DNA of 64,000 nucleotides, from contig NZ_CP038033.1 in the NCBI RefSeq assembly GCF_004421105.1, forward strand, positions 3,429,659-3,493,658. Direction: 5' to 3'. Shown piece after piece: positions 1-64,000 of this stretch. The notes beneath the pieces are model-generated. The model searched no databases. It worked only from the letters and a program-made list of their open reading frames with translations, and was not told the origin of the DNA. The stretch is from Nitrosococcus wardiae (lineage in GTDB: Bacteria > Pseudomonadota > Gammaproteobacteria > Nitrosococcales > Nitrosococcaceae). The stretch's first letter is position 1. Each line of letters starts with the position of its first letter. A program made the position numbers and the translations under genes.

Positions 1-30
1 TTTTAAAGTGAGATGTCCTAGAAAGAATCA

Positions 31-54
31 GGGAGGGGAACTGAGCCCCCTCCC
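31..54 (-). terminator. Terminator-like hairpin after the Flp pilin gene
   Basis: Inverted repeat with arms GGGAGGGG (31-38) and CCCCTCCC (47-54), directly downstream of the minus-strand pilin stop codon. On the minus strand the stem is followed by a short, only partly T-rich stretch. It resembles an intrinsic terminator with a weak U tract. Confidence 0.6.
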
Positions 55-63
55 TGCCAACAA

Positions 64-255
64 TTACTGAGTAGCTGCGGTACCGCTGACAGCCTGGGCA
101 ATTTCATTGATTCTGGCGCTAATATTCTTCCCCAGCAGTGAGAACATTCCAACAGCACCCATTACGACCAAACCACCTGCCACCGCATATTCGGTCATGG
201 TTAGGCCTTCTTCATCGCGCAAGAAAGAACGGATTTTTTGGGTCAGATTGCTCAT
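64..255 (-). CDS. Flp/Fap-type pilin
   Basis: Small type IVb (Flp) prepilin, about 63 residues, the structural subunit of Tad-type pili. The N-terminal part is short and charged and ends in DEEG. It is followed by LTMTEYA and a hydrophobic segment, as in Flp prepilins, which are cleaved after Gly and carry Glu+5 and Tyr+6. The ATG at 255 is chosen because GGAGGA lies just upstream of it; an in-frame ATG 15 bases earlier would place that ribosome site inside the gene. No Tad assembly genes are in the window, but the TPR lipoprotein at 1.7 kb is of a kind often found in tad loci. A hairpin terminator follows the gene. Confidence 0.85.
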   Translation of the reverse strand: MSNLTQKIRSFLRDEEGLTMTEYAVAGGLVVMGAVGMFSLLGKNISARINEIAQAVSGTAATQ

Positions 256-338
256 GGTATCTTCCTCCATCGTTATAAATTTTGTTAACTCAAACTCATC
301 CCAGACAGCGGTAAGGTTGATGTAAAATTGGTTGTGTT

Positions 339-360
339 GTTTACCGTTGTCTTGGTAAAC
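339..360. promoter_or_regulatory. Inverted repeat upstream of the pilin gene
   Basis: GTTTACC (339-345) and GGTAAAC (354-360) form a perfect 7-base inverted repeat with an 8-base spacer, in the gap between the regulator gene and the pilin gene. The minus-strand T run needed for a terminator is absent. An operator site is possible; this is inference. Confidence 0.3.
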
Positions 361-437
361 ATTATGGGACAGAGGCGATTTAAGTGTTATGAAAATCTTG
401 CGATTGATTAGAACTGTTTTGCTTTTACCGTGACAAC

Positions 438-1292
438 CTAGGAAACTTGGGAGGAAGAAGACAAGGAAGTATGCAAATTCTCCAGATCGGCCTTATAGCG
501 AGAAGGAGTCATGCCCACATAACGCCGAAAGGTGCGGGTAAAATAAGACAGATCCCGGAAGCCCACGGTATAGCAAACATCCGTAACCGAGGCGCTCGGA
601 TTTTTAAGTAAGCGCACGGCCTCGGTCATCCGCCGGCGGATAACAAATTCTTGGAAGGTCATGCCGTAGGCTTGCTTGAAATAGCGGCTGAACTGAAAAG
701 GCGTCATGCCGCAAAGCTCGGCTACTTGGGATTGGAAAATATTCTCATGGAGATGCTTTTCTATATAAGAGATGCCCGCATTAATGGCGTTTTTTTTTTG
801 CGACGAAGGTCGGAAACGGGCATCGGTAGGTATGGAATGGGGGGGTAAAATCGCTTTCCTGGACATTCCTCGATGCCGCTCTGCAACTACAAGCTCAAGA
901 CTTTCCATGCAGTGCAGAATATCGTCGACTACCAGGGGCTTTACAAAATAATCCCAAACCCGCGAACGAAACGCCCAGACAGCAAATGCCTCGGAATGTT
1001 GTTCCGTGACCAAGATAATAGGGATAGAGGGATAGTGGAGCTTAGTCTGCTGGAGGAATGAAAGCCTAGCAATGTCGGGATAATCGTATTCGAAAAAAAA
1101 GACCTGAGCTGCCGTCTCCACTATCTTCTTGGGGATATCCCCCGTCCAAGAAATATGATGCACAACCGCCTGCTGTTCCAGGATATGCTGGAGATCAGAC
1201 TTGCCATCAGGTGACGTTAGCTCTCCCCTCTGCTGCCTCAGATCGATTAAAAGTAGGGTTAACCTTTCTGAAGCCGATGCTTCCTTCCTCAT
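438..1292 (-). CDS. AraC-family regulator with receiver-like N-terminus
   Basis: A 284-residue transcription factor. Residues about 185-275 form an AraC/XylS domain with both helix-turn-helix units: the first around VAELCGMTPFQFSRYFK, the second around VTDVCYTVGFRDLSYFTRTF, followed by the MTPSRYK signature. The N-terminal 140 residues resemble a response-regulator receiver fold (LLLIDLR, IPIILVTE, DYFVKPL with the conserved Lys). The aspartate pocket is poorly conserved, so phosphorylation is doubtful. The gene lies upstream of the pilin gene in the same orientation. Control of the pilin or of the divergent TPR lipoprotein gene is a positional inference. Confidence 0.8.
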   Translation of the reverse strand: MRKEASASERLTLLLIDLRQQRGELTSPDGKSDLQHILEQQAVVHHISWTGDIPKKIVETAAQVFFFEYDYPDIARLSFLQQTKLHYPSIPIILVTEQHSEAFAVWAFRSRVWDYFVKPLVVDDILHCMESLELVVAERHRGMSRKAILPPHSIPTDARFRPSSQKKNAINAGISYIEKHLHENIFQSQVAELCGMTPFQFSRYFKQAYGMTFQEFVIRRRMTEAVRLLKNPSASVTDVCYTVGFRDLSYFTRTFRRYVGMTPSRYKADLENLHTSLSSSSQVS

Positions 1293-1702
1293 GCTGGTTC
1301 CGAAATCTTTTCATACGGTGATTAATCTCCCTATATGTTTCGGCACCTTGGCCTTGAGGTTTAACATTCTTAAAAATCGGGGTAGCTTGGAGCTGGACTA
1401 GGCATAGAGAGAGGCAACAAGTAGCGTGCGCACGAAAGGGCTAATAGGTCGCTTCTTGCTGCCGATATGAGTAAGACATCACCCTTTGTAAAAATAGTTA
1501 AGTACCTATGAATAAAATATGAAGTGTTTTAGGAACGAGCCGGTAGTGTTCCGCCAACCCGTTTTTCCTCCCTGAAAAAAGGGTTGGCGGGGACTTCCCT
1601 GTCCCCTGGCTCTACGCCACCGGCTCGCTTCAGAACTACTTAAAAACTTTCACTGAGAGACTTACATTCCATTTCTCCCATGAAATCGGCTAAGGATAAA
1701 AA
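1293..1702. other. Intergenic region with a branched palindromic element
   Basis: 410 bases without a convincing gene, between divergent genes. It contains a structured repeat (1536-1627). The outer arms CGAGCCGG (1536-1543) and CCGGCTCG (1620-1627) enclose two hairpins: CCGCCAACCC/GGGTTGGCGG (1551-1560/1581-1590) and GGGGAC/GTCCCC (1589-1594/1601-1606). A 20-base word at 1499-1518 recurs at 41898-41917. Confidence 0.6.
1536..1627. repeat. Branched palindromic repeat (copy A)
   Basis: Nested inverted repeats predict a three-way structure in single-stranded form. The first hairpin has a 10-base perfect stem, extended by a T-run/A-run. The core TGTTCCGCCAACCCG resembles the arm of the element at 43088-43143 (TGTTCCGCAAACCCG on the opposite strand), so both may belong to one dispersed palindromic family. 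No coding potential is evident. Confidence 0.5.
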
Positions 1703-2617
1703 ATGGATAGCCTAGATTCTCAACCATACCCACAAGGAATGAGATTACTCGTACAGATAATGCTGCTAGCATTGTCAACCTCACTTTTGGGTTGCGCCAC
1801 TGCCACCAAGCCTCCTCCTGAGAATAGGGATGCCGCTGCCCCCGATCCCCAAGCTGTTCAAAAAGCGATAGAGACTGGCGACCAAGCCTTCAAGGCAGGC
1901 AATAGGGATCTGGCCTTATTTCATTACGTCAAGGTCTTAACCTTAGATCAAGAAAATATTAATGCCCTCTATAAAATAGCCACCATACACCGGGAAAAAA
2001 GAAATACGGAACTAGCCGAGAAAGCTTATCGGGACACGCTAAAACAAAAAGCGAATCATGCCGGAGCATTGGAAGGATTCGGATTATTGCAACTCCATAA
2101 AAAGGAGTTTGAGTTGGCGAAGGATAAATTCGCAGCCGCGGTTAAAATAGATCCAAAACGCTGGCGGGCCCATAATGGCCTGGGGGTGATTGCTGATCTT
2201 CGCAAGGATTACGTCACTGCACAGCAACATTACCAAGCCGCCCTGGAAATCAAACCAGGACTTCCCTTGTTACTCAACAATCTCGGGTATTCCCATTATC
2301 TTGCGGGGGATTGGGAATTGGCCCGTTCTTTTTTTGAAAAAATCTTGGCCAAAGATTCTCGTTATGAAAAGGCCTGGGCTAATCTGGGTCTTATCTACGT
2401 ACGTCAGGGCCATCATGATAAAGCCACAGGCGCTTTCCAAAACATTATGGATGAACCCGAATCCCTCTACCATATCGGGTATATTCTGATGATGGAGGGC
2501 GAGCATCGAACCGCTGAAAAATATTTCCGTAAAGCCATCCATGCTTCACCCACCTATTATCCAGAAGCCAATGACAACTTGGAGAAAATTCAGGCCCTTC
2601 TTAAAGCAAACGGATAG
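1703..2617 (+). CDS. TPR-repeat lipoprotein
   Basis: A 304-residue exported lipoprotein. The signal peptide ends in a lipobox (LLGC, Cys31), which predicts lipid anchoring. From about residue 55 to the end it consists of consecutive tetratricopeptide repeats, with the typical A-x-x-Y/W...A-x-x-x-L spacing (for example YVKVLTLDQENINALYKIA and WANLGLIYVRQGHHDKATGAF). TPR lipoproteins of this kind (PilF/TadD-like) help assemble pilus secretins. With a Flp pilin 1.4 kb away, a TadD-like role is plausible but inferred. The start at 1703 has AAGGAT upstream; an internal Met13 is also possible. It is followed after 12 bases by a small exported protein gene. Confidence 0.75.
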   Translation: MDSLDSQPYPQGMRLLVQIMLLALSTSLLGCATATKPPPENRDAAAPDPQAVQKAIETGDQAFKAGNRDLALFHYVKVLTLDQENINALYKIATIHREKRNTELAEKAYRDTLKQKANHAGALEGFGLLQLHKKEFELAKDKFAAAVKIDPKRWRAHNGLGVIADLRKDYVTAQQHYQAALEIKPGLPLLLNNLGYSHYLAGDWELARSFFEKILAKDSRYEKAWANLGLIYVRQGHHDKATGAFQNIMDEPESLYHIGYILMMEGEHRTAEKYFRKAIHASPTYYPEANDNLEKIQALLKANG

Positions 2618-2629
2618 AGGAGAATAATC

Positions 2630-2974
2630 ATGTCTGGGCAAATAAGAAAAAAACTCGCTTTGATGTTAATCGTCATTTTGGTATTGACCACCACTGGTCC
2701 TGCTTTTTCTCAAGAAAACATCGAAGAACCTAGATGGACAGTATCAGAAGCCTTGACAGAGGTTTTAATTCTTCGTCCTCTAGGGCTTGTGGGGACGATT
2801 GTGGGAACGGCAGTTTTTATTGGGATCAGTCCTCTCACTGCCCTCGCCAGCATAGCGGATAGAGAGGCGTTTAAAGTGACAGGTCAAACCTTAGTCGTGG
2901 CCCCTGCCGAGTTCACTTTTAAAAGGCCTCTAGGGCACTATGAAAAGGATTATTATGCGCCCCCAAAACAATAA
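2630..2974 (+). CDS. Small exported protein of unknown function
   Basis: 114 residues. A strong ribosome site (GAGGAG) precedes the ATG. The N-terminus is a cleavable signal peptide ending near AFS-Q (about residue 28). One further hydrophobic, glycine-rich segment follows (about residues 52-78, LGLVGTIVGTAVFIGISPL). The tail is short, basic and aromatic. I do not recognise the family. It lies 12 bases after the TPR lipoprotein gene and is probably cotranscribed with it, so a shared envelope role is likely. Confidence 0.65.
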   Translation: MSGQIRKKLALMLIVILVLTTTGPAFSQENIEEPRWTVSEALTEVLILRPLGLVGTIVGTAVFIGISPLTALASIADREAFKVTGQTLVVAPAEFTFKRPLGHYEKDYYAPPKQ

Positions 2975-3113
2975 CCCGGCCATTTAGATATCTCGGCAAA
3001 AAGCTTGAGAAGAATGCGGTCGGTTTCACATTGCTCAACCACCCCTACGAGCCGATCAGCCCCATGCGCTGTGGGCACGAAGAGGCATCGGCGGGGATGA
3101 GTGCTAAAAAAAC

Positions 3114-3794
3114 TTACGGTACTTGCTCAGCAAGCCGTTCTAGAACCACAAGGGAAAAGGTATTGAGTATGGCATGGGCAAAAATTGCCGGCCACAGGGT
3201 TCCCCACCGTATCGTTAAAGCGGCAAGCACAATGCCGAACAGAGTCGTTTGCGCTACTCCGATCCATCCTTGGTAGAGATGACCTAATCCGAACATAAAG
3301 GAGGATAACAATACGGGCCCCCATCGGCCTCCCAATGCAGTCCGGCATCGAGTCAGGAGGAAACCTCGGGCCGTTATTTCCTCATACACCCCCACAAAGA
3401 ACATCATAGCGATAATTCCGGCAAAGGGTATTTCACCACTCAAGTAAGTGGCGATCACTTTAAGCTGACTCATATGTTGCTTGAGTAATGGCGGGTCAAT
3501 CATAAATATCACCGTTGTCAGCACCATATTGGCGCCAATACAACTGAACAACCCTACCAGCGTCCGGCCCAGATCCTTAAAAGTGATTGCTTGTAATCCA
3601 AGGTGCCGCCAACTCTGCCCCCGCATGGCCAACAGGAGGCGTAAGCCGAGGAGAATGACCACTCCCTGCAATATCAATAGCAAGGAAAATTGATGCTGGG
3701 CCATCAATGCGCCCATTAGCCCAATAGCTACTCCACTCACCCCCACTAAGATCAGGGCAAGAATAATATCCACCCATGCTTGCCGCCGGTTCAT
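3114..3794 (-). CDS. CPBP-family intramembrane metalloprotease
   Basis: A 226-residue polytopic membrane protein with the hallmarks of the CPBP/Abi (CAAX-protease-like) family: a Glu-Glu motif followed by an Arg (EEITARGFLL, about residues 138-147), a conserved FGLGHLYQG with the metal-ligand His, and a third motif FAHAILNTF. About six to seven hydrophobic segments are visible. Members are intramembrane metal-dependent proteases, often of unknown substrate. The neighbouring oxidase gene lies 42 bases upstream on the same strand, with no clear functional link. Confidence 0.85.
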   Translation of the reverse strand: MNRRQAWVDIILALILVGVSGVAIGLMGALMAQHQFSLLLILQGVVILLGLRLLLAMRGQSWRHLGLQAITFKDLGRTLVGLFSCIGANMVLTTVIFMIDPPLLKQHMSQLKVIATYLSGEIPFAGIIAMMFFVGVYEEITARGFLLTRCRTALGGRWGPVLLSSFMFGLGHLYQGWIGVAQTTLFGIVLAALTIRWGTLWPAIFAHAILNTFSLVVLERLAEQVP

Positions 3795-3835
3795 GCCAAT
3801 ACTCTACCTAAGTTTTTTAAACTGTAAAACAACCG

Positions 3836-6748
3836 CTAAACAGAGAGAAGCGCTTTCTGCAACAACTCCGCAGGATGATAGGCCAGGACTTGGGTACCAT
3901 CTTTGATCTGGGTCCGACAACTGATGCCCGGTGCACACACCAATGTGCCCGCTGGGGCCCGGCGAACCGCCGGCAATAACACCAGCTCACCAATACGCAA
4001 CGACAACTCATAATGCTCCTGTTCATAGCCAAAAGCTCCCGCCATCCCGCAGCAACCCGAAGGAATAGCTTCGATAACCGCTCCTCTCATCAAGGCTAGC
4101 GTATCTAAAAGGGGTTGCATTCCAGCAAGGGCCTTGCCGTGACAATGGCCATGAACCAAAATACGGCGGCTTCGATCATCAAAAAATGACGGATGGATAT
4201 GTCCAACGGCCGCTTCCCGGGCCATGAACTCTTCGAATAACTGGGCCTTGCCCGCAATGGCTTCAGCCCGACGGCGGCTCTCGCCCACGGGCAACAAAAC
4301 TAAAGCTTCATCCCGGAATGTCAACAACTCCGACGGTTCCAACCCAATTAATGGTTTGCCTTCGGCGGCATAGGGATAAAGGACGGTAATCGCCTCCTGA
4401 AACCGCTCCTGGGCGTGAGTCAACAACCCCTGACTGAGCTGAATCCTTCCTGACGACAACCAGGGGGTCACGGTGACTCCATATCCCAGTTGCTCTAGGC
4501 AATTGACGGCCGACATCCCAATCTGGGGAGCAAAGAACTCGGTCCAGAGATCATTGATCAGCACCACTTCGCCAAGATGCCCCCCATGAGCATGGGGAGA
4601 GCGGTCTCGAAGCTGGGAACTAAAGGTTCGATGCGCCAGGGTGGGAAGTTGGCGTTGAGGATGCAGCTTTAATGCTCGCCGAGGCCACTTCAAAGCCAAT
4701 AGTCCATTGGCCACGGCGGGCAGAAAGGAGCCTAGCCAGGCCAAACGTTGGAACTGACTCAACGCCCGAGCGCGCCAGGGAAGACCATAGCGGTTCTGGT
4801 ATTGCTGTAGGAATTCTGCCTTCATGAGCGCCATGTCAACCCCAGCCGGACATTCAGTCTTACACCCCTTGCAAGCCAGGCATAGATCCAGCGCCTCTTT
4901 AAGCAAAGGGCTATCTCTACCTGTCAACCCTCCAGGCGAAGCCAACACTTGCCGGAAAACATTGGCCCGGCCCCGGGTACCATGCTGCTCTTCCTGGGTC
5001 ACCCTATAGGAGGGACACATGGTTCCCTGACCGGCCCCTTTGAGACAGACGGCCGCCCCATTGCAGCGGGCCCCAGCGCCCCGTAAGCCTTGGTCTTTGC
5101 TCCAATCTAGAAACGACAACGTAGGTCCTAGAGGGGTTTCCTGCTGGGTGCGGAGGGAGTCCAGCAAGGGGGGAGGCTCCAGGATTTTGCCAGGATTGAA
5201 GCACTGGTGGGGATCGGCCGCCTGCTTAATGCGGCGCAGCAGGGCAATAATTTCCTTGCCCAAGAGGGTTTCCAGAAACGAGGCCCGTAACCGTCCGTCA
5301 CCATGTTTGGCGGAAAAAACCCCCCTAAACGCTTTCACCAGTTCCACCATTTGAGTCATGATGGATTGAAAGCGGGCTTGATCTTCCACCAGCTCCAGAT
5401 CTAACTTGGGCCGCAAGTGCAACAACCCCCGCCCTGCCGATCCATAAATCACACAATCAACCTGATAGCGGGCCATTAAAGTTCGCACCTGGATAACATA
5501 TTGGGGTAAATCCGCCACGGCAACCGCAGTATCTTCAATACCGGTCACGGCCTTACGTTTACCCGCTACCCCCATGAGCAACCCCAGACCCGCGCGGCGC
5601 ACTGCCCATGCTTGTTCCGGGAATGGCAGCACCGGCGCCCCATAACAGCCATTCCCCCCACCCAAGGCTCCCGCTAAAGCCTCCCCCCGCCCCTGCAATT
5701 GGCCCCCATCACCTTCCAGTTCAATGAGCAGCACCGCCGCCGGCGCCCCTTCTATCCAGGCACAATTGTTTGCCTGCTCCGGGTTACTTCGGGCCAAATC
5801 CAATATCGTTTTATCCAATAACTCCACCGCCACCGGCTGGTGCTCTAGCACCATGGCCACTGCCCCCAAGGCCCCCTCAAGGCTACTAAAGTGAGCCCCA
5901 ATGAGGGTCCGCTCCTTTGGCAGAGGGACCAGTTTTAAGGTGGCTTCAACAACCAGTGACAAGGTCCCCTCGCTACCACAGAAAAAAGGCGCTAGATTGA
6001 AAGGCCGACCATCGCTCACCCAGGGTTGCCCCTGGGCTAATAGGTCCAGAGGATAACCCTGATTGCAAGGAATCCCGCGGGTACTGGGATAGCGATCTAA
6101 GATCACTTCCCGCTGTTCCTCCACAGCCTCAACCACGGCACGGTAAATCTTCCCTTCCAGGGAATTCAGCGCCAGTTTCGCTTCCAATTCGCCGGGGCTT
6201 AGCGGTCCAAAGCCAACTACACTGCCATCACTAAGGACCGCTTTAACCGCAAGCACATGGTCCCGAGTCGTCCCATCGCGGAGGCTGTGCAGACCCCAAG
6301 CATTGTTGCCCATCATGCCGCCTATCTGACAACGGCTGCTCGTCGAAGGGTCCGGTGCAAACATCAAGCCTGAGGGCCGAAGCTGCTCATTCAAGCCATC
6401 TAAAACCACTCCCGGCTGTACCCGCGCCCGGCGACCCTGGACATCAATTTCCAACACTTTGGTCAAGTGCCGAGAAACATCGACCACCAACCCTTCACCC
6501 ACACATTGGCCTGCCAAACTAGTACCCGCGGCACGGGGAATCAGGGAAATCCGGTGACGGTTAGCAAAATCTATCAGCACCACACAATCTTCAACACTGC
6601 GAGGGCGAACCACCCCCAAGGGGAGTTGCTGATAGGGAGAAGCATCGGTAGCATAAAGCATCCGGCTCAAACGATCGGTCAGCACTTCCCCCTGGATTGC
6701 TTTTGAAAGCTCTTGGAAGGAATAATTACTGCTTAATTGAGGCATCAT
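3836..6748 (-). CDS. FAD-linked oxidase fused to Fe-S/CCG domain (GlcD-GlcF type)
   Basis: A 970-residue D-2-hydroxyacid-dehydrogenase-like protein that joins what are often separate subunits. The N-terminal half is an FAD-binding PCMH domain (PRAAGTSLAGQCVGEG, about residues 52-67), followed by a VAO-type FAD oxidase C-terminal domain. Around residues 575-645 are two cysteine clusters; the second is CLACKGCKTECP, typical of 4Fe-4S binding. The C-terminal part has the HCHGKAL and SGCCGMAGAFGYE motifs of CCG domains. The architecture matches the YdiJ-like family, which oxidises D-lactate or D-2-hydroxyglutarate-type substrates; the exact substrate cannot be read from the sequence. Two adjacent ATGs at the start make it uncertain by one codon. 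The deaminase gene lies just upstream on the same strand. Confidence 0.85.
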   Translation of the reverse strand: MMPQLSSNYSFQELSKAIQGEVLTDRLSRMLYATDASPYQQLPLGVVRPRSVEDCVVLIDFANRHRISLIPRAAGTSLAGQCVGEGLVVDVSRHLTKVLEIDVQGRRARVQPGVVLDGLNEQLRPSGLMFAPDPSTSSRCQIGGMMGNNAWGLHSLRDGTTRDHVLAVKAVLSDGSVVGFGPLSPGELEAKLALNSLEGKIYRAVVEAVEEQREVILDRYPSTRGIPCNQGYPLDLLAQGQPWVSDGRPFNLAPFFCGSEGTLSLVVEATLKLVPLPKERTLIGAHFSSLEGALGAVAMVLEHQPVAVELLDKTILDLARSNPEQANNCAWIEGAPAAVLLIELEGDGGQLQGRGEALAGALGGGNGCYGAPVLPFPEQAWAVRRAGLGLLMGVAGKRKAVTGIEDTAVAVADLPQYVIQVRTLMARYQVDCVIYGSAGRGLLHLRPKLDLELVEDQARFQSIMTQMVELVKAFRGVFSAKHGDGRLRASFLETLLGKEIIALLRRIKQAADPHQCFNPGKILEPPPLLDSLRTQQETPLGPTLSFLDWSKDQGLRGAGARCNGAAVCLKGAGQGTMCPSYRVTQEEQHGTRGRANVFRQVLASPGGLTGRDSPLLKEALDLCLACKGCKTECPAGVDMALMKAEFLQQYQNRYGLPWRARALSQFQRLAWLGSFLPAVANGLLALKWPRRALKLHPQRQLPTLAHRTFSSQLRDRSPHAHGGHLGEVVLINDLWTEFFAPQIGMSAVNCLEQLGYGVTVTPWLSSGRIQLSQGLLTHAQERFQEAITVLYPYAAEGKPLIGLEPSELLTFRDEALVLLPVGESRRRAEAIAGKAQLFEEFMAREAAVGHIHPSFFDDRSRRILVHGHCHGKALAGMQPLLDTLALMRGAVIEAIPSGCCGMAGAFGYEQEHYELSLRIGELVLLPAVRRAPAGTLVCAPGISCRTQIKDGTQVLAYHPAELLQKALLSV

Positions 6749-6766
6749 GCTCCCTATTGCTCTCTA

Positions 6767-7234
6767 TCAGTAAAGGATTCGATCCGATTTTTCCTTCCAG
6801 CGCCGAAAGACATCGAGAACCTCTTCCCGCATAAGTTGGATCATGGGAATATGACGCCTACTCGGCTCAAGGCAGAGTTCATCATAAATTGCGGCATCGG
6901 CAAAACCAATACTGGCTGCATCTTCTCGGCTAGCGGCATAGTAGATACCATCGAGATGGGCCCAGTAAGCAGCCCCCAAGCACATGGGGCAAGGTTCACA
7001 ACTGCAATATAAAGCACAACCCTCGAGATGAAAATGATTAAGATTCTGACAAGCCATCCGAATGGCTTGAATTTCCGCATGGGCGGTGGGATCACGCAAC
7101 CTAATGACCCCATTACAAGCGCGCCCCAGTATCTCCCCATCACGAACTACCAGGGCCCCGAAAGGTCCTCCAAGATCATCGCCCATGCCTTGACTTGCTA
7201 ACCTAATTGCCTCTGCCATGAACTCTGGATTCAT
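6767..7234 (-). CDS. Nucleoside/guanine deaminase (CDA superfamily)
   Basis: A 155-residue zinc-dependent deaminase. The catalytic HAE motif (HAEIQAIRMA) and the zinc motif PCPMCLGAAYWA are both present. The stretch YYAASREDAASIGFADAAIYDEL resembles bacterial guanine deaminases of the small CDA type more than TadA. It probably deaminates guanine to xanthine. The RBS GGAGGA is 5 bases before the ATG and lies directly after a terminator-like hairpin (7246-7272). It sits 18 bases upstream of the oxidase gene, so the two may be cotranscribed. Confidence 0.8.
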   Translation of the reverse strand: MNPEFMAEAIRLASQGMGDDLGGPFGALVVRDGEILGRACNGVIRLRDPTAHAEIQAIRMACQNLNHFHLEGCALYCSCEPCPMCLGAAYWAHLDGIYYAASREDAASIGFADAAIYDELCLEPSRRHIPMIQLMREEVLDVFRRWKEKSDRILY

Positions 7235-7245
7235 AAATCCTCCGC

Positions 7246-7272
7246 AAAAAAACCCGCGACTTCAGCCGCGGG
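7246..7272 (-). terminator. Terminator-like hairpin in the deaminase leader
   Basis: On the minus strand the sequence reads as stem CCCGCG/CGCGGG (7267-7272 and 7253-7258) followed by seven T (7252-7246), then immediately the RBS and ATG of the deaminase gene. It has the form of an intrinsic terminator. It may act as an attenuator, or it may be the right end of a lost IS605-like element, whose ends often have this shape. Confidence 0.5.
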
Positions 7273-7371
7273 AGGAAAGGTTAATTAAGGCGACGACTCA
7301 ACCACAAGTCTAATTTACTGTTAGAGTAAGCATAAGCACTTCCGCTAGTAGGACCCTAGAGCAATTTTGAA

Positions 7372-8061
7372 ATGACGGCAGTATTAGAACTCCTTAACCT
7401 TAGCAAATCTTACTGGGAAGGCGAGACTGAGCACCGGGTACTCCATGGGCTCACCGCCACTGTGCAAAAGGGTGAATGCGTGGTTCTACTTGGGCGCAGC
7501 GGCTCGGGTAAATCCACCCTCCTCAATCTTATTGCGGGCATTGATTTTCCCAGCACCGGTGAAGTGAAAATCAATGGGATATCTCTAATGCAACTCTCCG
7601 AAGAAGATCGGACCTTGCTGCGCCGACGCCATATTGGATTCATCTTTCAATTCTTCAATCTCATCCCCACCCTGACTGTAGAAGAAAATCTGCTGCTGCC
7701 ACTGGAGCTTAATGGTCGCAATAGTCCCGCTGAGCGCGCTCACGCCCGAAATTTGCTCCAGGAAGTCGGCCTCCTAGAACGGGCTCAAAGCTCTCCAGAT
7801 GAACTCTCCGGTGGCGAACAACAGCGGGTGGCCATCGCCCGAGCCCTAGTCCACGATCCCTTGCTCATACTGGCTGATGAACCCACGGGGAATCTGGATC
7901 TGGAAACCGGACAACGGGTTTTATCCCTCTTAGACCGTCTCACCAAACAAGCCGGCAAAACTCTCATCATGGTCACCCATAGCCCAGAAGTGGTCGGGCA
8001 AGCGGATCGCATTCTGCGGTTACGCGCAGGAGGATTAGTCGCCGAGGAGCTCCCCCAATGA
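7372..8061 (+). CDS. ABC transporter ATP-binding protein (LolD/MacB-like)
   Basis: A 229-residue ATPase with Walker [11 protein letters not shown] (about residues 42-51), a Q-loop, the signature [15 protein letters not shown], Walker [10 protein letters not shown] and a switch His (VTHS). The sequence type is that of the LolD/MacB/YbbA class, which powers FtsX-like permeases moving lipoproteins, lipids or peptides. Its stop overlaps the permease start by four bases (ATGA), which implies translational coupling. No strong ribosome site is visible before the ATG. Confidence 0.9.
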
Positions 8062-10610
8062 TTCCGGTGCTGTGGCGAGCCAACTGGCGCAGTTTAAAAC
8101 AACACCCTTGGCAGATCGCCCTAGCACTGCTAGGTATTGCCCTTGGCGTGGCCGTTGTCATTGCCATTGACCTTGCCAATAGCAGTGCTCATCGGACCTT
8201 CCTATTAGCTACTGAAAGTGTGGCAGGGCGAGCAACCCATCAGATCATTGGCGGACCCGATGGCCTTTCAGAACAGTTTTATACCCGGCTGCGGTTGCAT
8301 CACCGGGTAAAGCCTGCTGCCCCTATTGTAGAAGGTAATGTTTACCTGACGGGTGAAAAGGGCCAGCAATTGCGGCTGCTGGGTATCGATCCCTTTGCAG
8401 AGCAGCCGTTCCGCGATTATTTGAGTGGAACAGGCACGGGTTCAGAAATCGACATTCCAGCCCTGCTCACGGAGCCCGGCACGGTCATACTCGAACAAGC
8501 AACGGCCCAACGGTTAGGGTTTCAACAGGGCGAGCAATTCACCGTCCAGGTCGGAACCCGAAACCTCAGCTTGAAAGTGGCGGGCATTTTTCAAGGAGAC
8601 AATCTGGCTCAAGAGGGACTTGCGGACTTACTCATGGCCGATGTCGCCACTGCTCAAGAGGTTTTAGGCCTACTGGGAAAACTAAACCGTATTGATCTGA
8701 TCTTGCCCTCTGGCAAAGCGGGGGTTGCCCAACAAACACGGCTAAAAAATCTCTTACCGCCGGGGGCAGAGCTTATCGAAACCAGTGCCCGCAGTCAGGC
8801 CGTAACGGAAATGACCCGGGCCTTTCAAATTAACCTTACCGCCCTTAGCTTACTGGCGCTACTGGTCGGAAGCTTTATCGTCTACAATACGGTCACCTTT
8901 CTCTGGTTGCAACGACGACGTCTCATTGGCCTATTACGGGCTATTGGCGTAGCTCGAAAACAAATCTTCCTCCTGCTTCTCAGCGAAGCGCTCGTTCTTG
9001 GCGCCCTAGGTTCGGTAGGGGGCGCACTCCTGGGCATCGGTCTAGGCGAATTCCTCTTGGGGCTGGTGAGCCAAACCTTCAATGATCTTTACTTCGCCCT
9101 CCAGGTCCGTGACTTGTCTATCACTTCGGAGAGCTTGGCTAAAGGCATCGCCCTAGGTCTAGGCGCTACCCTTGCGGCCACTTTGGTCCCTGCCCGGGAA
9201 GCGACCCAGGTGCCCCCGGGTACGGCCCTACGCCGCTCCCCCTTGGAAGCCCAAGCCCGGCGTTGGTTGAAGGGAAGTGCTCTGATAGGCGGGAGCCTAT
9301 TAATCGCCGGGACTCTGCTGCTCCTGATGCCGAGTAAAAGCATCTTCCTAGGCTTTGTGGGCCTGACCGGACTGCAAGTAGGGTGTGCCCTGCTGGTACC
9401 GGCCTTGGGCACGTTCTTACTTGCCCTGGCCCGGCCATTACTGGGCCGTAGCTTTGGGACTCTAGGACAATTGGCCGCTCGGGGCATTGTGGCGAGTCTC
9501 AGCCGAACCGGCGTGGCAATGGCTGCTCTTACCTTGGCAATCTCTGCCACGGTAGGGATTGGCGTCATGATTGATAGCTTCCGGCTTTCAGTCAGTCAAT
9601 GGCTCTCCACGACCTTACAAGCCGACCTTTATGTCTCTATTCCCGGTTCTAGCTTAACTCCTGCCAACAGCACCCTGGATTCGACCTTGATTGACCGTAT
9701 TACTACCATTCCAGGAGTCGCCGCTATCAGCACCATACGCCGAGTAAGGCTGGAGGACAGGGAGGGGTTGACCGATGTGGCTGTTCTTGAACCTGCCCCC
9801 CAGAGCTTTGCCAGTTTTCAATTTACGGCTGGGAATCCGGAAAAGGCCTGGGAGGCGTTTGTCCATGAAGAGGCCGTACTGGTTTCTGAGTCCTATGCTT
9901 ATCATCATGATCTCTCACCCGGATCAAGCCTCCGGCTGCGCACTGATCGAGGCCAGCATACCTTCACTGTAGCTGGAGTTTACCGCAGTTATAGATCCGA
10001 TCGGGGAGGAGTAACTATCCACCGCCACACTTACCAGCGTTATTGGTCCGATAGCGGAGTCTCCGGCATTGGGATTTATGCCCAACCCAATAGAGACCTT
10101 GAATCACTTCGTCAAATCCTGCTGGAAAGAATCAGTCCAGAACATGAACTACAAATCAGCACTAACCGGTCTATTCGCGAACTTTCATTGCAGATCTTTG
10201 ACCGCACATTCGCCATCACTGAAGTTGTACGTCTACTTGCTGGACTGGTGGCTTTTGCCGGTATCTTTAGCGCGCTGATGGCACTCCAATTGGAGCGCAC
10301 GCGGGAATTTGGAATACTGCGAGCCACGGGCCTCATCCCCCGGCAACTATGGTGGTTAGTAACAGGACAAACCGGGCTTATGGGGCTAGTTTGTGGCCTA
10401 CTGGCACTTCCCCTAGGATTGCTGTCAGCCATGGGGTTAATTTACGTGATTAATCGCCGCTCTTTTGGCTGGAGTATGGAGTTTGCCATTTCTCCTGAGA
10501 TTCTCTTACAGGGAATTCTGCTGGCCTTGATCGCAGCCTTATTAGCGGGTATTTATCCGGCATGGCGAATGGCCAACACCATTCCGGCTGCGGGACTAAG
10601 GGAGGAGTAA
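8058..10610 (+). CDS. FtsX-like ABC transporter permease
   Basis: An 850-residue integral membrane protein with duplicated FtsX/MacB modules. A first TM near residues 15-37 is followed by a large extracytoplasmic domain. A three-helix FtsX bundle spans about 255-385, and a second set of helices about 405-505. A second periplasmic domain and a final FtsX bundle (about 720-840) complete it. This layout is like YbbP (partner of YbbA) and related permeases of unknown cargo. It is translationally coupled to the preceding ATPase. A TesA-like esterase, often found beside ybbAP, is not present. Confidence 0.85.
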
Positions 10611-10657
10611 TACCAACTTCCTTCTTTGGAGGGGAGGGGGAAATCAAGAACTCGATT

Positions 10658-13600
10658 CTAAACTGTCCCTTTTGCCCGGAGGGGATACACCTTTGACGAA
10701 AGAGGATATTCTTTCCTATCCCGGTGCAAAATTGTTTGCTCAATCCTGTTTGCTGATAAAGGCTGACTCAGGTAAAAGCCTTGAATCGAATCACAGTGGT
10801 GTTCTTTAAGGAAGGTTTCCTGCTCATGGGTTTCCACCCCTTCGGCAACCACTTTCAAACGCAGACTATGGGCTAACGCAATAATGCCGACAATGATTGC
10901 AGCATCATCCGAATTATTCATGATGTCGCGGACAAAACAGCGGTCAACTTTTAATGTATCGACGGGAAAACGTTTCAAATAATTTAATGAGGAATAACCC
11001 GTACCGAAGTCATCAATCGCCAGCTTAATCCCCATTTCTCTCAACTGACGGAACTTAGGTATTGCTGCATCGGCACATTTCATAACCACGCTTTCAGTGA
11101 TCTCAAGCTCTAGCAGCTCTGGGGGCAAACCTGTTTCCTCCAGTACCGCTATAATCTTATCTACCAGATCCTCCCTTTCCAACTCTCGGCCCGAGACATT
11201 CACCGCCATACGGAAAGGTCCAAATCCTTGCCGTAGCCAGGATTGCATTTGGACACAGGCCTCCCGCAACACCCATTTGCCGATGGACACGATAAGCCCG
11301 GTCTCTTCCGCTAGTGGGATAAACTCGGATGGCGAGACCAGGCCACGTTCTGGATGATGCCAACGTATGAGCGCTTCCATGCCGATGAGCTTTCCAGTGT
11401 TAAGATCCACTTGCGGCTGATAACAGACAGTAAACTCATTTCGGTCCAGTGCCCGGCGGAGAGCCGCCTCCAAAGCTAACCGCTTAGCGGCTGCCGTCTC
11501 CATACCCTCTTCATAAAATTGGTAGCTATTGCCTTGCTCCTTAGCACGGAACATTGCAGTATCCGCATGTTTAGTGAGCGTACTAATATCTTCGCCATCA
11601 TGAGGATAGAGGGAAATGCCAATGCTGGTACTGATATACATTTCCTGTCCCAAGAAAGCGAAGGGCTTAGAAAGCACGCCGCAAATCTTAGTAGCCACTC
11701 CTTCTGCAACCTCGGACGAACTAATCTCTTCCAAGATCACCGTGAATTCATCACCTCCCAAGCGGGCTACCATATCCCCCGAGCGGAGACAGTGGACAAT
11801 GCGTTCAGCGGCTGCTTTCAGCAGTAAATCACCCACATCATGGCCGAGGGTATCATTAACGAGTTTAAAACGGTCTAGATCAAGAAACAGAATTGCAAAC
11901 ATTCCTTTCCCGGAACGAACCCGGTTCAACAGCTTCTCAAGATGCTTCCGAAACAGAGTACGATTTGGCAAGCCGGTCAATGAATCATGATAAGCAAGTT
12001 GATGAACATGTTTCTCAGCGCGGCTGGCATCGAGGAGGCGGGCCACCCGCTGCCGTAATACACCAAAATGCAATGGCTTGGGGATATAATCGGTCGCACC
12101 CGCGGAAAAAGCTTGCTCAATGGAATGCTCATCATCCAAAGCGGTAATGATCAATATCGGCGTGTGCCTACTGCCCGGCATATCTCGTATTTGAGTGCAG
12201 GCCTTAAAGCCATCTAATACCGGCATGATCGCATCCATCAGAACCAGATCCGGCATCTGCCGTCTACAAAATGCAAGCGCTTGCTCGCCGTTTACCGCCT
12301 CCTCAATCCGGTAACCTCCCTCTTCCAAAACATTACGCAAAGCCATACGCATGGCCCGATCGTCGTCGACAATGAGCACCCGCGATGGTCTCTTGTCCAT
12401 AGCGCCATAAGATTCGGGCTGAATTTCCTGTTGTAGGGCTTCTTTAACCAGGGAGTATTCCGAAATTAGCACCGTTAATAGCTTTCTAGCCCCTTTGCTG
12501 GAACCGGAACGCCCCAACTCTTCTAATTGCTTAGCGACCGAAGCAAGCCGGACGGCTCCAAAATTCATAGCACTGCCCTTAATGCTATGGGCCATATCCC
12601 TGAGTTCCTTAGTTCCGTTTTCAATGATTGCTTTTCGCAGCAAGTCCAGATAAAGAGGGGTATCCTCAAGAAAGGCCTCAATCATTTTAGAAAAAGCATC
12701 ACCCACACTGGCGCGAAGTTGATTAAATACTTCTGGATCTAATAGGACTTCATCATCCAGACTTTCTAGTTGAGTACCTGATAAGTCTACTCTAGTTGTG
12801 CTTGAAGAATGTAAGCCCAACCAATGCTGTAGTTTGTCTCGCAATAAATTTAGCCGGAGAGGTTTTGGCAAGTAGTCATTCATGCCCGCCGAGAGGCATT
12901 TATCACTGTCCCCCTCTCGAACATTGGCGGTCATGGCAATAATGGGAACCTGTACTTTGCCAGCCTCCAAAGCTCGAATCCGGCGGGTTGCCTCATAGCC
13001 GTCCATCCGCGGCATATGGCAATCCATCAGCACTAAATCGTAAGATTTACGGGCCACCAGCTCCAATGCTTCTTGCCCATTAGCCGCTACCTCCACATGG
13101 CAGCCAAACTGCTCTAGCATCCCAACAGCCACCTGCTGATTCACCCGATTATCCTCAACCACCAAGATATAGTAATCGGAAAAAACCGGTTCTTCCGTTG
13201 CCGCAGGCAAAAACTCGGGTTGTCCCTTGCCACTTTGTTTTACCGTAGTCACAATGGCATTATATAAGGGAGATTGTTGCACCGGCTTAGCAATATAATT
13301 CACCACATCCGGTAGGTGGGAGATATCAGATGCAGGCTGACGCTGGCGTCCCATCAGTATGATTTTAACAGAGGCAATGAGAGAATCTGCGGCAATCCGG
13401 TGCACCAGATCAACGCCCTCCATGCCTGGCATATTTTCATCAATAAGGGCAAGATCATAGGCTCGACCCTGAGTTGCCGCACTGCGTAACATCTTGAGGG
13501 CCTGCCGCCCATTCTCCGCACTGCCATAGTACATTCCCCAAAAGCTAAAGGTCTGCTCTAGAAAACGGCGACTCACAGTGCTGTCATCCACAATCAATAA

Positions 13601-15157
13601 TCGCAATCCAGCCACCTCCGCCCTATTAAGGCCCCGCCGTTCTTGAGGTGCCACCGCTTCTTCCAATGGCACAGTAAACCAAAAGCTGCTTCCTTCGCCG
13701 AACTTGCTCTCTACCCCAATATCTCCCCCCATTAAGTCCACTAACTGGCGACAGATAGCTAAACCGAGGCCCGTGCCTCCGTATTTACGTGTAGTGGAAC
13801 TATCCGCTTGGGAGAAGGCTTCGAAAATGTGTTTTTGAAACTCTATCGGAATACCGATGCCAGTGTCCTTTACTTCAAACTGTAGCACTAGTTTTTTTTC
13901 TTTTTTCTCAACAAGCTGAACCTCGGCTGACACCTCCCCTCGCTCGGTGAACTTGACTGCATTGCCCATTAAGTTGATAAGAATTTGCCGAATCCGGATC
14001 GCATCTCCCCGTAGCGATGGAGGAACATTCTTAGCCACCACATAACCTAGATCCAGATCTTTTCGCTGGGCTTGGCCAGCAAGCAAGCCGATGACATCAT
14101 CCAAAACTTCTTGGAGGTAAAAATCAGTCGGATCAAGCTTAAATCTTCCTGATTCGATACGGGAGAAATCTAATATATTGCCGATAAGTTCTAATAGGGT
14201 CTCTCCCGAGTTGCATGCCACCTGAACATACTCTCGCTGCCTAGGGGTCAATCCCATATTGCGCAACAACTCAAGCATGCCTAGTACTCCATTAAGAGGA
14301 GTACGAAGTTCATGGCTGACATTGGCCGCAAATTCTCCTTTAATGCGGGCAGACTCCAAAGCAGCATCGCGAGCCCTTTTCAATTCCTGTTCCCGTGCCT
14401 CCAGAACAGTGATCATCGTATTAAAGGCACTCTTCATGTCCATAATATCCTTAGGACCGTCCATCTCAGAGCGCACTTGCTTCTCACCTAATTGAGCCCG
14501 CCTCATGGTCTCCGCTAAGTTCCTTAAGGGCGTGGTTATCCGCGCCGTAATCCCAAGCAAGACAAACAGTAATACTGCCGCGAGGACGATGGACACCAAC
14601 AAATTGCCATGTAAGATATCCGTTGCTAAAGTCTTTAAGGTATCTTTGCCCATAACTACCCGGACAAAACCTATCAGTTCCGGATCAGGGGGATTGGCGA
14701 CAAAGGGTGATTCTTCCTGTTCACTATTCCCCTGACGAGTATAAACTGGCGCCACAAAGTACCACGCTTTCTCTGTTTCTTGTTCTAGCCACAACTGTTT
14801 CGGCCACTGTACATCATCCCCGGGTGGCAAAGCTTTTTGCCCCTTGGAAAGCAATATTTGATATTCCAAGTCATAAATAGCCACTCCTTGAATATCCGGG
14901 AAAGCTAGCGTTGCACGAGCTGCCTCCTTGGCATTATCAGCGCTCTGATAGAGTAAGGCGAGCGTGCTTTGGGCAGCAAAAGTCTCAGTAGCACGACGCC
15001 CTTGCTCGATCAGGGTAGTCCGAACAGTGCGACTCGATAGGGTTGAGATGGCGAGAGATGAAAGCAAGGCCAAGCAAAGGATTCCGATTGTAAAAGTGAG
15101 TACCAACTGCTGACGGAATCCTATTGGTCCGCGAAAAATCCGTAACAATCGCCTCAC
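10658..15157 (-). CDS. Hybrid phosphorelay kinase with GGDEF-EAL output
   Basis: A 1499-residue inner-membrane sensor. The order is TM1 (about 15-40), a periplasmic region, TM2 (about 185-207), HAMP, HisKA (phospho-His282 in [11 protein letters not shown]), HATPase, REC1 (Asp in LIDENMP, about 573), REC2 (LMDCHMP, about 711), Hpt (AHSIKGSA, His about 856), REC3 (LMDAIMP, about 974), GGDEF (intact LGGDEF, about 1134) and EAL (EALIRW, about 1261; [10 protein letters not shown]). It thus combines a full His-Asp-His-Asp phosphorelay with both c-di-GMP synthesis and breakdown signatures. It follows the binding-protein gene after 9 bases and probably receives its signal from it. Fusions this complete are uncommon. 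Confidence 0.92.
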
Positions 15158-15166
15158 TCCAGCCTC

Positions 15167-16126
15167 CTACTGCAGCGGAAAAATCAAACCAAATTCCCGC
15201 TTCATCTGGCTTGTCAGTTTAAGTCCTAGGTGCTCAGCGGTACGAATATTGAAAGCAACCAAGAGATTGTGTAACGGCTTGATGCCTAATGGAATATTTT
15301 CACTATTTTGCATTTGCTTTAAGGCAAGCTCGGCGAGACTGCGCCCCATATTCTCGTTGTCTGGGTATAAGGCAAAAAGAACCCCCCTTTTCAGATGAGA
15401 CAAATTACTGGAAAATACGACTAAATTTCTCTCCCAGGCTTCTTGTAATATCAGCGGCAAAATTGTCTGTTCATCGAGGGTTTTGTCTTGCAACAACCAA
15501 ATGGCATCTGTTCCGCTTTTTAATTTATTCAAGACATCGCGGTACAAACTTGCTGCTTCACGGAGACTTTTTGCTGGCAATGCATTGAGTTCTAACTCAT
15601 ACTGCCTGATGGTTTGCTCAGCCCGCTTGATAAGCCAACCATTATGCTCTTGACTATAAATCACTGTAATTCGCTGAACATCAGGTGTAAACTCTTTAAC
15701 TCTTTGAAAAAAAATTTGGGGATCGGGAGCCAGGGAAAGCCCTGTCAACTCGGTGCCGTCGGGAGCAACCAATACGGCACCGACAACTACCCTAAACAGG
15801 GATTGTAATTCTCTTGCTATTAACAAGCCGCGGCCCCCGAGGGCAATAATGACATTTATTTCCTCTTTTTCAAGTTTCTCTTTTAACATTTCAATGCTAT
15901 AATTTTTCTCCAGCGCATAGGACTTTATTGGCGTTTTTAACTCATTCTTAATGCCCCTAATGATATCGAGAAAGATGCTCCGATACGGTTCGCGGATTTC
16001 TGGATAAATAACGGCTACCGAGGATAGACTGGCAAATGCTGCCGACACCATACCTAATCCCATTGATATACACCATAGCGATAAAAAAAGGCATGGAAGG
16101 CAAACCTTTAATTTTTTAATTGACAA
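15167..16126 (-). CDS. Periplasmic ABC-type substrate-binding (sensor) protein
   Basis: 319 residues with an N-terminal signal peptide (about residues 1-31, ending SAAFA). The rest resembles the ABC_sub_bind family: VAVIYPE start, alternating motifs such as IIALGGRGLLIA, ITVIYSQEHNG and a C-terminal FNIRTAEHLGLKL. The last is a typical ending for these proteins. No transporter genes adjoin it. It lies 9 bases before the hybrid kinase and 71 bases after the TonB-dependent receptor gene, so it probably presents a ligand to the kinase. The ligand is unknown. Confidence 0.8.
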   Translation of the reverse strand: MSIKKLKVCLPCLFLSLWCISMGLGMVSAAFASLSSVAVIYPEIREPYRSIFLDIIRGIKNELKTPIKSYALEKNYSIEMLKEKLEKEEINVIIALGGRGLLIARELQSLFRVVVGAVLVAPDGTELTGLSLAPDPQIFFQRVKEFTPDVQRITVIYSQEHNGWLIKRAEQTIRQYELELNALPAKSLREAASLYRDVLNKLKSGTDAIWLLQDKTLDEQTILPLILQEAWERNLVVFSSNLSHLKRGVLFALYPDNENMGRSLAELALKQMQNSENIPLGIKPLHNLLVAFNIRTAEHLGLKLTSQMKREFGLIFPLQ

Positions 16127-16197
16127 CTAGATGTCCTTTACCTGAGTTCTCAGCTATCAACATCCTTAAATTGATTTTTCTTCCAGTGCTAGTTCAA

Positions 16198-18336
16198 CTA
16201 AAAATGAAGCCGAAGCTCTCCAAAAAAACTTCGCCCTGCTAAGGGAAGATCATGGGGAATGGGAGTGACTAGAGTACCTACTGGACTGGGCTCACGGGCG
16301 TCAACATCAAATAAATTGCGCACGGAAAAAGCAACTTCCCAATGTTCTTTGATAGCTCTCCGGCGCAGGGTTAAATCGAAAATACTGTAATCGTCAATTT
16401 CAATTCGGTTATCACCCGATGCGCGTGCTCGATCTATAACCCAATTAAACTGAGGACTTAAGTGCCAATGGGGTAGAAACTCCCAATTTCCACGGAGGTA
16501 AATCTGGTGATGAGGCGCATTGCCTGCATTCTCATCTGTCTGTTCATCCGTCGACTGTTGAAAAGCATAATTGCTTAACAGATGAAAATTAGGGGTAAGC
16601 TTCCAGCCTGCCTCCAACTCCGCCCCAAAACCCGTTTGTTTGCCGGCATTTTGAGCAGTATTTATGTTAGTCTTCGGGTGAGGAATAAATTGAATAATGT
16701 CATTCCACCAATAATGAAACAAACTTAGGGTCAAATGCAGCTCATTGGTGGGGTGGTAATCTAAAGACAATTCCAGGGTTTCAAGGTTCTCCGGATCCAG
16801 ATTAGGATTACCCAGAGCTACTGGATTATTAATATTAAATAGTTCAGCAAAAGAAGGGGCTCGAAAAGCACGGCCATAAAGAAGTTTGGTCGTCAGATTG
16901 TATCGAGTCAGCCAAACCAAGGCGAGTCGAGGGTTGATGGTATTACCAAAATCCGAGAAATGATCGTAGCGCACACCGGCGGTAAGTTCCCAATCATTGG
17001 AAAAACGCCAGACATCTTGCAAGAATAAATAATAATTCTTCCGGTCTCGCTCACGCAGGAAAGCCTGGGACAGGTCCCCCGTGACATCTCTCAAACTTCC
17101 AAGGGGACGGGGCAACCCTCTAGAATCCAATGTGAAATTCTTGACTTCTTTAACATCATAGAGATCGCCATAATGCATGCCCACACCCGCGCGAATCTGG
17201 TGTTGCTTAAACCCTGTGTAAAAAGCTGACATATTAAAGCGAATGTGGCGTTCAAAGACTTCGGGGTTTCCAATCACCCCGACTGGAAAATCTGGTTCAG
17301 GAATCCCGCCAAAATCTGCTCCCCGTGGAAATAGTCGGACATCTTCTTCGACTTCCTGGCTGGTATCCAAATAGCTGAGTTGTGCCTTAACATTCCAATT
17401 TTCATTAAAGAATTCAGGGTTATAATAAGTCAGATCTGCATTCCATCGATCGCTAGCAAAGCGACCCTTAGGATCCAGGGCCTCTGCAACCCCGGCACCC
17501 GTGCCAACATTTCGCCTTCGCTGCAAGCCTGCCCGCAGACGCCAATGCCCTCGGGCAATATCTAAGCGGGCATCGAAATTCTCTCGCTGCAAATTCACGG
17601 GACCGGGAGCTAGAGAAACATCAGTGCCAAACCGGCTGTCCAAAAAAGTTTGGGCATCCGCATCAATAGTTTCCTGCTGACCATCGGTATCCCCATACTC
17701 CAGCATCACCGCGATATCAAAACCACTCCAAGCACCTCCATGAAGCGTCCAAGTATCCCAGGTATCAAAGCTTCCTGCACGTGCCCCCACTTCAGTGCCT
17801 TTTATATCTTCTTTGGTTTTGGTAATAATATTGATTACACCAGCAAAGGCATCAGCTCCGTAAATCGCCGAACCTGGCCCCCGAATCACTTCAATGCGGG
17901 CAATGGCTTGTACCGGCATGCCACCCCAGACCTGGTTTCGGTCCCCAAAAAAAAGATTGGTGATGGGTATGCCGTTAATCAATACTAGCACTTGTGAATT
18001 AAATTGAGAGAAGATGCCGCGAAAGGTGTAAATAGGGTTATACCCCCGAGGATTTCTTGCCACATGCAATCCCGGTACGGTTTCCAATACCTCGTCTAGA
18101 TCTGTTGCGCCAATTTCTTTAATGTCTTCCGCAGTGATGACTGTTGCCACTGCAGGGGCCTTGGCAATGGGCTTGCTATTGCCAGTAGCAATGCTGATCA
18201 TCTCCTTATCCCCATATAAGCCAAGCAAAGCTTCTTCCTCATCCATCCCTGGGCTTAAAGCTAAAGCATCGACTGTATGTAGAATGAATAAGCAAAAAAC
18301 GATACGAATGAGAAAGAACATATTATGAGGGAACAT
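16198..18336 (-). CDS. TonB-dependent outer-membrane receptor
   Basis: 712 residues with a signal peptide (about 1-27). A plug domain starts near residue 55 (VATVITAEDIKEIGATDLDE) and includes VLINGIPI and RIEVIRGPGSAIYGADAFAG. A C-terminal beta-barrel ends in the terminal aromatic LRLHF. The sequence MISIATG in front of the plug fits a TonB-box-like region. Such receptors import scarce ligands (metal chelates, vitamins). The substrate is not evident. It heads an apparent three-gene minus-strand operon with a binding protein and a c-di-GMP phosphorelay kinase, suggesting a receptor-coupled sensory system. Confidence 0.9.
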   Translation of the reverse strand: MFPHNMFFLIRIVFCLFILHTVDALALSPGMDEEEALLGLYGDKEMISIATGNSKPIAKAPAVATVITAEDIKEIGATDLDEVLETVPGLHVARNPRGYNPIYTFRGIFSQFNSQVLVLINGIPITNLFFGDRNQVWGGMPVQAIARIEVIRGPGSAIYGADAFAGVINIITKTKEDIKGTEVGARAGSFDTWDTWTLHGGAWSGFDIAVMLEYGDTDGQQETIDADAQTFLDSRFGTDVSLAPGPVNLQRENFDARLDIARGHWRLRAGLQRRRNVGTGAGVAEALDPKGRFASDRWNADLTYYNPEFFNENWNVKAQLSYLDTSQEVEEDVRLFPRGADFGGIPEPDFPVGVIGNPEVFERHIRFNMSAFYTGFKQHQIRAGVGMHYGDLYDVKEVKNFTLDSRGLPRPLGSLRDVTGDLSQAFLRERDRKNYYLFLQDVWRFSNDWELTAGVRYDHFSDFGNTINPRLALVWLTRYNLTTKLLYGRAFRAPSFAELFNINNPVALGNPNLDPENLETLELSLDYHPTNELHLTLSLFHYWWNDIIQFIPHPKTNINTAQNAGKQTGFGAELEAGWKLTPNFHLLSNYAFQQSTDEQTDENAGNAPHHQIYLRGNWEFLPHWHLSPQFNWVIDRARASGDNRIEIDDYSIFDLTLRRRAIKEHWEVAFSVRNLFDVDAREPSPVGTLVTPIPHDLPLAGRSFFGELRLHF

Positions 18337-18373
18337 ACTATAGGGTTTCAGCGGATAAATGACTTCTCTTTAT

Positions 18374-18401
18374 ATTATTCTTCAGTTGTTGTACTTGAAT
18401 T
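18374..18401 (-). promoter_or_regulatory. Possible promoter for the TonB-receptor operon
   Basis: In the AT-rich gap upstream of the receptor gene the minus strand reads TTCAAG, 16 bases, TAATAT, a loose match to sigma-70 -35/-10 elements. No operator repeat such as a Fur box was recognised. Confidence 0.25.
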
Positions 18402-18503
18402 AAAGCGTTTTTACTTTGTTATTTTCTTTATTTTATTGTGAATGCACTCTACGGGAGTGATCATCCAATTTCTGATAATCCCCTTGGCACCCGGCTACGT
18501 AAC

Positions 18504-19343
18504 TTACCAGGCACAGCGAGGTTTACCTTCATATTTAATTCGATCACAACGCAGGGGGAAAAAGGCACCTTCTGGCTTTTTTAGTGCATCCAAATAGCAA
18601 GGAAACATGCCTGCAGAAAAACTCAAGACAGCATAATGATAATATTCATGGCGAGACAGCCCCTGGTCGGCTGCTAGTGCTGCTGTCACAGCAGCAATAT
18701 TCATATACAAGCGCCATCGACCTTTTAGCAGAATTTCTTCGATAGCAAATGCAAGCTTCAAATGAGGACCTTGGTTAAAACCTAATTCTCCAGCTAAAGC
18801 CATAAGCGGTTCAATGCGCTCGTCTTTTCTGGTAATAGGGCGACCATATCCTGGAATAAATTTGTATTTTTTTAATTCTTTACTGACAAGCTCTTCTATA
18901 TCGGCACCCTTATCTAATTGGCATTTTGTCCGCAGTAAAAAATCAATAGCCCGAATATCTGGCCGCCGCCCATAGATCGATGCTTCGGAGACGGCATTGG
19001 CTGCTCCTATAGCTAACGCAGCAGTGCTTCTAACCGTACCCGCTAACGCGGCAACTCGATTATTCCATAATCTTGGATCGGGATAGCTAGTACATAATGT
19101 CCAAATGCCTTCAAATAATCTGAGCTGTTTATCACTAGGAATCTTCCCCGTAATGCCATAAAGAAGTAAACCCATCCAGGGGAGATCTTTAAGCTCGTGA
19201 AATAAATCTTTGCCGCGGAAAATAACCCGCTCCCCTGGAAACCAGGCTCCTATGTTCGTTACCCAATGGTCTTCATTTTCGAAAAGATATTTAGGGCCTT
19301 GCATGGTTTCTATTCCTACATTTATCCGGTAATCTAACAGCAA
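18504..19343 (-). CDS. Citrate-synthase-superfamily protein B (divergent)
   Basis: 279 residues, much shorter than citrate synthase (about 430) and close to the citryl-CoA-lyase size. Superfamily signs are VRSTAALAIGAANAVSEAS, which aligns with the domain around catalytic His274, then PGYGRPITRKDERIEPL, which aligns with the P-G-F-G-H...D-x-R block. The C-terminus PLRCDRIKYEGKPR matches the usual tail. The histidine of the GFGH block is Arg here. The gene starts 4 bases after the stop of a second such gene. The two probably form a heteromer, perhaps with this subunit structural. Activity as citryl-CoA lyase or other C-C lyase is inference. Confidence 0.7.
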   Translation of the reverse strand: MLLDYRINVGIETMQGPKYLFENEDHWVTNIGAWFPGERVIFRGKDLFHELKDLPWMGLLLYGITGKIPSDKQLRLFEGIWTLCTSYPDPRLWNNRVAALAGTVRSTAALAIGAANAVSEASIYGRRPDIRAIDFLLRTKCQLDKGADIEELVSKELKKYKFIPGYGRPITRKDERIEPLMALAGELGFNQGPHLKLAFAIEEILLKGRWRLYMNIAAVTAALAADQGLSRHEYYHYAVLSFSAGMFPCYLDALKKPEGAFFPLRCDRIKYEGKPRCAW

Positions 19344-19347
19344 GCCT

Positions 19348-20148
19348 TTACAATTGCGGTTCAGTGCTCAGTTTCAAACCATGGGCAAAAAACGGATAGC
19401 GGCGCCAGCCATACTCTTGCTGCTCCAAAGCATGAGCGGCTGCTCCAGGCAAACGGAGTAACAGATACAGCATCTCACCTTGCTGGACACTAAAATCCAG
19501 ATCGATCATTGCTGCAGCGGCTACCCCGCTCATCGCTAACGGGCAATTGGCCACAGCCTCAAGTTCCAACCGATGTTGCTGCAACCACGTTAAAACACCT
19601 TCGGAGTGATACTTTGCCAACAAAGCGAGGGTTTGCCGCACCGGCGTGGCGCAACTGGCACCATGGGGATCAAAACCAGGAGGATGCTCCAAGGGCAACC
19701 AAATATCAGCCCGTTCCTCTTGCAGGGGATGCTTAAGACGCTTCTGCCAGGCCATTAAATTTTTACCGCAGTCCTGCCAATAGGTCATAGCCACAACCAC
19801 TTCGTGGGCACCATTTAACTGACCAGCACCGACCGCAAGGGCAGCCATCAGCGAGGAAGCGGAGGTGGAGCCCCCCACTCCGGCACACATGGCGGCACGA
19901 ACGCTATGTTCCCGCGGCCCTGGATTAGCGACAGCCACGGCAAGTCCCTCCAAAAGCTTGGCCTTACCTGGAGCGGGGCGCTCTTGTTTTAAGAGCAGGT
20001 ATAAATATTCAATCCAACTGACTTTACCTAGCAAGTCCCCGTAAACATCATACCCGGAACAATAGCAAGTCGCCGCCGCAAAAGGGTTATCTGGTTCTGC
20101 AATTTCCTCCCAAATCCGGCTATGGATAACCTCCCGTTCCTTGCTCAT
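19348..20148 (-). CDS. Citrate-synthase-superfamily protein A (citryl-CoA-lyase-like)
   Basis: 266 residues. Key stretches are GSTSASSLMAALAVGAGQLNGAHEVVVAM, which aligns with the citrate-synthase loop holding His274 (here Asn in QLNGAHE), and PPGFDPHGASCATPVRQ, which aligns with the GFGH-DPR block and keeps a His. AAMIDLDFSVQQGEMLYLLLRLPGAAAHALEQ matches the C-terminal catalytic Asp region and the typical R-L-P-G-x-x-A-H-A-L-E helix. Citryl-CoA lyases and ATP-citrate lyases also lack the first His. The gene overlaps the stop of the ThDP enzyme by four bases and is followed after 4 bases by protein B. A lyase or condensing enzyme acting on a CoA thioester is likely. Confidence 0.75.
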   Translation of the reverse strand: MSKEREVIHSRIWEEIAEPDNPFAAATCYCSGYDVYGDLLGKVSWIEYLYLLLKQERPAPGKAKLLEGLAVAVANPGPREHSVRAAMCAGVGGSTSASSLMAALAVGAGQLNGAHEVVVAMTYWQDCGKNLMAWQKRLKHPLQEERADIWLPLEHPPGFDPHGASCATPVRQTLALLAKYHSEGVLTWLQQHRLELEAVANCPLAMSGVAAAAMIDLDFSVQQGEMLYLLLRLPGAAAHALEQQEYGWRRYPFFAHGLKLSTEPQL

Positions 20149-21974
20149 TGCGCCATCCCCAATATCCGTATTCGGCTATTGATGGGGGGGACTTCCTCCG
20201 GATCCACTCGCACATCAATAAGGCTAGGACCTGGCCGTTGACAAATGGCCTCAATATCCAGTTCCAGCATATCCTGAGGAGCGTGGATAACATAACCGGG
20301 AACTCCCATTGCTTCAGCATAGGCACAATAATTGATTTCTGGGAGTTCAAAGGCGATAGGCTCGGCCTTGGCTAATCGCTGACCATGCTTCACCATCCCC
20401 AGGGCCGCATCATTTAGAATAATGAAAACCACGGGCAATTTTTCTTGAATTGCCACGGTGATTTCTTGACCACTCATAAGCAGGCTACCATCCCCGGTAA
20501 TACAGACCACCGGGTTGCCGGGCGCGCCTAATGCAGTCCCCACAGCAGCACCAATAGCCCACCCCATCGAGGCAAATTCTAAACAACTACGGAATATTCC
20601 TCCTTTCGCATCTCGCCGGCCGGCTAAACGCCGATCGAAAGGTTGTAAATAGTGGATTGCCCAAGCCATGCTGTTTCCCGTATCTGCTAAGAAGCGGGTG
20701 TTGGGGGGAAACAACCGGGTAAGCTCCCTCATCAGCCGTTGCGGTTTAATGGGCGTAGAGTCATCGCAATACTTCGCTTCCTCATCAAGTTGGAAATGGC
20801 ATCTGGTCTCCTGCATTGCAGCACCCCGCATAGGGGAACCGAACCGTCTGCGTTCTATTTGAGAGACCGGCCCTTCATTTTCTGGCGAGCGACTGCGAAG
20901 ATAATCCAATACGCGCTCGCAAATAGTGATAATTGTTCCCCGTACATGCAACCGGGCCATGGGGGTACGGGTCAAATTCCCCTCTGTGTTCTCTACGTGG
21001 ATTAGCCGAGCATTGAGAAGAGTATTTGCATCCCAGCCATTACTCGCCCATTCCCCCAGACTAGCACCAAACACTACCACGGCATCCACTTTTGGATCAG
21101 ACAAAACCTCACTGGCACTGAGATGTCCGGCAAAGCCAACGACGCCACGGAATAAAGGATGATAGGGACTGACTAACCCTTTGCCATGGGGTGTGGTAAC
21201 CACTTCGGCTTGAATTAAAAGGGCCAGTTCCAAAATAGTGCCGATCGCTTCACTACATTCTTCCCCCACCACAAACACTACTTTTTTTGCCTGTTCAATC
21301 TGGTAACAGAGTGCTTTTACCGCATCATCATCTAGCAAGGAGGGATGATGTAATAGGGTGGCGAGGTTATAGGAAGGTTCCTTAACGGGGCTAATACTAC
21401 GCAAGATGTCTAAGGGAATGCTCAGATGGGTGGGACCACGGGGGGACTGATAGGCCATCATGATCGCCGTACTGAGCTTATGTTCTAATTGGTCCGCGTG
21501 GGAGACTAAAGTACTATAGCGGGTGCAATACTGAAATAACCCCACAGTGTTAATTCCAGTACAAGACGATTCTTGGAAAGCCCCTCGTCCAAAATTACTC
21601 AAAGCAGTCTGGGCAGTAATCACCAGCATAGGAATGTGATTCTCGTAGGCTGAAGCCACGCCTGTAATGAGGTTGGTGGCACCAGGGCCGGTAGTGGCGC
21701 AGCAAACGGCTAACTTACCCGTCTGACGCCCATAACCATCGGCCATAAAGGCAGCCCCCGTTTCGTGGCGGGCGACCACTGATCGCGGACCCCCTCGGCG
21801 GGCGCTGCGGGCTAAGGCATTATATAAGGGCTCAATAGCACCTCCTGGCACCCCAAACACATAATCCACAGATAATTGCGCCAAATAGGCAACTAATAAA
21901 TCTCCTGCCTCGAATTGCGACCGAGATACGCTTCCTTGGGCCACGTTAACCGTTCGATTTGGCATCACCAACAT
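20145..21974 (-). CDS. ThDP-dependent enzyme (acetolactate-synthase-like)
   Basis: A 609-residue thiamine-diphosphate enzyme with the three usual domains. The N-terminal PYR domain has VFGVPGGAIEPLY and the catalytic Glu in ARHETGAAFMADGYGR. A central domain follows, then a C-terminal PP domain with the ThDP motif GDGSLLMSGQEI...NDAALGMVKHG. It resembles acetolactate synthase large subunit, oxalyl-CoA decarboxylase and 2-hydroxyacyl-CoA lyase. No regulatory ilvN gene is adjacent, so a biosynthetic acetolactate role is doubtful. It is the first gene of a tightly coupled operon with two citrate-synthase-like proteins, suggesting a joint C-C bond pathway involving a 2-oxo or 2-hydroxy acid and CoA. 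The product is unknown. Confidence 0.85.
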   Translation of the reverse strand: MLVMPNRTVNVAQGSVSRSQFEAGDLLVAYLAQLSVDYVFGVPGGAIEPLYNALARSARRGGPRSVVARHETGAAFMADGYGRQTGKLAVCCATTGPGATNLITGVASAYENHIPMLVITAQTALSNFGRGAFQESSCTGINTVGLFQYCTRYSTLVSHADQLEHKLSTAIMMAYQSPRGPTHLSIPLDILRSISPVKEPSYNLATLLHHPSLLDDDAVKALCYQIEQAKKVVFVVGEECSEAIGTILELALLIQAEVVTTPHGKGLVSPYHPLFRGVVGFAGHLSASEVLSDPKVDAVVVFGASLGEWASNGWDANTLLNARLIHVENTEGNLTRTPMARLHVRGTIITICERVLDYLRSRSPENEGPVSQIERRRFGSPMRGAAMQETRCHFQLDEEAKYCDDSTPIKPQRLMRELTRLFPPNTRFLADTGNSMAWAIHYLQPFDRRLAGRRDAKGGIFRSCLEFASMGWAIGAAVGTALGAPGNPVVCITGDGSLLMSGQEITVAIQEKLPVVFIILNDAALGMVKHGQRLAKAEPIAFELPEINYCAYAEAMGVPGYVIHAPQDMLELDIEAICQRPGPSLIDVRVDPEEVPPINSRIRILGMAQ

Positions 21975-22339
21975 CTACCCCTTGTGAGAGCTGTATTTGC
22001 TGCTTTCAGAGCCAAGCCCAGGTATAAAAGAAAGGCTAGAATTTTTCCCTCCCACTAATGAGCATAAAACGCTTAGGATTGGAGCCCTAGATTTTGTCGC
22101 GCCTAGCATTTAGCAGAGAGGAAACCTATGCTTTTAATCGTGAGTCGTTGACTCTGGCTTTATGGCTTATGCAACGGCTCTTCCGAATATAACTTTAGGT
22201 TTTGATACGGTATCGCTGAATACCTAGAGGGAGGAATTGCGCCCTATGCAGTGCTGCAAGTCTGCTCGTAATTTACCGAAATTCCGCCCAAAGCCCCTTC
22301 CTTCAGGGAAGGGAGGTAGGGCGGTTTTGTTAATATTAA
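21975..22339. other. Intergenic region upstream of tnpB relic
   Basis: 365 bases between divergent genes. The last 60 bases hold the hairpin-forming left end of the TnpB element (22284-22324). The remainder must contain the promoter for the ThDP operon, but no consensus could be assigned. No tnpA remnant was recognised. Confidence 0.4.
22284..22324. repeat. IS200/IS605-type end hairpin (left)
   Basis: CCGCCC (22284-22289) pairs with GGGCGG (22319-22324), and an inner stem CCCTTCC/GGAAGGG surrounds a TTCAG loop. This subterminal hairpin type is what TnpA recognises at IS200/IS605 ends. It directly precedes the tnpB relic. Confidence 0.55.
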
Positions 22340-23212
22340 GTGATGAAACTTAAGGCCAACATAAAAACCTTGAAAGTCAGAGTCAAGGATAAGCATAAGC
22401 CAGTGCTTGAGCGCATGGCCTTTGAAGTCAATCAGGTCTGGAATGCGGCTAACGAAATCACGGCGGATTATTCCTATGTGCCTGTTCCCGGTGCGGGTTA
22501 TATCCGCAACAATTTCACGGCATACGAGCTGCAAAAGCTGCTAAAAAGCATCAAGCTGGAACGCGGCTTTATTATTCACTCCACCAGCGTGCAGGAAGTG
22601 ATTGCCGCGCATCACAAAGCGCGCAAGCAATTCAAAACTGACAAGCTCCGCTGGCGTGTTTCGGGTGGTCCGCGCCGTTCATTAGGTTGGATACCGTTCA
22701 AGAAAGGCGCCGCCAAATGGAAGAAGGGGCAGGTGTACTTTGCCGGTCACTGCTTCAAAGTAGGGGACAGCTACGGCTTGTCTCAGTATGTGTTCCGCTC
22801 CGGTTCTTTCTCACAAGATGCCCGCGGGCGGTGGTATTTCAACATCGTGGTCGAAGGGGCTATTGAGCCGTCTACTGCCACCGGACAGGTGGGTATCGAC
22901 CTGGGTTTAAAGGATACCGCCACTGGCAGCAACGGTTTGAAGCTGGAAGCGTATCGTTTCTACCGGAATGGGGAAGCGCAACTGGCAAAAGCGCAACGCG
23001 CTAACAAGAAAAAACGGGTAAAGGCTATCCATGCCCAGATCAAAAATAGACGTTTAGACGCCCTCCATAAATTCACGACACTAGGGGTTCGTGAGAACGC
23101 ATTCATCGTCGTGGGCCATGTCAGCAGTTCCCGCCTTGCTAAAACTAAAGCAGCCATGAACATTCTCGCGGCGGGGCATCGCCGTCTTGCGGAAGGAATT
23201 CCCCTCCTTTAG
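22340..23212 (+). pseudogene. tnpB: TnpB-like nuclease lacking its zinc ribbon
   Basis: A 290-codon reading frame of the IS200/IS605 TnpB (OrfB) family, against about 370-400 residues in full members. The N-terminal domain and the RuvC-I Asp (VGIDLGLKDTATG) are present. After VGHVSSSRLAKTK the frame jumps straight to AAMNILAAGHRRLAEG. The normal linker, the CxxC...CxxC zinc ribbon and the final RuvC Asp (RDVNAA) are missing, consistent with an in-frame deletion of roughly 60-70 residues. RNA-guided cleavage activity should be lost. Its stop codon overlaps the end of the oppositely oriented MoeB-like gene, and it lies between hairpin ends typical of these elements. Confidence 0.75.
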
Positions 23213-23232
23213 GGCGGGAAGGATGTCAAATA
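23200..23232. repeat. IS200/IS605-type right end
   Basis: The stretch CCCCTCCTTTAGGGCGGG (23201-23218) is like the hairpin ends of these elements. It also encodes the last residues (TSFPP) of the MoeB-like protein on the opposite strand. This implies that the insertion replaced that gene's original 3' end. Confidence 0.5.
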
Positions 23233-24627
23233 ACCTGGAAATACCGCGCCCTCGCGGCAATAGGCGCGCTGGGGTCGCCGCACCAACTTGAGTTCGGAAA
23301 AACAGGCTTTAAGGGCGTCGTAATACAGCATCCGGCCCAACAGTGGCTCACCCAAATCCAACAGGATTTTAAGGGCTTCCACCGCCTGTAATAGGCCGAT
23401 AACACCAGGCAAAACGCCCAGGACACCCGCTTCGGCACAGGAGGGGGCCAATTCTGGAGGAGGCGGTTCCGGATAGAGGCAACGGTAACAGGGGCCTGAG
23501 CGGGCCGGCCAAAAAACACTGACCTGACCTTCGAAACGGTACACGGCCCCATACACATTGGGCAGTCCCAATTTAACGCAGGCATCATTCACCAAGTAAC
23601 GGGTGGGGAAGTTGTCGGACCCATCGATGACCATATCATAGTCCCTAAAAATCTCTTCCACATTACGGCTCTCTAGGCGCGATTCATATTCGTTGATGCG
23701 GACAGTAGGATTCAGCGCTGCCAAAGTTTGACGGGCTGAGGCCACCTTGGACATCCCGACCCGATCATCCCGATGCAGAACCTGACGTTGCAGGTTGCTG
23801 CGGTCCACCACATCGTGATCGACTAACCCTAGAGTCCCTACCCCCGCCGCCGCTAAATATAGGCTGGCAGGCGATCCGAGCCCTCCAGCCCCCACCAATA
23901 ACACCTTACTCGCCATGAGCTTTTGTTGGCCTTTTTCCCCGATTTCTGGCATCAGAAGATGGCGGGAATAACGACTCCGCGCCGTTTCATCTAACATCTG
24001 CGGCACCTCAAAAGGCAAACCCTCATCTTTCCAGCGATTAAACCCTCCGACAATGGAACGAACATCCCGATAACCCAGTTGTTTGAGACTTTCAGCCGCA
24101 AAAAGGGAACGGGATCCACTCCCGCAAAGGGTGAGCACGGTACAATTGAAGTCCGGCACACTTTGTTCAACTCGCAGCTCCAAATACCCTCTTCCTAGGC
24201 GATAAGCACCCGCAGGACTACCTTGGGCAATTTCATCACTTTCTCGAACATCGATAAGCACAGCACCTCCTGCTTGCAGGGCGAATGCCTTCGTCGGCGT
24301 TATTTCCGGAATGCTGCGTTTCAGTGACTGTAGCCGATAATCCTTACCACTACCCCCGGCTACCGCGGGAATAATGGTGAGGACATCGCCGTCCTTAAGA
24401 GGCGTATCCAACCCTTGCAAAGTGCGAAGATGACACTCCCCCAAAAAGAGATTAACGAAAGGACGAACTTCACCTTCTGGAGTCAGCAAGCGATTTAAAA
24501 TACCCGGATGGGCCGCCCCTAATGCCTTAAGAGCACCGCCTACCGTATCGGCCTGAAGTTGCACTTGCTCCGCTCCGCCCACTTCACCCTGTAACGGAGA
24601 GGGAATGTGAACCGTAATTTTGCTCAT
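23209..24627 (-). CDS. MoaD-rhodanese-MoeB/ThiF triple fusion
   Basis: 472 residues, three domains of sulfur-carrier chemistry in one chain. Residues 1-93 are a MoaD/ThiS ubiquitin-like carrier (LDTPLKDGDVLTIIPAVAGG) whose Gly-Gly is internal rather than C-terminal. Residues about 105-212 are a rhodanese with the Cys loop CGSGSRS. Residues about 215-460 are an E1-like adenylyltransferase with the ATP site GAGGLGSPASLYLA and DHDVVDRSNLQRQ, and the first zinc pair CYRC. The usual second zinc CxxC near the C-terminus is incomplete (AYCREG). The last five residues come from an IS right end. Likely roles are sulfur transfer for molybdopterin, thiamine or cysteine. The thiD gene lies divergently next door. 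Confidence 0.85.
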   Translation of the reverse strand: MSKITVHIPSPLQGEVGGAEQVQLQADTVGGALKALGAAHPGILNRLLTPEGEVRPFVNLFLGECHLRTLQGLDTPLKDGDVLTIIPAVAGGSGKDYRLQSLKRSIPEITPTKAFALQAGGAVLIDVRESDEIAQGSPAGAYRLGRGYLELRVEQSVPDFNCTVLTLCGSGSRSLFAAESLKQLGYRDVRSIVGGFNRWKDEGLPFEVPQMLDETARSRYSRHLLMPEIGEKGQQKLMASKVLLVGAGGLGSPASLYLAAAGVGTLGLVDHDVVDRSNLQRQVLHRDDRVGMSKVASARQTLAALNPTVRINEYESRLESRNVEEIFRDYDMVIDGSDNFPTRYLVNDACVKLGLPNVYGAVYRFEGQVSVFWPARSGPCYRCLYPEPPPPELAPSCAEAGVLGVLPGVIGLLQAVEALKILLDLGEPLLGRMLYYDALKACFSELKLVRRPQRAYCREGAVFPGYLTSFPP

Positions 24628-24696
24628 ACTTCAATGGCCTCTTCGATAAAGCTTTTATCCTGGGCTTAATCTTGATAATTAAACTTCTTAAGCTGG

Positions 24697-24723
24697 TTGA
24701 AGGGGTATCCAGGAAGATATAAT
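24697..24723 (+). promoter_or_regulatory. Possible sigma-70 promoter for thiD
   Basis: TTGAAG, 15 bases, then a perfect TATAAT (24718-24723), 85 bases before the thiD ATG. The spacer is shorter than the optimal 17. No TPP riboswitch core was seen in this leader. Confidence 0.35.
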
Positions 24724-24807
24724 GCCGCCATGGTAAAAAAAAATATATCGGAAAACTCGGGTATTTAAATGGCAACCAACCGCTCTTTATGGGAATTCTA
24801 GCCTCTT

Positions 24808-25611
24808 ATGAATGGTCGCATCCTGATCATCGCCGGTTCGGATTCCGGTGGCGGCGCTGGAATTCAGGCGGACATTAAAACCGTCACCGCCCTTGGGGGC
24901 TATGCCGCCACGGCAATTACTGCCCTCACTGCTCAAAATACCCAAGGGATCTTTGCCGTGCAGCCGGTAACACCTCATTTTATCGCCGAACAGGCGCGGC
25001 GGGTGCTGTCGGATATCGGTGCCGACTGTATCAAAATCGGTATGCTCCATTCAGTGGCTGTCATCGAAACGGTAGCCGACGTTTTAGAAGAACTGGCAGG
25101 GGGCATTCCGCTCCTACTTGATCCGGTAATGATAGCCAAAGATGGGACCCCACTCCTTGATCAAGCCGCCATCAAAACCTTAAAACGGCGCTTGCTTCCC
25201 CGGGCAAGCCTTATTACGCCAAATCTCCCGGAGGCCGAAGCGCTCACCGGTCTGAAAATCGGCCATCCTGAAGCCATGCCAGAGGCGGCAAATGCCTTGT
25301 TAGAACTCGGCTCTAGCGCCGTTTTGCTTAAAGGGGGGCATCTTCCTGGCCATCACCTTTATGATCTGCTGATGATGCGGGATTATAAAGAAATCTTCCA
25401 GACCCAGCGTATCTCGACCCCTCATACCCATGGGACAGGATGCACGCTGGCTTCGGCCGTTGCAACCGGCCTTGCTCAAAAGCGACTCCTTCTGGATGCG
25501 GTTCGGCGGGCCCATGCCTATGTACAGGAGGCAATCCGCACCGCCCCTGGTTATGGGCAAGGCCAGGGTCCTCTTAACCATACCCATACCGTGAGTCCTT
25601 TGGAAGCCTAA
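24808..25611 (+). CDS. thiD: Hydroxymethylpyrimidine/phosphomethylpyrimidine kinase
   Basis: A 267-residue ribokinase-fold enzyme that phosphorylates HMP and HMP-P in thiamine synthesis in the cytoplasm. Typical ThiD stretches are AGSDSGGGAGIQADIKT at the N-terminus, LDPVMIAKDGTPLL, TPNLPEAEALTG, and the C-terminal anion hole/catalytic motif THGTGCTLASAVA. The length is normal. It is transcribed away from the MoaD-rhodanese-MoeB gene; both concern sulfur/thiamine chemistry. ThDP is also the cofactor of the enzyme encoded at 20-22 kb. Confidence 0.93.
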   Translation: MNGRILIIAGSDSGGGAGIQADIKTVTALGGYAATAITALTAQNTQGIFAVQPVTPHFIAEQARRVLSDIGADCIKIGMLHSVAVIETVADVLEELAGGIPLLLDPVMIAKDGTPLLDQAAIKTLKRRLLPRASLITPNLPEAEALTGLKIGHPEAMPEAANALLELGSSAVLLKGGHLPGHHLYDLLMMRDYKEIFQTQRISTPHTHGTGCTLASAVATGLAQKRLLLDAVRRAHAYVQEAIRTAPGYGQGQGPLNHTHTVSPLEA

Positions 25612-25728
25612 CCTCCCGCGGATACCCCAAAAACTTCCATAACCCCCTATCCTAATACAAAAGTAAGTCGTCATCATTCAAGATTATTCATTCCTTGATT
25701 TATCCTCAGATTAGGAGAAAAACAGTCC

Positions 25729-26391
25729 ATGTCCAACAAAACACTCCAGATTACCGATGATCTCTATGACTACCTGCTCTCGGTTTCCCTCCGGGAGACT
25801 GATATCTTGCGGGAACTTCGGGAAGAAACCTCAACCATGCCCAGGGCCAATATGCAGATCTCCCCGGAGCAAGGCCAATTTATGGCCCTTCTCATAGAGC
25901 TGTTAGGCGCCCAAAAGACCCTAGAGGTAGGTGTCTTTACCGGCTATAGTGCACTTTGGGTGGCCCTCGCGCTACCCTCCGAGGGACGAATTGTAGCTTG
26001 TGATATTGATCCCGACTGGACAGCTATCGCTCAGCGCTATTGGCAACGGGCTGGTGTGGCGAACAAAATCGATTTACGCCTGGGGCCGGCTATTCAGACC
26101 TTGGATCAACTCATCGAAGCGGGGGAAGCCGGCACTTTCGACTTTGCCTTTATTGATGCCGAAAAAGTAGAGTACGAAGACTATTACCAACGGGCTTTGG
26201 AACTACTGCGCCCAGGCGGCCTTATCGCTGTTGATAATGTCCTGCGGGCGGGACGGGTCATCGACCCGAGCTTCACCGATGAAGATACGGGCGCTATTCG
26301 TGCTTTCAATTTAGCCCGTCTCAAAGACGAACGGGTGACCTTGAGCATGGTACCCATTGCCGATGGACTTACCTTAGCACGAAAGCGCTAA
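25729..26391 (+). CDS. Class I SAM-dependent O-methyltransferase
   Basis: 220 residues of the caffeoyl-CoA/catechol O-methyltransferase-like family 3. The SAM-binding motif is LEVGVFTGYSALWVALALP, followed by ACDIDPDW, then FDFAFIDAEK and LLRPGGLIAVDNVL, all in the expected order. The substrate is probably a small catechol-like compound. GGAGAA precedes the ATG. The gene ends just before a TnpB fragment, and there is no obvious operon partner. Confidence 0.88.
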   Translation: MSNKTLQITDDLYDYLLSVSLRETDILRELREETSTMPRANMQISPEQGQFMALLIELLGAQKTLEVGVFTGYSALWVALALPSEGRIVACDIDPDWTAIAQRYWQRAGVANKIDLRLGPAIQTLDQLIEAGEAGTFDFAFIDAEKVEYEDYYQRALELLRPGGLIAVDNVLRAGRVIDPSFTDEDTGAIRAFNLARLKDERVTLSMVPIADGLTLARKR

Positions 26392-26430
26392 CCGAAGGAG
26401 TGCAGGGACGCACGACGCCCCCTAGCGAGA

Positions 26431-26733
26431 GTGCGAAGTAAAACGGCGCGTCGAGCGCGAGGACCGTATTACTTGCCCTTTGCCATGAAGTGGTATGGCC
26501 GGGAAGTGTTGATCGTGGACCGCTGGGTACCCACTAGCAAAACCTGCTCTGAGTGCGGGACTATTCAAGAGTCCATGCCGCTCAAGATTCGTGAGTGGGT
26601 TTGCCCGGACTGTGGAACGGAACACGAGAGGGACATCAACGCGGCCAAAAATGTGTTGAGGTTGGGTACGGCGGGGAGCGCCGGAACCGATAAAGCGCGT
26701 GGAGCGGTGAAGACCCCAAGGGCCGTGGCCTAG
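26431..26733 (+). pseudogene. TnpB C-terminal fragment with zinc ribbon
   Basis: About 85 residues of an IS200/IS605 TnpB C-terminus: WYGREVLIVDRWVPTSKTCSEC, then the second pair CPDCG and HERDINAAKN with the last RuvC Asp. Everything upstream (wedge, RuvC-I and II) is missing, so this is a relic. It belongs to a different subgroup from the copy at 22.3 kb. About 75 bases at its start (26421-26495) resemble 62089-62165. Confidence 0.7.
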
Positions 26734-26946
26734 CCACCGCCCAGGGACCGCGAGGAAACGCGAATTTGTCAGACTGACCAGGTGAGGAGGGACCGAACGT
26801 CAGTCATGGCGAAACTCCAACGGCCAAGCCACCCCGAGCTCAAGCAAGCCTGCTAACCCCGAACCCGATACCCCTCAAACCAACAATAAAGGATAGGGGC
26901 TAAATAAAACAGAAATTTAACCCTTAACCCTTAAACCTTCACTCCC
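26734..26946 (+). other. TnpB downstream tail, possible omega-RNA relic
   Basis: 213 bases after the TnpB fragment, with small hairpin-capable segments (for example CGCGAGGAAACGCG). In IS200/IS605 elements this position encodes the 3' end of the guide (omega/re) RNA. No intact right end was recognised, so this is only a possible remnant. Confidence 0.25.
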
Positions 26947-29900
26947 ATGATTTCCAAAAAAAAATGGCTATTCTTACATTGCTATGCTATTCAGGGAAGG
27001 ACAGTACCCATGAGCCATCAACAAAGAAAAAATCACCACCAATCCTCGCCCCAATCTTCTAGATTTATCCACCCTCCCCTGATACAGCCCGTACACACCA
27101 CCGTGCGGGGGCGGGCCCGGTTTAAAATTCCCGCCCTTCATCGTGCCAAGCACTTAAAAGCGCCTCTAGAAGAGAGCCTACAGGCAAGAAACGAGATTCA
27201 TAGCGTAAGAATAAATCCTCTGCTGGGGAGCTTATTAGCCCAATTCGATCCTGCCATTCCTCTCAGTGAGATTGTTTCTTTAATCCAGCAACAGGTGGCC
27301 ACGGTAGCGCGGGAAACCCCGCCTCCTGAAAAAGAAAGTCCCACAACCTCTAAAGTGACGGAATCCTCAAAAGGCTCTGCGACAGTAACTTCGATTTTCG
27401 AGTATTGGAGCAAACGCAATGAGCACCAGTCGAAAGCGCAATCACCCACTCCACCGGCCGTGCCCACTGGCAAGGGAACACCATGGCACAGCCTTGCATC
27501 GGCTCAGGTTCTGCAACATTTACAGGGCGATGCCCATTCCGGTTTGACGGCCATCGAGGCGAACCAACGCCTAGCCCGCTATGGACCCAACCAGTTGCTG
27601 CAAGCCCGGGCTCGCTCCCCTATGCAGATCTTTTTGTCGCAGTTCAACAGCCTGCCGGTTTGGTTGCTGGGCGCTTCTGCCGGGATCGCTATCTTCACAG
27701 GGGGATTAGTAGATGCTGCCGTTATCCTAGGGGTAGTGCTGATCAATGCCACCATCGGCTTTGTGACCGAACAATACGCGGAGCGGACTCTCACTGCCCT
27801 CACCCATATGGAGTCCCATACCACCCTGGTGCTCCGGGAAGGCCAATCCCAGTCCCTGCCCGCAGAAGAAGTGGTACCGGGGGATGTGATCTTGCTGACC
27901 CCCGGCAACTATGTCCCTGCCGATATCCGCTTACTAGCCGCAAAACGCCTCAGTCTAGATGAATCCGCATTAACCGGAGAAAGTCTACCGGTAACCAAGA
28001 ACCCTGAGTTTCTTGGCAAAGAGGATACACCTCTCGGCGACCGGCTGAACATGAGCTATATGGGAACGACGGTGACCGGGGGCAGTGGCCGGGGCATTGT
28101 CGTCGCTACTGGAGCAGCTACCGAAATTGGCAAGATCCAGACCATGGTCGGTGAAACGAAACCCCCGGAAACCCCCATGGAGCGGCAACTGGACCAAATG
28201 GGGACGCAAGTGGCTATACTCAGCGCCGCCGTTTGTGCGGGAGTCTATGCCGTCGGCTTGCTGCGGGGCTACGGCTGGTTAGAAATGCTCAAATCCTCCA
28301 TCTCATTGGCGGTTGCGGCAGTACCGGAAGGCCTCCCTCCGGTAGCCACTACTACCCTGGCCCTGGGTATGCGGAGCATGAACCGGCGCAAGGTGTTGAT
28401 CCGCCAACTAGGTGCCGTGGAAACCCTGGGCTCAGTGCAGGTAATTTACCTAGACAAAACGGGTACGCTCACCCAAAACCGGATGACCGTGGTGAGCATC
28501 AGCACTGGAAGAGGGGAAATTATTGTTAATGATGGCCACTTCTATCTCTCAGGAGAACAGATCGAGCCAACACAAATCAAGGATCTCTTGCGCTTTTTCC
28601 AGGTTATCACTCTGTGTAACGAAGCTGAATTGGAGGCAGGAGAAACCCCCAAAGCCAACGGATCTTCCACGGAAAATGCCTTGCTAGAAGCCGCCAGTTT
28701 GGCAGGTATCGATATCCACCAGCTGCGGCAAGAATTTCCCAGACTTGAGATTCAGCACCGAGCTGAGGGTCGTAACTATCTGAAAGCCCTCCATGAATTT
28801 CCAAACGGCAAGCGATTTTTAGCGATCAAGGGGAGCCCCTCCCAGGTGTTGACCATGTGCCATTGGCGTACTGAAAATGGAGAGCAGGTTAAAATCCGAG
28901 AGGAGGACCGCTCTGCTTTCCTTGCCCAGAACGAAACCATGGCGGCAGACTCCTTGCGGGTGCTAGCGTTGCCTACACTTGGCTAGAGCCCAATCAATCC
29001 TCCAAAGACGCGAAACTCACGTGGCTTGGTCTAGTGGGAATGAGCGATCCGGTGCGCACCGGCATGGCCGAGCTGATGAATCGCTTCCATGCCGCCGGTA
29101 TCGATACCATGATGATCACCGGCGATCAAAGCGCTACCGCCTATGCGATTGGAAAACAACTTCACCTAGCTAAAGGAGAACAGCTGCAATTTCTTGACTC
29201 TATCCGCTTAGAAACACTCGATCCAGAACTGCTGGCAGGGCTCGTGCAGCAGGTCCATGTTTTTTCCCGGATCAGCCCATCCCACAAACTGCAAATTGTC
29301 CAAGCCTTGCAACGGGCAGGAAAAGTGGTGGCCATGACGGGCGACGGGATTAATGATAGTCCGGCTTTGAAAGCCGCCGATATTGGTATTGCCATGGGCA
29401 GTACGGGAACGGAAGTGGCCCAAAGTGTAGCCAATGTAGTGCTAGAAGATGATAATCTGCACACCATGATCAGTGCCGTAGAACAGGGCCGCGCGATCTA
29501 CGGCAACATTCGCAAATCCATCCACTTCTTGCTAGCCACCAACTTTAGCGAAATTGAGGTGATGTTAGTGGCTATAGCCTTGGGCCTAGGACAACCCCTT
29601 AATCCCATGCAGTTACTCTGGATCAATCTGATCACGGACATCTTCCCCGGTCTCGCCCTGGCCCTTGATCCTCCCGATCCGGAGGTCCTCAATAATCCTC
29701 CTCGGGATCCCCAGGAACCCCTTATTCAACGCCGCAAACTCAAGCGAATGGGCCTAGAATCGGTGGCGATTACTGCCGGCAGCTTATCCAGTTATGGCTA
29801 TGCCTTAGGGCGTTATGGTCCTGAACCCAAAGCAAACACCCATGCCTTTACCAGCTTGACTTTAGCCCAATTGCTCCATTCCTATAGCTGCCGCTCCCCC

Positions 29901-30185
29901 CAACACAGTATATTGAGTGGCCACCGACCACCGCCCAATCCTTATCTTAACTGGGCGGTAGGGGGCTCCATTGGGGCGCAAATTTTGGCCAGCTTTATTC
30001 CGGGACTGCGCAATATTCTAGGTATCACACCTATTAGCCTTGCCGACGGTTTGGTCATCGGCGCCGGGGCCACTCTCCCCTTCTTGATCAACGAAGCCAC
30101 CAAGCCCACGGGCAAACCTCAAGCAACCCCCAGCCCAAAAACCGCCTCACCCTCAGCCGAAACCCATCTCCAAGGAGAGTCTTGA
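26947..30185 (+). pseudogene. P-type cation ATPase with HMA-like N-terminus, frameshifted
   Basis: A cation-transporting ATPase split in two frames (26947-28986 and the continuation to 30185). Residues about 50-120 form an HMA-like domain without CxxC (VRGRARFKIP...GSLLAQFD). Next come an N-terminal cation-ATPase domain, TGES in the actuator domain, the phosphorylation site DKTGTLT and, after the break, TGDGINDSPALK and four or more C-terminal TM helices, as in type II (Ca/Mg-like) pumps. Near 28968 one base appears to be missing: adding a G restores VLAVAYTWLEPN and joins the frames. A real mutation or an assembly error are both possible. An internal Met at 27010 with an upstream purine-rich site may be the true start. 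MetK-like gene follows after 4 bases. Confidence 0.85.
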
Positions 30186-30189
30186 TACC

Positions 30190-31374
30190 ATGAAAACAAA
30201 CTTCATGTTTACCTCTGAATCGGTCACTGAAGGCCATCCTGATAAACTTTGCGACCAGATTAGTGATGCAATTGTGGACTCCTTCCTGGTCCAGGATCCC
30301 TTGTCCCGGGTCATTGCCGAATGTGTGGTATCCTCTGGGGTCCTGTTCCTAGCCGCCCGCTTTGCCTCCCAGGCCACCCTCGATATTCCCGGTATCGCCC
30401 GTCGCGTGGCCCAGCAGATTGGCTACCCTGAGCCTATCTTCAATGCTCGGGAATGTACAATCATGACCAATTTTCAAGAACTCCCCCTGGAGCACCAGGT
30501 ATCGGCCCATGAAATCCACATGAGTGAAGAGGAATTAGACCAACTTACGGTGCAAAATCAAGCCACCCTCTTTGGTTTTGCCTGTAATCAAACGACGGCC
30601 TTTATGCCACTTCCCATCTGGTTGGCCCATCGCCTGGCCCGGCACTTATCCACCGTCAGACTTGAGAACCACTTGTCTTACCTTTCTGCCGATGGACAGA
30701 CACAGGTCGGCGTGGAATATCAAAACCGTCAGCCTTACCGCATTCACAGCATCACCGTAGTCGCAACGCAAAAAGAACCCCATACTCCTAATTTAAACAC
30801 ATTGCGAGACGCCTTAATCCAGCATGTGGTTGAGCCCGTCTTCCAGCAGGAAGCCCTTCCCCTCGATAACAAAACCAAAATCTGGATCAACCCGGATGGA
30901 CCCGTCACCGGCGGAGGACCGACCTTGCATGCCGGGCTCACTGGCCGCAAAAATGCAGTCGATAGCTATGGGGGCTATTCACGCTATGGCGGAGCTGCCT
31001 TGAGCGGGAAAGATCCCACGCGCATTGACCGGGTGGGGGCTTATGCCGCCCGCCACGCTGCCCGTACCGTGGTGGCGGCTAAATTGGCGGAAGAATGTGA
31101 AGTTCAGCTTAGTTACACCTTGGGTCAAACCCGGCCGGTGAGCATCCAAGTGGAAACTTTCGGCACCGGGAAAATAGAAGATAGTGAGATCCAGCGACGA
31201 CTTGAGGAAAAGCTTGACTTCCGCCTCGGGGGAATTATTCGGCAATTTCGGCTACGGGAACTCCCTCGTTTCCATAAAGACGGATTTTACCGAAAATTAG
31301 CCGCCTATGGACATTTTGGGCGGGTGGATATGACCCTGCCCTGGGAGCAAGTGGAACCAAACACACTTTTATAA
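30190..31374 (+). CDS. Divergent methionine adenosyltransferase (MetK-like)
   Basis: 394 residues, normal MetK length. Conserved parts are TEGHPDK (residues 13-19), HAGLTGRK...DSYGG and GKDPTRIDR. Others that bind ATP, Mg or K and phosphate in E. coli MetK are changed: the GGE loop reads AAR, GAGDQG reads VQNQAT (Asn123 for Asp118), PDAKSQVT reads ADGQTQVG (Gln170 for Lys165), and NPTGRF reads NPDGPV (Pro238 for Arg244). It is thus a paralogue with altered or lost S-adenosylmethionine synthesis. A strong RBS (AAGGAGAG) precedes it, 4 bases after the ATPase stop, so the two are probably one operon. Confidence 0.85.
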   Translation: MKTNFMFTSESVTEGHPDKLCDQISDAIVDSFLVQDPLSRVIAECVVSSGVLFLAARFASQATLDIPGIARRVAQQIGYPEPIFNARECTIMTNFQELPLEHQVSAHEIHMSEEELDQLTVQNQATLFGFACNQTTAFMPLPIWLAHRLARHLSTVRLENHLSYLSADGQTQVGVEYQNRQPYRIHSITVVATQKEPHTPNLNTLRDALIQHVVEPVFQQEALPLDNKTKIWINPDGPVTGGGPTLHAGLTGRKNAVDSYGGYSRYGGAALSGKDPTRIDRVGAYAARHAARTVVAAKLAEECEVQLSYTLGQTRPVSIQVETFGTGKIEDSEIQRRLEEKLDFRLGGIIRQFRLRELPRFHKDGFYRKLAAYGHFGRVDMTLPWEQVEPNTLL

Positions 31375-31597
31375 AAATTAACAACTTAAACGCCATACCC
31401 ACCCTCAAACGTAACAAAATAGGCGATTTTTAGTTACGCCGTGGCAAACAAGGTCACGATTTAGTCACGCTAATAGTGGACTGCACGGTTCATCAACTGC
31501 TCCCTGCAATCGGAGGTAAAGAAGAGGGTACCTCTCAGCTTTAAGGAAGTTTTTTCACAGGCACCCCCTTCTCTCCCACCGGCTACATTCCTTCCCT

Positions 31598-32005
31598 CTA
31601 GTATCCCCCGCTACCTTCCTGTGCTCCGCGGTGGTGCTCTTTCATCGGCTCTTTTTTATGTTCCCCTTTATGTTGCTCTTTATGTTCCCCTTTATGTTCC
31701 TCTTTATATTTCTCAGCGGCGGACTGCCACTCCTCCTGGGCTATAAAGCCGTCATTATTCGTGTCCATGCGCTTAAATTTCTTCTTCATGGCCTGTTCAA
31801 CTTCATCCTCGCCGATGACGCCATCGCTATTTTTATCGAGATTCTGGAACATCTCTTTGTGCATCTCCTTATGCATCTTCTCCTTCCCTGCGGCCCCTCC
31901 TTCTTCACTGCCAGAGGGGTTTCCCGCAAAGGCTGGGGTTAAAACCAGCGATAAGACCCCGCCAAGCCAGAGGGAATGACCCATCATTTTGTATTTCGCA
32001 ATCAT
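31598..32005 (-). CDS. Secreted EF-hand protein with His/Lys/Glu-rich tail
   Basis: 135 residues with a signal peptide (about 1-28, ending AFA-G). There are two canonical EF-hand loops, DKNSDGVIGEDE and DTNNDGFIAQEE, each with Asp/Asn at positions 1, 3 and 5, Gly at 6 and Glu at 12, so Ca2+ binding is likely. The C-terminal tail repeats KGEHK/EQHKGEHKKE, which could bind divalent metals. RBS AAAGGAGG. A 17-codon upstream frame ends over its start codon. It probably acts in the periplasm; its proximity to a cation ATPase fits an ion-related role. Confidence 0.8.
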   Translation of the reverse strand: MIAKYKMMGHSLWLGGVLSLVLTPAFAGNPSGSEEGGAAGKEKMHKEMHKEMFQNLDKNSDGVIGEDEVEQAMKKKFKRMDTNNDGFIAQEEWQSAAEKYKEEHKGEHKEQHKGEHKKEPMKEHHRGAQEGSGGY

Positions 32006-32055
32006 CCTGAAGTTCCTCCTTTCAGTTTTTCATCGACAGAAGTCATGCCAAGCAT
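32002..32055 (-). CDS. Possible 17-residue leader peptide upstream of the EF-hand gene
   Basis: ATG at 32055 with a strong ribosome site (AGGAGG, 5 bases upstream), encoding MLGMTSVDEKLKGGTSG. Its TGA overlaps the EF-hand ATG (ATGA), a layout that allows translational coupling. The frame is too short to be sure; it may be only a regulatory upstream frame. Confidence 0.35.
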   Translation of the reverse strand: MLGMTSVDEKLKGGTSG

Positions 32056-32353
32056 GTCTTCCTCCTAATCAAAGGGTAGAATTTTCTCCCCACATCACAA
32101 GGGAAAAGGATAGAGCCAATGACCCCTATGGCGGAACGGCAATAGGGCTCACAGGGGGGGCTATCGGAAGTGTGGCCAGAAAAGAGAGCGCCCTCTCCGA
32201 CCCGAAGGAGTAGGTAGAAATACCCATTTTCATGACAGGGGGTTTGGTCTTTACTTAGCTACGCGTTCTCAATTCATCACCCGTGGCCAAATCCCTATTC
32301 AGTACAGGCGGCCCGATGATTAACGAGTATTTTGGCAATGAAGGGAGGTTCTC
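32006..32353. other. Intergenic region without a clear gene
   Basis: 348 bases between the divergent EF-hand and STAS genes. Apart from the 17-codon upstream frame at 32002-32055 I see no gene, repeat or clear promoter. Confidence 0.4.
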
Positions 32354-32740
32354 ATGTCCTTAGCCACACACCAAGCAGTAGCCCATAGCTTCGGGGCTGG
32401 GGTTGAAGACCACGCCGTCTTTTTAACTGCCCCTGAGGTCCTGGATTCTTCCCTGTGCCGGGAATTTTGGGAGGCGGCACAACAAGTCCGCGATTCCGAG
32501 ATGACAATTATCATTGACCTGAGCAGGACCCGCGCGATTCACGAGTCCGGTTATACGCTGCTCTGGATGTTGAAGGACAGCCTCACTAAAGCACCGGCCG
32601 ACCTCCTGCTGATGGGGGGCCATTCCAATCTAAAGAAAATGCTCCAGTTACGCGGTTTTGAGTCCCACTTTAAGCTCTTAATGAAAGGTGAATCTGAATT
32701 TCATCCCACGGCACATACAGCCGCCCCTCCGCATCCTTAG
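32354..32740 (+). CDS. STAS-domain protein
   Basis: 128 residues. The central part follows the STAS (anti-sigma-factor antagonist) fold: a first strand VFLTAPEVLDSSLC, a strand IIIDLSRTRAIHESGYTLLWML in the position of the usual DLS...DSSGL motif, then DLLLMGGHSNLKKMLQLRGFESHFKL. The Ser in HESG is at the place where phosphorylated Ser lies in SpoIIAA-like proteins. Start with upstream GGGAGG. No partner anti-sigma kinase is adjacent. It could be a regulator or lipid-asymmetry-type (MlaB-like) subunit; I cannot decide. Confidence 0.7.
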   Translation: MSLATHQAVAHSFGAGVEDHAVFLTAPEVLDSSLCREFWEAAQQVRDSEMTIIIDLSRTRAIHESGYTLLWMLKDSLTKAPADLLLMGGHSNLKKMLQLRGFESHFKLLMKGESEFHPTAHTAAPPHP

Positions 32741-32869
32741 CTCGGGTGTGAGTTTATATATGCCTCCACCTATCGCATCCACTGCCAGCCCGATGAGACC
32801 GCCAAAGGCCAGATTTCCCCATACCCAACCACTCACATTCCTAGTAAATGTCGCCTCGAAGGGCTAATA

Positions 32870-33154
32870 CTAATTTGCATTACAAGAAGTAATTCTCAAA
32901 TAAGGGAAGTCAGTGAGGGAGCGGAGGCGGTGGGGTTCATCGGCGAGCTGATTGAGGCCGGTGCAGAGTGTATTTTCCAGATCCTCAAGCGAGGAAAAGG
33001 AGATATTAGCCAAGGTTTTCTCTCGCAGCTCTTCCCAAAGATGCTCTATTGGGTTGAATTCCGGGCTACGGGCCGGCTGAGGGACTAAGCGGATGTTCTC
33101 GGGCACGCTTAACCGGGGGATGGTATGCCAACCGGCGCGGTCGGCAAGCATCAC
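32870..33154 (-). pseudogene. IS630-type transposase C-terminal fragment
   Basis: 94 codons matching the DDE_3 domain end: LADRAGWHTIP (second Asp) and VPQPARSPEFNPIEHLWEELREK, with the final Glu. The N-terminal half is missing. The upstream break lies at an IS605-like hairpin end (33176-33195). Inactive relic. Confidence 0.75.
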
Positions 33155-33175
33155 AGTCAGGAGGCGCGCTTTCCT

Positions 33176-33195
33176 CCCCGCCCTAAACGGCGGGG
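33176..33195. repeat. IS605-type end hairpin remnant
   Basis: Perfect 7-base stem CCCCGCC/GGCGGGG around CTAAAC. The same CCGCCCTAAA core occurs at the end of the tnpB element near 23.2 kb (opposite strand), so this is probably a solo end left by a related element that interrupted the IS630 gene. Confidence 0.45.
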
Positions 33196-33246
33196 TTGAC
33201 AGCGCGAGAATTTGATGAACTTTGTACCCTTGCAGATAAGCACGCC

Positions 33247-33645
33247 TTATAGGATAGCGCCGATCAAGACCACGGCAGAACGCTCCAGCACTTTCTCAAC
33301 CACCACATCCAGAACGGCTTTTCCAAACCTCTCTCCTACCTGACCGACAGCTTTGCCCGTCATCTGCACCTTTTGCTTAGAAGAAGCAGTGCCTGCAAGA
33401 GGTATAGTCACTAACTGACGGCAAAAACCATGATCATGAAGTGCTTGCAAAATTCCTTGGGGGTGGGTTATTGCCCGATCATAAGTAACGATGAGACTGC
33501 CGGTCACAAGATTGATCTCGGCTTTGTCTACCCCCTCAATTTTTTTCAATAATCCCTCTATGGCCGCTGCCTGAATAGGATTCCGCTTAAGGGAAGCAAG
33601 CTTGACCCGCAGCCGACCGGGTACATAATGAACGTATTGAACCAT
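33247..33645 (-). CDS. HMA-like small protein (no CxxC)
   Basis: About 132 residues. The N-terminal 70 residues resemble an HMA (ferredoxin-like) domain: YVPGRLRVKLASLKRN...GVDKAEINLVTGSLIVTYD. The usual metal-binding CxxC is absent. The C-terminal 60 residues include an amphipathic helical stretch ending in hydrophobic VVLIGAIL. The same P-G-R-x-R pattern occurs in the N-terminus of the nearby P-type ATPase and in the broken gene at 34.1-34.6 kb. The start at 33645 has GAGGTG just upstream; an earlier in-frame ATG adds 7 residues. Probably a partner or regulator of the ATPase system (inference). Confidence 0.7.
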   Translation of the reverse strand: MVQYVHYVPGRLRVKLASLKRNPIQAAAIEGLLKKIEGVDKAEINLVTGSLIVTYDRAITHPQGILQALHDHGFCRQLVTIPLAGTASSKQKVQMTGKAVGQVGERFGKAVLDVVVEKVLERSAVVLIGAIL

Positions 33646-33730
33646 ACACACCTCGACAAGAAGCAACCTTCTACCGAGGTTAATTAAAACAGGCCCTTAT
33701 TACATTTTTATGACAATTCCGCTCCCTTGG

Positions 33731-33760
33731 TCTGCCTTCCCCTGATCAGGGGAAGGCAGA
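33731..33760. repeat. Perfect 30-base palindrome
   Basis: TCTGCCTTCCCCTGA followed directly by its reverse complement TCAGGGGAAGGCAGA, centred on TGATCA, between two small minus-strand genes. Neither side has the T run of a good terminator. It could be a transcript-processing hairpin, a weak terminator or a binding site. Confidence 0.6.
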
Positions 33761-33789
33761 TTTATAGCAAGGTATCCTTTCTTCTAGTC

Positions 33790-34051
33790 CCCCCCTGCTC
33801 TAGGCTTTACTCCGTCTCCGCCAAGGCCGTAACCGTGGTATCAGTCACCTTGAGCACATCACCCCCGACATCGCTGACCCCCATAACAATCCCTTAGGCC
33901 GCACTCTTGGTGGTCGTAGCAAGCCTGTCCCCACTTCCTCGGCAGCAGAAACCGCTCCTCTGGCCACATCCCTGACCACCGTCAGCGTTTCCCCAGTCAC
34001 ATTACCCGTGGCAGTCAACGCATTGGATACGGTATGGCGAACCAAGGCCAT
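33790..34051 (-). pseudogene. Decayed small membrane-associated protein gene
   Basis: An open frame (33845-34051) begins MALVRHTVSNALTATGNV and then VVRDVARGAVSAAEEVGTGL. After that it loses its normal pattern (LLRPPRVRPKG). In another frame the amphipathic Ala/Val/Thr-rich pattern continues as TTTKSAA, a stop, then GIVMGVSDVGGDVLKVTDT to a stop near 33810. One frameshift and one stop codon are thus needed to restore a protein of about 95 residues. It lies within the HMA-like gene run. Function unknown. Confidence 0.5.
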
Positions 34052-34143
34052 AATCTCGGTCTCAATTTCAGGAATGTGGCGGATTCAGAAACCTTTAAAA
34101 TTTGGAGGGCACCTCATTCCGAGGTAGAAATCTGAACGCTTAT

Positions 34144-34617
34144 TTAACCCTGTTTATTGGTGGCGAACCTCAGGAGATCAAAGACATTCCAAAGCAGGGT
34201 AGCTGCCGGCACCATAATTTGTCCTCGCAAAATTTGGACGATTGCCGCCATCACCAGCACCATATAGAGGACCGAACGAAAATCAAAATTGCCACTGGTC
34301 GCCCAGTTTAGGTTGGAATCTAGATTGGAAAATTCTGTAGCGGCTTTCTGGAATACAGACTCCCTGTCGTACTGGACCTTTTCCAAAATCAACAGATCCT
34401 TGGATTGAGCATGTTGAATGATCTGCTCTCGGGTTCCCTACCCATGAATAATAAGAATGCTGCCGCTCTGATCATTGACCTGAACCTGATGGACAACCGA
34501 GAGTTTTCCCAGCTCTTGCCCTACACCCAGGAAATAATCTAGGTCACCCCGCTTAGAGCGAACACGAATTCTTGTTCTTCCTGGAAGGCCGTGACTTAAC
34601 TCGGCGGAGGGGGTCAT
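34144..34617 (-). pseudogene. HMA-like plus membrane-segment protein, interrupted by an amber codon
   Basis: Reads as a 157-codon gene with one internal TAG at 34438-34440. The first part, HGLPGRTRIRVRSKRG...QVNDQSGSILIIHG, is an HMA-like domain without CxxC. The second part contains a hydrophobic helix (VLYMVLVMAAIVQILRGQIMVP) and the end LLRFATNKQG. The start overlaps the stop of the upstream gene in the ATGA form, which supports a once-coupled operon. Apart from the stop codon the frame is intact, so the disruption may be recent. Confidence 0.65.
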
Positions 34618-34913
34618 TGTGAATTTGACTCAAGAGGGGTCTCTTTACCTGAAGTGGACTCTTCCTCAGCTTCTGCCGCTTCTCCTACTACCATGCTCCT
34701 TTCCTCCTCAAGCTCCGTTTTTGCTTCAGCAACGAGATCCTCGACAACCTCCCCCATCTCAGTGACAGCCTCTCGCCCCCTTTCATAAACCACCATACCG
34801 GCCTTGATCGCAGCTTTCGCCACAGGGCGAACCACTGCTGCCACGGCAGGGGCCAAAATCAAGGTGCCAATACCAATCTCTAAACCCTTGCCTGTACCAC
34901 TTAGGGATGCCAT
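34614..34913 (-). CDS. Small DUF5132-like protein
   Basis: 99 residues. The N-terminal half is hydrophobic and alanine-rich (GIGTLILAPAVAAVVRPVAKAAIKAGMVVYERG), like DUF5132 proteins. The C-terminal half is acidic and helical (VEDLVAEAKTELEEERS). Its TGA overlaps the ATG of the next gene. It heads the run of HMA-like genes; in other genomes such proteins accompany HMA-like/P-type-ATPase genes (from memory). Function unknown. Confidence 0.65.
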   Translation of the reverse strand: MASLSGTGKGLEIGIGTLILAPAVAAVVRPVAKAAIKAGMVVYERGREAVTEMGEVVEDLVAEAKTELEEERSMVVGEAAEAEEESTSGKETPLESNSQ

Positions 34914-35225
34914 GTAGGTAAATCTCCGCTAAAGTTCCCAGGTAAAAATTCTTAGGAATATCTTTAAAATAAAATTCCAGCTCGCTGGGCTCTATCGCCT
35001 GCGTTGCTGAAAACACAGCAACTATTTAAAATTAGATATAGAATATCTTAGGTGAAAAAACAACCAGGATTTTTAGGAAAATTTAATGGCCTCATTGCTT
35101 CATAAAAATCCCAAAAATTGCTTTAGTAATCACGAATGAAAATTCGACTTCTTGCTTTTACTTTATTGGGCAAAGTTGTGCTATTAATTAAACCTTAATA
35201 ACAGTAATATAACGGAAGCACGTTT

Positions 35226-35396
35226 ATGTGGATTCGAATATTCATTGGAGTAAGCCTTTTCCTACTAGGCTACTACATTGGAAAACAGGTTGAACGTGAT
35301 GCGCCCACCCGTGATTGGTTGCGTCAACGGCGGGAAGAAAAAGGACAAAAAACTACAAGGAATCTTGAATCCCCTCCCGCTACCGAAAAACAATAA
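35226..35396 (+). CDS. Single-span small membrane protein
   Basis: 56 residues: an N-terminal hydrophobic helix ([21 protein letters not shown]) followed by a charged tail ([14 protein letters not shown]). The start is preceded by ACGGAAGCACG, a weak ribosome site. Divergent from the DUF5132-like gene. No family recognised. Confidence 0.45.
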
Positions 35397-35433
35397 ATTT
35401 AAAACACCCTCCCTTAGGGCCCGTTGTAGCCTA

Positions 35434-35547
35434 GGATATAATCTTCATCCCGGCTATGGTAAAACCACTTTCCTACGTTATCTCAACCGGATGAATGATA
35501 CTATGGAGGGCTGCCGCATCACCGGGGATATTCGGCTCGACGGCTAG
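35434..35547 (+). pseudogene. pstB fragment
   Basis: About 38 codons aligning with the phosphate ABC transporter ATPase: [16 protein letters not shown] (Walker A region; G-P-S-G-C-G-K-S-T changed to H-P-G-Y-G-K-T-T) and [11 protein letters not shown]. The normal continuation ENIYD is replaced by a stop. Relic of pstB. Confidence 0.6.
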
Positions 35548-35568
35548 AACACCGATGAAGAAGCAGTA

Positions 35569-35685
35569 TCGATCCTCGCCCGACGGGCTCTGTCGCCCGT
35601 GATCTCCGGCTGGTTATCTCTATCTCCAAAGCCATTACCGAGCTAGAGTGCGTGGGCGATGAAGCGGCCCGAATTACAGGAAAAG
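35569..35685 (+). pseudogene. phoU fragment
   Basis: In the frame beginning near 35569 the translation VARDLRLVISISKAITELE and GDEAARIT matches the conserved PhoU helix (M/V-A-R-D-L-R-x-V...ELERIGDEA). The family's usual Arg after ELE is Cys. Only this segment remains, directly after the pstB fragment, so the pst-phoU locus once here has been mostly deleted. Confidence 0.6.
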
Positions 35686-35700
35686 CGGACAATAATAAAC

Positions 35701-36342
35701 CTAACCCCCGGAGTAGCGGCGTATCAACTCCATAAACTCTGCCCGAGTGCGAGAATCCTGCCGAAACGTCCCCAACATGGCGCTAGTGACCGTCTGGCTA
35801 TTCTGTTTCTGCACGCCCCGCATCACCATGCAAAAATGACAAGCCTCCAATACCACCCCGACGCCGCGGGCATTGAGTACCGACATCAACCCGGTAGCGA
35901 TTTGGGTGGTGAGGCGTTCCTGCACTTGAAGCCTCCGGGCAAAAACATCAATAACTCGGGCGATTTTGCTCAGCCCCACAATGCGACCTCGCGGCAAGTA
36001 GCCCACATGGGCTCGCCCGAAAAAAGGCAACATATGATGCTCGCATAAAGAATAGAACTCCACATCCTTAACAATCACCATTTCTTCGCATTCGTCCTCA
36101 AAAAGGGCATCCTTGACCACTTCCTCTACCGTCATGTTGTAACCACTGGTGAGGAAATCCAAGGCTTTGGCGACCCGCTGTGGCGTGCGCTTGAGTCCCT
36201 CACGGTCAGGGTCTTCGCCAAGCCGAATTAAAATTTTTTTCATGCTGGCTTCAAATTCCCGATCATAATGTTCCCCCGGCGCCACATCTAGGCTACCAAT
36301 GTAATGGCCTTCCTTCACCACCTTGGTCAATTTCTTATCCAT
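35701..36342 (-). CDS. folE: GTP cyclohydrolase I
   Basis: 213 residues, the family's usual length. It converts GTP to 7,8-dihydroneopterin triphosphate, the first step of folate/pterin synthesis. Zinc ligands and active site are visible: [23 protein letters not shown], and the second Cys region [17 protein letters not shown]. The phosphate-binding and pterin loop [21 protein letters not shown] is typical. The core begins after a 25-residue N-terminal extension, which is common. A 20-base palindrome lies 19 bases upstream of the start and might be an operator. Confidence 0.95.
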
Positions 36343-36360
36343 TGGCTCTCATCCTCTAGG

Positions 36361-36380
36361 GGGAACGCCTAGGCGTTCCC
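36361..36380. repeat. Perfect 20-base palindrome upstream of folE
   Basis: GGGAACGCCTAGGCGTTCCC reads identically on both strands. It lies between the divergent folE and amidotransferase genes, close to the folE start. A dimeric regulator site is possible; a mobile-element remnant is the alternative. Confidence 0.5.
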
Positions 36381-36481
36381 ATGGTCGTTATGATTAAGGC
36401 AACCTTGTAATAAAGGTTTAATAGTATACAAAATTACGCCATTCTGATGCCTGAGCTAGCATCCAATAGAGGCCTGTTCCC

Positions 36482-37264
36482 ATGTGTCAGTTACTTGGAA
36501 TGAATTGTAACGTGCCCACCGATATCTGTTTCTCTTTCGAAGGCTTTAGTCAGCGCGGTGGTGCCACTGATGAGCACCGAGACGGTTGGGGAATTGCTTT
36601 CTTCGAAGGCAAAGGTTGCCGGAGCTTTATGGATATTTTGCCCGCGGTTCACTCCCCGGTTGCCCGCTTGGTCCAGGAGTATCCTATTAAGTCTTTTAAT
36701 GTCATTGCCCACATCCGTAAAGCCACAGTCGGCCGAGTTTGCTTAGAAAACACCCATCCTTTTGTCCGCGAACTGTGGGGGCGCTACTGGATCTTCGCCC
36801 ATAACGGTGATTTAAAAAACTTTAAACTCCCCTCTTTAGCCGACTTTTGCCCGGTGGGGGAAACCGACAGCGAAAAAGCCTTCTGTCTTCTGCTACAGCA
36901 GCTGAAAGATCGCTATCCTGCAGGCATGCCAACCCTGCCCGCCCTGTACCAAACCCTGCGCACTACAGCCGCAGAGATCGCCACTTACGGCAATTTCAAC
37001 TTTCTGCTCTCTAACGGAAAACACCTGTTCGCCCATGCCTCCACCCAATTAAGCTATATTGTTCGGCGCCATCCCTTTGGCCATGCCCATTTGGTGGATA
37101 AGGACATGACCGTTGACTTCCGGGAAGTTACTACCGAAAGAGATCAAGTCGCCGTTATCGCCACTGCGCCGCTCACAGACAACGAATTCTGGACCCCCAT
37201 CCCCTCAGAAACCCTGGTCGCCTTTCAGGATGGACTCCCGCTAATTTCAAGCTCCCATACATAG
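36482..37264 (+). CDS. Class II glutamine amidotransferase (YafJ-like)
   Basis: A 260-residue Ntn-hydrolase. Cys2 (MCQLLGMNCN) is the expected nucleophile after Met removal. HRDGWGIAFFEG, IAHIRKATVG, NTHPFVRELWG and FAHNGDL are the standard GATase type 2 motifs. The stand-alone family is YafJ/EgtC-like: some hydrolyse gamma-glutamyl peptides, others have no known substrate. Its neighbours do not reveal the substrate; ergothioneine genes are not in the window. Confidence 0.85.
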   Translation: MCQLLGMNCNVPTDICFSFEGFSQRGGATDEHRDGWGIAFFEGKGCRSFMDILPAVHSPVARLVQEYPIKSFNVIAHIRKATVGRVCLENTHPFVRELWGRYWIFAHNGDLKNFKLPSLADFCPVGETDSEKAFCLLLQQLKDRYPAGMPTLPALYQTLRTTAAEIATYGNFNFLLSNGKHLFAHASTQLSYIVRRHPFGHAHLVDKDMTVDFREVTTERDQVAVIATAPLTDNEFWTPIPSETLVAFQDGLPLISSSHT

Positions 37265-37398
37265 TGGGCTTAGGTTTTCCTTTGCTTTAGGGGTAATGGA
37301 TGGATTTGGATATTAGCGTTTTTTTAGGTTTTCTTCTAGGATGTAGTTATTAAATAATCTTCAGTCAGGGCCAGGGCTACCAACAGTTTTCCACCTCT

Positions 37399-37773
37399 AT
37401 GGCAATTTATCTTTCTAGAGTGATGCAAGTATTGATTAATTCAGAAGATAGGGCCTATCCAGAATGTATTTGGCAACCCCCAGCTGATATCTACCGCATC
37501 GAACAAGGATGGCTGGTCAAGCTGGACCTTGCTGGGGTTCGCAGCGAGGACATCCACCTCAGTATCCAGGGGCAACACTTGATAATCCAGGGTTTGCGCC
37601 GAGACTGGATAGTAGAGGCCGGGCAGCAATATTACTCTATGGAAATCGCTTATAATCGCTTTAAGCGCGTCATTGAATTTCCCAACCACTTAGAGCATGC
37701 CCGTATCACCACCCAATACCGTGATGGCATGCTACTCATTTGGCTAAAAACAGCGCCTCAAGGAGGGGTGTGA
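37399..37773 (+). CDS. Hsp20/alpha-crystallin small heat-shock protein
   Basis: 124 residues. The alpha-crystallin domain spans about 30-120: PADIYRIEQGWLVKLDLAGVR, then EDIHLSIQGQHLIIQG and the final strand DGMLLIWLKTAP. The family's A-x-x-x-n-G-v-L is seen as TQYRDGMLLI. It lacks a long C-terminal IXI tail, so oligomer assembly may differ. Its stop lies one base before the Lon start; chaperone and protease are probably cotranscribed and act on the same damaged proteins. Confidence 0.85.
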   Translation: MAIYLSRVMQVLINSEDRAYPECIWQPPADIYRIEQGWLVKLDLAGVRSEDIHLSIQGQHLIIQGLRRDWIVEAGQQYYSMEIAYNRFKRVIEFPNHLEHARITTQYRDGMLLIWLKTAPQGGV

Positions 37774-37774
37774 T

Positions 37775-40114
37775 ATGGAACACAGCACCTATCCAACACT
37801 GCCGCTAAAAAATACTGTCCTCTTTCCCCACTTGGTTCTTCCCCTCTCAGTGGGACGCTCAGGATCCATAGCTGCAGTGGAGACCGCACTGGCCAGCGAA
37901 GATAAACTGATTGCCGTTTTTCCCCAAACCAATCCCCGGACCGAAGAACCGACAGAAGACGATCTGTTCCGCTTTGGCACGGTGGGCATAATCAAAAAGA
38001 TGGCCCGCAGCGGGGACACGGTCCAAATTCTAGTGCAGGGAATAGAGCGCGTGGAACGGTTGGAAGTGGCCCAATCAGAACCTTATCTTTCCCTGAAAGT
38101 CGCCACCCTCTCTGAACCCTCAGATACGGGTACTGAAATCGAAGCCTTGCACCGAACCGTCATCGAGCTTGCTGGCAGAATGATCGAACTGGTACAACCC
38201 CAGGTTCAAGTCAGTATTCACCACATCATTTCCGACGTCGAAAAACCCCTTCACCAGATCTATCTCCTCACCTCTGTCCTGTCGCTGGATTTTGACAAGG
38301 AGAAAGAACTGCTGGGGGCCTCCACCCAAGCTGAAGCCTTGCATTTGATGTACCGTTACCTCAACCATGAAGTGCAGGTCTTGGAGGTGCGTCAAAAAAT
38401 CACCAGCACAGCCCAGACCGAGATAGATAAAAAGCAGCGGGAATATGTGCTGCGCCAACAGTTAGAAGCCATCCAAGAAGAGTTGGGAGAGAAAAACCCT
38501 GAACAGGCCGAAATCAGCGAATTGCGCCGGCGAATGGAAGAGACCGAGCTCCCCGAACTGGTGCGTAAAGAAGTGGAAAAAGAACTTACCCGATTGGAAC
38601 GGATGCCTTCGGCTGCCCCCGATTATCAGTTGACCCGCGGTTATGTGGAACTGGCCCTCGAACTGCCCTGGAATAAAACCACCGAAGATCGCTTAGATCT
38701 GAAGAGGGCTCGCGAGATCCTCGATGAGGACCATTTCGACCTAGAAGATGTTAAAGAACGGATCATCGAACACCTGGCAGTGATGAAACTCAACCCCGAA
38801 GCAAAATCCCCCATCCTTTGCTTCGTGGGCCCTCCGGGAGTCGGTAAGACCTCAGTGGGACAGTCCATTGCCCGCGCCTTGGGGCGGAAATTCGAGCGCA
38901 TGAGCCTTGGCGGCTTGCACGATGAAGCCGAGCTGCGGGGCCACCGCCGCACCTATATTGGCGCCATGCCCGGCCGGATCGTTCGCGCCATCCGCCGTGC
39001 CGGGTACAAAAATCCTCTCCTAATGCTGGATGAAATTGACAAATTAGGCCGGGATTTTCGCGGTGATCCGGCGGCGGCATTATTGGAGGTTCTTGATCCT
39101 GCCCAAAACGTGGAATTCCATGACAATTACTTGGACCTGCCCTTTGACCTCTCTAAGGTTTTCTTTGTCACTACCGCCAATACCTTGGATACCATCCCCC
39201 GTCCCCTGCTGGACCGAATGGAGGTCCTACGGCTACCCGGCTACAGTGACGAGGAAAAACAACATATTGCCCGCCGTTATCTGATTGGGCGGCAAATTAG
39301 AGAAGCCGGTCTCTCGGAAATCCAGCTTTCCATCCCCGATGAAACGTTGAGTTACCTTATCCGCCGCTATACCCGGGAAGCGGGGGTGCGCGAGCTAGAG
39401 CGCGTATTAGGACGGATTGCCCGCAAAGTGGCCACCCAGGTCGCTGCGGGCCAAACTCAACCCGTAACGGTCACGCCCAAGGAACTGGTTGAATTACTAG
39501 GACCAGAACGGTTCTTCGCCGAAGAGGTGCGTCAGCAACTCCCCCCAGGAGTAGCGGCGGGTCTTGCGTGGACTGAGGCCGGCGGCGATATCCTGTACGT
39601 GGAAGCGGCCCTCCTGCCGGAAGGTAAGGGGCTGACTTTGACAGGGCAGCTCGGCAATATCATGCAAGAATCGGCAAAAGCCGCACAAAGCTATCTCTGG
39701 TCCCACACCGAGGAATTTAAAATTAATCAAAAAACCGTCCGAGAATCGGGAGTTCATATTCATGTTCCGGCGGGCGCCATTCCTAAGGATGGTCCCTCGG
39801 CGGGAGTCACTATGGCCACAGCACTTACCTCTGCCTATACCCATTGGCCCGTGCGTAACGATACGGCAATGACGGGGGAAATTACCCTGAGCGGCTTAGT
39901 CCTTCCCGTGGGCGGTATTAAGGAAAAAGTGCTCGCCGCTCACCGGGGTGGCATCCGGCAGGTTATCCTTCCCAAGGAAAATGAAAAAGATCTCCGGGAA
40001 CTCCCTGAACATGTCCGGCAAAGCATCCAGTTCATTCTCGCTGAACGGATCGAAGAGGTACTCACTGCCGCTATCCCGGAGTTGAACCGGTTGCATAACC
40101 GAGGAGCCGCCTAA
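37775..40114 (+). CDS. lon: ATP-dependent Lon protease
   Basis: 779 residues, normal for LonA. The N-terminal substrate-binding domain (about 8-205) is followed by a coiled coil. The AAA+ module has Walker [12 protein letters not shown] (residues 352-362) and Walker [10 protein letters not shown]. The protease domain has catalytic Ser675 (PKDGPSAGV) and Lys718 (GGIKEK). It degrades misfolded and regulatory proteins in the cytoplasm. The start is one base after the small heat-shock gene, implying coupled expression. The following SDR gene starts 33 bases downstream. Confidence 0.96.
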
Positions 40115-40147
40115 TGGGGATTTTACATTTATAGATCGCATGCCCCC

Positions 40148-40915
40148 GTGACCTGCGAACAACGCCTCGCCAATAAAACTGCCGTGGTGACCGGTGCCAG
40201 TAGCGGCATCGGACGGGCGATAGCTCTCCTGTTTGCCCGCCACGGGGGGCAGGTGATTGTCAACTACCGCCGCTCCAAGGCCCAAGCTGAAGAGGTGGTC
40301 GAGGAAATTATCCGCAACGGCGGCCAAGCTAGGGCAATTCAAGCGGATATTTCCAAAAGTGAAGAGATAGATCGCTTGGTCAACTCTGCCCTGGAAACAC
40401 TAGGTCGAATCCATATCTGGGTCAACAATGCGGGAGCCGATATCCTCACGGGACCAGGACCTCAGCTTAGCCACAGGGAAAAACTAGACCAGCTCATTGC
40501 CGTTGACCTGCGAGGCACTATTCTGTGTTGTTGGCGGATAGCGCCTTTAATGAAAAAAGCTGGCGGCGGGGTGATTCTCAATATGTCCTGGGACCACGTA
40601 CTACATGGTATGCCCGACCCTAACCCGGAGATGTTTGCTGCGGTCAAAGGGGGGGTGTTGAGCTTTAGTAAAAGCCTCGCCCGCTCCTATGCTCCAGAAG
40701 TCCGGGTCAATGAATTGGCGCCTGGTTGGATAGAAACTTCTTTTGCCAAAGAAGCCATGGCGTCTGAGGCTTACCAAGCAGTGGTCGAAGCCACCCCCTT
40801 ACAACGTTTCGGCACTCCCGAAGACGTAGCCTATGCCGCCTTATATCTTGTTTCCGACGAGGCTTCCTTTATTACGGGCCAGCATCTTAATATCAACGGC
40901 GGGATGGTCTCATGA
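40148..40915 (+). CDS. SDR-family protein with Phe at the catalytic Tyr position
   Basis: 255 residues, classical SDR length. The cofactor motif VTGASSGIGRAIA and the NNAG motif are intact. The catalytic Y-x-x-x-K reads F-A-A-V-K (Phe163, Lys167), so the proton-donating Tyr is missing. The C-terminal WIETSFAK and GQHLNINGGM are typical. It begins with GTG and overlaps the XdhC gene by four bases. It may be inactive as an oxidoreductase or bind a ligand without catalysis; alternatively a neighbouring Tyr substitutes. Function unknown. Confidence 0.8.
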   Translation: MTCEQRLANKTAVVTGASSGIGRAIALLFARHGGQVIVNYRRSKAQAEEVVEEIIRNGGQARAIQADISKSEEIDRLVNSALETLGRIHIWVNNAGADILTGPGPQLSHREKLDQLIAVDLRGTILCCWRIAPLMKKAGGGVILNMSWDHVLHGMPDPNPEMFAAVKGGVLSFSKSLARSYAPEVRVNELAPGWIETSFAKEAMASEAYQAVVEATPLQRFGTPEDVAYAALYLVSDEASFITGQHLNINGGMVS

Positions 40916-41910
40916 ACAACGTTCATCAGGAAATTCTACAGCGCCTTGTCCGCTGGTTGGCAGCAGGCCAGCATGGATTTCTAGTCACGGTAGTGAAAAC
41001 TTGGGGCTCCTCACTCCCTCCGATAAGCGCTCAGTTAGCCGTCAGCAGCAAGGGACGCTCAGCCGGTTCCCTCTTTGCGGGCTGGGTCGAAGAGGACCTG
41101 CGTAAGCGCCTGCCTATTGAATCACCCTGTCGGCCTGAAATCATCACTTATGGGGCCAATGCCGAGCCTCCTCGCAATCGTCCCTTACCCTGCGAGGGAA
41201 CCCTGCAACTGGTGATTGAACCAGTGCGCTCCCCGGACAGCTTAAAACAAATACTTGCCGCGATTGAACGCCGAGAGGTGGTCTGCCGACATCTAGATAT
41301 GGGCAGTGGTTATGCGGAAACATTTCCAGGTCAACCGGACAGCCAGCTGCACTTTAACGGCAAGACCCTCATCACGATCTATAGCCCCCGTTGGCGCCTG
41401 CTGCTCATCGGCGCAACGGCCCCTGCCCATTACTTGGCCCAGATGGCCTTGGCCCTAGAGTATGAGGTAATCGTCTGCGAGCCCCGCCCCGAATATGCCC
41501 ATTCTTGGGATCTCCCTGGCACAGAATTACGCACCCGCGTGCCAGGCGATATAGTAAAAGAATTCGCTCTCGACCCCTGTAGCGCTATGGTGGCCATGAC
41601 TCATGACCCCAAACTGGATGAAATGGCGCTAGGGGTAGCGCTGGAATCAGAAATTTTCTATGTGGGCGCCCTCGGCGCTCCAATGAGCAATGAGCACTCC
41701 CAGGAATCACCCGCCCACCGCTTTGAGTGGACTCCGGTACAACTTTCCCGCCTTCACACTCCAGCCGGTCTGCCTATCAACGCCCACACGCCGGCTGAAA
41801 TCGCGCTTTCGATCCTCGCCGAGATCACTGCCTTACGCCACGCCCGGGAGCACTCCATTACCACCTCCACTAAACAAGCTTTGGCAACAGGCCATGATAA
41901 GTACCTATGA
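40912..41910 (+). CDS. XdhC/CoxI-family protein
   Basis: 332 residues. The N-terminal XdhC_CoxI domain starts at about residue 16 (GFLVTVVKTWGSSL), and a Rossmann-like C-terminal domain contains LLLIGATAPAHYLAQ and FYVGALGAP, with the ending HTPAGLPINAHTPAEIALSILAEI. XdhC proteins insert sulfurated molybdenum cofactor into xanthine-dehydrogenase-type enzymes, but no such enzyme is in the window. The S-x-x-R-x after GALG is changed (PMSNEH). The last codons (AAG TAC CTA TGA) lie inside a 20-base repeat shared with 1499-1518. The ATGA overlap with the SDR gene suggests a functional pair. Confidence 0.82.
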   Translation: MNNVHQEILQRLVRWLAAGQHGFLVTVVKTWGSSLPPISAQLAVSSKGRSAGSLFAGWVEEDLRKRLPIESPCRPEIITYGANAEPPRNRPLPCEGTLQLVIEPVRSPDSLKQILAAIERREVVCRHLDMGSGYAETFPGQPDSQLHFNGKTLITIYSPRWRLLLIGATAPAHYLAQMALALEYEVIVCEPRPEYAHSWDLPGTELRTRVPGDIVKEFALDPCSAMVAMTHDPKLDEMALGVALESEIFYVGALGAPMSNEHSQESPAHRFEWTPVQLSRLHTPAGLPINAHTPAEIALSILAEITALRHAREHSITTSTKQALATGHDKYL

Positions 41911-41931
41911 ATAAAATCAGTTCCGAGAAGG

Positions 41932-42186
41932 CTAAGGCCGGATCTCATCTCTAATAAACTCTAGCTTACCCCCGTGAAAATGAAGGATTTTTATGAGCTT
42001 TCTAGAATCGGTATCGTAAATCCAGCGGTTACTGTCCTTAAATGTGGGCTCACCACATTTTCTCAGTACCGTATAATTGGATGTTCCCACACCGCTCTCA
42101 AGAATCCATTTCCCACATCGTACGCTGGTGCCTGCATGAATGCTGGTAGCGAATAGGCCAGCAAAAATTAGGCTATACCCTTTCAT
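41932..42186 (-). CDS. DUF2845-like secreted protein
   Basis: 84 residues from the ATG at 42186 with a signal peptide (ending near HAG). It continues SVRCGKWILESG, then LRKCGEPTFKD, and an aromatic-rich short beta domain. The two Cys in R-C-G-K and R-K-C-G-E-P are the family's disulfide candidates. Periplasmic. Function unknown. Confidence 0.7.
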   Translation of the reverse strand: MKGYSLIFAGLFATSIHAGTSVRCGKWILESGVGTSNYTVLRKCGEPTFKDSNRWIYDTDSRKLIKILHFHGGKLEFIRDEIRP

Positions 42187-42486
42187 TGCTATTGCCTCCT
42201 GCAAACGATTTAAGCCTAGGATTACTTTTTAGGGTAGACCATCATTACTCATGCGGGTTGTCAATTTTTTAAATTCGGTGTAAAAATCTAATAACGTGGT
42301 CCTCCCTTTGGCGGATCGCAGTGATATCTAGTGAGCTAAATTACCTCGGCATATAAGCTCTTGGGACCGTCGAAAGTGAGCTGCTGAGATTTTCTGAGCA
42401 ATCCTGCTTCCCACCACCGGCTCATCTCAAAATACCAGGAGCCTTTATGTACGGGCACTTACCATTAATTTGTAGGGAGTTGGACC

Positions 42487-43035
42487 ATGCCAGCTACTAT
42501 CATACATCTTGGCTTAGGCTTACAGATGAAATCTGTGACACCACAGTATTTCAGTTTTCCCGTGTTTGTTTTTACCCAATTAGCTATTGATACGGAGGCA
42601 CTATATTTTCTTATCAAGAATGAATCACCAGTTCATCGCTTCCTCCATACCTATCTTGGCGCTACCTTGATTATTGTGTTTGCCGTTCTAGTGGGTAGAC
42701 CGCTATGCCAGTGGGGAATGAAATTATGGAACACCTTGCTTAAAGAAAAATATTATCATTGGCTTTATGTTACGCCTAAAATTTCATGGAGAGCAGCAGC
42801 TATAGCCGCCGCATTTGGCGCTTATAGTCATATCCTGATGGATAGTATCATGCACGCCGACATGCAACCTTTTGCCCCATTTTCATTAGTCAATGGCTTC
42901 TGGGGGGCTATTAGCGATTTTCATCTGCATATGTTCTGTATTATGTGCGGAGGCTTAGGTATTATCGTTTTATGGTTATTCTGGGAAACCAGAGAAGTCT
43001 TAGAAATAGACACCACGGAAACAGAAAAAGAATAG
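42487..43035 (+). CDS. Polytopic membrane protein of unknown function
   Basis: 182 residues, with about four hydrophobic helices (for example TYLGATLIIVFAVLVGRPL and MFCIMCGGLGIIVLWLFW). Conserved-looking His clusters are HRFLHTYLG, YSHILMDSIMHADMQPF and FHLHM, like the DUF4184/metal-dependent-hydrolase-type membrane families. RBS GGAG before ATG. No operon partner. Specific function cannot be assigned. Confidence 0.6.
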   Translation: MPATIIHLGLGLQMKSVTPQYFSFPVFVFTQLAIDTEALYFLIKNESPVHRFLHTYLGATLIIVFAVLVGRPLCQWGMKLWNTLLKEKYYHWLYVTPKISWRAAAIAAAFGAYSHILMDSIMHADMQPFAPFSLVNGFWGAISDFHLHMFCIMCGGLGIIVLWLFWETREVLEIDTTETEKE

Positions 43036-43087
43036 CAAGGGGTTAAGCAATCAGCAGAAAATAGGGGATATTAACTCACCTGAACAA

Positions 43088-43143
43088 GTGGTGTCCCGCA
43101 AACCTTTTTACTAACAAGCAAAAGCGGGTTTGCGGAACACCAC
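43088..43143. repeat. Palindromic repeat (copy B)
   Basis: GTGGTGTCCCGCAAACC (43088-43104) and GGTTTGCGGAACACCAC (43127-43143) form a 17-base inverted repeat with one mismatch and a 22-base loop. The right arm is like the core of the element at 1536-1627. It sits just downstream of the membrane protein gene. A short mobile palindrome or a terminator are both possible. Confidence 0.5.
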
Positions 43144-43271
43144 AACTCCTTCCCCGATAGAGGGGTTTATGGTTTGTGAGCAAGAGTTAGATGGGGTTTT
43201 TCACCACCAAATTCTTTGTCTTCTTCCTGCCTTTGGTGGTGATCTTATGAATTATCCGGGAGAAGCCAAAG

Positions 43272-44999
43272 TTAGAGGGGAGAACCTGCACTACTCCCCA
43301 GCATTTCTTTGCGAATTAATGGAATGGGGGGCCCACCATAGGAAAGAAATTTGTCGTGAAATGTCCGCCACCCTTCGCGGCCTCCCCGGGAAGCGGTCCA
43401 TTCTTCCCGTAACTTCTTAATCATCAACTTCCCCAAGGTATAGGTGATATAGGCCGGATCAAACGTTCCCCGCGCTGCCTGCTGCCTTGCCGTGCCTGCA
43501 TCCTGATAGGCAAATTCCCGAAACATCTGTTCTGATTCTTCTAAAGTCATCCTTTGAGCGTGCAAGCCAATGGCGGAAAGGTAGCGCACATTTCGCAAGA
43601 GGGCATTGAGCAATTGACCGATATGAATTTCTGGATCGCCATTGCCTAGCCCAGCCTCCCACATCAATTCCTCCGCATAGTGGGCCCAACCTTCGGCAAA
43701 ACCGTAACCCACGAAAAGTTTTCCCACCGGGGAAGCCACCCGGTTGGAATGTAAAAACTGTAAAAAATGGCCCGGCCAAACTTCATGGATCGAGACAAAC
43801 AATAGATCCGCCTTATCCGGAATGTAGGCCTCTTGTTCTTCCTTAGACCAGGACGGATCAGGCGGCGCCACATAGTAAACAGAAGGCAACGCTTTATCAA
43901 AAGGACCAGGGATATCAATATAGGCAAAATTCCATTGCATATAAGGGGGGGAAGGCTCCACCTGGGCTTGCTCTGTGCCTGGAATCGTGACTAAATCTTT
44001 AGCCATGACAAAGGCTTTAAGTTCTTGGAGCTGGCGACGTGCCTCCTCTACAGGACCTCTTTCAGGTTTTACCGCCCGGGCTTTTTCAATGCATTTCGGT
44101 ATTGTCTTGCCGGGGGCATAATCTCCACATGCCTTCCGCAGTGCGGCCAGATTGCGCTCAAGATCCTGGCGCCCTATCTTCTCTAACCGCTCAATAGGCA
44201 CCTCCACTCGCTCGGTCTCCCGCAACAGGGCCCGAAAAAGAGGCGCACCTAAAGCAAAATCATTGGTAGCATTGGCCCGTTGTGCCTGCAACCATTGTTG
44301 CAATTCCTTCATGGCTTGAATGGCTTGCTTGTTGGCTGCCCGGAATTTTCTCTGCAGTTGCGCGTTATCAACGGCGCTGAAAATGGCCGGCGCATCTTTT
44401 TCATAGTAAGCGGCGAGACCCCCGAATACCTTCTCGCCAATGTCCACATAGGTTCGTGGCAGCGGTGTCCTCAGATTATGGCGAATTTGTTTGGCTGCGG
44501 TGGGAATTGCTTTGGTGTAAGCAATATAAGCCCGCATACGCTCTTCTAGCGGAGCATAGGGGCGGCTAAGGTAAACATTGGGATCAAGCTCTTGAGTATA
44601 GAATGCTGGATTTTTATAAGGCCATTCCGAGGTTTCCAGCCAGAAGAGATCCTTATCAATCCAGGCAACTAAATAATCACGCTCAACGCGCTGACTTGCC
44701 GTTAAGGAATCTGAATCAAAAGCAAGGGCCCGTTGACGTTTCGACCGCAGGCGCTTGACCTCTTTGGCAAGGGCTTCTGGACTCCAGTCAGGAAGTTTGC
44801 CATCAAACTCATGTCGACCAGCACGAACGGCAAAGTCAGGATTGGCCACAAAATACCCTTCAATGAAATTGTCAACAAAGGCCTCCCAGCCGGTCTTATT
44901 TTCTGCCGCTCGTGCCTCTGGAGTGCCTGCAAAAAACAGGAGTAAAGTCAAAAAGAAAACAACTGTCCCCCCTGAAAGGAAAGCAAAAGTTTTTCTCAT
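43272..44999 (-). CDS. DUF885 peptidase-like secreted protein
   Basis: 575 residues from the ATG at 44999, with a signal peptide (KTFAFLSGGTVVFFLTLLLFFAGTPEARA). The DUF885 domain shows HEVWPGHFLQF (a HEXXH-like zinc site with different spacing) and EGWAHYAEELM, consistent with gluzincin-like carboxypeptidases. Members are M32/DUF885-like peptidases of uncertain substrate. An in-frame ATG 27 bases upstream exists, but the signal sequence favours the later one. No operon partner is evident. Confidence 0.82.
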   Translation of the reverse strand: MRKTFAFLSGGTVVFFLTLLLFFAGTPEARAAENKTGWEAFVDNFIEGYFVANPDFAVRAGRHEFDGKLPDWSPEALAKEVKRLRSKRQRALAFDSDSLTASQRVERDYLVAWIDKDLFWLETSEWPYKNPAFYTQELDPNVYLSRPYAPLEERMRAYIAYTKAIPTAAKQIRHNLRTPLPRTYVDIGEKVFGGLAAYYEKDAPAIFSAVDNAQLQRKFRAANKQAIQAMKELQQWLQAQRANATNDFALGAPLFRALLRETERVEVPIERLEKIGRQDLERNLAALRKACGDYAPGKTIPKCIEKARAVKPERGPVEEARRQLQELKAFVMAKDLVTIPGTEQAQVEPSPPYMQWNFAYIDIPGPFDKALPSVYYVAPPDPSWSKEEQEAYIPDKADLLFVSIHEVWPGHFLQFLHSNRVASPVGKLFVGYGFAEGWAHYAEELMWEAGLGNGDPEIHIGQLLNALLRNVRYLSAIGLHAQRMTLEESEQMFREFAYQDAGTARQQAARGTFDPAYITYTLGKLMIKKLREEWTASRGGREGWRTFHDKFLSYGGPPIPLIRKEMLGSSAGSPL

Positions 45000-45019
45000 T
45001 TTGGCCCCCTTATCGCCTA

Positions 45020-45391
45020 CTACCAAGCATTACTACCATTATAGCGTTTCCCATTTAGATGGATTCCCGTTGGGCTTGAGGTCAGCGTGACAGACCGTCG
45101 ACGGCAGGGGGGAGCCGGGACCGTGGATCCGGTGGGCCCACGCAGACCAATGAACACCCGCCAGGCAGGAAAGCCGAGTGTGGCAAGATGACGTCGAGCT
45201 TCCAGGGACGGATTGACAATATGTCTAGTCCGGTAAAAGCCGGGCCGGTTTTTTCGGACCGCTCGAACCTGAATTTCTTTAACCACGCCGCCCACCCTTG
45301 AAGAGTGTGCCCAGAATAATTTCCATCGCCCCAAATTTTTGCGTAACCGTTTAACACCCTCAGCGAAAATTTTTTCTATATTAGACGTCAT
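45020..45391 (-). CDS. Hypothetical protein, doubtful
   Basis: An open frame of 123 codons. The first 60 residues (basic, VKRLRKNLGRWKLFWAHSS) look plausible, with AAGGAG 14 bases upstream of ATG. The rest is Pro/Arg-rich and GC-richer, and no family is recognised. It may be a decayed gene or a false frame. It ends just before the DUF885 gene. Confidence 0.3.
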   Translation of the reverse strand: MTSNIEKIFAEGVKRLRKNLGRWKLFWAHSSRVGGVVKEIQVRAVRKNRPGFYRTRHIVNPSLEARRHLATLGFPAWRVFIGLRGPTGSTVPAPPCRRRSVTLTSSPTGIHLNGKRYNGSNAW

Positions 45392-45517
45392 GCTCGTTTA
45401 TTTTGTTCTCCTTATTTTCTTGAACATTCTGGCCGGAGTCGCTAGCTCTTTTCCTTTGACTTTATCAACCAGGTACTCCTCAGGAGAGTCTGTTTTTTTC
45501 ACGGTAGCTCAAACTTG

Positions 45518-47272
45518 TTAGTGGTTATCTTTAATCCATTTTCGCAATTTTGATTCAGGCATAGGCCGACCATAAAAGAAACCTTGTGCTGTTGTGACAC
45601 CGAGTGAGCGAAGAAACTCAGCCTGGTCTTTAGTTTCAATACCTTCAGCTACGGTTTCTAATTTAAATTTTTTGGCGAGCCATACAATGGTCTCCACAAT
45701 TGCCGCACTGGTCGAGCTATTCATAACATTTTCCACAAACTCTTTATCTATTTTCAACGTGGTAATGGGCAGTTTATGTAAGTAATTCAGAGATGAATAA
45801 CCCTTACCAAAATCATCCACAGCGATGCTGATACCATCGGAGCGAAGTAAATTGAGTTTTTTGAGATTTTTAGTGTTGGTCTCAAAAAGCGCCGTTTCAG
45901 TCAATTCTAGCTCCAGAGAAGGGGGCGGTAGTTGGTATTGATGGAGTATCTTTTGAACGAACTCTACGAAATCTGGAGCATCAATATCTTCAACGGTCAC
46001 ATTCACTGAAACACGTTCTAACCTTAGATTATCATGGCGCCATGCATCCATGGTGGCACAGGCTTTTTCGAGCACCCATCGATCAATCCTCTGGATTTGC
46101 CCCGTTGAGGCAGCAACTGTCAAAAACTCATTGGGCGGTACGTATTCTCCGCTAGGGAGACGCCAGCGTACTAATGCCTCAACCCCAACAGGTATTCCGC
46201 TTTTAAAACTTATCTGAGGTTGGAACCATAACTCAAACTGCTCTTTGTTCAGGGCTTCATGCAACCTCGATTCAGTCCGGATAAATCGTAATGCTTCGTG
46301 TTGAATCTGGCGCGAATAAAAAACCGGGATAGCCCCCTTGGCCTCCGATAGAGCCGCCATGGCACAGTCGAGAGTGCCATTTGCATCGGAACTGTCATCC
46401 GGGTAAACCCCAATACCGATGCGCGGGGCCAAATGAATATGCTCCCCTCTGACAGGGATAGAGTCATCGGCCAGAAGCTGAATACGCCCACAAATTTCGA
46501 GAACACGGTTCAATGTTTCACCGGGCCTGTGAATTAACCCCCATTCTTCTGTGGTTAATCGGGCTACCAATACTTCCTCACGCAACAAAACCACTAGGCG
46601 TGTTGAACAGTTGGAGGCGACCCGCTCTAAACCACGATGGCCTAACGATTTCATCGTGCGTGATAGCGGAATATGGACCACAGTGACGTGCACTTGCTGA
46701 TTTAATATTGAAGCATCACGCACGGAATCGGTTAAATGTTCTATGAACAGGTTTTGATTGGGTAATCCCGTCAGGCGGTCGTAATTCACGAGATAAGCCA
46801 GGTGTGAGCGCTGAGTTAGCGCCAACTGGCGAGTTCTAAGGAGCATGGAGACACGCTCGGTAAATTCTTGTCGATTAATGGGAGAGATAATAAACTCGTC
46901 AATCACATCCCAAAATTTTTTAAAAGGGTATCTTAACTCGCTGGGAGAAATTATCAGTATCACAGGTAGAAACACGGGTTCTTCGCGCTGTTTTGCATCT
47001 AGTAATTGCACTTTCCACCGCCGTAAACCTCCCATATCCACAATGGCCATATCAAAGGATTGTGGGTTGAGTGAGGGAGCACTCGGTTCCACAAGGTCAC
47101 AAAATTGGCATAAATCCTGGGTCAATAGAGCTCTATTGCCACTGCTCTCCACTAAGAGCATGACCTGGCTCTTTCTCGACTCATCGTTTTTATTAGCCGC
47201 TGCTGTGCTCTCTGTCCTAGGGTGAACCGGTCCACGCCACTCCACCCAAGTCACTTTAGTGCGTTCTTTCAT
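45518..47272 (-). CDS. Receiver-like / degenerate GGDEF / EAL protein
   Basis: 584 residues from the ATG at 47272 (AAGGAT upstream). The N-terminal 120 residues resemble a receiver (MLLVESSGNRALL; DMAIVDMGG), with a questionable phospho-Asp. A GGDEF-type domain follows (NYDRLTGLPNQNLF), but its signature reads TTEEWGL, so it is not a cyclase. The EAL domain has EALVRW and [16 protein letters not shown] and the other metal-binding acidic residues, so phosphodiesterase activity against c-di-GMP is likely. It is third in a minus-strand run with a receiver protein and a KaiC-like ATPase. Confidence 0.87.
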   Translation of the reverse strand: MKERTKVTWVEWRGPVHPRTESTAAANKNDESRKSQVMLLVESSGNRALLTQDLCQFCDLVEPSAPSLNPQSFDMAIVDMGGLRRWKVQLLDAKQREEPVFLPVILIISPSELRYPFKKFWDVIDEFIISPINRQEFTERVSMLLRTRQLALTQRSHLAYLVNYDRLTGLPNQNLFIEHLTDSVRDASILNQQVHVTVVHIPLSRTMKSLGHRGLERVASNCSTRLVVLLREEVLVARLTTEEWGLIHRPGETLNRVLEICGRIQLLADDSIPVRGEHIHLAPRIGIGVYPDDSSDANGTLDCAMAALSEAKGAIPVFYSRQIQHEALRFIRTESRLHEALNKEQFELWFQPQISFKSGIPVGVEALVRWRLPSGEYVPPNEFLTVAASTGQIQRIDRWVLEKACATMDAWRHDNLRLERVSVNVTVEDIDAPDFVEFVQKILHQYQLPPPSLELELTETALFETNTKNLKKLNLLRSDGISIAVDDFGKGYSSLNYLHKLPITTLKIDKEFVENVMNSSTSAAIVETIVWLAKKFKLETVAEGIETKDQAEFLRSLGVTTAQGFFYGRPMPESKLRKWIKDNH

Positions 47273-47323
47273 CACTAATCCTTGATGATCACGCAATGCG
47301 TGGCGGAAAACATGGGGAAGTGG

Positions 47324-47689
47324 CTAGCGTGCGCTTGCATGCGCCATATTCTCAATGAGTTTTAATAAGGAGGTTTTTACAATAGGCTTTTCCAAGATGC
47401 TAGCGGCACCGTAGCGTAAAGTTTGACTGCTTAAGCCCAGCTCCTGTTTGGCCGAGAGCACAATAAAAGGGACATCCTTGTGCTGCAACAATTCACACAT
47501 GGACCATACCGATTCCCCAAACCCAGAGACATCGACCAATGCTAAATCCGGGGATAAAGGCTGCTCAAATCGCGCTTCAAGTGCTTTTTTATCGCTTATT
47601 CCCGTACAGGTATACCCATGCCCTTCTAAGGCTTGGCATAGTACCCGAATATTACCCGGCTTGCGCATCACGAGGAAAATTTCAGGCAT
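47324..47689 (-). CDS. Single-domain response regulator
   Basis: 121 residues from the ATG at 47689, which has AAGGAG upstream. Receiver fold: LVDVSGFG with the phospho-Asp, FIVLSAKQE (Ser) and ILEKPI (Lys). The first-strand acidic pair is replaced (IFLVMRKPGN), so phosphorylation may be weak. It lies 17 bases after the KaiC-like gene and 51 bases before the EAL gene. It probably relays between them. Confidence 0.8.
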   Translation of the reverse strand: MPEIFLVMRKPGNIRVLCQALEGHGYTCTGISDKKALEARFEQPLSPDLALVDVSGFGESVWSMCELLQHKDVPFIVLSAKQELGLSSQTLRYGAASILEKPIVKTSLLKLIENMAHASAR

Positions 47690-47706
47690 GGCGGCTACTC
47701 CTTCAT

Positions 47707-49155
47707 TTATTCGTGAACAGCCTGTTGACCGCCAAGCACATTCTGCCAACCTTGTTTTCCCACAGGCGCGCCGATTGACAAAGCAGTGGGGCCGATCTCA
47801 TAAGTATACACTCTTGTATCAAACGCACTGAGTCTTTTTTTCAGCACACCTAATAGCTTTTTCAACTCCCCTTCAACCTCCATAAAACGCATAAAGATGA
47901 CATTATCCGACAGATAACTGATGCCTCTCTCAGAAATTCTAAATTGTCCGACCAGGGCTTGGACTTCATTGACTAACAATACCGATGCCCCCCTCCGGGA
48001 CAAGCTCTTAGCCAAGGCATGAATGGCTGTTTTGGACTCATGACTTCCACCAAGAGTGAGTTCAAAACCTGCGATGCTGTCTAATACAACCAGCTCTACA
48101 TCTTCCTCTTCCACTTTGCGCATGACTAATCTCGCAAATTCATCGGTGAGATAGCGCAAAGGCTCAACCTGCTCAATGCTGAGCCGGCCATCGGTCAGAG
48201 GTTCTTTTAAATTTATTTTTAAGGAGGAAGCGCGATGGAGTAGCGCGCTAAGTTCCTCATCAAACAAGTAGACTGCCGCTTTCCGGCCTTGCGCCGCAGC
48301 ACGAGCCACAAAAAGGGAGGCGAGTGTAGATTTACCGATGCCAGAAGGCCCAGTGATGAGCGAAATCGTTCCGGCTTCAAGACCACCGCCTAAAATTTCA
48401 TCCAGCTTTTCGATATCGGTATTCCAACGCCAGCGCTCATCCTCGCTGAAATTCGCTTTGGGAGGTAAAGGTCGGGGAAAGACCTCTAAACCACGATGGC
48501 CAAGACGCACCTGGTGAGGGCCTCGTAAGAAATTGGACCCACGAAATTTAGAGACTTGGATAAAAGAACCTGTAGGCGCGGTATCTAAAGTGATGACCCC
48601 ATCGGCGATAAATTGCAGATCATCATCTGGAAGTTCCGTGCTGAGTTCTGAGGTAAATAATACGGTCGCGCCCCGCTCTCGGAAATAACGTAGAAAGGAT
48701 AAGACTTGTTTCCGATATTGATAAATATCAGCCGAAAGAAAACGTAGCTGCGTCATAGAATCAATAAAAACATGGGTAGGAAGGGCACGCTCTACGGCTT
48801 CAATGATCGATTGTGCTAAAGGCTCTTGCTCCACGTCGGCGGCAGCAAAAACATCATAGCCTTGTTGATCGGTAAAAAAGTGTTCGTCAGGAGATAGACG
48901 GAGAAAATGGATGTTTGATACATCGATTCCCACCGCTTTAGCATTAGCTCTGAGTTGTTCTTCAGTCTCTTGAAATCCAATAAAAAGCGCGGAATTCTGT
49001 GGGTTCGCAGCAGAAAGAAAATGCAAGCCGAGGGTTGTTTTTCCTTGACCTGGCCCCCCGCGTATCAAGTAACTGGATTGTTTGATAAAGCCTCCAAAGA
49101 GAATAGGGTCCAGTTCTACAAGCCCTGTGGATATACGTTCAGAGGTATTGCTCAC
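47707..49155 (-). CDS. KaiC-like double RecA-domain ATPase
   Basis: 482 residues with two RecA/KaiC domains. CI: Walker A GGPGQGKTTLG, then QETEEQLRANAKAVGIDV. CII: Walker A GPSGIGKSTLA and YLFDEELSALLHRASSL. Walker B-like strands HVFIDSMTQL and LVVLDSIAGFE end the cores. The C-terminal regulatory tail of cyanobacterial KaiC with its phospho-Ser/Thr pair was not seen; the family is nearer to the KaiC2/KaiC3-like group. No kaiA or kaiB is present. Genes for a receiver protein and an EAL protein follow, so a signal-transduction role is inferred. Confidence 0.87.
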   Translation of the reverse strand: MSNTSERISTGLVELDPILFGGFIKQSSYLIRGGPGQGKTTLGLHFLSAANPQNSALFIGFQETEEQLRANAKAVGIDVSNIHFLRLSPDEHFFTDQQGYDVFAAADVEQEPLAQSIIEAVERALPTHVFIDSMTQLRFLSADIYQYRKQVLSFLRYFRERGATVLFTSELSTELPDDDLQFIADGVITLDTAPTGSFIQVSKFRGSNFLRGPHQVRLGHRGLEVFPRPLPPKANFSEDERWRWNTDIEKLDEILGGGLEAGTISLITGPSGIGKSTLASLFVARAAAQGRKAAVYLFDEELSALLHRASSLKINLKEPLTDGRLSIEQVEPLRYLTDEFARLVMRKVEEEDVELVVLDSIAGFELTLGGSHESKTAIHALAKSLSRRGASVLLVNEVQALVGQFRISERGISYLSDNVIFMRFMEVEGELKKLLGVLKKRLSAFDTRVYTYEIGPTALSIGAPVGKQGWQNVLGGQQAVHE

Positions 49156-49400
49156 TTTCTTCTCCTGATTACATTCTTGTGATTTTAATTGCAGGCTGTG
49201 ATTAACCGAATCATTTTTCTGTTCCTAATCGGCTTAAAACCGGCGCTTGCTAGAAGGACCTTCCCTGTATTAACCTTTCTTAGCCTTTCTATGTTGCCTT
49301 ACTATCATTGATGTCTCACTAAGGGCTAAAGAAAAAGGCCTGAAAATCGACTTTTTTGATAGAAGGCGTTTGCGTATCATAATACTTATTTTATCAGTGC

Positions 49401-49757
49401 CCCAAACCAATCCCGAGACATGAATTTGAGACCCTTGCCAATGAGCAGCATGAGGGCCGGAAGTTACGCAAGATGACCGTTGGTCACAGTTTATTTCCAT
49501 GGCACTGGCACAACTGTCGGGGCGCAGTAGAAAGCTATATGATCTAGGTACTACTACGGCGACCGCTCCTCTCTGACCCGGGCTAATGAGAAACAACCCT
49601 ATGCACTGTACGAAACGCTATTTGCCAAACTATTTTCTTGCTGCCAAGGGCGGGTTTCTCGTCACGGCTTCCGGTTCAAAAACAACCTCTACTCGCTCGA
49701 CGCTTCTACCACCGATCTGCGTTTCAGCATCTTTCCCTGGGCCAAGTTCCACACCAT
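49401..49757 (+). pseudogene. IS4-type transposase N-terminal fragment
   Basis: In broken frames the translation gives HEFETLANEQHEGRKLRKMT, then RWSQFISMALAQLSGR and, later, PYALYETLF, HGFRFKNNLYSLDAST and FPWAKFH. This is the N-terminal part of an IS4-family transposase up to the first catalytic Asp (LYSLDAS). It is truncated near 49757 by an IS1595-like gene in the other orientation. Non-functional. Confidence 0.65.
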
Positions 49758-50231
49758 TGACTGGCCTGCTCGGGCGGGGTGCTCGTGGGCAATAAATTTA
49801 GCAGCCCTGCAAGCGAGTGAGGGCCAGCAAGGCATCGGTAAGACGGTGTGTTGCGGCACCAATCGGCGTTGGACAAAGTCAGCCACGTGGGGGTGGGTCA
49901 CCTGGCTCACCGCCTCCATGGCCAGAAAGCCCGCGCGCTCGCCCCGGTCCTCACAGGCCACCCAAATGGGAGTTTTTCCCTCGGCGCCCCGGCCCCGCTT
50001 TCCCGCACGTTGGCCCCCGACCAGGGCATCATCGAATTCCCACCACTCGCTCAACCGATAAAGGCTATCACGATGCCCCATGGCGAGACGCCACTTGCGC
50101 AACATTCGGTGAACCGTGGGCCAGGAGATCGCCAGCAGCTTGGACATAGGCTTTCCCATGACCACAGCGTGAACAAATAAATCCGTTCGACCATCGTCGT
50201 TCGGACAGAAATTGCACGCACATTTCATCAC
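49758..50231 (-). pseudogene. IS1595-type transposase fragment
   Basis: Codons match an ISXO2-like (IS1595) transposase: ISWPTVHRMLRKWRLAMGHRD, LYRLSEWWEFDDALVGGQRAGKRGRG and the domain up to HVADFVQRRLVPQHTV. After that the pattern decays (the expected TDG... region is shifted), and the C-terminus is fused to unrelated sequence of the IS4 fragment. An N-terminal zinc-ribbon-like CACNFCPND is present. Inactive. Confidence 0.65.
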
Positions 50232-50312
50232 TGGGAAAACGGGTTTACCACTTTCAAGAGGCGCAGCAATAATCTGCCTAAAGACTATGAAAATTTACAG
50301 GAATAGCTTTCA

Positions 50313-50408
50313 TTAATCGTCTTTTCCGTGGATGAAAAGAGCCATTGTGCCAACCCCCACAAACATCCCAATCCAAGCAGAGATTATCAACCAATACCAC
50401 GCGATCAT
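50313..50408 (-). CDS. 31-residue membrane peptide
   Basis: ATG at 50408 with strong RBS GGAGGAG 6 bases upstream. The product, 31 residues, starts MIAWYWLIISAWIGMFVGV and ends in a short charged tail (HGKDD), so it is one transmembrane helix with few charges. Similar tiny proteins often stabilise membrane complexes. No family is recognised and it lies between transposon fragments. Confidence 0.45.
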   Translation of the reverse strand: MIAWYWLIISAWIGMFVGVGTMALFIHGKDD

Positions 50409-50749
50409 ATCTTTCTCCTCCAATAGTTTTATCAAACTTTAGGTGTTTATTCGCACACTCCCTGCCTTAATTCTATTAATATTGAGCAAGAAAAATACCA
50501 TTTTTGGAATGCGAGCCATATTAGTAAGGATTTATTAATCTGGGGTAGGAAAAATAAGGTTTATATCAACGAATAATTGACGGTTTTACTTTTCACCGTC
50601 AATATATTGGTAGCAAATTGTCGTGAATTTGACGTCTCTAATTACATCCCCTTTGGAACCACCCTTTGGTTTTGTAGGGCTTCCAGTCTCGGGCGTGCAA
50701 AAATTTACTCTAAGTCCCCTAATTTCTAGGTGACGTCAATTCTGGATAA
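50409..50749. other. Intergenic AT-rich stretch
   Basis: 341 bases without a gene. It contains a hairpin TTGACGGT/ACCGTCAA (50577-50584 and 50595-50602), which may belong to IS debris or to the leader of the 31-residue peptide gene. Confidence 0.35.
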
Positions 50750-50950
50750 TTATATGGGTTTATCCAAGAGAATAAGTTGCTGGTTAGTCAGGTTAAGTGA
50801 AGGATTGAGCGGCTGATGGGTGTAGGCTATCAGTCCAGCGACCCAATTAACCATAAAATTAGCCATGCTGCGATGGCGGCTGTGCTCAATTTGGGAAATA
50901 TTTTTGAGTGGATCATGGATGGTTTCAATGAGAGAGCGCCTACGCAGCAA
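50750..50950 (-). pseudogene. IS982-type transposase C-terminal fragment
   Basis: About 66 codons with [20 protein letters not shown] and [23 protein letters not shown], the well-conserved end of IS982-family transposases. The upstream part (to about 51030) is present only as a frame-broken trace. Relic. Confidence 0.7.
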
Positions 50951-51086
50951 GAGCTTAATTACTGCCTAAAAATTAGATATTCGTCTTTGCGGGTATGGCC
51001 ACTCCGGACTTTTTGCGTAAGTCCCTAAAGATTAATCTTGAAAAGGTAGGCGATGAAACTAAACCCCATCGCCTGACCAGTCGAGA

Positions 51087-51329
51087 TTAATAACGAAGAG
51101 TTTGAGAGACCGTGTTTGATAATGAGTGATGCTGGGTCCGACTATGGGTTTCCCCATTCGTGGACATGGGGGCCACTTCCGGGGAAGGGGTTAATGGCCA
51201 GAGTGGGTGAGCTTGCATTCGCTCACTTAAGCTTAAGCTGGGTAATTGGAACCCACCCACCACAGCAGCACGGGCCTCAGGACTGAGCTCCCGCGCTTCA
51301 GGCAGATCTTTAAGTACGAGAATAGCCAT
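51087..51329 (-). CDS. Double-glycine-leader peptide precursor candidate
   Basis: 80 residues with a strong RBS (GGAGGA, 9 bases upstream). The first 26 residues, KDLPEARELSPEARAAVVGG at the end, look like the ELSxEx...VxGG leader of bacteriocin- or natural-product-type precursors, cleaved after Gly-Gly by a C39 peptidase/ABC exporter. The remaining 54 residues are rich in Ser, Pro, His and Thr and lack Cys. No exporter or modification gene is adjacent. The next genes on the same strand upstream encode a YbdK-like ligase and an M20 amidohydrolase, whose relation is uncertain. Confidence 0.5.
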   Translation of the reverse strand: MAILVLKDLPEARELSPEARAAVVGGFQLPSLSLSERMQAHPLWPLTPSPEVAPMSTNGETHSRTQHHSLSNTVSQTLRY

Positions 51330-51602
51330 CTTCTAGGATCCTCCTCTTCAAGCTAAAAAGAGTCGTTAAGCTAAAATTTAAAATTCGCTGAGCCTTTTAT
51401 GCTCAACCCTCTCGCTGCACACCCTGTGCCAACTGTGATGGAGTTCTCCTAAAAAAACAACAAGTTATTGAATAAATAAGGAGATATTTCTCTTTGGGCC
51501 ACCGCTTCGAGAATGCCATGACCGCTAAATTCTAGTGATAACCCAACACAAACCAAGTTACTGTTTGATAGAGAGCAACAAATACACTTTGGACCCCAAA
51601 GT

Positions 51603-52742
51603 TCACTGGGTAATCTCTTGCTCTAATTCTTGAGCCAGCGCAGCAGCGACCTCTTTTAAAGAACCGGTTCTTTTAAATACTTCCCGTTGCCGGAGATAGC
51701 TCGGTCCCTCTTCCATATGGGTTTCTAAGCGTTTCAAATAGGGAGCTGTCCCTAACTTCTCAGCAGTGGGCGTTAAAGTTGTCAAAAGTTCTTGAATAAT
51801 AGCTCTCATAGGCTTGCTGTGGCCCTGGTCATCAATAATATAATTTGCATCGACCCCTTCGTGGGAACTTCTGAAATGATTCATCTTTTCCATCCACCAA
51901 TGGTGTGGCATTAGCAAATAACCACATTCCTTTTGCTCGCAACAATGCTGGAGATAAACGACCAGGGTATGGACTAGCGCCGTCAACATCATCGTCTCCT
52001 TAATCGTTGGCTGAGTATCCATGACCCTGATTTCTAAAGTTCCTAGCTGGGGGCGGGGGCGCAAATCCCAGTGAATGTCGCGGATAATTCCATAAACTCC
52101 AGCCGTTTGAGTATTCTCAAAAAATGTCACAAAATCTTTCCACTGAGGAAAAGTAGGCGGAATCCCATAATCCCGCATGATGGCTAACACCCGTTGGCGA
52201 AAAGAGGCAAATCCTGTTGGGTGCCCTTCCCAAAAGGGGGAGCTAGCGGACAGGGCCAAGAGAATAGGCAAATAAGGTTTAAGCATGGCCATGACCGCAA
52301 GGGTCGTGTCCCCTGAAGGCATGCCCACATGGATGTGAAATGCAAAAGTCTTGAAAATATGGGCTAAATAGCCCACCCGTTTTTCCATCCCCCGATACCG
52401 GGGTAGGGGCGTAATGGTGGCAGGACGTACCGAGAAAGGATGAGTTCCCGCACCACACAGGACCAGATCTTGCTGTTGACAACGGGCTGCTAAAGTTTGC
52501 ATAACCGCGATGATATCGGTTTCTAACTCTTGCAGGTTGGTACACACTTTGGAGTTGATCTCCACAGTGCATTGACTCATCTCCGGCTTGATATAAGGCG
52601 TCTCAGGATAGCTTTCGATAAGGGGTAAGATCCCGTCTGCTAGATCCAATCCTTCCTTATCCAGGAGTTGAAATTCTATTTCTATCCCTAAAGAAGCCCT
52701 TCTAGAGCCTTTAAACTCCAAATGCTTATGGCTCTTTCCCAT
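51603..52742 (-). CDS. YbdK-type carboxylate-amine ligase (GCS2 family)
   Basis: 379 residues of the glutamate-cysteine ligase family 2 (ATP-grasp-like GCS fold). Visible blocks are LGIEIEFQLLD, PEMSQCTVEINSKVC (nucleotide/glutamate site), the FHIHVGMP motif and TLEIRVMDTQPT. Such enzymes join a carboxylate and an amine via an acyl phosphate. Its N-terminal coding region overlaps the end of an M20 amidohydrolase gene by 17 bases, so the two are cotranscribed. Substrate unknown; an amide-forming/amide-cleaving pair is plausible. Confidence 0.85.
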   Translation of the reverse strand: MGKSHKHLEFKGSRRASLGIEIEFQLLDKEGLDLADGILPLIESYPETPYIKPEMSQCTVEINSKVCTNLQELETDIIAVMQTLAARCQQQDLVLCGAGTHPFSVRPATITPLPRYRGMEKRVGYLAHIFKTFAFHIHVGMPSGDTTLAVMAMLKPYLPILLALSASSPFWEGHPTGFASFRQRVLAIMRDYGIPPTFPQWKDFVTFFENTQTAGVYGIIRDIHWDLRPRPQLGTLEIRVMDTQPTIKETMMLTALVHTLVVYLQHCCEQKECGYLLMPHHWWMEKMNHFRSSHEGVDANYIIDDQGHSKPMRAIIQELLTTLTPTAEKLGTAPYLKRLETHMEEGPSYLRQREVFKRTGSLKEVAAALAQELEQEITQ

Positions 52743-53901
52743 ACTCAGCTATGGCTTCCCGCGCCACCTGATCAAAGAATGCTGCCCCCATTTTTAAAGC
52801 TTCTTCATCGAAATCGAAAGTAGGACTATGCAAAGGAATGTTTTCCCACCCCTCACGGCAAGCACCTATCCGGACATAACAGCCAGGCGCTTCTCGAAGA
52901 TAAAAGGAAAAATCCTCTGACCCCATACTGGGGTACTCAATGGGGATCAATCCCTTCTCCCCCACCACCTTGAGCGCGGCTCGGCGGGCAATTTCCGCTT
53001 CTCGTTCAGTATTGATGACGGGGGGGTAACCTTCCGTAATTTCTATGTCTATCATAGCATTATGAAGCTCCCCGGTGGCCTTGGCCATACGCTTTAGCCC
53101 ATGGATAATATGGTTTCTCACGGCAGGGTCGGTCGTCCTGATGGTCCCTCGCAGCAGAGCGCCCTCTGCAATCACATTGGGCGCACTGCCTGCTTGCACC
53201 TGACCAATGGTAACCACCGAAGGATGAAATGGATTAATTTCCCTGGATATTAAGGTTTGTATCGCCATGATGAGCAGCCCCGTCACCACGATGGCATCCA
53301 CTGCCTCATGGGGTCTGGCCCCATGCCCACCCCGTCCCTGCACCCGAATGGTGAATTTGTCAGAGTGGGCGGTAATCAGGCCATGGGCCACCATGAATTC
53401 ACCGACCTTAAATTGACGCATCACATGGCCACCAAAAATGGCCTTGACTCCCTTGAGGGCTCCGGCTTTGATCATAACTTTGGCCCCGGCCCCCCGCTCC
53501 TCTGCCGGCTGAAAGATAAGTCTTACCTTGCCGGGCGGGGGATTTTCCTTTAGCAAGGCGGCCGCTCCTAACAGCATGGCCATATGACCATCATGGCCGC
53601 AGGCGTGCATCTTGCCTTTATTCAATGAAGCAAAAGGAAGTCCGGTCATCTCATCCCCGGGAAGAGCATCCATGTCAGCCCGCAAGGCTACGGTTGGCCC
53701 CTCCTCTTTACCGGTAATCTGGGCGAGGACCCCACCGCCGACTCCGCCATATTCAAAAGCAATATTAAGGCGCTGCAATTCCTTCATAATAACTGCAGCA
53801 GTTCGCTTTTCCTCAAAGGCAAGTTCTGGGTATTGGTGGAAAATTCGCCTTAGTTCCACCATTCTCGGAAAAATTGGCTCAACCTGCGCTACCATGCTCA
53901 T
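52726..53901 (-). CDS. M20-family amidohydrolase
   Basis: 391 residues. Metal-binding motifs are HQYPELAFEE, ALRADMDALP (bridging Asp), KMHACGHDGHM, FQPAEERGAGAK and the final YPSMGSEDFSFYL. It belongs to the M20D hippurate/N-acyl-amino-acid amidohydrolase type. Cytoplasmic, probably dizinc or Mn. The start ATG at 53901 or the Met two codons later are equivalent. Overlap with the ligase gene suggests joint use. Confidence 0.9.
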   Translation of the reverse strand: MSMVAQVEPIFPRMVELRRIFHQYPELAFEEKRTAAVIMKELQRLNIAFEYGGVGGGVLAQITGKEEGPTVALRADMDALPGDEMTGLPFASLNKGKMHACGHDGHMAMLLGAAALLKENPPPGKVRLIFQPAEERGAGAKVMIKAGALKGVKAIFGGHVMRQFKVGEFMVAHGLITAHSDKFTIRVQGRGGHGARPHEAVDAIVVTGLLIMAIQTLISREINPFHPSVVTIGQVQAGSAPNVIAEGALLRGTIRTTDPAVRNHIIHGLKRMAKATGELHNAMIDIEITEGYPPVINTEREAEIARRAALKVVGEKGLIPIEYPSMGSEDFSFYLREAPGCYVRIGACREGWENIPLHSPTFDFDEEALKMGAAFFDQVAREAIAEYGKEP

Positions 53902-54054
53902 CAGTCTTCACCCCGCAGTCTTTTTCCCTCAGCGGTTGCCTTACTCCGGCCCCGCAGACTAGACTTTGAAAATACTCTTTTATTCTTTTGATAGCCCTAT
54001 TATTTGATATAGACTAAAAAGCCCATTTAATACACTGTCAGTGGATGCTATCCC

Positions 54055-54720
54055 ATGTCCTATACCGTGACCTTATTAATGACGGAATTCGTTACCCATG
54101 ATGTTAAGCGCTTCCTGATAAGTCGGCCATTTGGGTTTGAGTATCAATCTGGCCAAGGTGTTGAACTGGCGATTAATCAGCCGGAGTGGAAAGACCAAGG
54201 GCGTCCCTTCACGCCAACTTCCCTAGGGGAAGATAAAGTCTTGGAATTCACTATTAAAGAATATCCGGACCATTGCGGCGTCACAGAAAAACTGCATACT
54301 TTGCGGCCAGGTGAAGAATTGCTCCTATCTGAAGCCTTTGGCACCATTACCTATCAGGGACCCGGGTTTTTCATTGCCGGTGGCGCTGGAATAACGCCTT
54401 TTATCGCCATCATTCGTCAGCTCGCCCGTGATGGCCAGCTTGCCGATCACCGGTTGATCTTTTCCAATAAGACACCAGCAGACGTTATTTGCGAGAAGGA
54501 ATTCCGTTACTATTTTGATGAAAATTGTATATTGACCTGCACCGAAGCTAATGGGGCAGGCTACGATAACCGGTTTATCAACAAAGAATTCTTGCAAGAG
54601 AAAATCTCTGACTTTAATCAACGCTTTTATATCTGCGGTCCGCCACAATTTGTCAAAGACATTAACAGCGCCTTGGTCGAGCTTGGTGCTGCTCCTAACG
54701 CACTGATATTTGAAAAATAA
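54055..54720 (+). CDS. FAD/NAD(P)-binding flavin reductase
   Basis: 221 residues of the ferredoxin-NADP reductase type. The N-terminal FAD-binding barrel has GQGVELAINQPEW and RPFTPTS (R-x-Y/F-T/S flavin motif). The C-terminal NAD(P) domain contains FFIAGGAGITPFIAII and FYICGPPQFV. There is no attached [2Fe-2S] domain. It probably transfers electrons from NAD(P)H to a flavodoxin, globin or similar acceptor. No operon partner. Confidence 0.85.
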   Translation: MSYTVTLLMTEFVTHDVKRFLISRPFGFEYQSGQGVELAINQPEWKDQGRPFTPTSLGEDKVLEFTIKEYPDHCGVTEKLHTLRPGEELLLSEAFGTITYQGPGFFIAGGAGITPFIAIIRQLARDGQLADHRLIFSNKTPADVICEKEFRYYFDENCILTCTEANGAGYDNRFINKEFLQEKISDFNQRFYICGPPQFVKDINSALVELGAAPNALIFEK

Positions 54721-54817
54721 GATATTAAAAATTACCAGAGGCGGTTGGTCACCTTCCCTGGCGACTTCCCCTTAGCCTGTTAATATTCACCCCATCAAAA
54801 AGAAAGGGATGAAGTAG

Positions 54818-56467
54818 TTATCCACTGACAAAACCTCTTTCCTTTAAATATCTTTCTATATCCTCTTTCGCGAATCCTACTTTCCTTGCCACTCGATCCG
54901 CATGGCTTACTTTTGAGATTCCCTCTACGATTTTGTGAGTGGGAGCTTCCCCTACAAACTGCATCTGAAAATGCCGTCCAAGTTTATTTTCCTTAAATCG
55001 CTCAGCTAACTCATAGTTATGTGTCACCAGGACGGTATTATTTCCTATTTTGGAAAACCCATTGAGCACATGAAAAGAGGTCTCTAATTTTTCCTCATGG
55101 GTCGTTCCTTCCGACAACTCATCTAAAATGATCAAACTCTGTGGAGTCGTCACTAAAAACATATCCTTTGTCCGCTTAAGCTCCTTTCCGAATCGCCCTT
55201 CCACATCCTCTAGGGAACTAATTTCGGGAACTTGGTAAAAGATCCGGTCGGCAACGGAGACTTCAGCGTCTTCTGCAGGCACATAACAGCCTATTTGAGA
55301 AAGCAATTGAATTTGGGCAATCGTTTTACAAAGAGCCGTTTTGCCCCCACTATTTGGGCCGGTAACAAAAGTTAACTTCTGCCCGTCCAGGTCAATGTCA
55401 TTGGGAACATAATTGGGATTGCCTTTCCCCAGGATAGGGTTTCTCGCTTCCCTTAATACCAAAATATGGGTCTTTGCCTCGATGACTCGTGGCAATGAGG
55501 TAGGACTGCCAAAGGACTTCCCATAGTGGTAAAAGGAAAGTAATTCATCAATCTTTCCCAGGGCTTCCAGCACAGTATGCATTTCTTCCGAATCTTTGTA
55601 GCGCTTTCGCAAGGGATAAATGCAACTATCCCGGTCAAATGTTCCCACTGCCGGCATATAAGATAGTAGCAACACGGGCATGAAAAAAAGCATGAACAGG
55701 GGGGTCATGGAAAAAGAGACACCGAGCACCATGGGGCCATACGTCGTTAGCGCAACAATAATGAGCAATACCGCCAGGATAAAAAAGGGCTTAAACAAAG
55801 TCGGCCTAAACTTTGCTGCGGGAACAAATCTTTTTTTCTCTTCTCTGGATTTGATTCCACCCTCAGTTAAATAAACCGGTCCTTGCATCAAAGAATAAAT
55901 CTTTGTAGAACCAAATTGTTTAATGTCATCAGTCAAGACCCTAAGATAATCGCTCTCCGGTGTAGGTAACGCACGGACATCCTTAACCAAGTCGAGCATG
56001 AAAGCAGTGCCCTTTTTATAAGTGGCATAGCCATATCCTTCGATTTCACTATCCCCTCTAGAACTACCAAAAAAACCGGTAAATTTACTAAAAAGTAAGC
56101 GATAAAAATCTTGTTCCCGCGTTGAAGCTTTTTCCAGCAGCGCCTCTATCTTTTCTCGAAGGTTGGCATTTGACGCCAGTTCTTGTACTGCTTCCTGCTT
56201 AGCCTTGATAAGTTTTACCGAATGTAAAGGCTGGGCTATGGAGCGATACAGTGTGCTCTGACCCACCACTGTATTGGCGCTATTTAACGCCTCGAAGAGG
56301 CTATCAGCTTCTATCACCTGAAATGTTGATTCATCAATGACTCCTTCCCCCACTCGTGATGGCTGTGCAGAACGAATCGACGGCGGAGCTTCACTGCCTT
56401 TCAAAATAGGTTCGTACATTCCATGTATCATTTCTCTTAGATATTCTTTTAACGCACTACTCATCAA
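54818..56467 (-). CDS. MutS-like ATPase with transmembrane segments
   Basis: 549 residues. The C-terminal half is a MutS domain V ATPase: Walker A GPNSGGKTALCKTIAQ, RIFYQVPEISSLEDVEGRFGKELKR, Walker B LIILDELSEGT and VLVTHNYELAE. The N-terminal half lacks mismatch-recognition domain I. About residues 220-275 hold two membrane helices (FFILAVLLIIVALTTYG; TPLFMLFFMPVLLLSYM), so this is a membrane-anchored MutS relative, not a mismatch-repair protein. Function unknown. Start MMSSALK, no operon partner. Confidence 0.85.
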   Translation of the reverse strand: MMSSALKEYLREMIHGMYEPILKGSEAPPSIRSAQPSRVGEGVIDESTFQVIEADSLFEALNSANTVVGQSTLYRSIAQPLHSVKLIKAKQEAVQELASNANLREKIEALLEKASTREQDFYRLLFSKFTGFFGSSRGDSEIEGYGYATYKKGTAFMLDLVKDVRALPTPESDYLRVLTDDIKQFGSTKIYSLMQGPVYLTEGGIKSREEKKRFVPAAKFRPTLFKPFFILAVLLIIVALTTYGPMVLGVSFSMTPLFMLFFMPVLLLSYMPAVGTFDRDSCIYPLRKRYKDSEEMHTVLEALGKIDELLSFYHYGKSFGSPTSLPRVIEAKTHILVLREARNPILGKGNPNYVPNDIDLDGQKLTFVTGPNSGGKTALCKTIAQIQLLSQIGCYVPAEDAEVSVADRIFYQVPEISSLEDVEGRFGKELKRTKDMFLVTTPQSLIILDELSEGTTHEEKLETSFHVLNGFSKIGNNTVLVTHNYELAERFKENKLGRHFQMQFVGEAPTHKIVEGISKVSHADRVARKVGFAKEDIERYLKERGFVSG

Positions 56468-56592
56468 TCACTCCAAACTATAGGTGAACCTTTCTTTTCA
56501 ATGGGTATCGAATTTATAATTATTATAAAACCACTATGTTCAATGACTCTTGGGGCTGTCAATCCTCCAATTCAAAAACCTCTAGCTCTCTG

Positions 56593-57363
56593 ATGGCAAA
56601 AAAAGCTGAAAAGTCAGGCCCTCCTGCCTGGGTCGTTGAAATCCGTTTAGCGCTCCTTTTAAGCCTGCTCACCCTCCTGTTCGCCTGTGCCACTTACGGA
56701 GAACGGGTAGCACCGGTTCCCTTCCCAGAGGCCCAGTCCGATCATGTGGATGTGGACGGCGCCAAAGTGGTCGCCCGGGCCTTTGCCAGTGACAAAGAAA
56801 TCAATCAGGCTTTTGGCTTTGATATCCGCGGCGCTGGCCTCTTTCCCATTCGCTTTGTTATCGACAACCAAAGCCCGTCAACAACCTGGGTCAGAACCGA
56901 CCAGACTTTCCTTATCGACACTCAAGGACAGGCTTGGCCTTTGTTAACCGCCGAACAAGCCTATCAACGGGTCCGCAGCCATGTGGAACTGGGAGAAACC
57001 GCGAAAGCAACCGGCAAACCCGCCGTCCTTCTTGGCGCCGCAGGTGCCCTGGCGGGTATGGCGGTCGGTATTGTCACCGGAGAAAGTGTAGGTGAAATTA
57101 CCGCCAAAGGGGCTGCAGCAGGAGCCGCCGCCGGCGCGCTCTTTGGCGGAAGCAAGCGCTATGGCGCACTTGACCAACAAATTCGCCAGGATTTACTTCG
57201 AGAATCTTTGCGGAATGAACGGATTCGTCCCGGAGAACTCGCCTACGGCTATCTCTTTTTTCCAGGTAAGGAGGAGGCCCAATCGGCAAGTTCAATCCGC
57301 CTTGGCCTCAACCTGGGGGATAAAACCCATATTGTCACGATTAACTTTGAGGCAGCGAAGTAA
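56593..57363 (+). CDS. Glycine-zipper lipoprotein
   Basis: 256 residues from the ATG at 56593. The signal peptide has a hydrophobic stretch and lipobox LLFAC (Cys32). The folded domain FASDKEINQAFGFDIRGAGL is followed by a glycine-zipper region (about 170-215: GAAGALAGMAVGIVTG, GAAAGAAAGALFGG), a likely membrane-interacting segment. The C-terminal region is beta-rich. An in-frame ATG 57 bases upstream would give an implausibly long n-region. An outer-membrane or envelope role is likely. Confidence 0.7.
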   Translation: MAKKAEKSGPPAWVVEIRLALLLSLLTLLFACATYGERVAPVPFPEAQSDHVDVDGAKVVARAFASDKEINQAFGFDIRGAGLFPIRFVIDNQSPSTTWVRTDQTFLIDTQGQAWPLLTAEQAYQRVRSHVELGETAKATGKPAVLLGAAGALAGMAVGIVTGESVGEITAKGAAAGAAAGALFGGSKRYGALDQQIRQDLLRESLRNERIRPGELAYGYLFFPGKEEAQSASSIRLGLNLGDKTHIVTINFEAAK

Positions 57364-57434
57364 AAATTATATCGCTCCTGGAATCACCCCATAATACCTC
57401 CCCCTATAAAAAGCTAAGCTATCCAGAAGCTACC

Positions 57435-60400
57435 TTAGCTAGGATGGGTTTGAGATAAGACATAATCCAACCACTGGGAAGTCAGCCGGTCCGGAAGACG
57501 ATTCTGGAGCTGGCGCGCCACCAGATTATCGATATCGATCCAAGTTAAAGGCTGATCTTGCTCGGCGCAAGAAAAAACAGCACGGGTGCGCTTTCCCGTT
57601 TCCGGGTCAATCTGCCACTGCAAACACTGGGCGCAAACGCCCTTTAACATGCATTGCATGGGACTTCCCACCATGCCGATGGCTTTGAGATCGGGGCGAA
57701 AAACGTCTTTCAAGGGTCCTCCTTTCAAGGCCCTTTGGAAACCACCCAATAGGCCGGTGGACCCCATCACCAGAAACCGATCTACCGACTTCAAAGGAAG
57801 ATGTCTACTGCCCTCATCGGTGACTAATTCCCCCGTCCCATAACGCTGGAGCAGGGCAACCATGTCGGTTTCCACTACACTCAAGTCCTGGGGCCGACGG
57901 GGAGTAATTTTCGGCTCCCGAGCCGTGCTCCAAATGAGCTGATCGGCCGCCATTTCCAGTTCATCTTGACGGTCTAATTCAGAGGCCGAGCCAAAAGCAG
58001 CCACATAAAGAACCCGGTTGCCCGCTGCCCGGAGGGCGGGACCCAGATCAAGCATCGCCGCAGCTCCCCAGCGACCGGCCACGACCAACACCGTCTCTCC
58101 CTCAGGAATCTCAGTAGGTGCCCCGGTCGGCCCCATGAGCACCAGGGGGTCTCCAGGTTGCAAACGGCCTACCAAACGGGGCCCAGCCCCCCACTGCAAT
58201 ACCATCAACCGAATTTGATCGTCCTCGACCCCCGTGCCGCTGACGGTGAGTAGCGGTATTTGTAAACGGGTCCCTTCCACTTCCGGACTATTGGACTCAA
58301 AACTCTGCAAACGAAAAAATTGTCCGGGACGGAAATTGCGAGCCGCAAGAGGAGCCCGCACCCACATCTCCACTATCCCAGGATTGCTACGATTGACTCG
58401 ACTCACTCGCGGGGTCAATAAGTCGGCCATTTGCTCTCGAAAGGCCCTGTAATCCTCCCTACTTGCCGGCGGACGCAACGCCAAAGCAGCCATGACCTGC
58501 GGGTAGCTGCGCTTACTTGAGGCGATCGCCTTGACCACACTGCCTTGGAATACCGGATGGGTATCCCCCACAAAAGTGACCATATGCCCTTCCCGGTGGT
58601 AGGAAGTAAAGGGACCAAACTCCGACGACTTGCAATCTTCAGCCACCTGAACCGGCTGCAAACCATCAGGATGCTCCACGTGGGGTAAGAAGTGATCGCC
58701 TTCTAACTCAATATTGCCAGGATGCTCATGCTCGTAGATGGTATTGGGCTTAGCCCCGGCGGCAATAAATACGGCGCGGGCAGGCAAGGTGATCTCCTCC
58801 CGCGTGCCTAGCCAACGCCCCTCTTCCTGTTTCATGCGCCGACACACCAACGCTTTCACATGGCCGTACTTATCCAGCTCCGCCCGAAGAGGTTCCAAAC
58901 CCTCCGCGTAATAAAGCCCCTCCTCCATGGCCTTGAGGACTTCCTCATGATTACGCTGATAGGCCGGAGAGGCATTAAGCCCCTTGCGGTAGGCCAAGGT
59001 AACGCCGCCCCAAGCGCGCAGGAGGGAGATAAAGTCCGGCGCTTCTCCTGCCTGAGCGGCCCGTTGACGCTCGGCCCTTACTAAACGTCCATGGGCCAGA
59101 AACTCTTCTAAGATTTCCTCATCTTCTTCTCCAAGACCCGCCCGCACTTGCTCCTTGCCCTGGACTGCCACCAGCTTCTCATAGCGGGTGAGCATTTTTT
59201 CCACTTGTTTAATGTAATAGGCTTGAACTTCCGTGGCCGTGTCAATGGCCGTGAGGCCACCGCCGATGACCACCGCAGGCAAACGCACTTGCAGGTTAGC
59301 GAGGCTGCTTTCTTTACCCGCGCCGGTGAGCTGTAGGGCCATTAGAAAATCGCTCGCCTGCCGCATTCCCCGAGCCAAGCTATTGCCCATGGGAATGACC
59401 CTGGGCAACCCGGTACCGGTGGCAATGCACACATGATCAAACCCCTGCTTCCAGGCATCCTCCAAGGTCATGGTCCCCCCCAAGCGGACCCCGCCAAAAG
59501 CCTGGAACAGGGGACGCCGGAGCAAGCTGAGATAAATGAGCTTCAAGAAGTTTTTATCCCAACGCACGGTGATCCCATATTCAGCGACCCCCCCAAACCC
59601 CAGCAAAATGCGCTCGTCTAGGGATTCCTTGAGGGCTGACCACTCGCGAACAGGCTGTTTCAACAACGCTTCCGGCAAAGGTTCCATCTTGAGCCCATCA
59701 ATACCCACTACGGCGCACCCTTCCATGGTCAGGTGATGGGCCATGGTAAAACCAGCCGGCCCCATCCCGGACACCAAGACCTTATAGCCGTTGTAGGGTT
59801 GAGGTAAAAATTGTCGTTGCCGTAAGGGGTTCCAGCGGGTGAGAAGATCATAAATCTCCACTCCCCAGGGCAAGTCTAAGACATCCGTCAGCACCCGGGT
59901 CTCGATCTGGGGAATGTTAACCGGTTCCTGCTTCTGATAAATGCAGGATTTCATACAGTCATTGCAAATACGATGGCCGGTGGCTGGCACCATGGGGTTG
60001 TCCACCATGGCAACGGCCAAAGCTGCGATCGTGCGTCCTTCCCGCTTGAGGACGTGCATCTCGGAGATTTTCTCCTCCACCGGGCATCCGGTCAGAGTAA
60101 CCCCCAAAGGATCGGCTTTAAACCCGAGTTCGGGCTGGTCCTTCTTCTCTGGAAAACCCTTGGAGCAGAAGTCTCCATTATGATCATGGCAATAAATGCA
60201 GTAATGCACTTCTCCCTGAACCGCCCGGGCCGACATACGGGAATCGGTGAGCTTGAACCCATCGCGCCGCCGAAAGGTGGCTGGATTGGCCTGGAGCCGG
60301 TGGAGCATATCCCCTTCCAGGTGTTCAAGGGGTACCAAACGGGCATGGTCCACTTTTCGTGGCAGATCAAAACTGGTCCAACCGGCGACCGCCCGCTGCC

Positions 60401-60968
60401 CATCCGGATCGGTCAACGCCAAGGCGCACCATTGGGTTAGGGCCTCCATGGCCTCTCCAGAGACCGATTCAGCTTGCTGTAAACCCTGGGCCCATCGGGC
60501 AACTGCCCCTTCCCGGTCAGCCTCCGCTAACCCAGCTTGCTGGAGTCGCTCGCTCAACCACCGATCTAAGGTATAAAAAGACCGCCCAATGGGTTTCCGA
60601 TAACGCCGCCCTCGACGCTGCACCCATTCTTTTTTAAAGGCCATCACCGGATCATGGCTCAGGGTGGCATTGCCCTGGGCAGCCAATTCTCCTTCAATCC
60701 CAAAGAAATGCGCCAAAAAATCTTCGAGATGGGGGGCCAGAGCCAAAAGTAATTCACTTTCTGCCACTGGCGGCAAGGGTTCGGAAGCCTGGCGATAACT
60801 GATGGCGCGCCGATAAAGTTCAGAATCCCGGCATTTTAATAAATCTAAAAACCCCTTATCCAAAACTTCCAACCCGGTGATCTGGAATAGCTCAGAGAAG
60901 GCGATATCCTCTAGCGTCAATGCATCGTCTGCTGTCATCCTTTCTCTCATCAAAAACCAAGGGCTCAA
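57435..60968 (-). CDS. GltD/PyrK-like multidomain FAD/Fe-S oxidoreductase
   Basis: 1177 residues. A novel-looking N-terminal region (1-240) is followed by a Cys-rich region (CIYCHDHNGDFC, then CPVEEK, and CNDCMKSC) of glutamate-synthase-small-subunit type for Fe-S clusters. An FAD/NAD(P) disulfide-reductase fold follows (SGMGPAGFTMAHHL; AVVIGGGLTAIDTA). The C-terminal third (about 860-1177) is PyrK-like: FRPGQFFRLQSF, an NAD-binding core and a cysteine-rich end (CMLKGVCAQC). The arrangement suggests an electron-transfer enzyme with flavin, NAD(P)H and Fe-S clusters. The electron partner is unknown. Confidence 0.85.
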   Translation of the reverse strand: MSPWFLMRERMTADDALTLEDIAFSELFQITGLEVLDKGFLDLLKCRDSELYRRAISYRQASEPLPPVAESELLLALAPHLEDFLAHFFGIEGELAAQGNATLSHDPVMAFKKEWVQRRGRRYRKPIGRSFYTLDRWLSERLQQAGLAEADREGAVARWAQGLQQAESVSGEAMEALTQWCALALTDPDGQRAVAGWTSFDLPRKVDHARLVPLEHLEGDMLHRLQANPATFRRRDGFKLTDSRMSARAVQGEVHYCIYCHDHNGDFCSKGFPEKKDQPELGFKADPLGVTLTGCPVEEKISEMHVLKREGRTIAALAVAMVDNPMVPATGHRICNDCMKSCIYQKQEPVNIPQIETRVLTDVLDLPWGVEIYDLLTRWNPLRQRQFLPQPYNGYKVLVSGMGPAGFTMAHHLTMEGCAVVGIDGLKMEPLPEALLKQPVREWSALKESLDERILLGFGGVAEYGITVRWDKNFLKLIYLSLLRRPLFQAFGGVRLGGTMTLEDAWKQGFDHVCIATGTGLPRVIPMGNSLARGMRQASDFLMALQLTGAGKESSLANLQVRLPAVVIGGGLTAIDTATEVQAYYIKQVEKMLTRYEKLVAVQGKEQVRAGLGEEDEEILEEFLAHGRLVRAERQRAAQAGEAPDFISLLRAWGGVTLAYRKGLNASPAYQRNHEEVLKAMEEGLYYAEGLEPLRAELDKYGHVKALVCRRMKQEEGRWLGTREEITLPARAVFIAAGAKPNTIYEHEHPGNIELEGDHFLPHVEHPDGLQPVQVAEDCKSSEFGPFTSYHREGHMVTFVGDTHPVFQGSVVKAIASSKRSYPQVMAALALRPPASREDYRAFREQMADLLTPRVSRVNRSNPGIVEMWVRAPLAARNFRPGQFFRLQSFESNSPEVEGTRLQIPLLTVSGTGVEDDQIRLMVLQWGAGPRLVGRLQPGDPLVLMGPTGAPTEIPEGETVLVVAGRWGAAAMLDLGPALRAAGNRVLYVAAFGSASELDRQDELEMAADQLIWSTAREPKITPRRPQDLSVVETDMVALLQRYGTGELVTDEGSRHLPLKSVDRFLVMGSTGLLGGFQRALKGGPLKDVFRPDLKAIGMVGSPMQCMLKGVCAQCLQWQIDPETGKRTRAVFSCAEQDQPLTWIDIDNLVARQLQNRLPDRLTSQWLDYVLSQTHPS

Positions 60969-61018
60969 TCACTGCTTAAACGTATTAGTTTACCTGCCAG
61001 GTCCTAAAATACCCACCA

Positions 61019-62035
61019 TCAGGGACTGATGATTTTTTGCTCGAAAACGAACAGAGCCGGCAAATGAGGGGCGATACCCACCTTAACCCAGTTCACTCGG
61101 GGGCTGCCAAAGGTTTGAATACGCGTGAAGTGGGGCAGGCGGGGATCGTCATGAGGGGTATCAAACGGCTTGTCCACCCAATACTCATGGAAATCCCCGT
61201 GGGCCAGTACCACAGGTTTCTTGAATATAGCAGTCAATTCCCGAAGATGATTGATAATTTCCTTGAAACCCGTCCGATCTGGATCGTCTTGCGGGAGATC
61301 GAAACGGGGATCGGCCTGCATGGTGATAAAAATACCTCTGGTCTCTATCTCCTTGGCCTGGCCAAAGATAGCATCTAACCAAGCCAAAACCGCATCGCGG
61401 CGCCGCTTGAATTCAGCGAGCCTATCGTCACGGGGATGATCCACCGAATCAAAGGGATCGAAACCAGTCCAGGGTCGCAAGTCATTATTGCTACCCACCA
61501 CGTGGAGCGTACCGAAAACGACGTTATTTCTGACAAACATGACGTTTTCCACAAAGTCCTCAAACCCCCGCACCTCGCTCTGGCTGAGGACGCGGATAGG
61601 GTGACGGCCAGTGGATTGATCCGGGGCGGGGAAGAAAGTCCGGCGCAGAAAATCGAGCCGCTCAAGCGGATAATAACCGCCACTGCTGAGGCGATGGCAA
61701 TCGGTCCATTCATTATCCCCTGGAGTATAGATGAACGCTCGGTTGAATCTCTGATACTGGGCAAAACGGGCCAGAATACGGTCGTTATCGCAGCGTTCCC
61801 CCCCACCTTTGATATCACCGGCATGGAGAATAAACTGGACGGTACAATCCCGGTTGACGTGGTCAATCAACCGGTTAAAGGACGCCACCTGCTCATCTTC
61901 ATAAGGCAGATCCCCGATAAGGGCAAAGGAAAACTCTGCCCCAGGAGACCTAGGGACACTAGAACCCTCCTCTGCCTGGAGAACCCCGCCAACCCCAGTG
62001 GTCATACACAACCATAACCCCAATACTCGATTCAT
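61019..62035 (-). CDS. Secreted metallophosphoesterase
   Basis: About 338 residues from the ATG at 62035, with a signal peptide (VLGLWLCMTTGVGGVLQA). Calcineurin-like motifs are FALIGDLPYEDE, LHAGDIKGGGERCD, YTPGDNEWTDC (GDNE) and later VLAHGDFHEYWVD (GH-x-H-like His). A longer reading frame starts at 62188, but that extension covers an IS-like repeat and is not convincing. Function: periplasmic phosphohydrolase of unknown substrate. Confidence 0.83.
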   Translation of the reverse strand: MNRVLGLWLCMTTGVGGVLQAEEGSSVPRSPGAEFSFALIGDLPYEDEQVASFNRLIDHVNRDCTVQFILHAGDIKGGGERCDNDRILARFAQYQRFNRAFIYTPGDNEWTDCHRLSSGGYYPLERLDFLRRTFFPAPDQSTGRHPIRVLSQSEVRGFEDFVENVMFVRNNVVFGTLHVVGSNNDLRPWTGFDPFDSVDHPRDDRLAEFKRRRDAVLAWLDAIFGQAKEIETRGIFITMQADPRFDLPQDDPDRTGFKEIINHLRELTAIFKKPVVLAHGDFHEYWVDKPFDTPHDDPRLPHFTRIQTFGSPRVNWVKVGIAPHLPALFVFEQKIISP

Positions 62036-62088
62036 TTGCCCCCCAGGTCGCCGTACATTGAAGTTTTCCATGGATGGTGAGCGCCCCC

Positions 62089-62165
62089 CTAGCGAGAATG
62101 CGAAGCGAAACGGTGCATCGAGGGCCACATGACTGGCCTTTCGCCATGAATTGGCGCTATGATTT
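62089..62165 (+). repeat. TnpB-like repeat remnant
   Basis: About 75 bases similar to 26421-26495 (shared CCTAGCGAGA-TGCGAAG and, further on, TT-GCCATGAA-TGG), interrupted by two or more stop codons. Probably a small relic of the same IS family as the zinc-ribbon fragment at 26.4 kb. Confidence 0.4.
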
Positions 62166-62219
62166 TCTTGCTCTCGGAGCCATGGCAAAGGGTTTAGAGT
62201 TAGCCTGGATAATTCATGA

Positions 62220-62338
62220 GATCACCACAAAGGCACTAAGCTCACAAAGAAATCAAAATGAGCATATCCATCAATTTCTCCCAACTGACTGAGATTTCCT
62301 CACCTTCGTGTCCTTTGTGTCTTGGTGGTGAAAAATTC
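62220..62338. repeat. Imperfect palindromic dispersed repeat
   Basis: The left arm ATCACCACAAAGGCAC (62221-62236) and the right arm CTTTGTGTCTTGGTGGTG (62314-62331) are imperfect inverted copies. The right-arm word type (GTCCTTTGTGTCTTGGTGG) is known from dispersed repeats in many proteobacteria. It lies in the gap before the protease gene. Confidence 0.4.
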
Positions 62339-62366
62339 AGGCTAGGCGAAGAATAGAGACACCATC

Positions 62367-63485
62367 CTAGGCTGACGGTCCTAGTTCCACTGCTACCCGC
62401 TTTCGTTCGCCCCCACGAAGCACGTCAACCTGGACTTTCTCTCCCGCTTGGCGTCGCTCCAAGGTCAATACCAAATCATTATAATTCCGCACCGGCCGAC
62501 CCTCGATCTCCACGATAATATCGCCCAAATGGAACCGTCCCAGAGAGTCTCGCCACGAGCCCTGTAGACCGGCCCGCTCGGCGCCACTGCCCGGCACTAC
62601 CCGCAGAATTGCTGCTCCCTCTATATTCATATTGGCTACGGTTTGAGCAGCCAGCAGCTCGACCCCCAGTGTGGGCCTCTCAATCCGGCCCTTGGTGATA
62701 AGTTCCGGCACGACCCAATTAACGGTGTCCACTGGAATAGCAAAGCCAATGCCAGCATAGGCTCCAGAAGGACTATAAATTGCGGTATTGACTCCAATTA
62801 AGCGGCCAGCACTGTCCAGCAAAGGACCTCCCGAATTTCCTGGATTAATGGCGGCATCGGTTTGGATTACATTACGAATAGGAATTCTTGCAGCCGATTC
62901 GATCTTTCTTCCCAACGCGCTCACCACTCCCGTGGTTAAGGTCTGATCTAGACCAAAGGGATTCCCGATAGCAAATGATTTTTGGCCCACCTGAAGCTCC
63001 CTCGAGCTTCCTATGGCGATAGGCCGCAGCTTATTTGCCGGTGCCTTGATCCGCAATACCGCCAGATCCTTCTCGGGCGCGACACCAACCAGCTTTGCAT
63101 CCCAAGTGGAGCGGTCATGGAGGGCCACCTGGGCAGCACTGGATCCCTGGATTACATGGAAATTAGTCACGATATGGCCCTGCTCATCCCAAATAAAGCC
63201 TGAGCCGGTACCGCGGGGAATCTCTTGCACATTCAAGCTGAACCCGTCTCGACGCAGGGACAGGGTAGTAATAAAAACCACCGAGGGGGAAACTTCACGA
63301 AAAAGCTCAATGGTTGATTTCTCATCTGCCGCCAAACCCCCTCGGGCTAGAACAGGTCGTGGCTCGGCCTGGAGAGAAGTGCCCAAAAACCCTTCTGTGA
63401 ACGCTTTCCACCCTACCCCTCCCATGAATGCAAGTAAGAGGAGCAATGCTAAGAGACCAATAGGAACTTGTCCTCGTTGCGCCAC
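62367..63485 (-). CDS. HtrA/DegP-family serine protease
   Basis: 372 residues with an N-terminal membrane/signal segment (about 8-27). The trypsin-like domain carries the full triad: His110 (VTNFHVI), Asp140 (EKDLAVL), Ser218 (NPGNSGGPLL). There is a single C-terminal PDZ (about 275-372; RFHLGDIIVEIEGRPV), as in DegS-like proteins. Envelope quality control is the probable role. Start ATG at 63485. Confidence 0.92.
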   Translation of the reverse strand: MAQRGQVPIGLLALLLLLAFMGGVGWKAFTEGFLGTSLQAEPRPVLARGGLAADEKSTIELFREVSPSVVFITTLSLRRDGFSLNVQEIPRGTGSGFIWDEQGHIVTNFHVIQGSSAAQVALHDRSTWDAKLVGVAPEKDLAVLRIKAPANKLRPIAIGSSRELQVGQKSFAIGNPFGLDQTLTTGVVSALGRKIESAARIPIRNVIQTDAAINPGNSGGPLLDSAGRLIGVNTAIYSPSGAYAGIGFAIPVDTVNWVVPELITKGRIERPTLGVELLAAQTVANMNIEGAAILRVVPGSGAERAGLQGSWRDSLGRFHLGDIIVEIEGRPVRNYNDLVLTLERRQAGEKVQVDVLRGGERKRVAVELGPSA

Positions 63486-63568
63486 AGCTGCTTTAACCTA
63501 TCTTCATTCCCTATTACTCCAATTTGTTGTTCTGTTTCCTTTGTATGTCTATCGACCAACAGCCTAGT

Positions 63569-64000
63569 CTAATGGGCGATCCCATCGACAGCCACCTGTC
63601 CCTTTTCCGAGTCGGCAAGATAATAATGGGCGGTTGGCCGGAAAGCCTCATCTAGTTCAAACACCAAGGGGATACCAGTGGGGATATTAAGCTCCATGAC
63701 TTCCTGATCGGACAACCCCTCAAGATGCTTGTATAAGGCCCGTAAAGAATTGCCATGGGCGACAATAATCAGCTCCTTGCCCGCGGCAATATCCGGCAAA
63801 ATATCTTTCTCCCAACAGGGAATAACCCGCTGAAGCGTTTTCTCAAGGGATTCCGAGGCCGGAATTTTTTCCGAAGCTAAATGGGCATAACGCCTATCAA
63901 AACGCGGATGCCGCGGATCGGCATCATCCAATGGAGGCGGCTCAATCGCATACCCTCGGCGCCATTGATGCACCAGCTCCGGACCATATTGTTTGGCCAT
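63569..64000 (-). CDS. gpmA: 2,3-bisphosphoglycerate-dependent phosphoglycerate mutase (partial)
   Basis: The C-terminal 143 residues are in the window; the N-terminus with the catalytic RHG His lies beyond 64000. Conserved GpmA parts are WRRGYAIEPPPLDD, ESLEKTLQRVIPCW, VAHGNSLRALYKHLEG (second catalytic His) and the IPTGIPLVFELDE end. It interconverts 3- and 2-phosphoglycerate in glycolysis. The ATG shown at 64000 is internal. Confidence 0.9.
   Translation of the reverse strand: MAKQYGPELVHQWRRGYAIEPPPLDDADPRHPRFDRRYAHLASEKIPASESLEKTLQRVIPCWEKDILPDIAAGKELIIVAHGNSLRALYKHLEGLSDQEVMELNIPTGIPLVFELDEAFRPTAHYYLADSEKGQVAVDGIAH

Follow-up and report, generated by a model that had tools for sequence, protein, structure and literature searches.

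What do two short citrate synthase-like proteins do beside a ThDP enzyme? The question is raised by a trio of genes in Nitrosococcus wardiae, encoding a ThDP enzyme and the proteins here called CSA and CSB, within the 64,000-nucleotide stretch of DNA that was analyzed (the window). The original prediction, made from the window's letters, was of a heteromeric lyase or condensing enzyme working together with the ThDP enzyme. Our analysis indicates that the trio and an adjacent sensor set look like an uncharacterized make-and-sense system rather than an ordinary citrate enzyme.

Layout of the locus

The three minus-strand open reading frames were borne out, as were the lengths given for the ThDP enzyme and CSA and the 4-nt overlap (ATGA) between their genes (Table 1). 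In contrast, the 279 residues reported for CSB, starting 4 bases after CSA, appear to be a start codon artifact. As residue 14 of this reading frame, encoded by the ATG at 19304, is Met in the window's row and in the 17 aligned with it (18/18), the CSB start is most likely this ATG and not the TTG at 19343, which gives 266 residues and a 43-nt gap from CSA. Continuing downstream from CSB, this strand encodes a TonB-dependent receptor (TBDR), then a PF04392 binding protein (PBP), and then a GGDEF-EAL hybrid kinase (HK). Thus, the trio is real and tightly linked as claimed, but the sensory half of the locus had been missed. Upstream of the trio in the window are ThiD-like and Methyltransf_3 genes, which were not counted as members of the system, being near the cluster only in the five genomes of the window's family among the 25 clustered loci.

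Table 1. Genes of the trio and the adjoining sensory cassette, in positions of the window
Feature	Position	Strand	Description
ThDP enzyme	20145-21974	-	609 aa; carboligase type, acetolactate synthase superfamily
CSA	19348-20148	-	266 aa; predicted citryl-CoA lyase fold, citrate synthase triad lost
CSB	18504-19304	-	266 aa from ATG 19304 (most likely start); predicted citryl-CoA lyase fold; Tyr, invariant Arg, and Ala in place of the triad
CSB, full ORF	18504-19343	-	279 aa, back to TTG 19343
TonB-dependent outer membrane receptor (TBDR)	16198-18336	-	712 aa; closest solved structures are those of the colicin I receptor and BtuB
Periplasmic binding protein (PBP), PF04392	15167-16126	-	N-terminal signal peptide-like stretch (judged by eye)
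Hybrid histidine kinase (HK)	10658-15157	-	1499 aa; BarA-like kinase and receiver domains, fused GGDEF-EAL module

The ThDP enzyme

Alignment of 25 sequences shows that the ThDP enzyme retains the ThDP catalytic residues, with H70-E71, G494-D495-G496, and N521-D522 invariant. The protein passes the Pfam cutoffs for PF02776, PF00205, and PF02775 (TPP_enzyme N, M, and C), and these three domains, the catalytic Glu, and the GDG...N motif place it among the ThDP enzymes. It belongs to the same superfamily as the acetolactate synthase large subunit (IlvB/IlvG) and has the same ThDP motifs. An ordinary acetolactate synthase was rejected, as the protein scores 273 bits against a cutoff of 538 with TIGR00118, the model for the biosynthetic enzyme, while a separate, true acetolactate synthase elsewhere in the genome reaches 871 bits. 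No acetolactate synthase small-subunit gene was found among the scanned neighbors of the ThDP gene.

The nearest solved relatives are BbmA and CsmA (PDB 8x3x and 8x3z; known here by their PDB names alone), with 424 and 374 bits against the ThDP family profile, and 301 bits for BbmA against the window's sequence alone. BbmA and the window's enzyme family both have an insertion after the QE motif. Among the matches listed from the accessible part of the open-license literature, we found no mention of BbmA or CsmA as ThDP enzymes, of such a trio, or of this receptor set.

Fold and catalytic residues of CSA and CSB

By sequence comparison, the matches of CSA and CSB to citrate synthase and citryl-CoA lyase profiles are weak but real. 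PF00285 gives 26.9 bits for CSB and 18.6 for CSA at a Pfam cutoff of 27. The NCBIfam citryl-CoA lyase models match both at an E value of about 1e-14, far under their cutoffs, and the PRK06224 models reach at best 53.7 bits (CSB) and 55.5 bits (CSA) against cutoffs of 193 to 409, placing neither protein in that family. Structure models of moderate confidence (mean pLDDT of 69.8 for CSB and 71.9 for CSA) show that both keep a predicted citryl-CoA lyase fold; against citryl-CoA lyase (CcL; 6hxp), CSB gives a VIA Z of 18.8 (rmsd 4.5, 211 aligned) and CSA a VIA Z of 14.9 (rmsd 3.9, 210 aligned). Low-confidence regions in each model make for poor Foldseek rmsd values, from 4.4 to 20 Å among the matches listed. 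CcL and the CcL module of ATP-citrate lyase have the same fold and length as CSA and CSB and are the best or tied-best match to each in sequence and structure.

Unlike CcL, CSA and CSB lack the His/His/Asp triad, and the two paralogues are maintained together with a ThDP partner. To count the triad, we set the columns via the genome's own citrate synthase (L001) for the catalytic His274, His320, and Asp375 (pig numbering); three loci with weak CSA matches (L114, L123, and L124) were excluded from this count and from the locus set. In CSA, His274 is kept in 0/64 rows, His320 in 1/64, and Asp375 in 0/64, the single exception being the CSA of L121, which has His at position 320 and neither of the other two. 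In CSB, each is kept in 0/60 rows, and the replacement residues are near-invariant, with Tyr in 58/60 (Phe in 2/60), Arg in 60/60, and Asn in 59/60. In the window's CSB, Tyr, Arg, and Ala stand in place of the triad, and the Tyr/Arg/Asn set is Tyr124, Arg168, and Asn215 as numbered in the 279-aa reading frame. The earlier reading that Asn replaces His274 is correct for the window's CSA but is not a rule, with Asn in 9/64 CSA rows (Gly in 33, Leu in 13); this position may be misaligned by one residue in subfamily II CSA, where most rows have His or Tyr one residue earlier. That Arg replaces the His of the GFGH motif holds throughout CSB. CSA had been said to keep this His; Pro aligns with it instead, and the His close by (GFDPH) was rejected as a replacement catalyst, being Asn, Tyr, or Arg in some homologues. 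The loss of Asp375 from both proteins had been overlooked.

With the catalytic triad lost from CSA and CSB alike, the citryl-CoA or methylcitryl-CoA lyase chemistry once proposed is unsupported. No citryl-CoA synthetase was found among the scanned neighbors of the trio. An ordinary citrate synthase was likewise rejected, given the loss of the triad and the two strong PF00285 proteins (456 and 429 bits) elsewhere in the window's genome.

Co-occurrence and linkage across genomes

Among 369 genomes of the window's class, CSB is patchily distributed, being found in 43. CSA is present in 41/43 CSB-positive genomes versus 1/326 CSB-negative ones, and the ThDP enzyme in 40/43 versus 8/326. Exilibacterium tricleocarpae is one of the cultured carriers. 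CSA and CSB lie on the same strand, at most 475 nt apart, in 57/57 loci with both called (CSA was scored absent at L023, L073, L077, and L079 through the choice between overlapping reading frames, and is present there). One genome has a natural ThDP-CSA fusion of 886 aa, and the subfamily splits of CSA and CSB run parallel. The CSA-CSB mirror-tree correlation is 0.91, with others from 0.39 to 0.89; these values are uncorrected for species relatedness and are not taken as proof. The trio thus recurs across the survey, and the case in which either small gene always stands alone as an ordinary citrate synthase was not seen. Together, these patterns give good support to the prediction that CSA and CSB act jointly with the ThDP enzyme.

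The linkage has exceptions. On the single contig of G193, 0.5 Mb separates CSB from CSA and ThDP. G128 has its ThDP gene on the CSB contig but a long way off, five draft genomes have it on another contig, and G185 has CSA and CSB with no ThDP enzyme of the trio's family. Of the eight genomes with ThDP and no CSB, G121 and G262 have a contig end on the 3' side of the ThDP gene; with no such end, 6/48 ThDP-positive genomes lack both CSA and CSB.

The 70 loci include two same-genome pairs (L084 and L112 in G193; L088 and L113 in G253). L100, where no core gene was called, and L065 and L067, which share >99% identity with L025 and L016, were excluded from the locus count, and the CSB-positive genomes G079, G225, G249, and G313 stand outside the neighborhood counts. 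In the 49 loci flanked by 5 kb or more in each direction, a distance of 5 kb from the CS genes takes in ThDP in 44 and the TonB receptor in 41, and a distance of 7 kb takes in a PF04392-type protein in 36 and the kinase in 40 (kinases were detected by one profile, which missed that of L116, shown by Pfam). All four lie within 7 kb in 35/49. An autoinducer system would have its synthase gene next to a cognate receptor or kinase, and this proximity could reflect one, but the receptor cassette also occurs alone (10/16 sampled loci).

The association of trio and sensor persists through gene reordering. Besides ThDP-CSA-CSB-TBDR-PBP-HK, we find PBP-HK inverted, TBDR-CSA-CSB with ThDP apart, and, in four genomes outside the window's class, TBDR-CSA-CSB-ThDP-PBP-HK as a single row of overlapping genes. 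Beyond the six, every gene family is confined to 5 or fewer of the 25 clustered loci. Tailoring-type genes (SDR, O-methyltransferase, asparagine synthase-like, MaoC-SDR, and AMP-ligase) stand beside some clusters. In two genomes with no detected CSA or CSB, a FabH-like synthase or a SAM methyltransferase lies between ThDP and TBDR-PBP-HK, the FabH-like case coming from a draft genome that is 86% complete and 6% contaminated. Plasmid-borne spread of the trio was rejected: tblastn against PLSDB gave only distant, citryl-CoA lyase-like matches to CSA and CSB (23 to 31% identity; 5 and 16 records, respectively) and no ThDP match at the strict limit of E 1e-80.

The sensory cassette

The window's receptor has the colicin I receptor, BtuB, and ferric enterobactin receptors as its nearest solved relatives, and the one PF04392 match found in the window's genome is within the trio locus. 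At seven loci (L116, L117, L118, L119, L022, L073, and L101), the trio occurs with no TBDR or PBP within the DNA covered. Conversely, a TonB receptor and kinase also adjoin PF04392 at 10/16 control loci that lack CS genes, loci that were hand-picked and of which at least five come from genomes also carrying CSB. The control locus with the fullest neighbor scan, L128, is surrounded by housekeeping genes. A strictly trio-specific cassette was therefore rejected, and since TBDR-PBP-HK occurs without CS genes, it is generic and need not sense the product of the trio.

Proposed function and alternatives

We give an even chance to the six genes being one locus that makes and senses a small molecule, and the data support CSA-CSB as a repurposed partner of the ThDP carboligase. 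The ThDP enzyme would decarboxylate a 2-oxo acid and couple the resulting activated acyl group with an acceptor. CSA and CSB, as a pair that probably forms a complex with this enzyme, would bind the acyl(-CoA) acceptor or complete the C-C bond via a new active site (the Tyr/Arg/Asn of CSB), and in some species reductases or methyltransferases may trim the product, which we guess to be of the hydroxyketone or beta-keto type. The product would exit the cell and return via the TonB receptor, and the PF04392 protein would bind it and report to the kinase, here with c-di-GMP as the output; its role could be that of an autoinducer or a metal carrier.

It is possible, if somewhat unlikely, that CSA and CSB are pseudoenzymes, noncatalytic subunits that scaffold or regulate a ThDP enzyme doing all the chemistry, in the manner of the regulatory small subunits of acetolactate synthase. 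Such a role can coexist with the make-and-sense proposal. The loss of the whole triad from both proteins, the ThDP-CSA fusion, and the genomes with ThDP alone are consistent with it, but the near-invariant CSB replacements look like a working site, and a condensing-type (FabH-like) enzyme fills the CSA/CSB slot in one genome.

A second alternative, which we consider unlikely, has the trio making a metallophore for iron, copper, or another metal, the TonB receptor importing it, and the binding protein and kinase sensing it. The solved relatives of the receptor, its proximity to the CS genes, and the asparagine synthase-like, O-methyltransferase, and AMP-ligase genes near some clusters would fit. 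However, the scanned part of the neighboring reading frames yielded no recognizable siderophore assembly line or ABC importer for siderophores, and L116, L117, and L119 are among the loci where the receptor is missing.

More doubtful still is a trio devoted to primary carbon metabolism, such as 2-oxo acid or CoA-ester turnover, with the sensory cassette adjacent by chance or for regulation only. While the cassette also occurs alone and ThDP is unlinked in some genomes, adjoining a sucA-like gene in G260, this explanation sits poorly with the patchy distribution, the sensor association kept across several gene orders, the true acetolactate synthase encoded elsewhere, and the absence of any metabolic gene family from more than 5 of 25 clustered loci. 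Finally, the active citryl-CoA (or similar) lyase or synthase of the original prediction is very improbable, for despite the closest fold and family and a fitting size, both proteins lack the catalytic equivalents, save the lone His320 of L121.

Returning to the make-and-sense proposal, its broadest form would be a new class of bacterial signaling, in which a ThDP carboligase in complex with two catalytically rebuilt CS-fold subunits produces a diffusible molecule that a dedicated TonB receptor imports and a binding protein/hybrid kinase pair reads, with c-di-GMP as the output. We put this forward tentatively, as a rather unlikely reading, and with the same caution its being common to ammonia oxidizers, methanotrophs, sulfur oxidizers, and marine heterotrophs. 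Should the product prove to be a signal or metal carrier, ammonia-, methane-, and sulfur-oxidizing bacteria, lifestyles taken from taxon names, would share a chemical language that we did not find described in the literature covered, and a ThDP enzyme would have a new means of choosing its acceptor. Citrate synthase-fold proteins are usually annotated as citrate or citryl-CoA enzymes, whereas the CSA/CSB pair has lost the residues for such chemistry and retained other invariant ones.

Comparison with known systems

LuxPQ and CqsA/CqsS are autoinducer systems with a binding protein and hybrid kinase and with a synthase beside its receptor. The trio locus resembles them in these features, and a hydroxyketone signal is conceivable. 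It differs in having other synthase families and a TonB receptor, and its signaling role is putative. PqsBC is a heterodimeric FabH-like condensing enzyme. The trio shares with it the paired condensing-fold paralogues, and a FabH-like protein even takes the CSA/CSB slot in one genome. Whereas PqsBC has a thiolase fold and no ThDP enzyme, CSA and CSB would combine a citrate synthase fold with a ThDP partner.

Organization of the locus

The three open reading frames of the original prediction, coding for a ThDP-dependent carboligase-type enzyme and two small citrate-synthase-like proteins, CSA and CSB, are present on the minus strand, with the stop codon of the first overlapping the start codon of CSA as ATGA. 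The predicted 279 residues hold for CSB as an open reading frame but probably not as a protein: Met14 is Met in 18 of 18 aligned rows, and the initial 13 residues are therefore very likely an artefact, which would place the CSB start at 19304, 43 nt past CSA, and leave a protein of 266 residues.

Features of the locus and of its upstream flank in the window
Feature	Position	Strand	Remarks
ThDP enzyme ORF	20145-21974	-	609 aa; all three TPP-enzyme domains
CSA ORF	19348-20148	-	266 aa; citrate synthase and citryl-CoA lyase profile matches below curated cut-offs
CSB ORF	18504-19343	-	279 aa as ORF; citrate synthase and citryl-CoA lyase profile matches below curated cut-offs
TonB receptor	16198-18336	-	same strand as the trio, next after CSB
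PF04392 binding protein	15167-16126	-	follows TonB receptor
Hybrid kinase with GGDEF-EAL	10658-15157	-	1499 aa; follows PF04392 protein
IS605 OrfB-type transposase-like ORF	22340-23212	+	just upstream of ThDP gene
ThiS-like, rhodanese and ThiF-like domains in one gene	23209-24627	-	
ThiD-like gene (by eye) and Methyltransf_3 O-methyltransferase gene	24808-26391	+	
Cation-ATPase-like gene (by eye)	26947-30185	+	two ORFs, 679 and 383 aa

Across the genome to which the window belongs, a single contig of 4.02 Mb, there are eight TonB plug matches and one PF04392 match, the protein of this locus. With the acetolactate synthase model (cut-off 538), a separate true enzyme of the genome scores 871 bits and the locus ThDP enzyme 272.

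The upstream flank was compared with the nearest relative, locus L029, where no IS605 OrfB-type ORF was called at the corresponding place. Among 25 loci clustered, L029 alone has a clustered homologue of the ThiS-like/rhodanese/ThiF-like gene at that place. Genomes G000-G004, the five compared from the window's family, carry the ThiD-like and Methyltransf_3 genes near the cluster; none of the remaining loci among the 25 does. As the cation-ATPase-like counterpart in L029 is a single 1087-aa frame, the gene in the window looks interrupted.

Co-inheritance of the trio

CSA relatives occur on 20 contigs of named gammaproteobacterial records, including Methylococcaceae, Crenotrichaceae, Thiogranum, Sedimenticola, Thiotrichaceae, Acidiferrobacterales and Exilibacterium, among others. 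The ThDP gene lies within 1 kb of CSA in all 20 (on the opposite strand in L020), and CSB follows CSA in 16, the remaining four contigs ending inside CSA. A survey of 369 genomes from the class detected CSB in 43, CSA in 42 and the ThDP family, scored at E 1e-120, in 48. CSA is present in 41/43 genomes with CSB versus 1/326 without, and the ThDP family in 40/43 versus 8/326 (Fisher p < 1e-40, uncorrected for relatedness). The exceptions are a genome whose CSB is a 60-residue fragment where a contig ends, with neither partner (G109), a genome with CSB lacking CSA (G235), one lacking the ThDP gene (G185), one with the genes in pieces (G091) and one with CSB ~0.5 Mb from CSA and ThDP on the same contig (G193).

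A search of the phylum gave CSA matches in 13 of 398 genomes: the window's own, one further genome of the class, four with receptor, CSA, CSB, ThDP enzyme, binding protein and kinase as a single row of overlapping genes (G520, G436, G442 and G488), four with ThDP-CSA-CSB beside different neighbours (G477, G496, G524 and G528) and three with weak matches (G432, G761 and G765).

Linkage to sensory genes

Removal of two duplicates and one locus without a core gene left a set of 70 loci, 49 of which are flanked on either side by 5 kb or more. Within 5 kb, the ThDP gene is found in 44 of these and a TonB receptor in 41; within 7 kb, a PF04392-type protein is found in 36, a kinase in 40 and all four in 35. 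Gene order varies among subfamilies, indicating that the association has been maintained through rearrangement. In L116, L117 and L119 the usual set is replaced by a neighbour of 1727-1771 residues; the one scanned, in L116, combines protein-kinase, AAA, GAF and histidine-kinase domains, and the gene after it codes for a LuxR-type response regulator.

The sensory set is not exclusive to the trio, as receptor and kinase are adjacent in 10 of 16 hand-picked PF04392 loci away from citrate synthase genes. PF04392 is nevertheless commoner in genomes with CSB (30/43 versus 78/326). The stand-alone receptor/PF04392/histidine kinase cassette recurs in gammaproteobacteria (L125, L126, L128-L131, L135, L136, L138 and L140); in L128 it is surrounded by housekeeping genes (pdxJ-, recO-, era-, rnc- and lepB-like).

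Fold and active sites of CSA and CSB

By sequence search, the top solved relative of both CSA and CSB is citryl-CoA lyase (6hxp). AlphaFold models built from 22 CSA and 18 CSB sequences reach moderate confidence (mean pLDDT, 71.9 and 69.8), and their best structural match, Foldseek searches included, is citryl-CoA lyase or the corresponding ATP-citrate lyase module. The CSB model matches 6hxp with Z 18.8 (rmsd 4.5, 211 aligned), and the CSA model matches 6hxj with Z 15.3 (rmsd 4.0, 215 aligned) and 6hxp with Z 14.9 (rmsd 3.9, 210 aligned). In a 69-row tree CSA and CSB each form one group (99/98 and 100/100) with an identical three-subfamily split, which implies an old pair, inherited together.

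The citrate synthase triad (His274, His320 and Asp375, pig numbering) was mapped via the window genome's own citrate synthase. Among 64 CSA rows, these residues are retained in 0, 1 and 0, respectively, and among 60 CSB rows in none. CSB has Tyr (58/60) or Phe (2/60) at the His274 position and Arg at the His320 position (60/60), while keeping Asn373 (59/60) and the DPR Arg (60/60). Cys165 and His238 of CSA are invariant in the 22-row alignment, Cys165 being lost in some wider relatives. It is possible that CSA and CSB have a non-catalytic role. In the ThDP enzyme, H70-E71, GDG and ND are invariant in 25 sequences.

By eye, four plasmid proteins annotated as citryl-CoA lyase (L141-L144) retain only the second His of the triad, so partial loss is not unique to CSA and CSB; what stands out here is a fixed pair in which the triad is lost entirely. 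The neighbours of L141 and L142 are CoA-transferase and acyl-CoA dehydrogenase genes, those of L144 AMP-ligase and enoyl-CoA hydratase genes, and the annotation of all four is doubtful.

Proposed function and nearest known enzymes

We propose that the ThDP carboligase and a rebuilt heteromer of citrate synthase fold would make a small molecule, which the receptor, binding protein and kinase would take up and then report; the product may be an autoinducer or a metal carrier. In one genome (G094), ThDP (residues 12-594) and CSA (611-875) share an 886-aa frame with no intervening stop. At five loci (L009, L010, L013, L025 and L066) the two are 0.7-1 kb apart, and in the four of these that were clustered the spacer has no ORF in a shared family.

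In or near some clusters are SDR reductases (L029, L093, L094 and L112), a MaoC-SDR (L119), an O-methyltransferase (L012), asparagine-synthase-like proteins (L021 and L091) and AMP-ligases (L118 and L113). In two genomes where CSA and CSB were not found, another enzyme lies between the ThDP gene and the receptor cassette: a SAM methyltransferase in a single-contig genome (L150) and, in a draft genome (L153; ThDP, 609 bits), a FabH-like synthase that by eye retains its Cys, His and Asn, accompanied by a 131-aa ORF. Four further genomes with ThDP but without CSA and CSB (G132, G259, G260 and G261) have neither kind of partner among the ORFs looked at. FabH-like enzymes use acyl thioesters, which makes it plausible that CSA and CSB, at the corresponding position, handle an acyl(-CoA) partner.

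The solved structures nearest to the ThDP enzyme, scored with the family profile, are BbmA at 424 bits, CsmA at 374 and acetolactate synthases at 307 or less. Among the open-licence papers searched, none on BbmA or CsmA was found. BbmA has the insertion after the QE motif that is found in the ThDP family of this locus.
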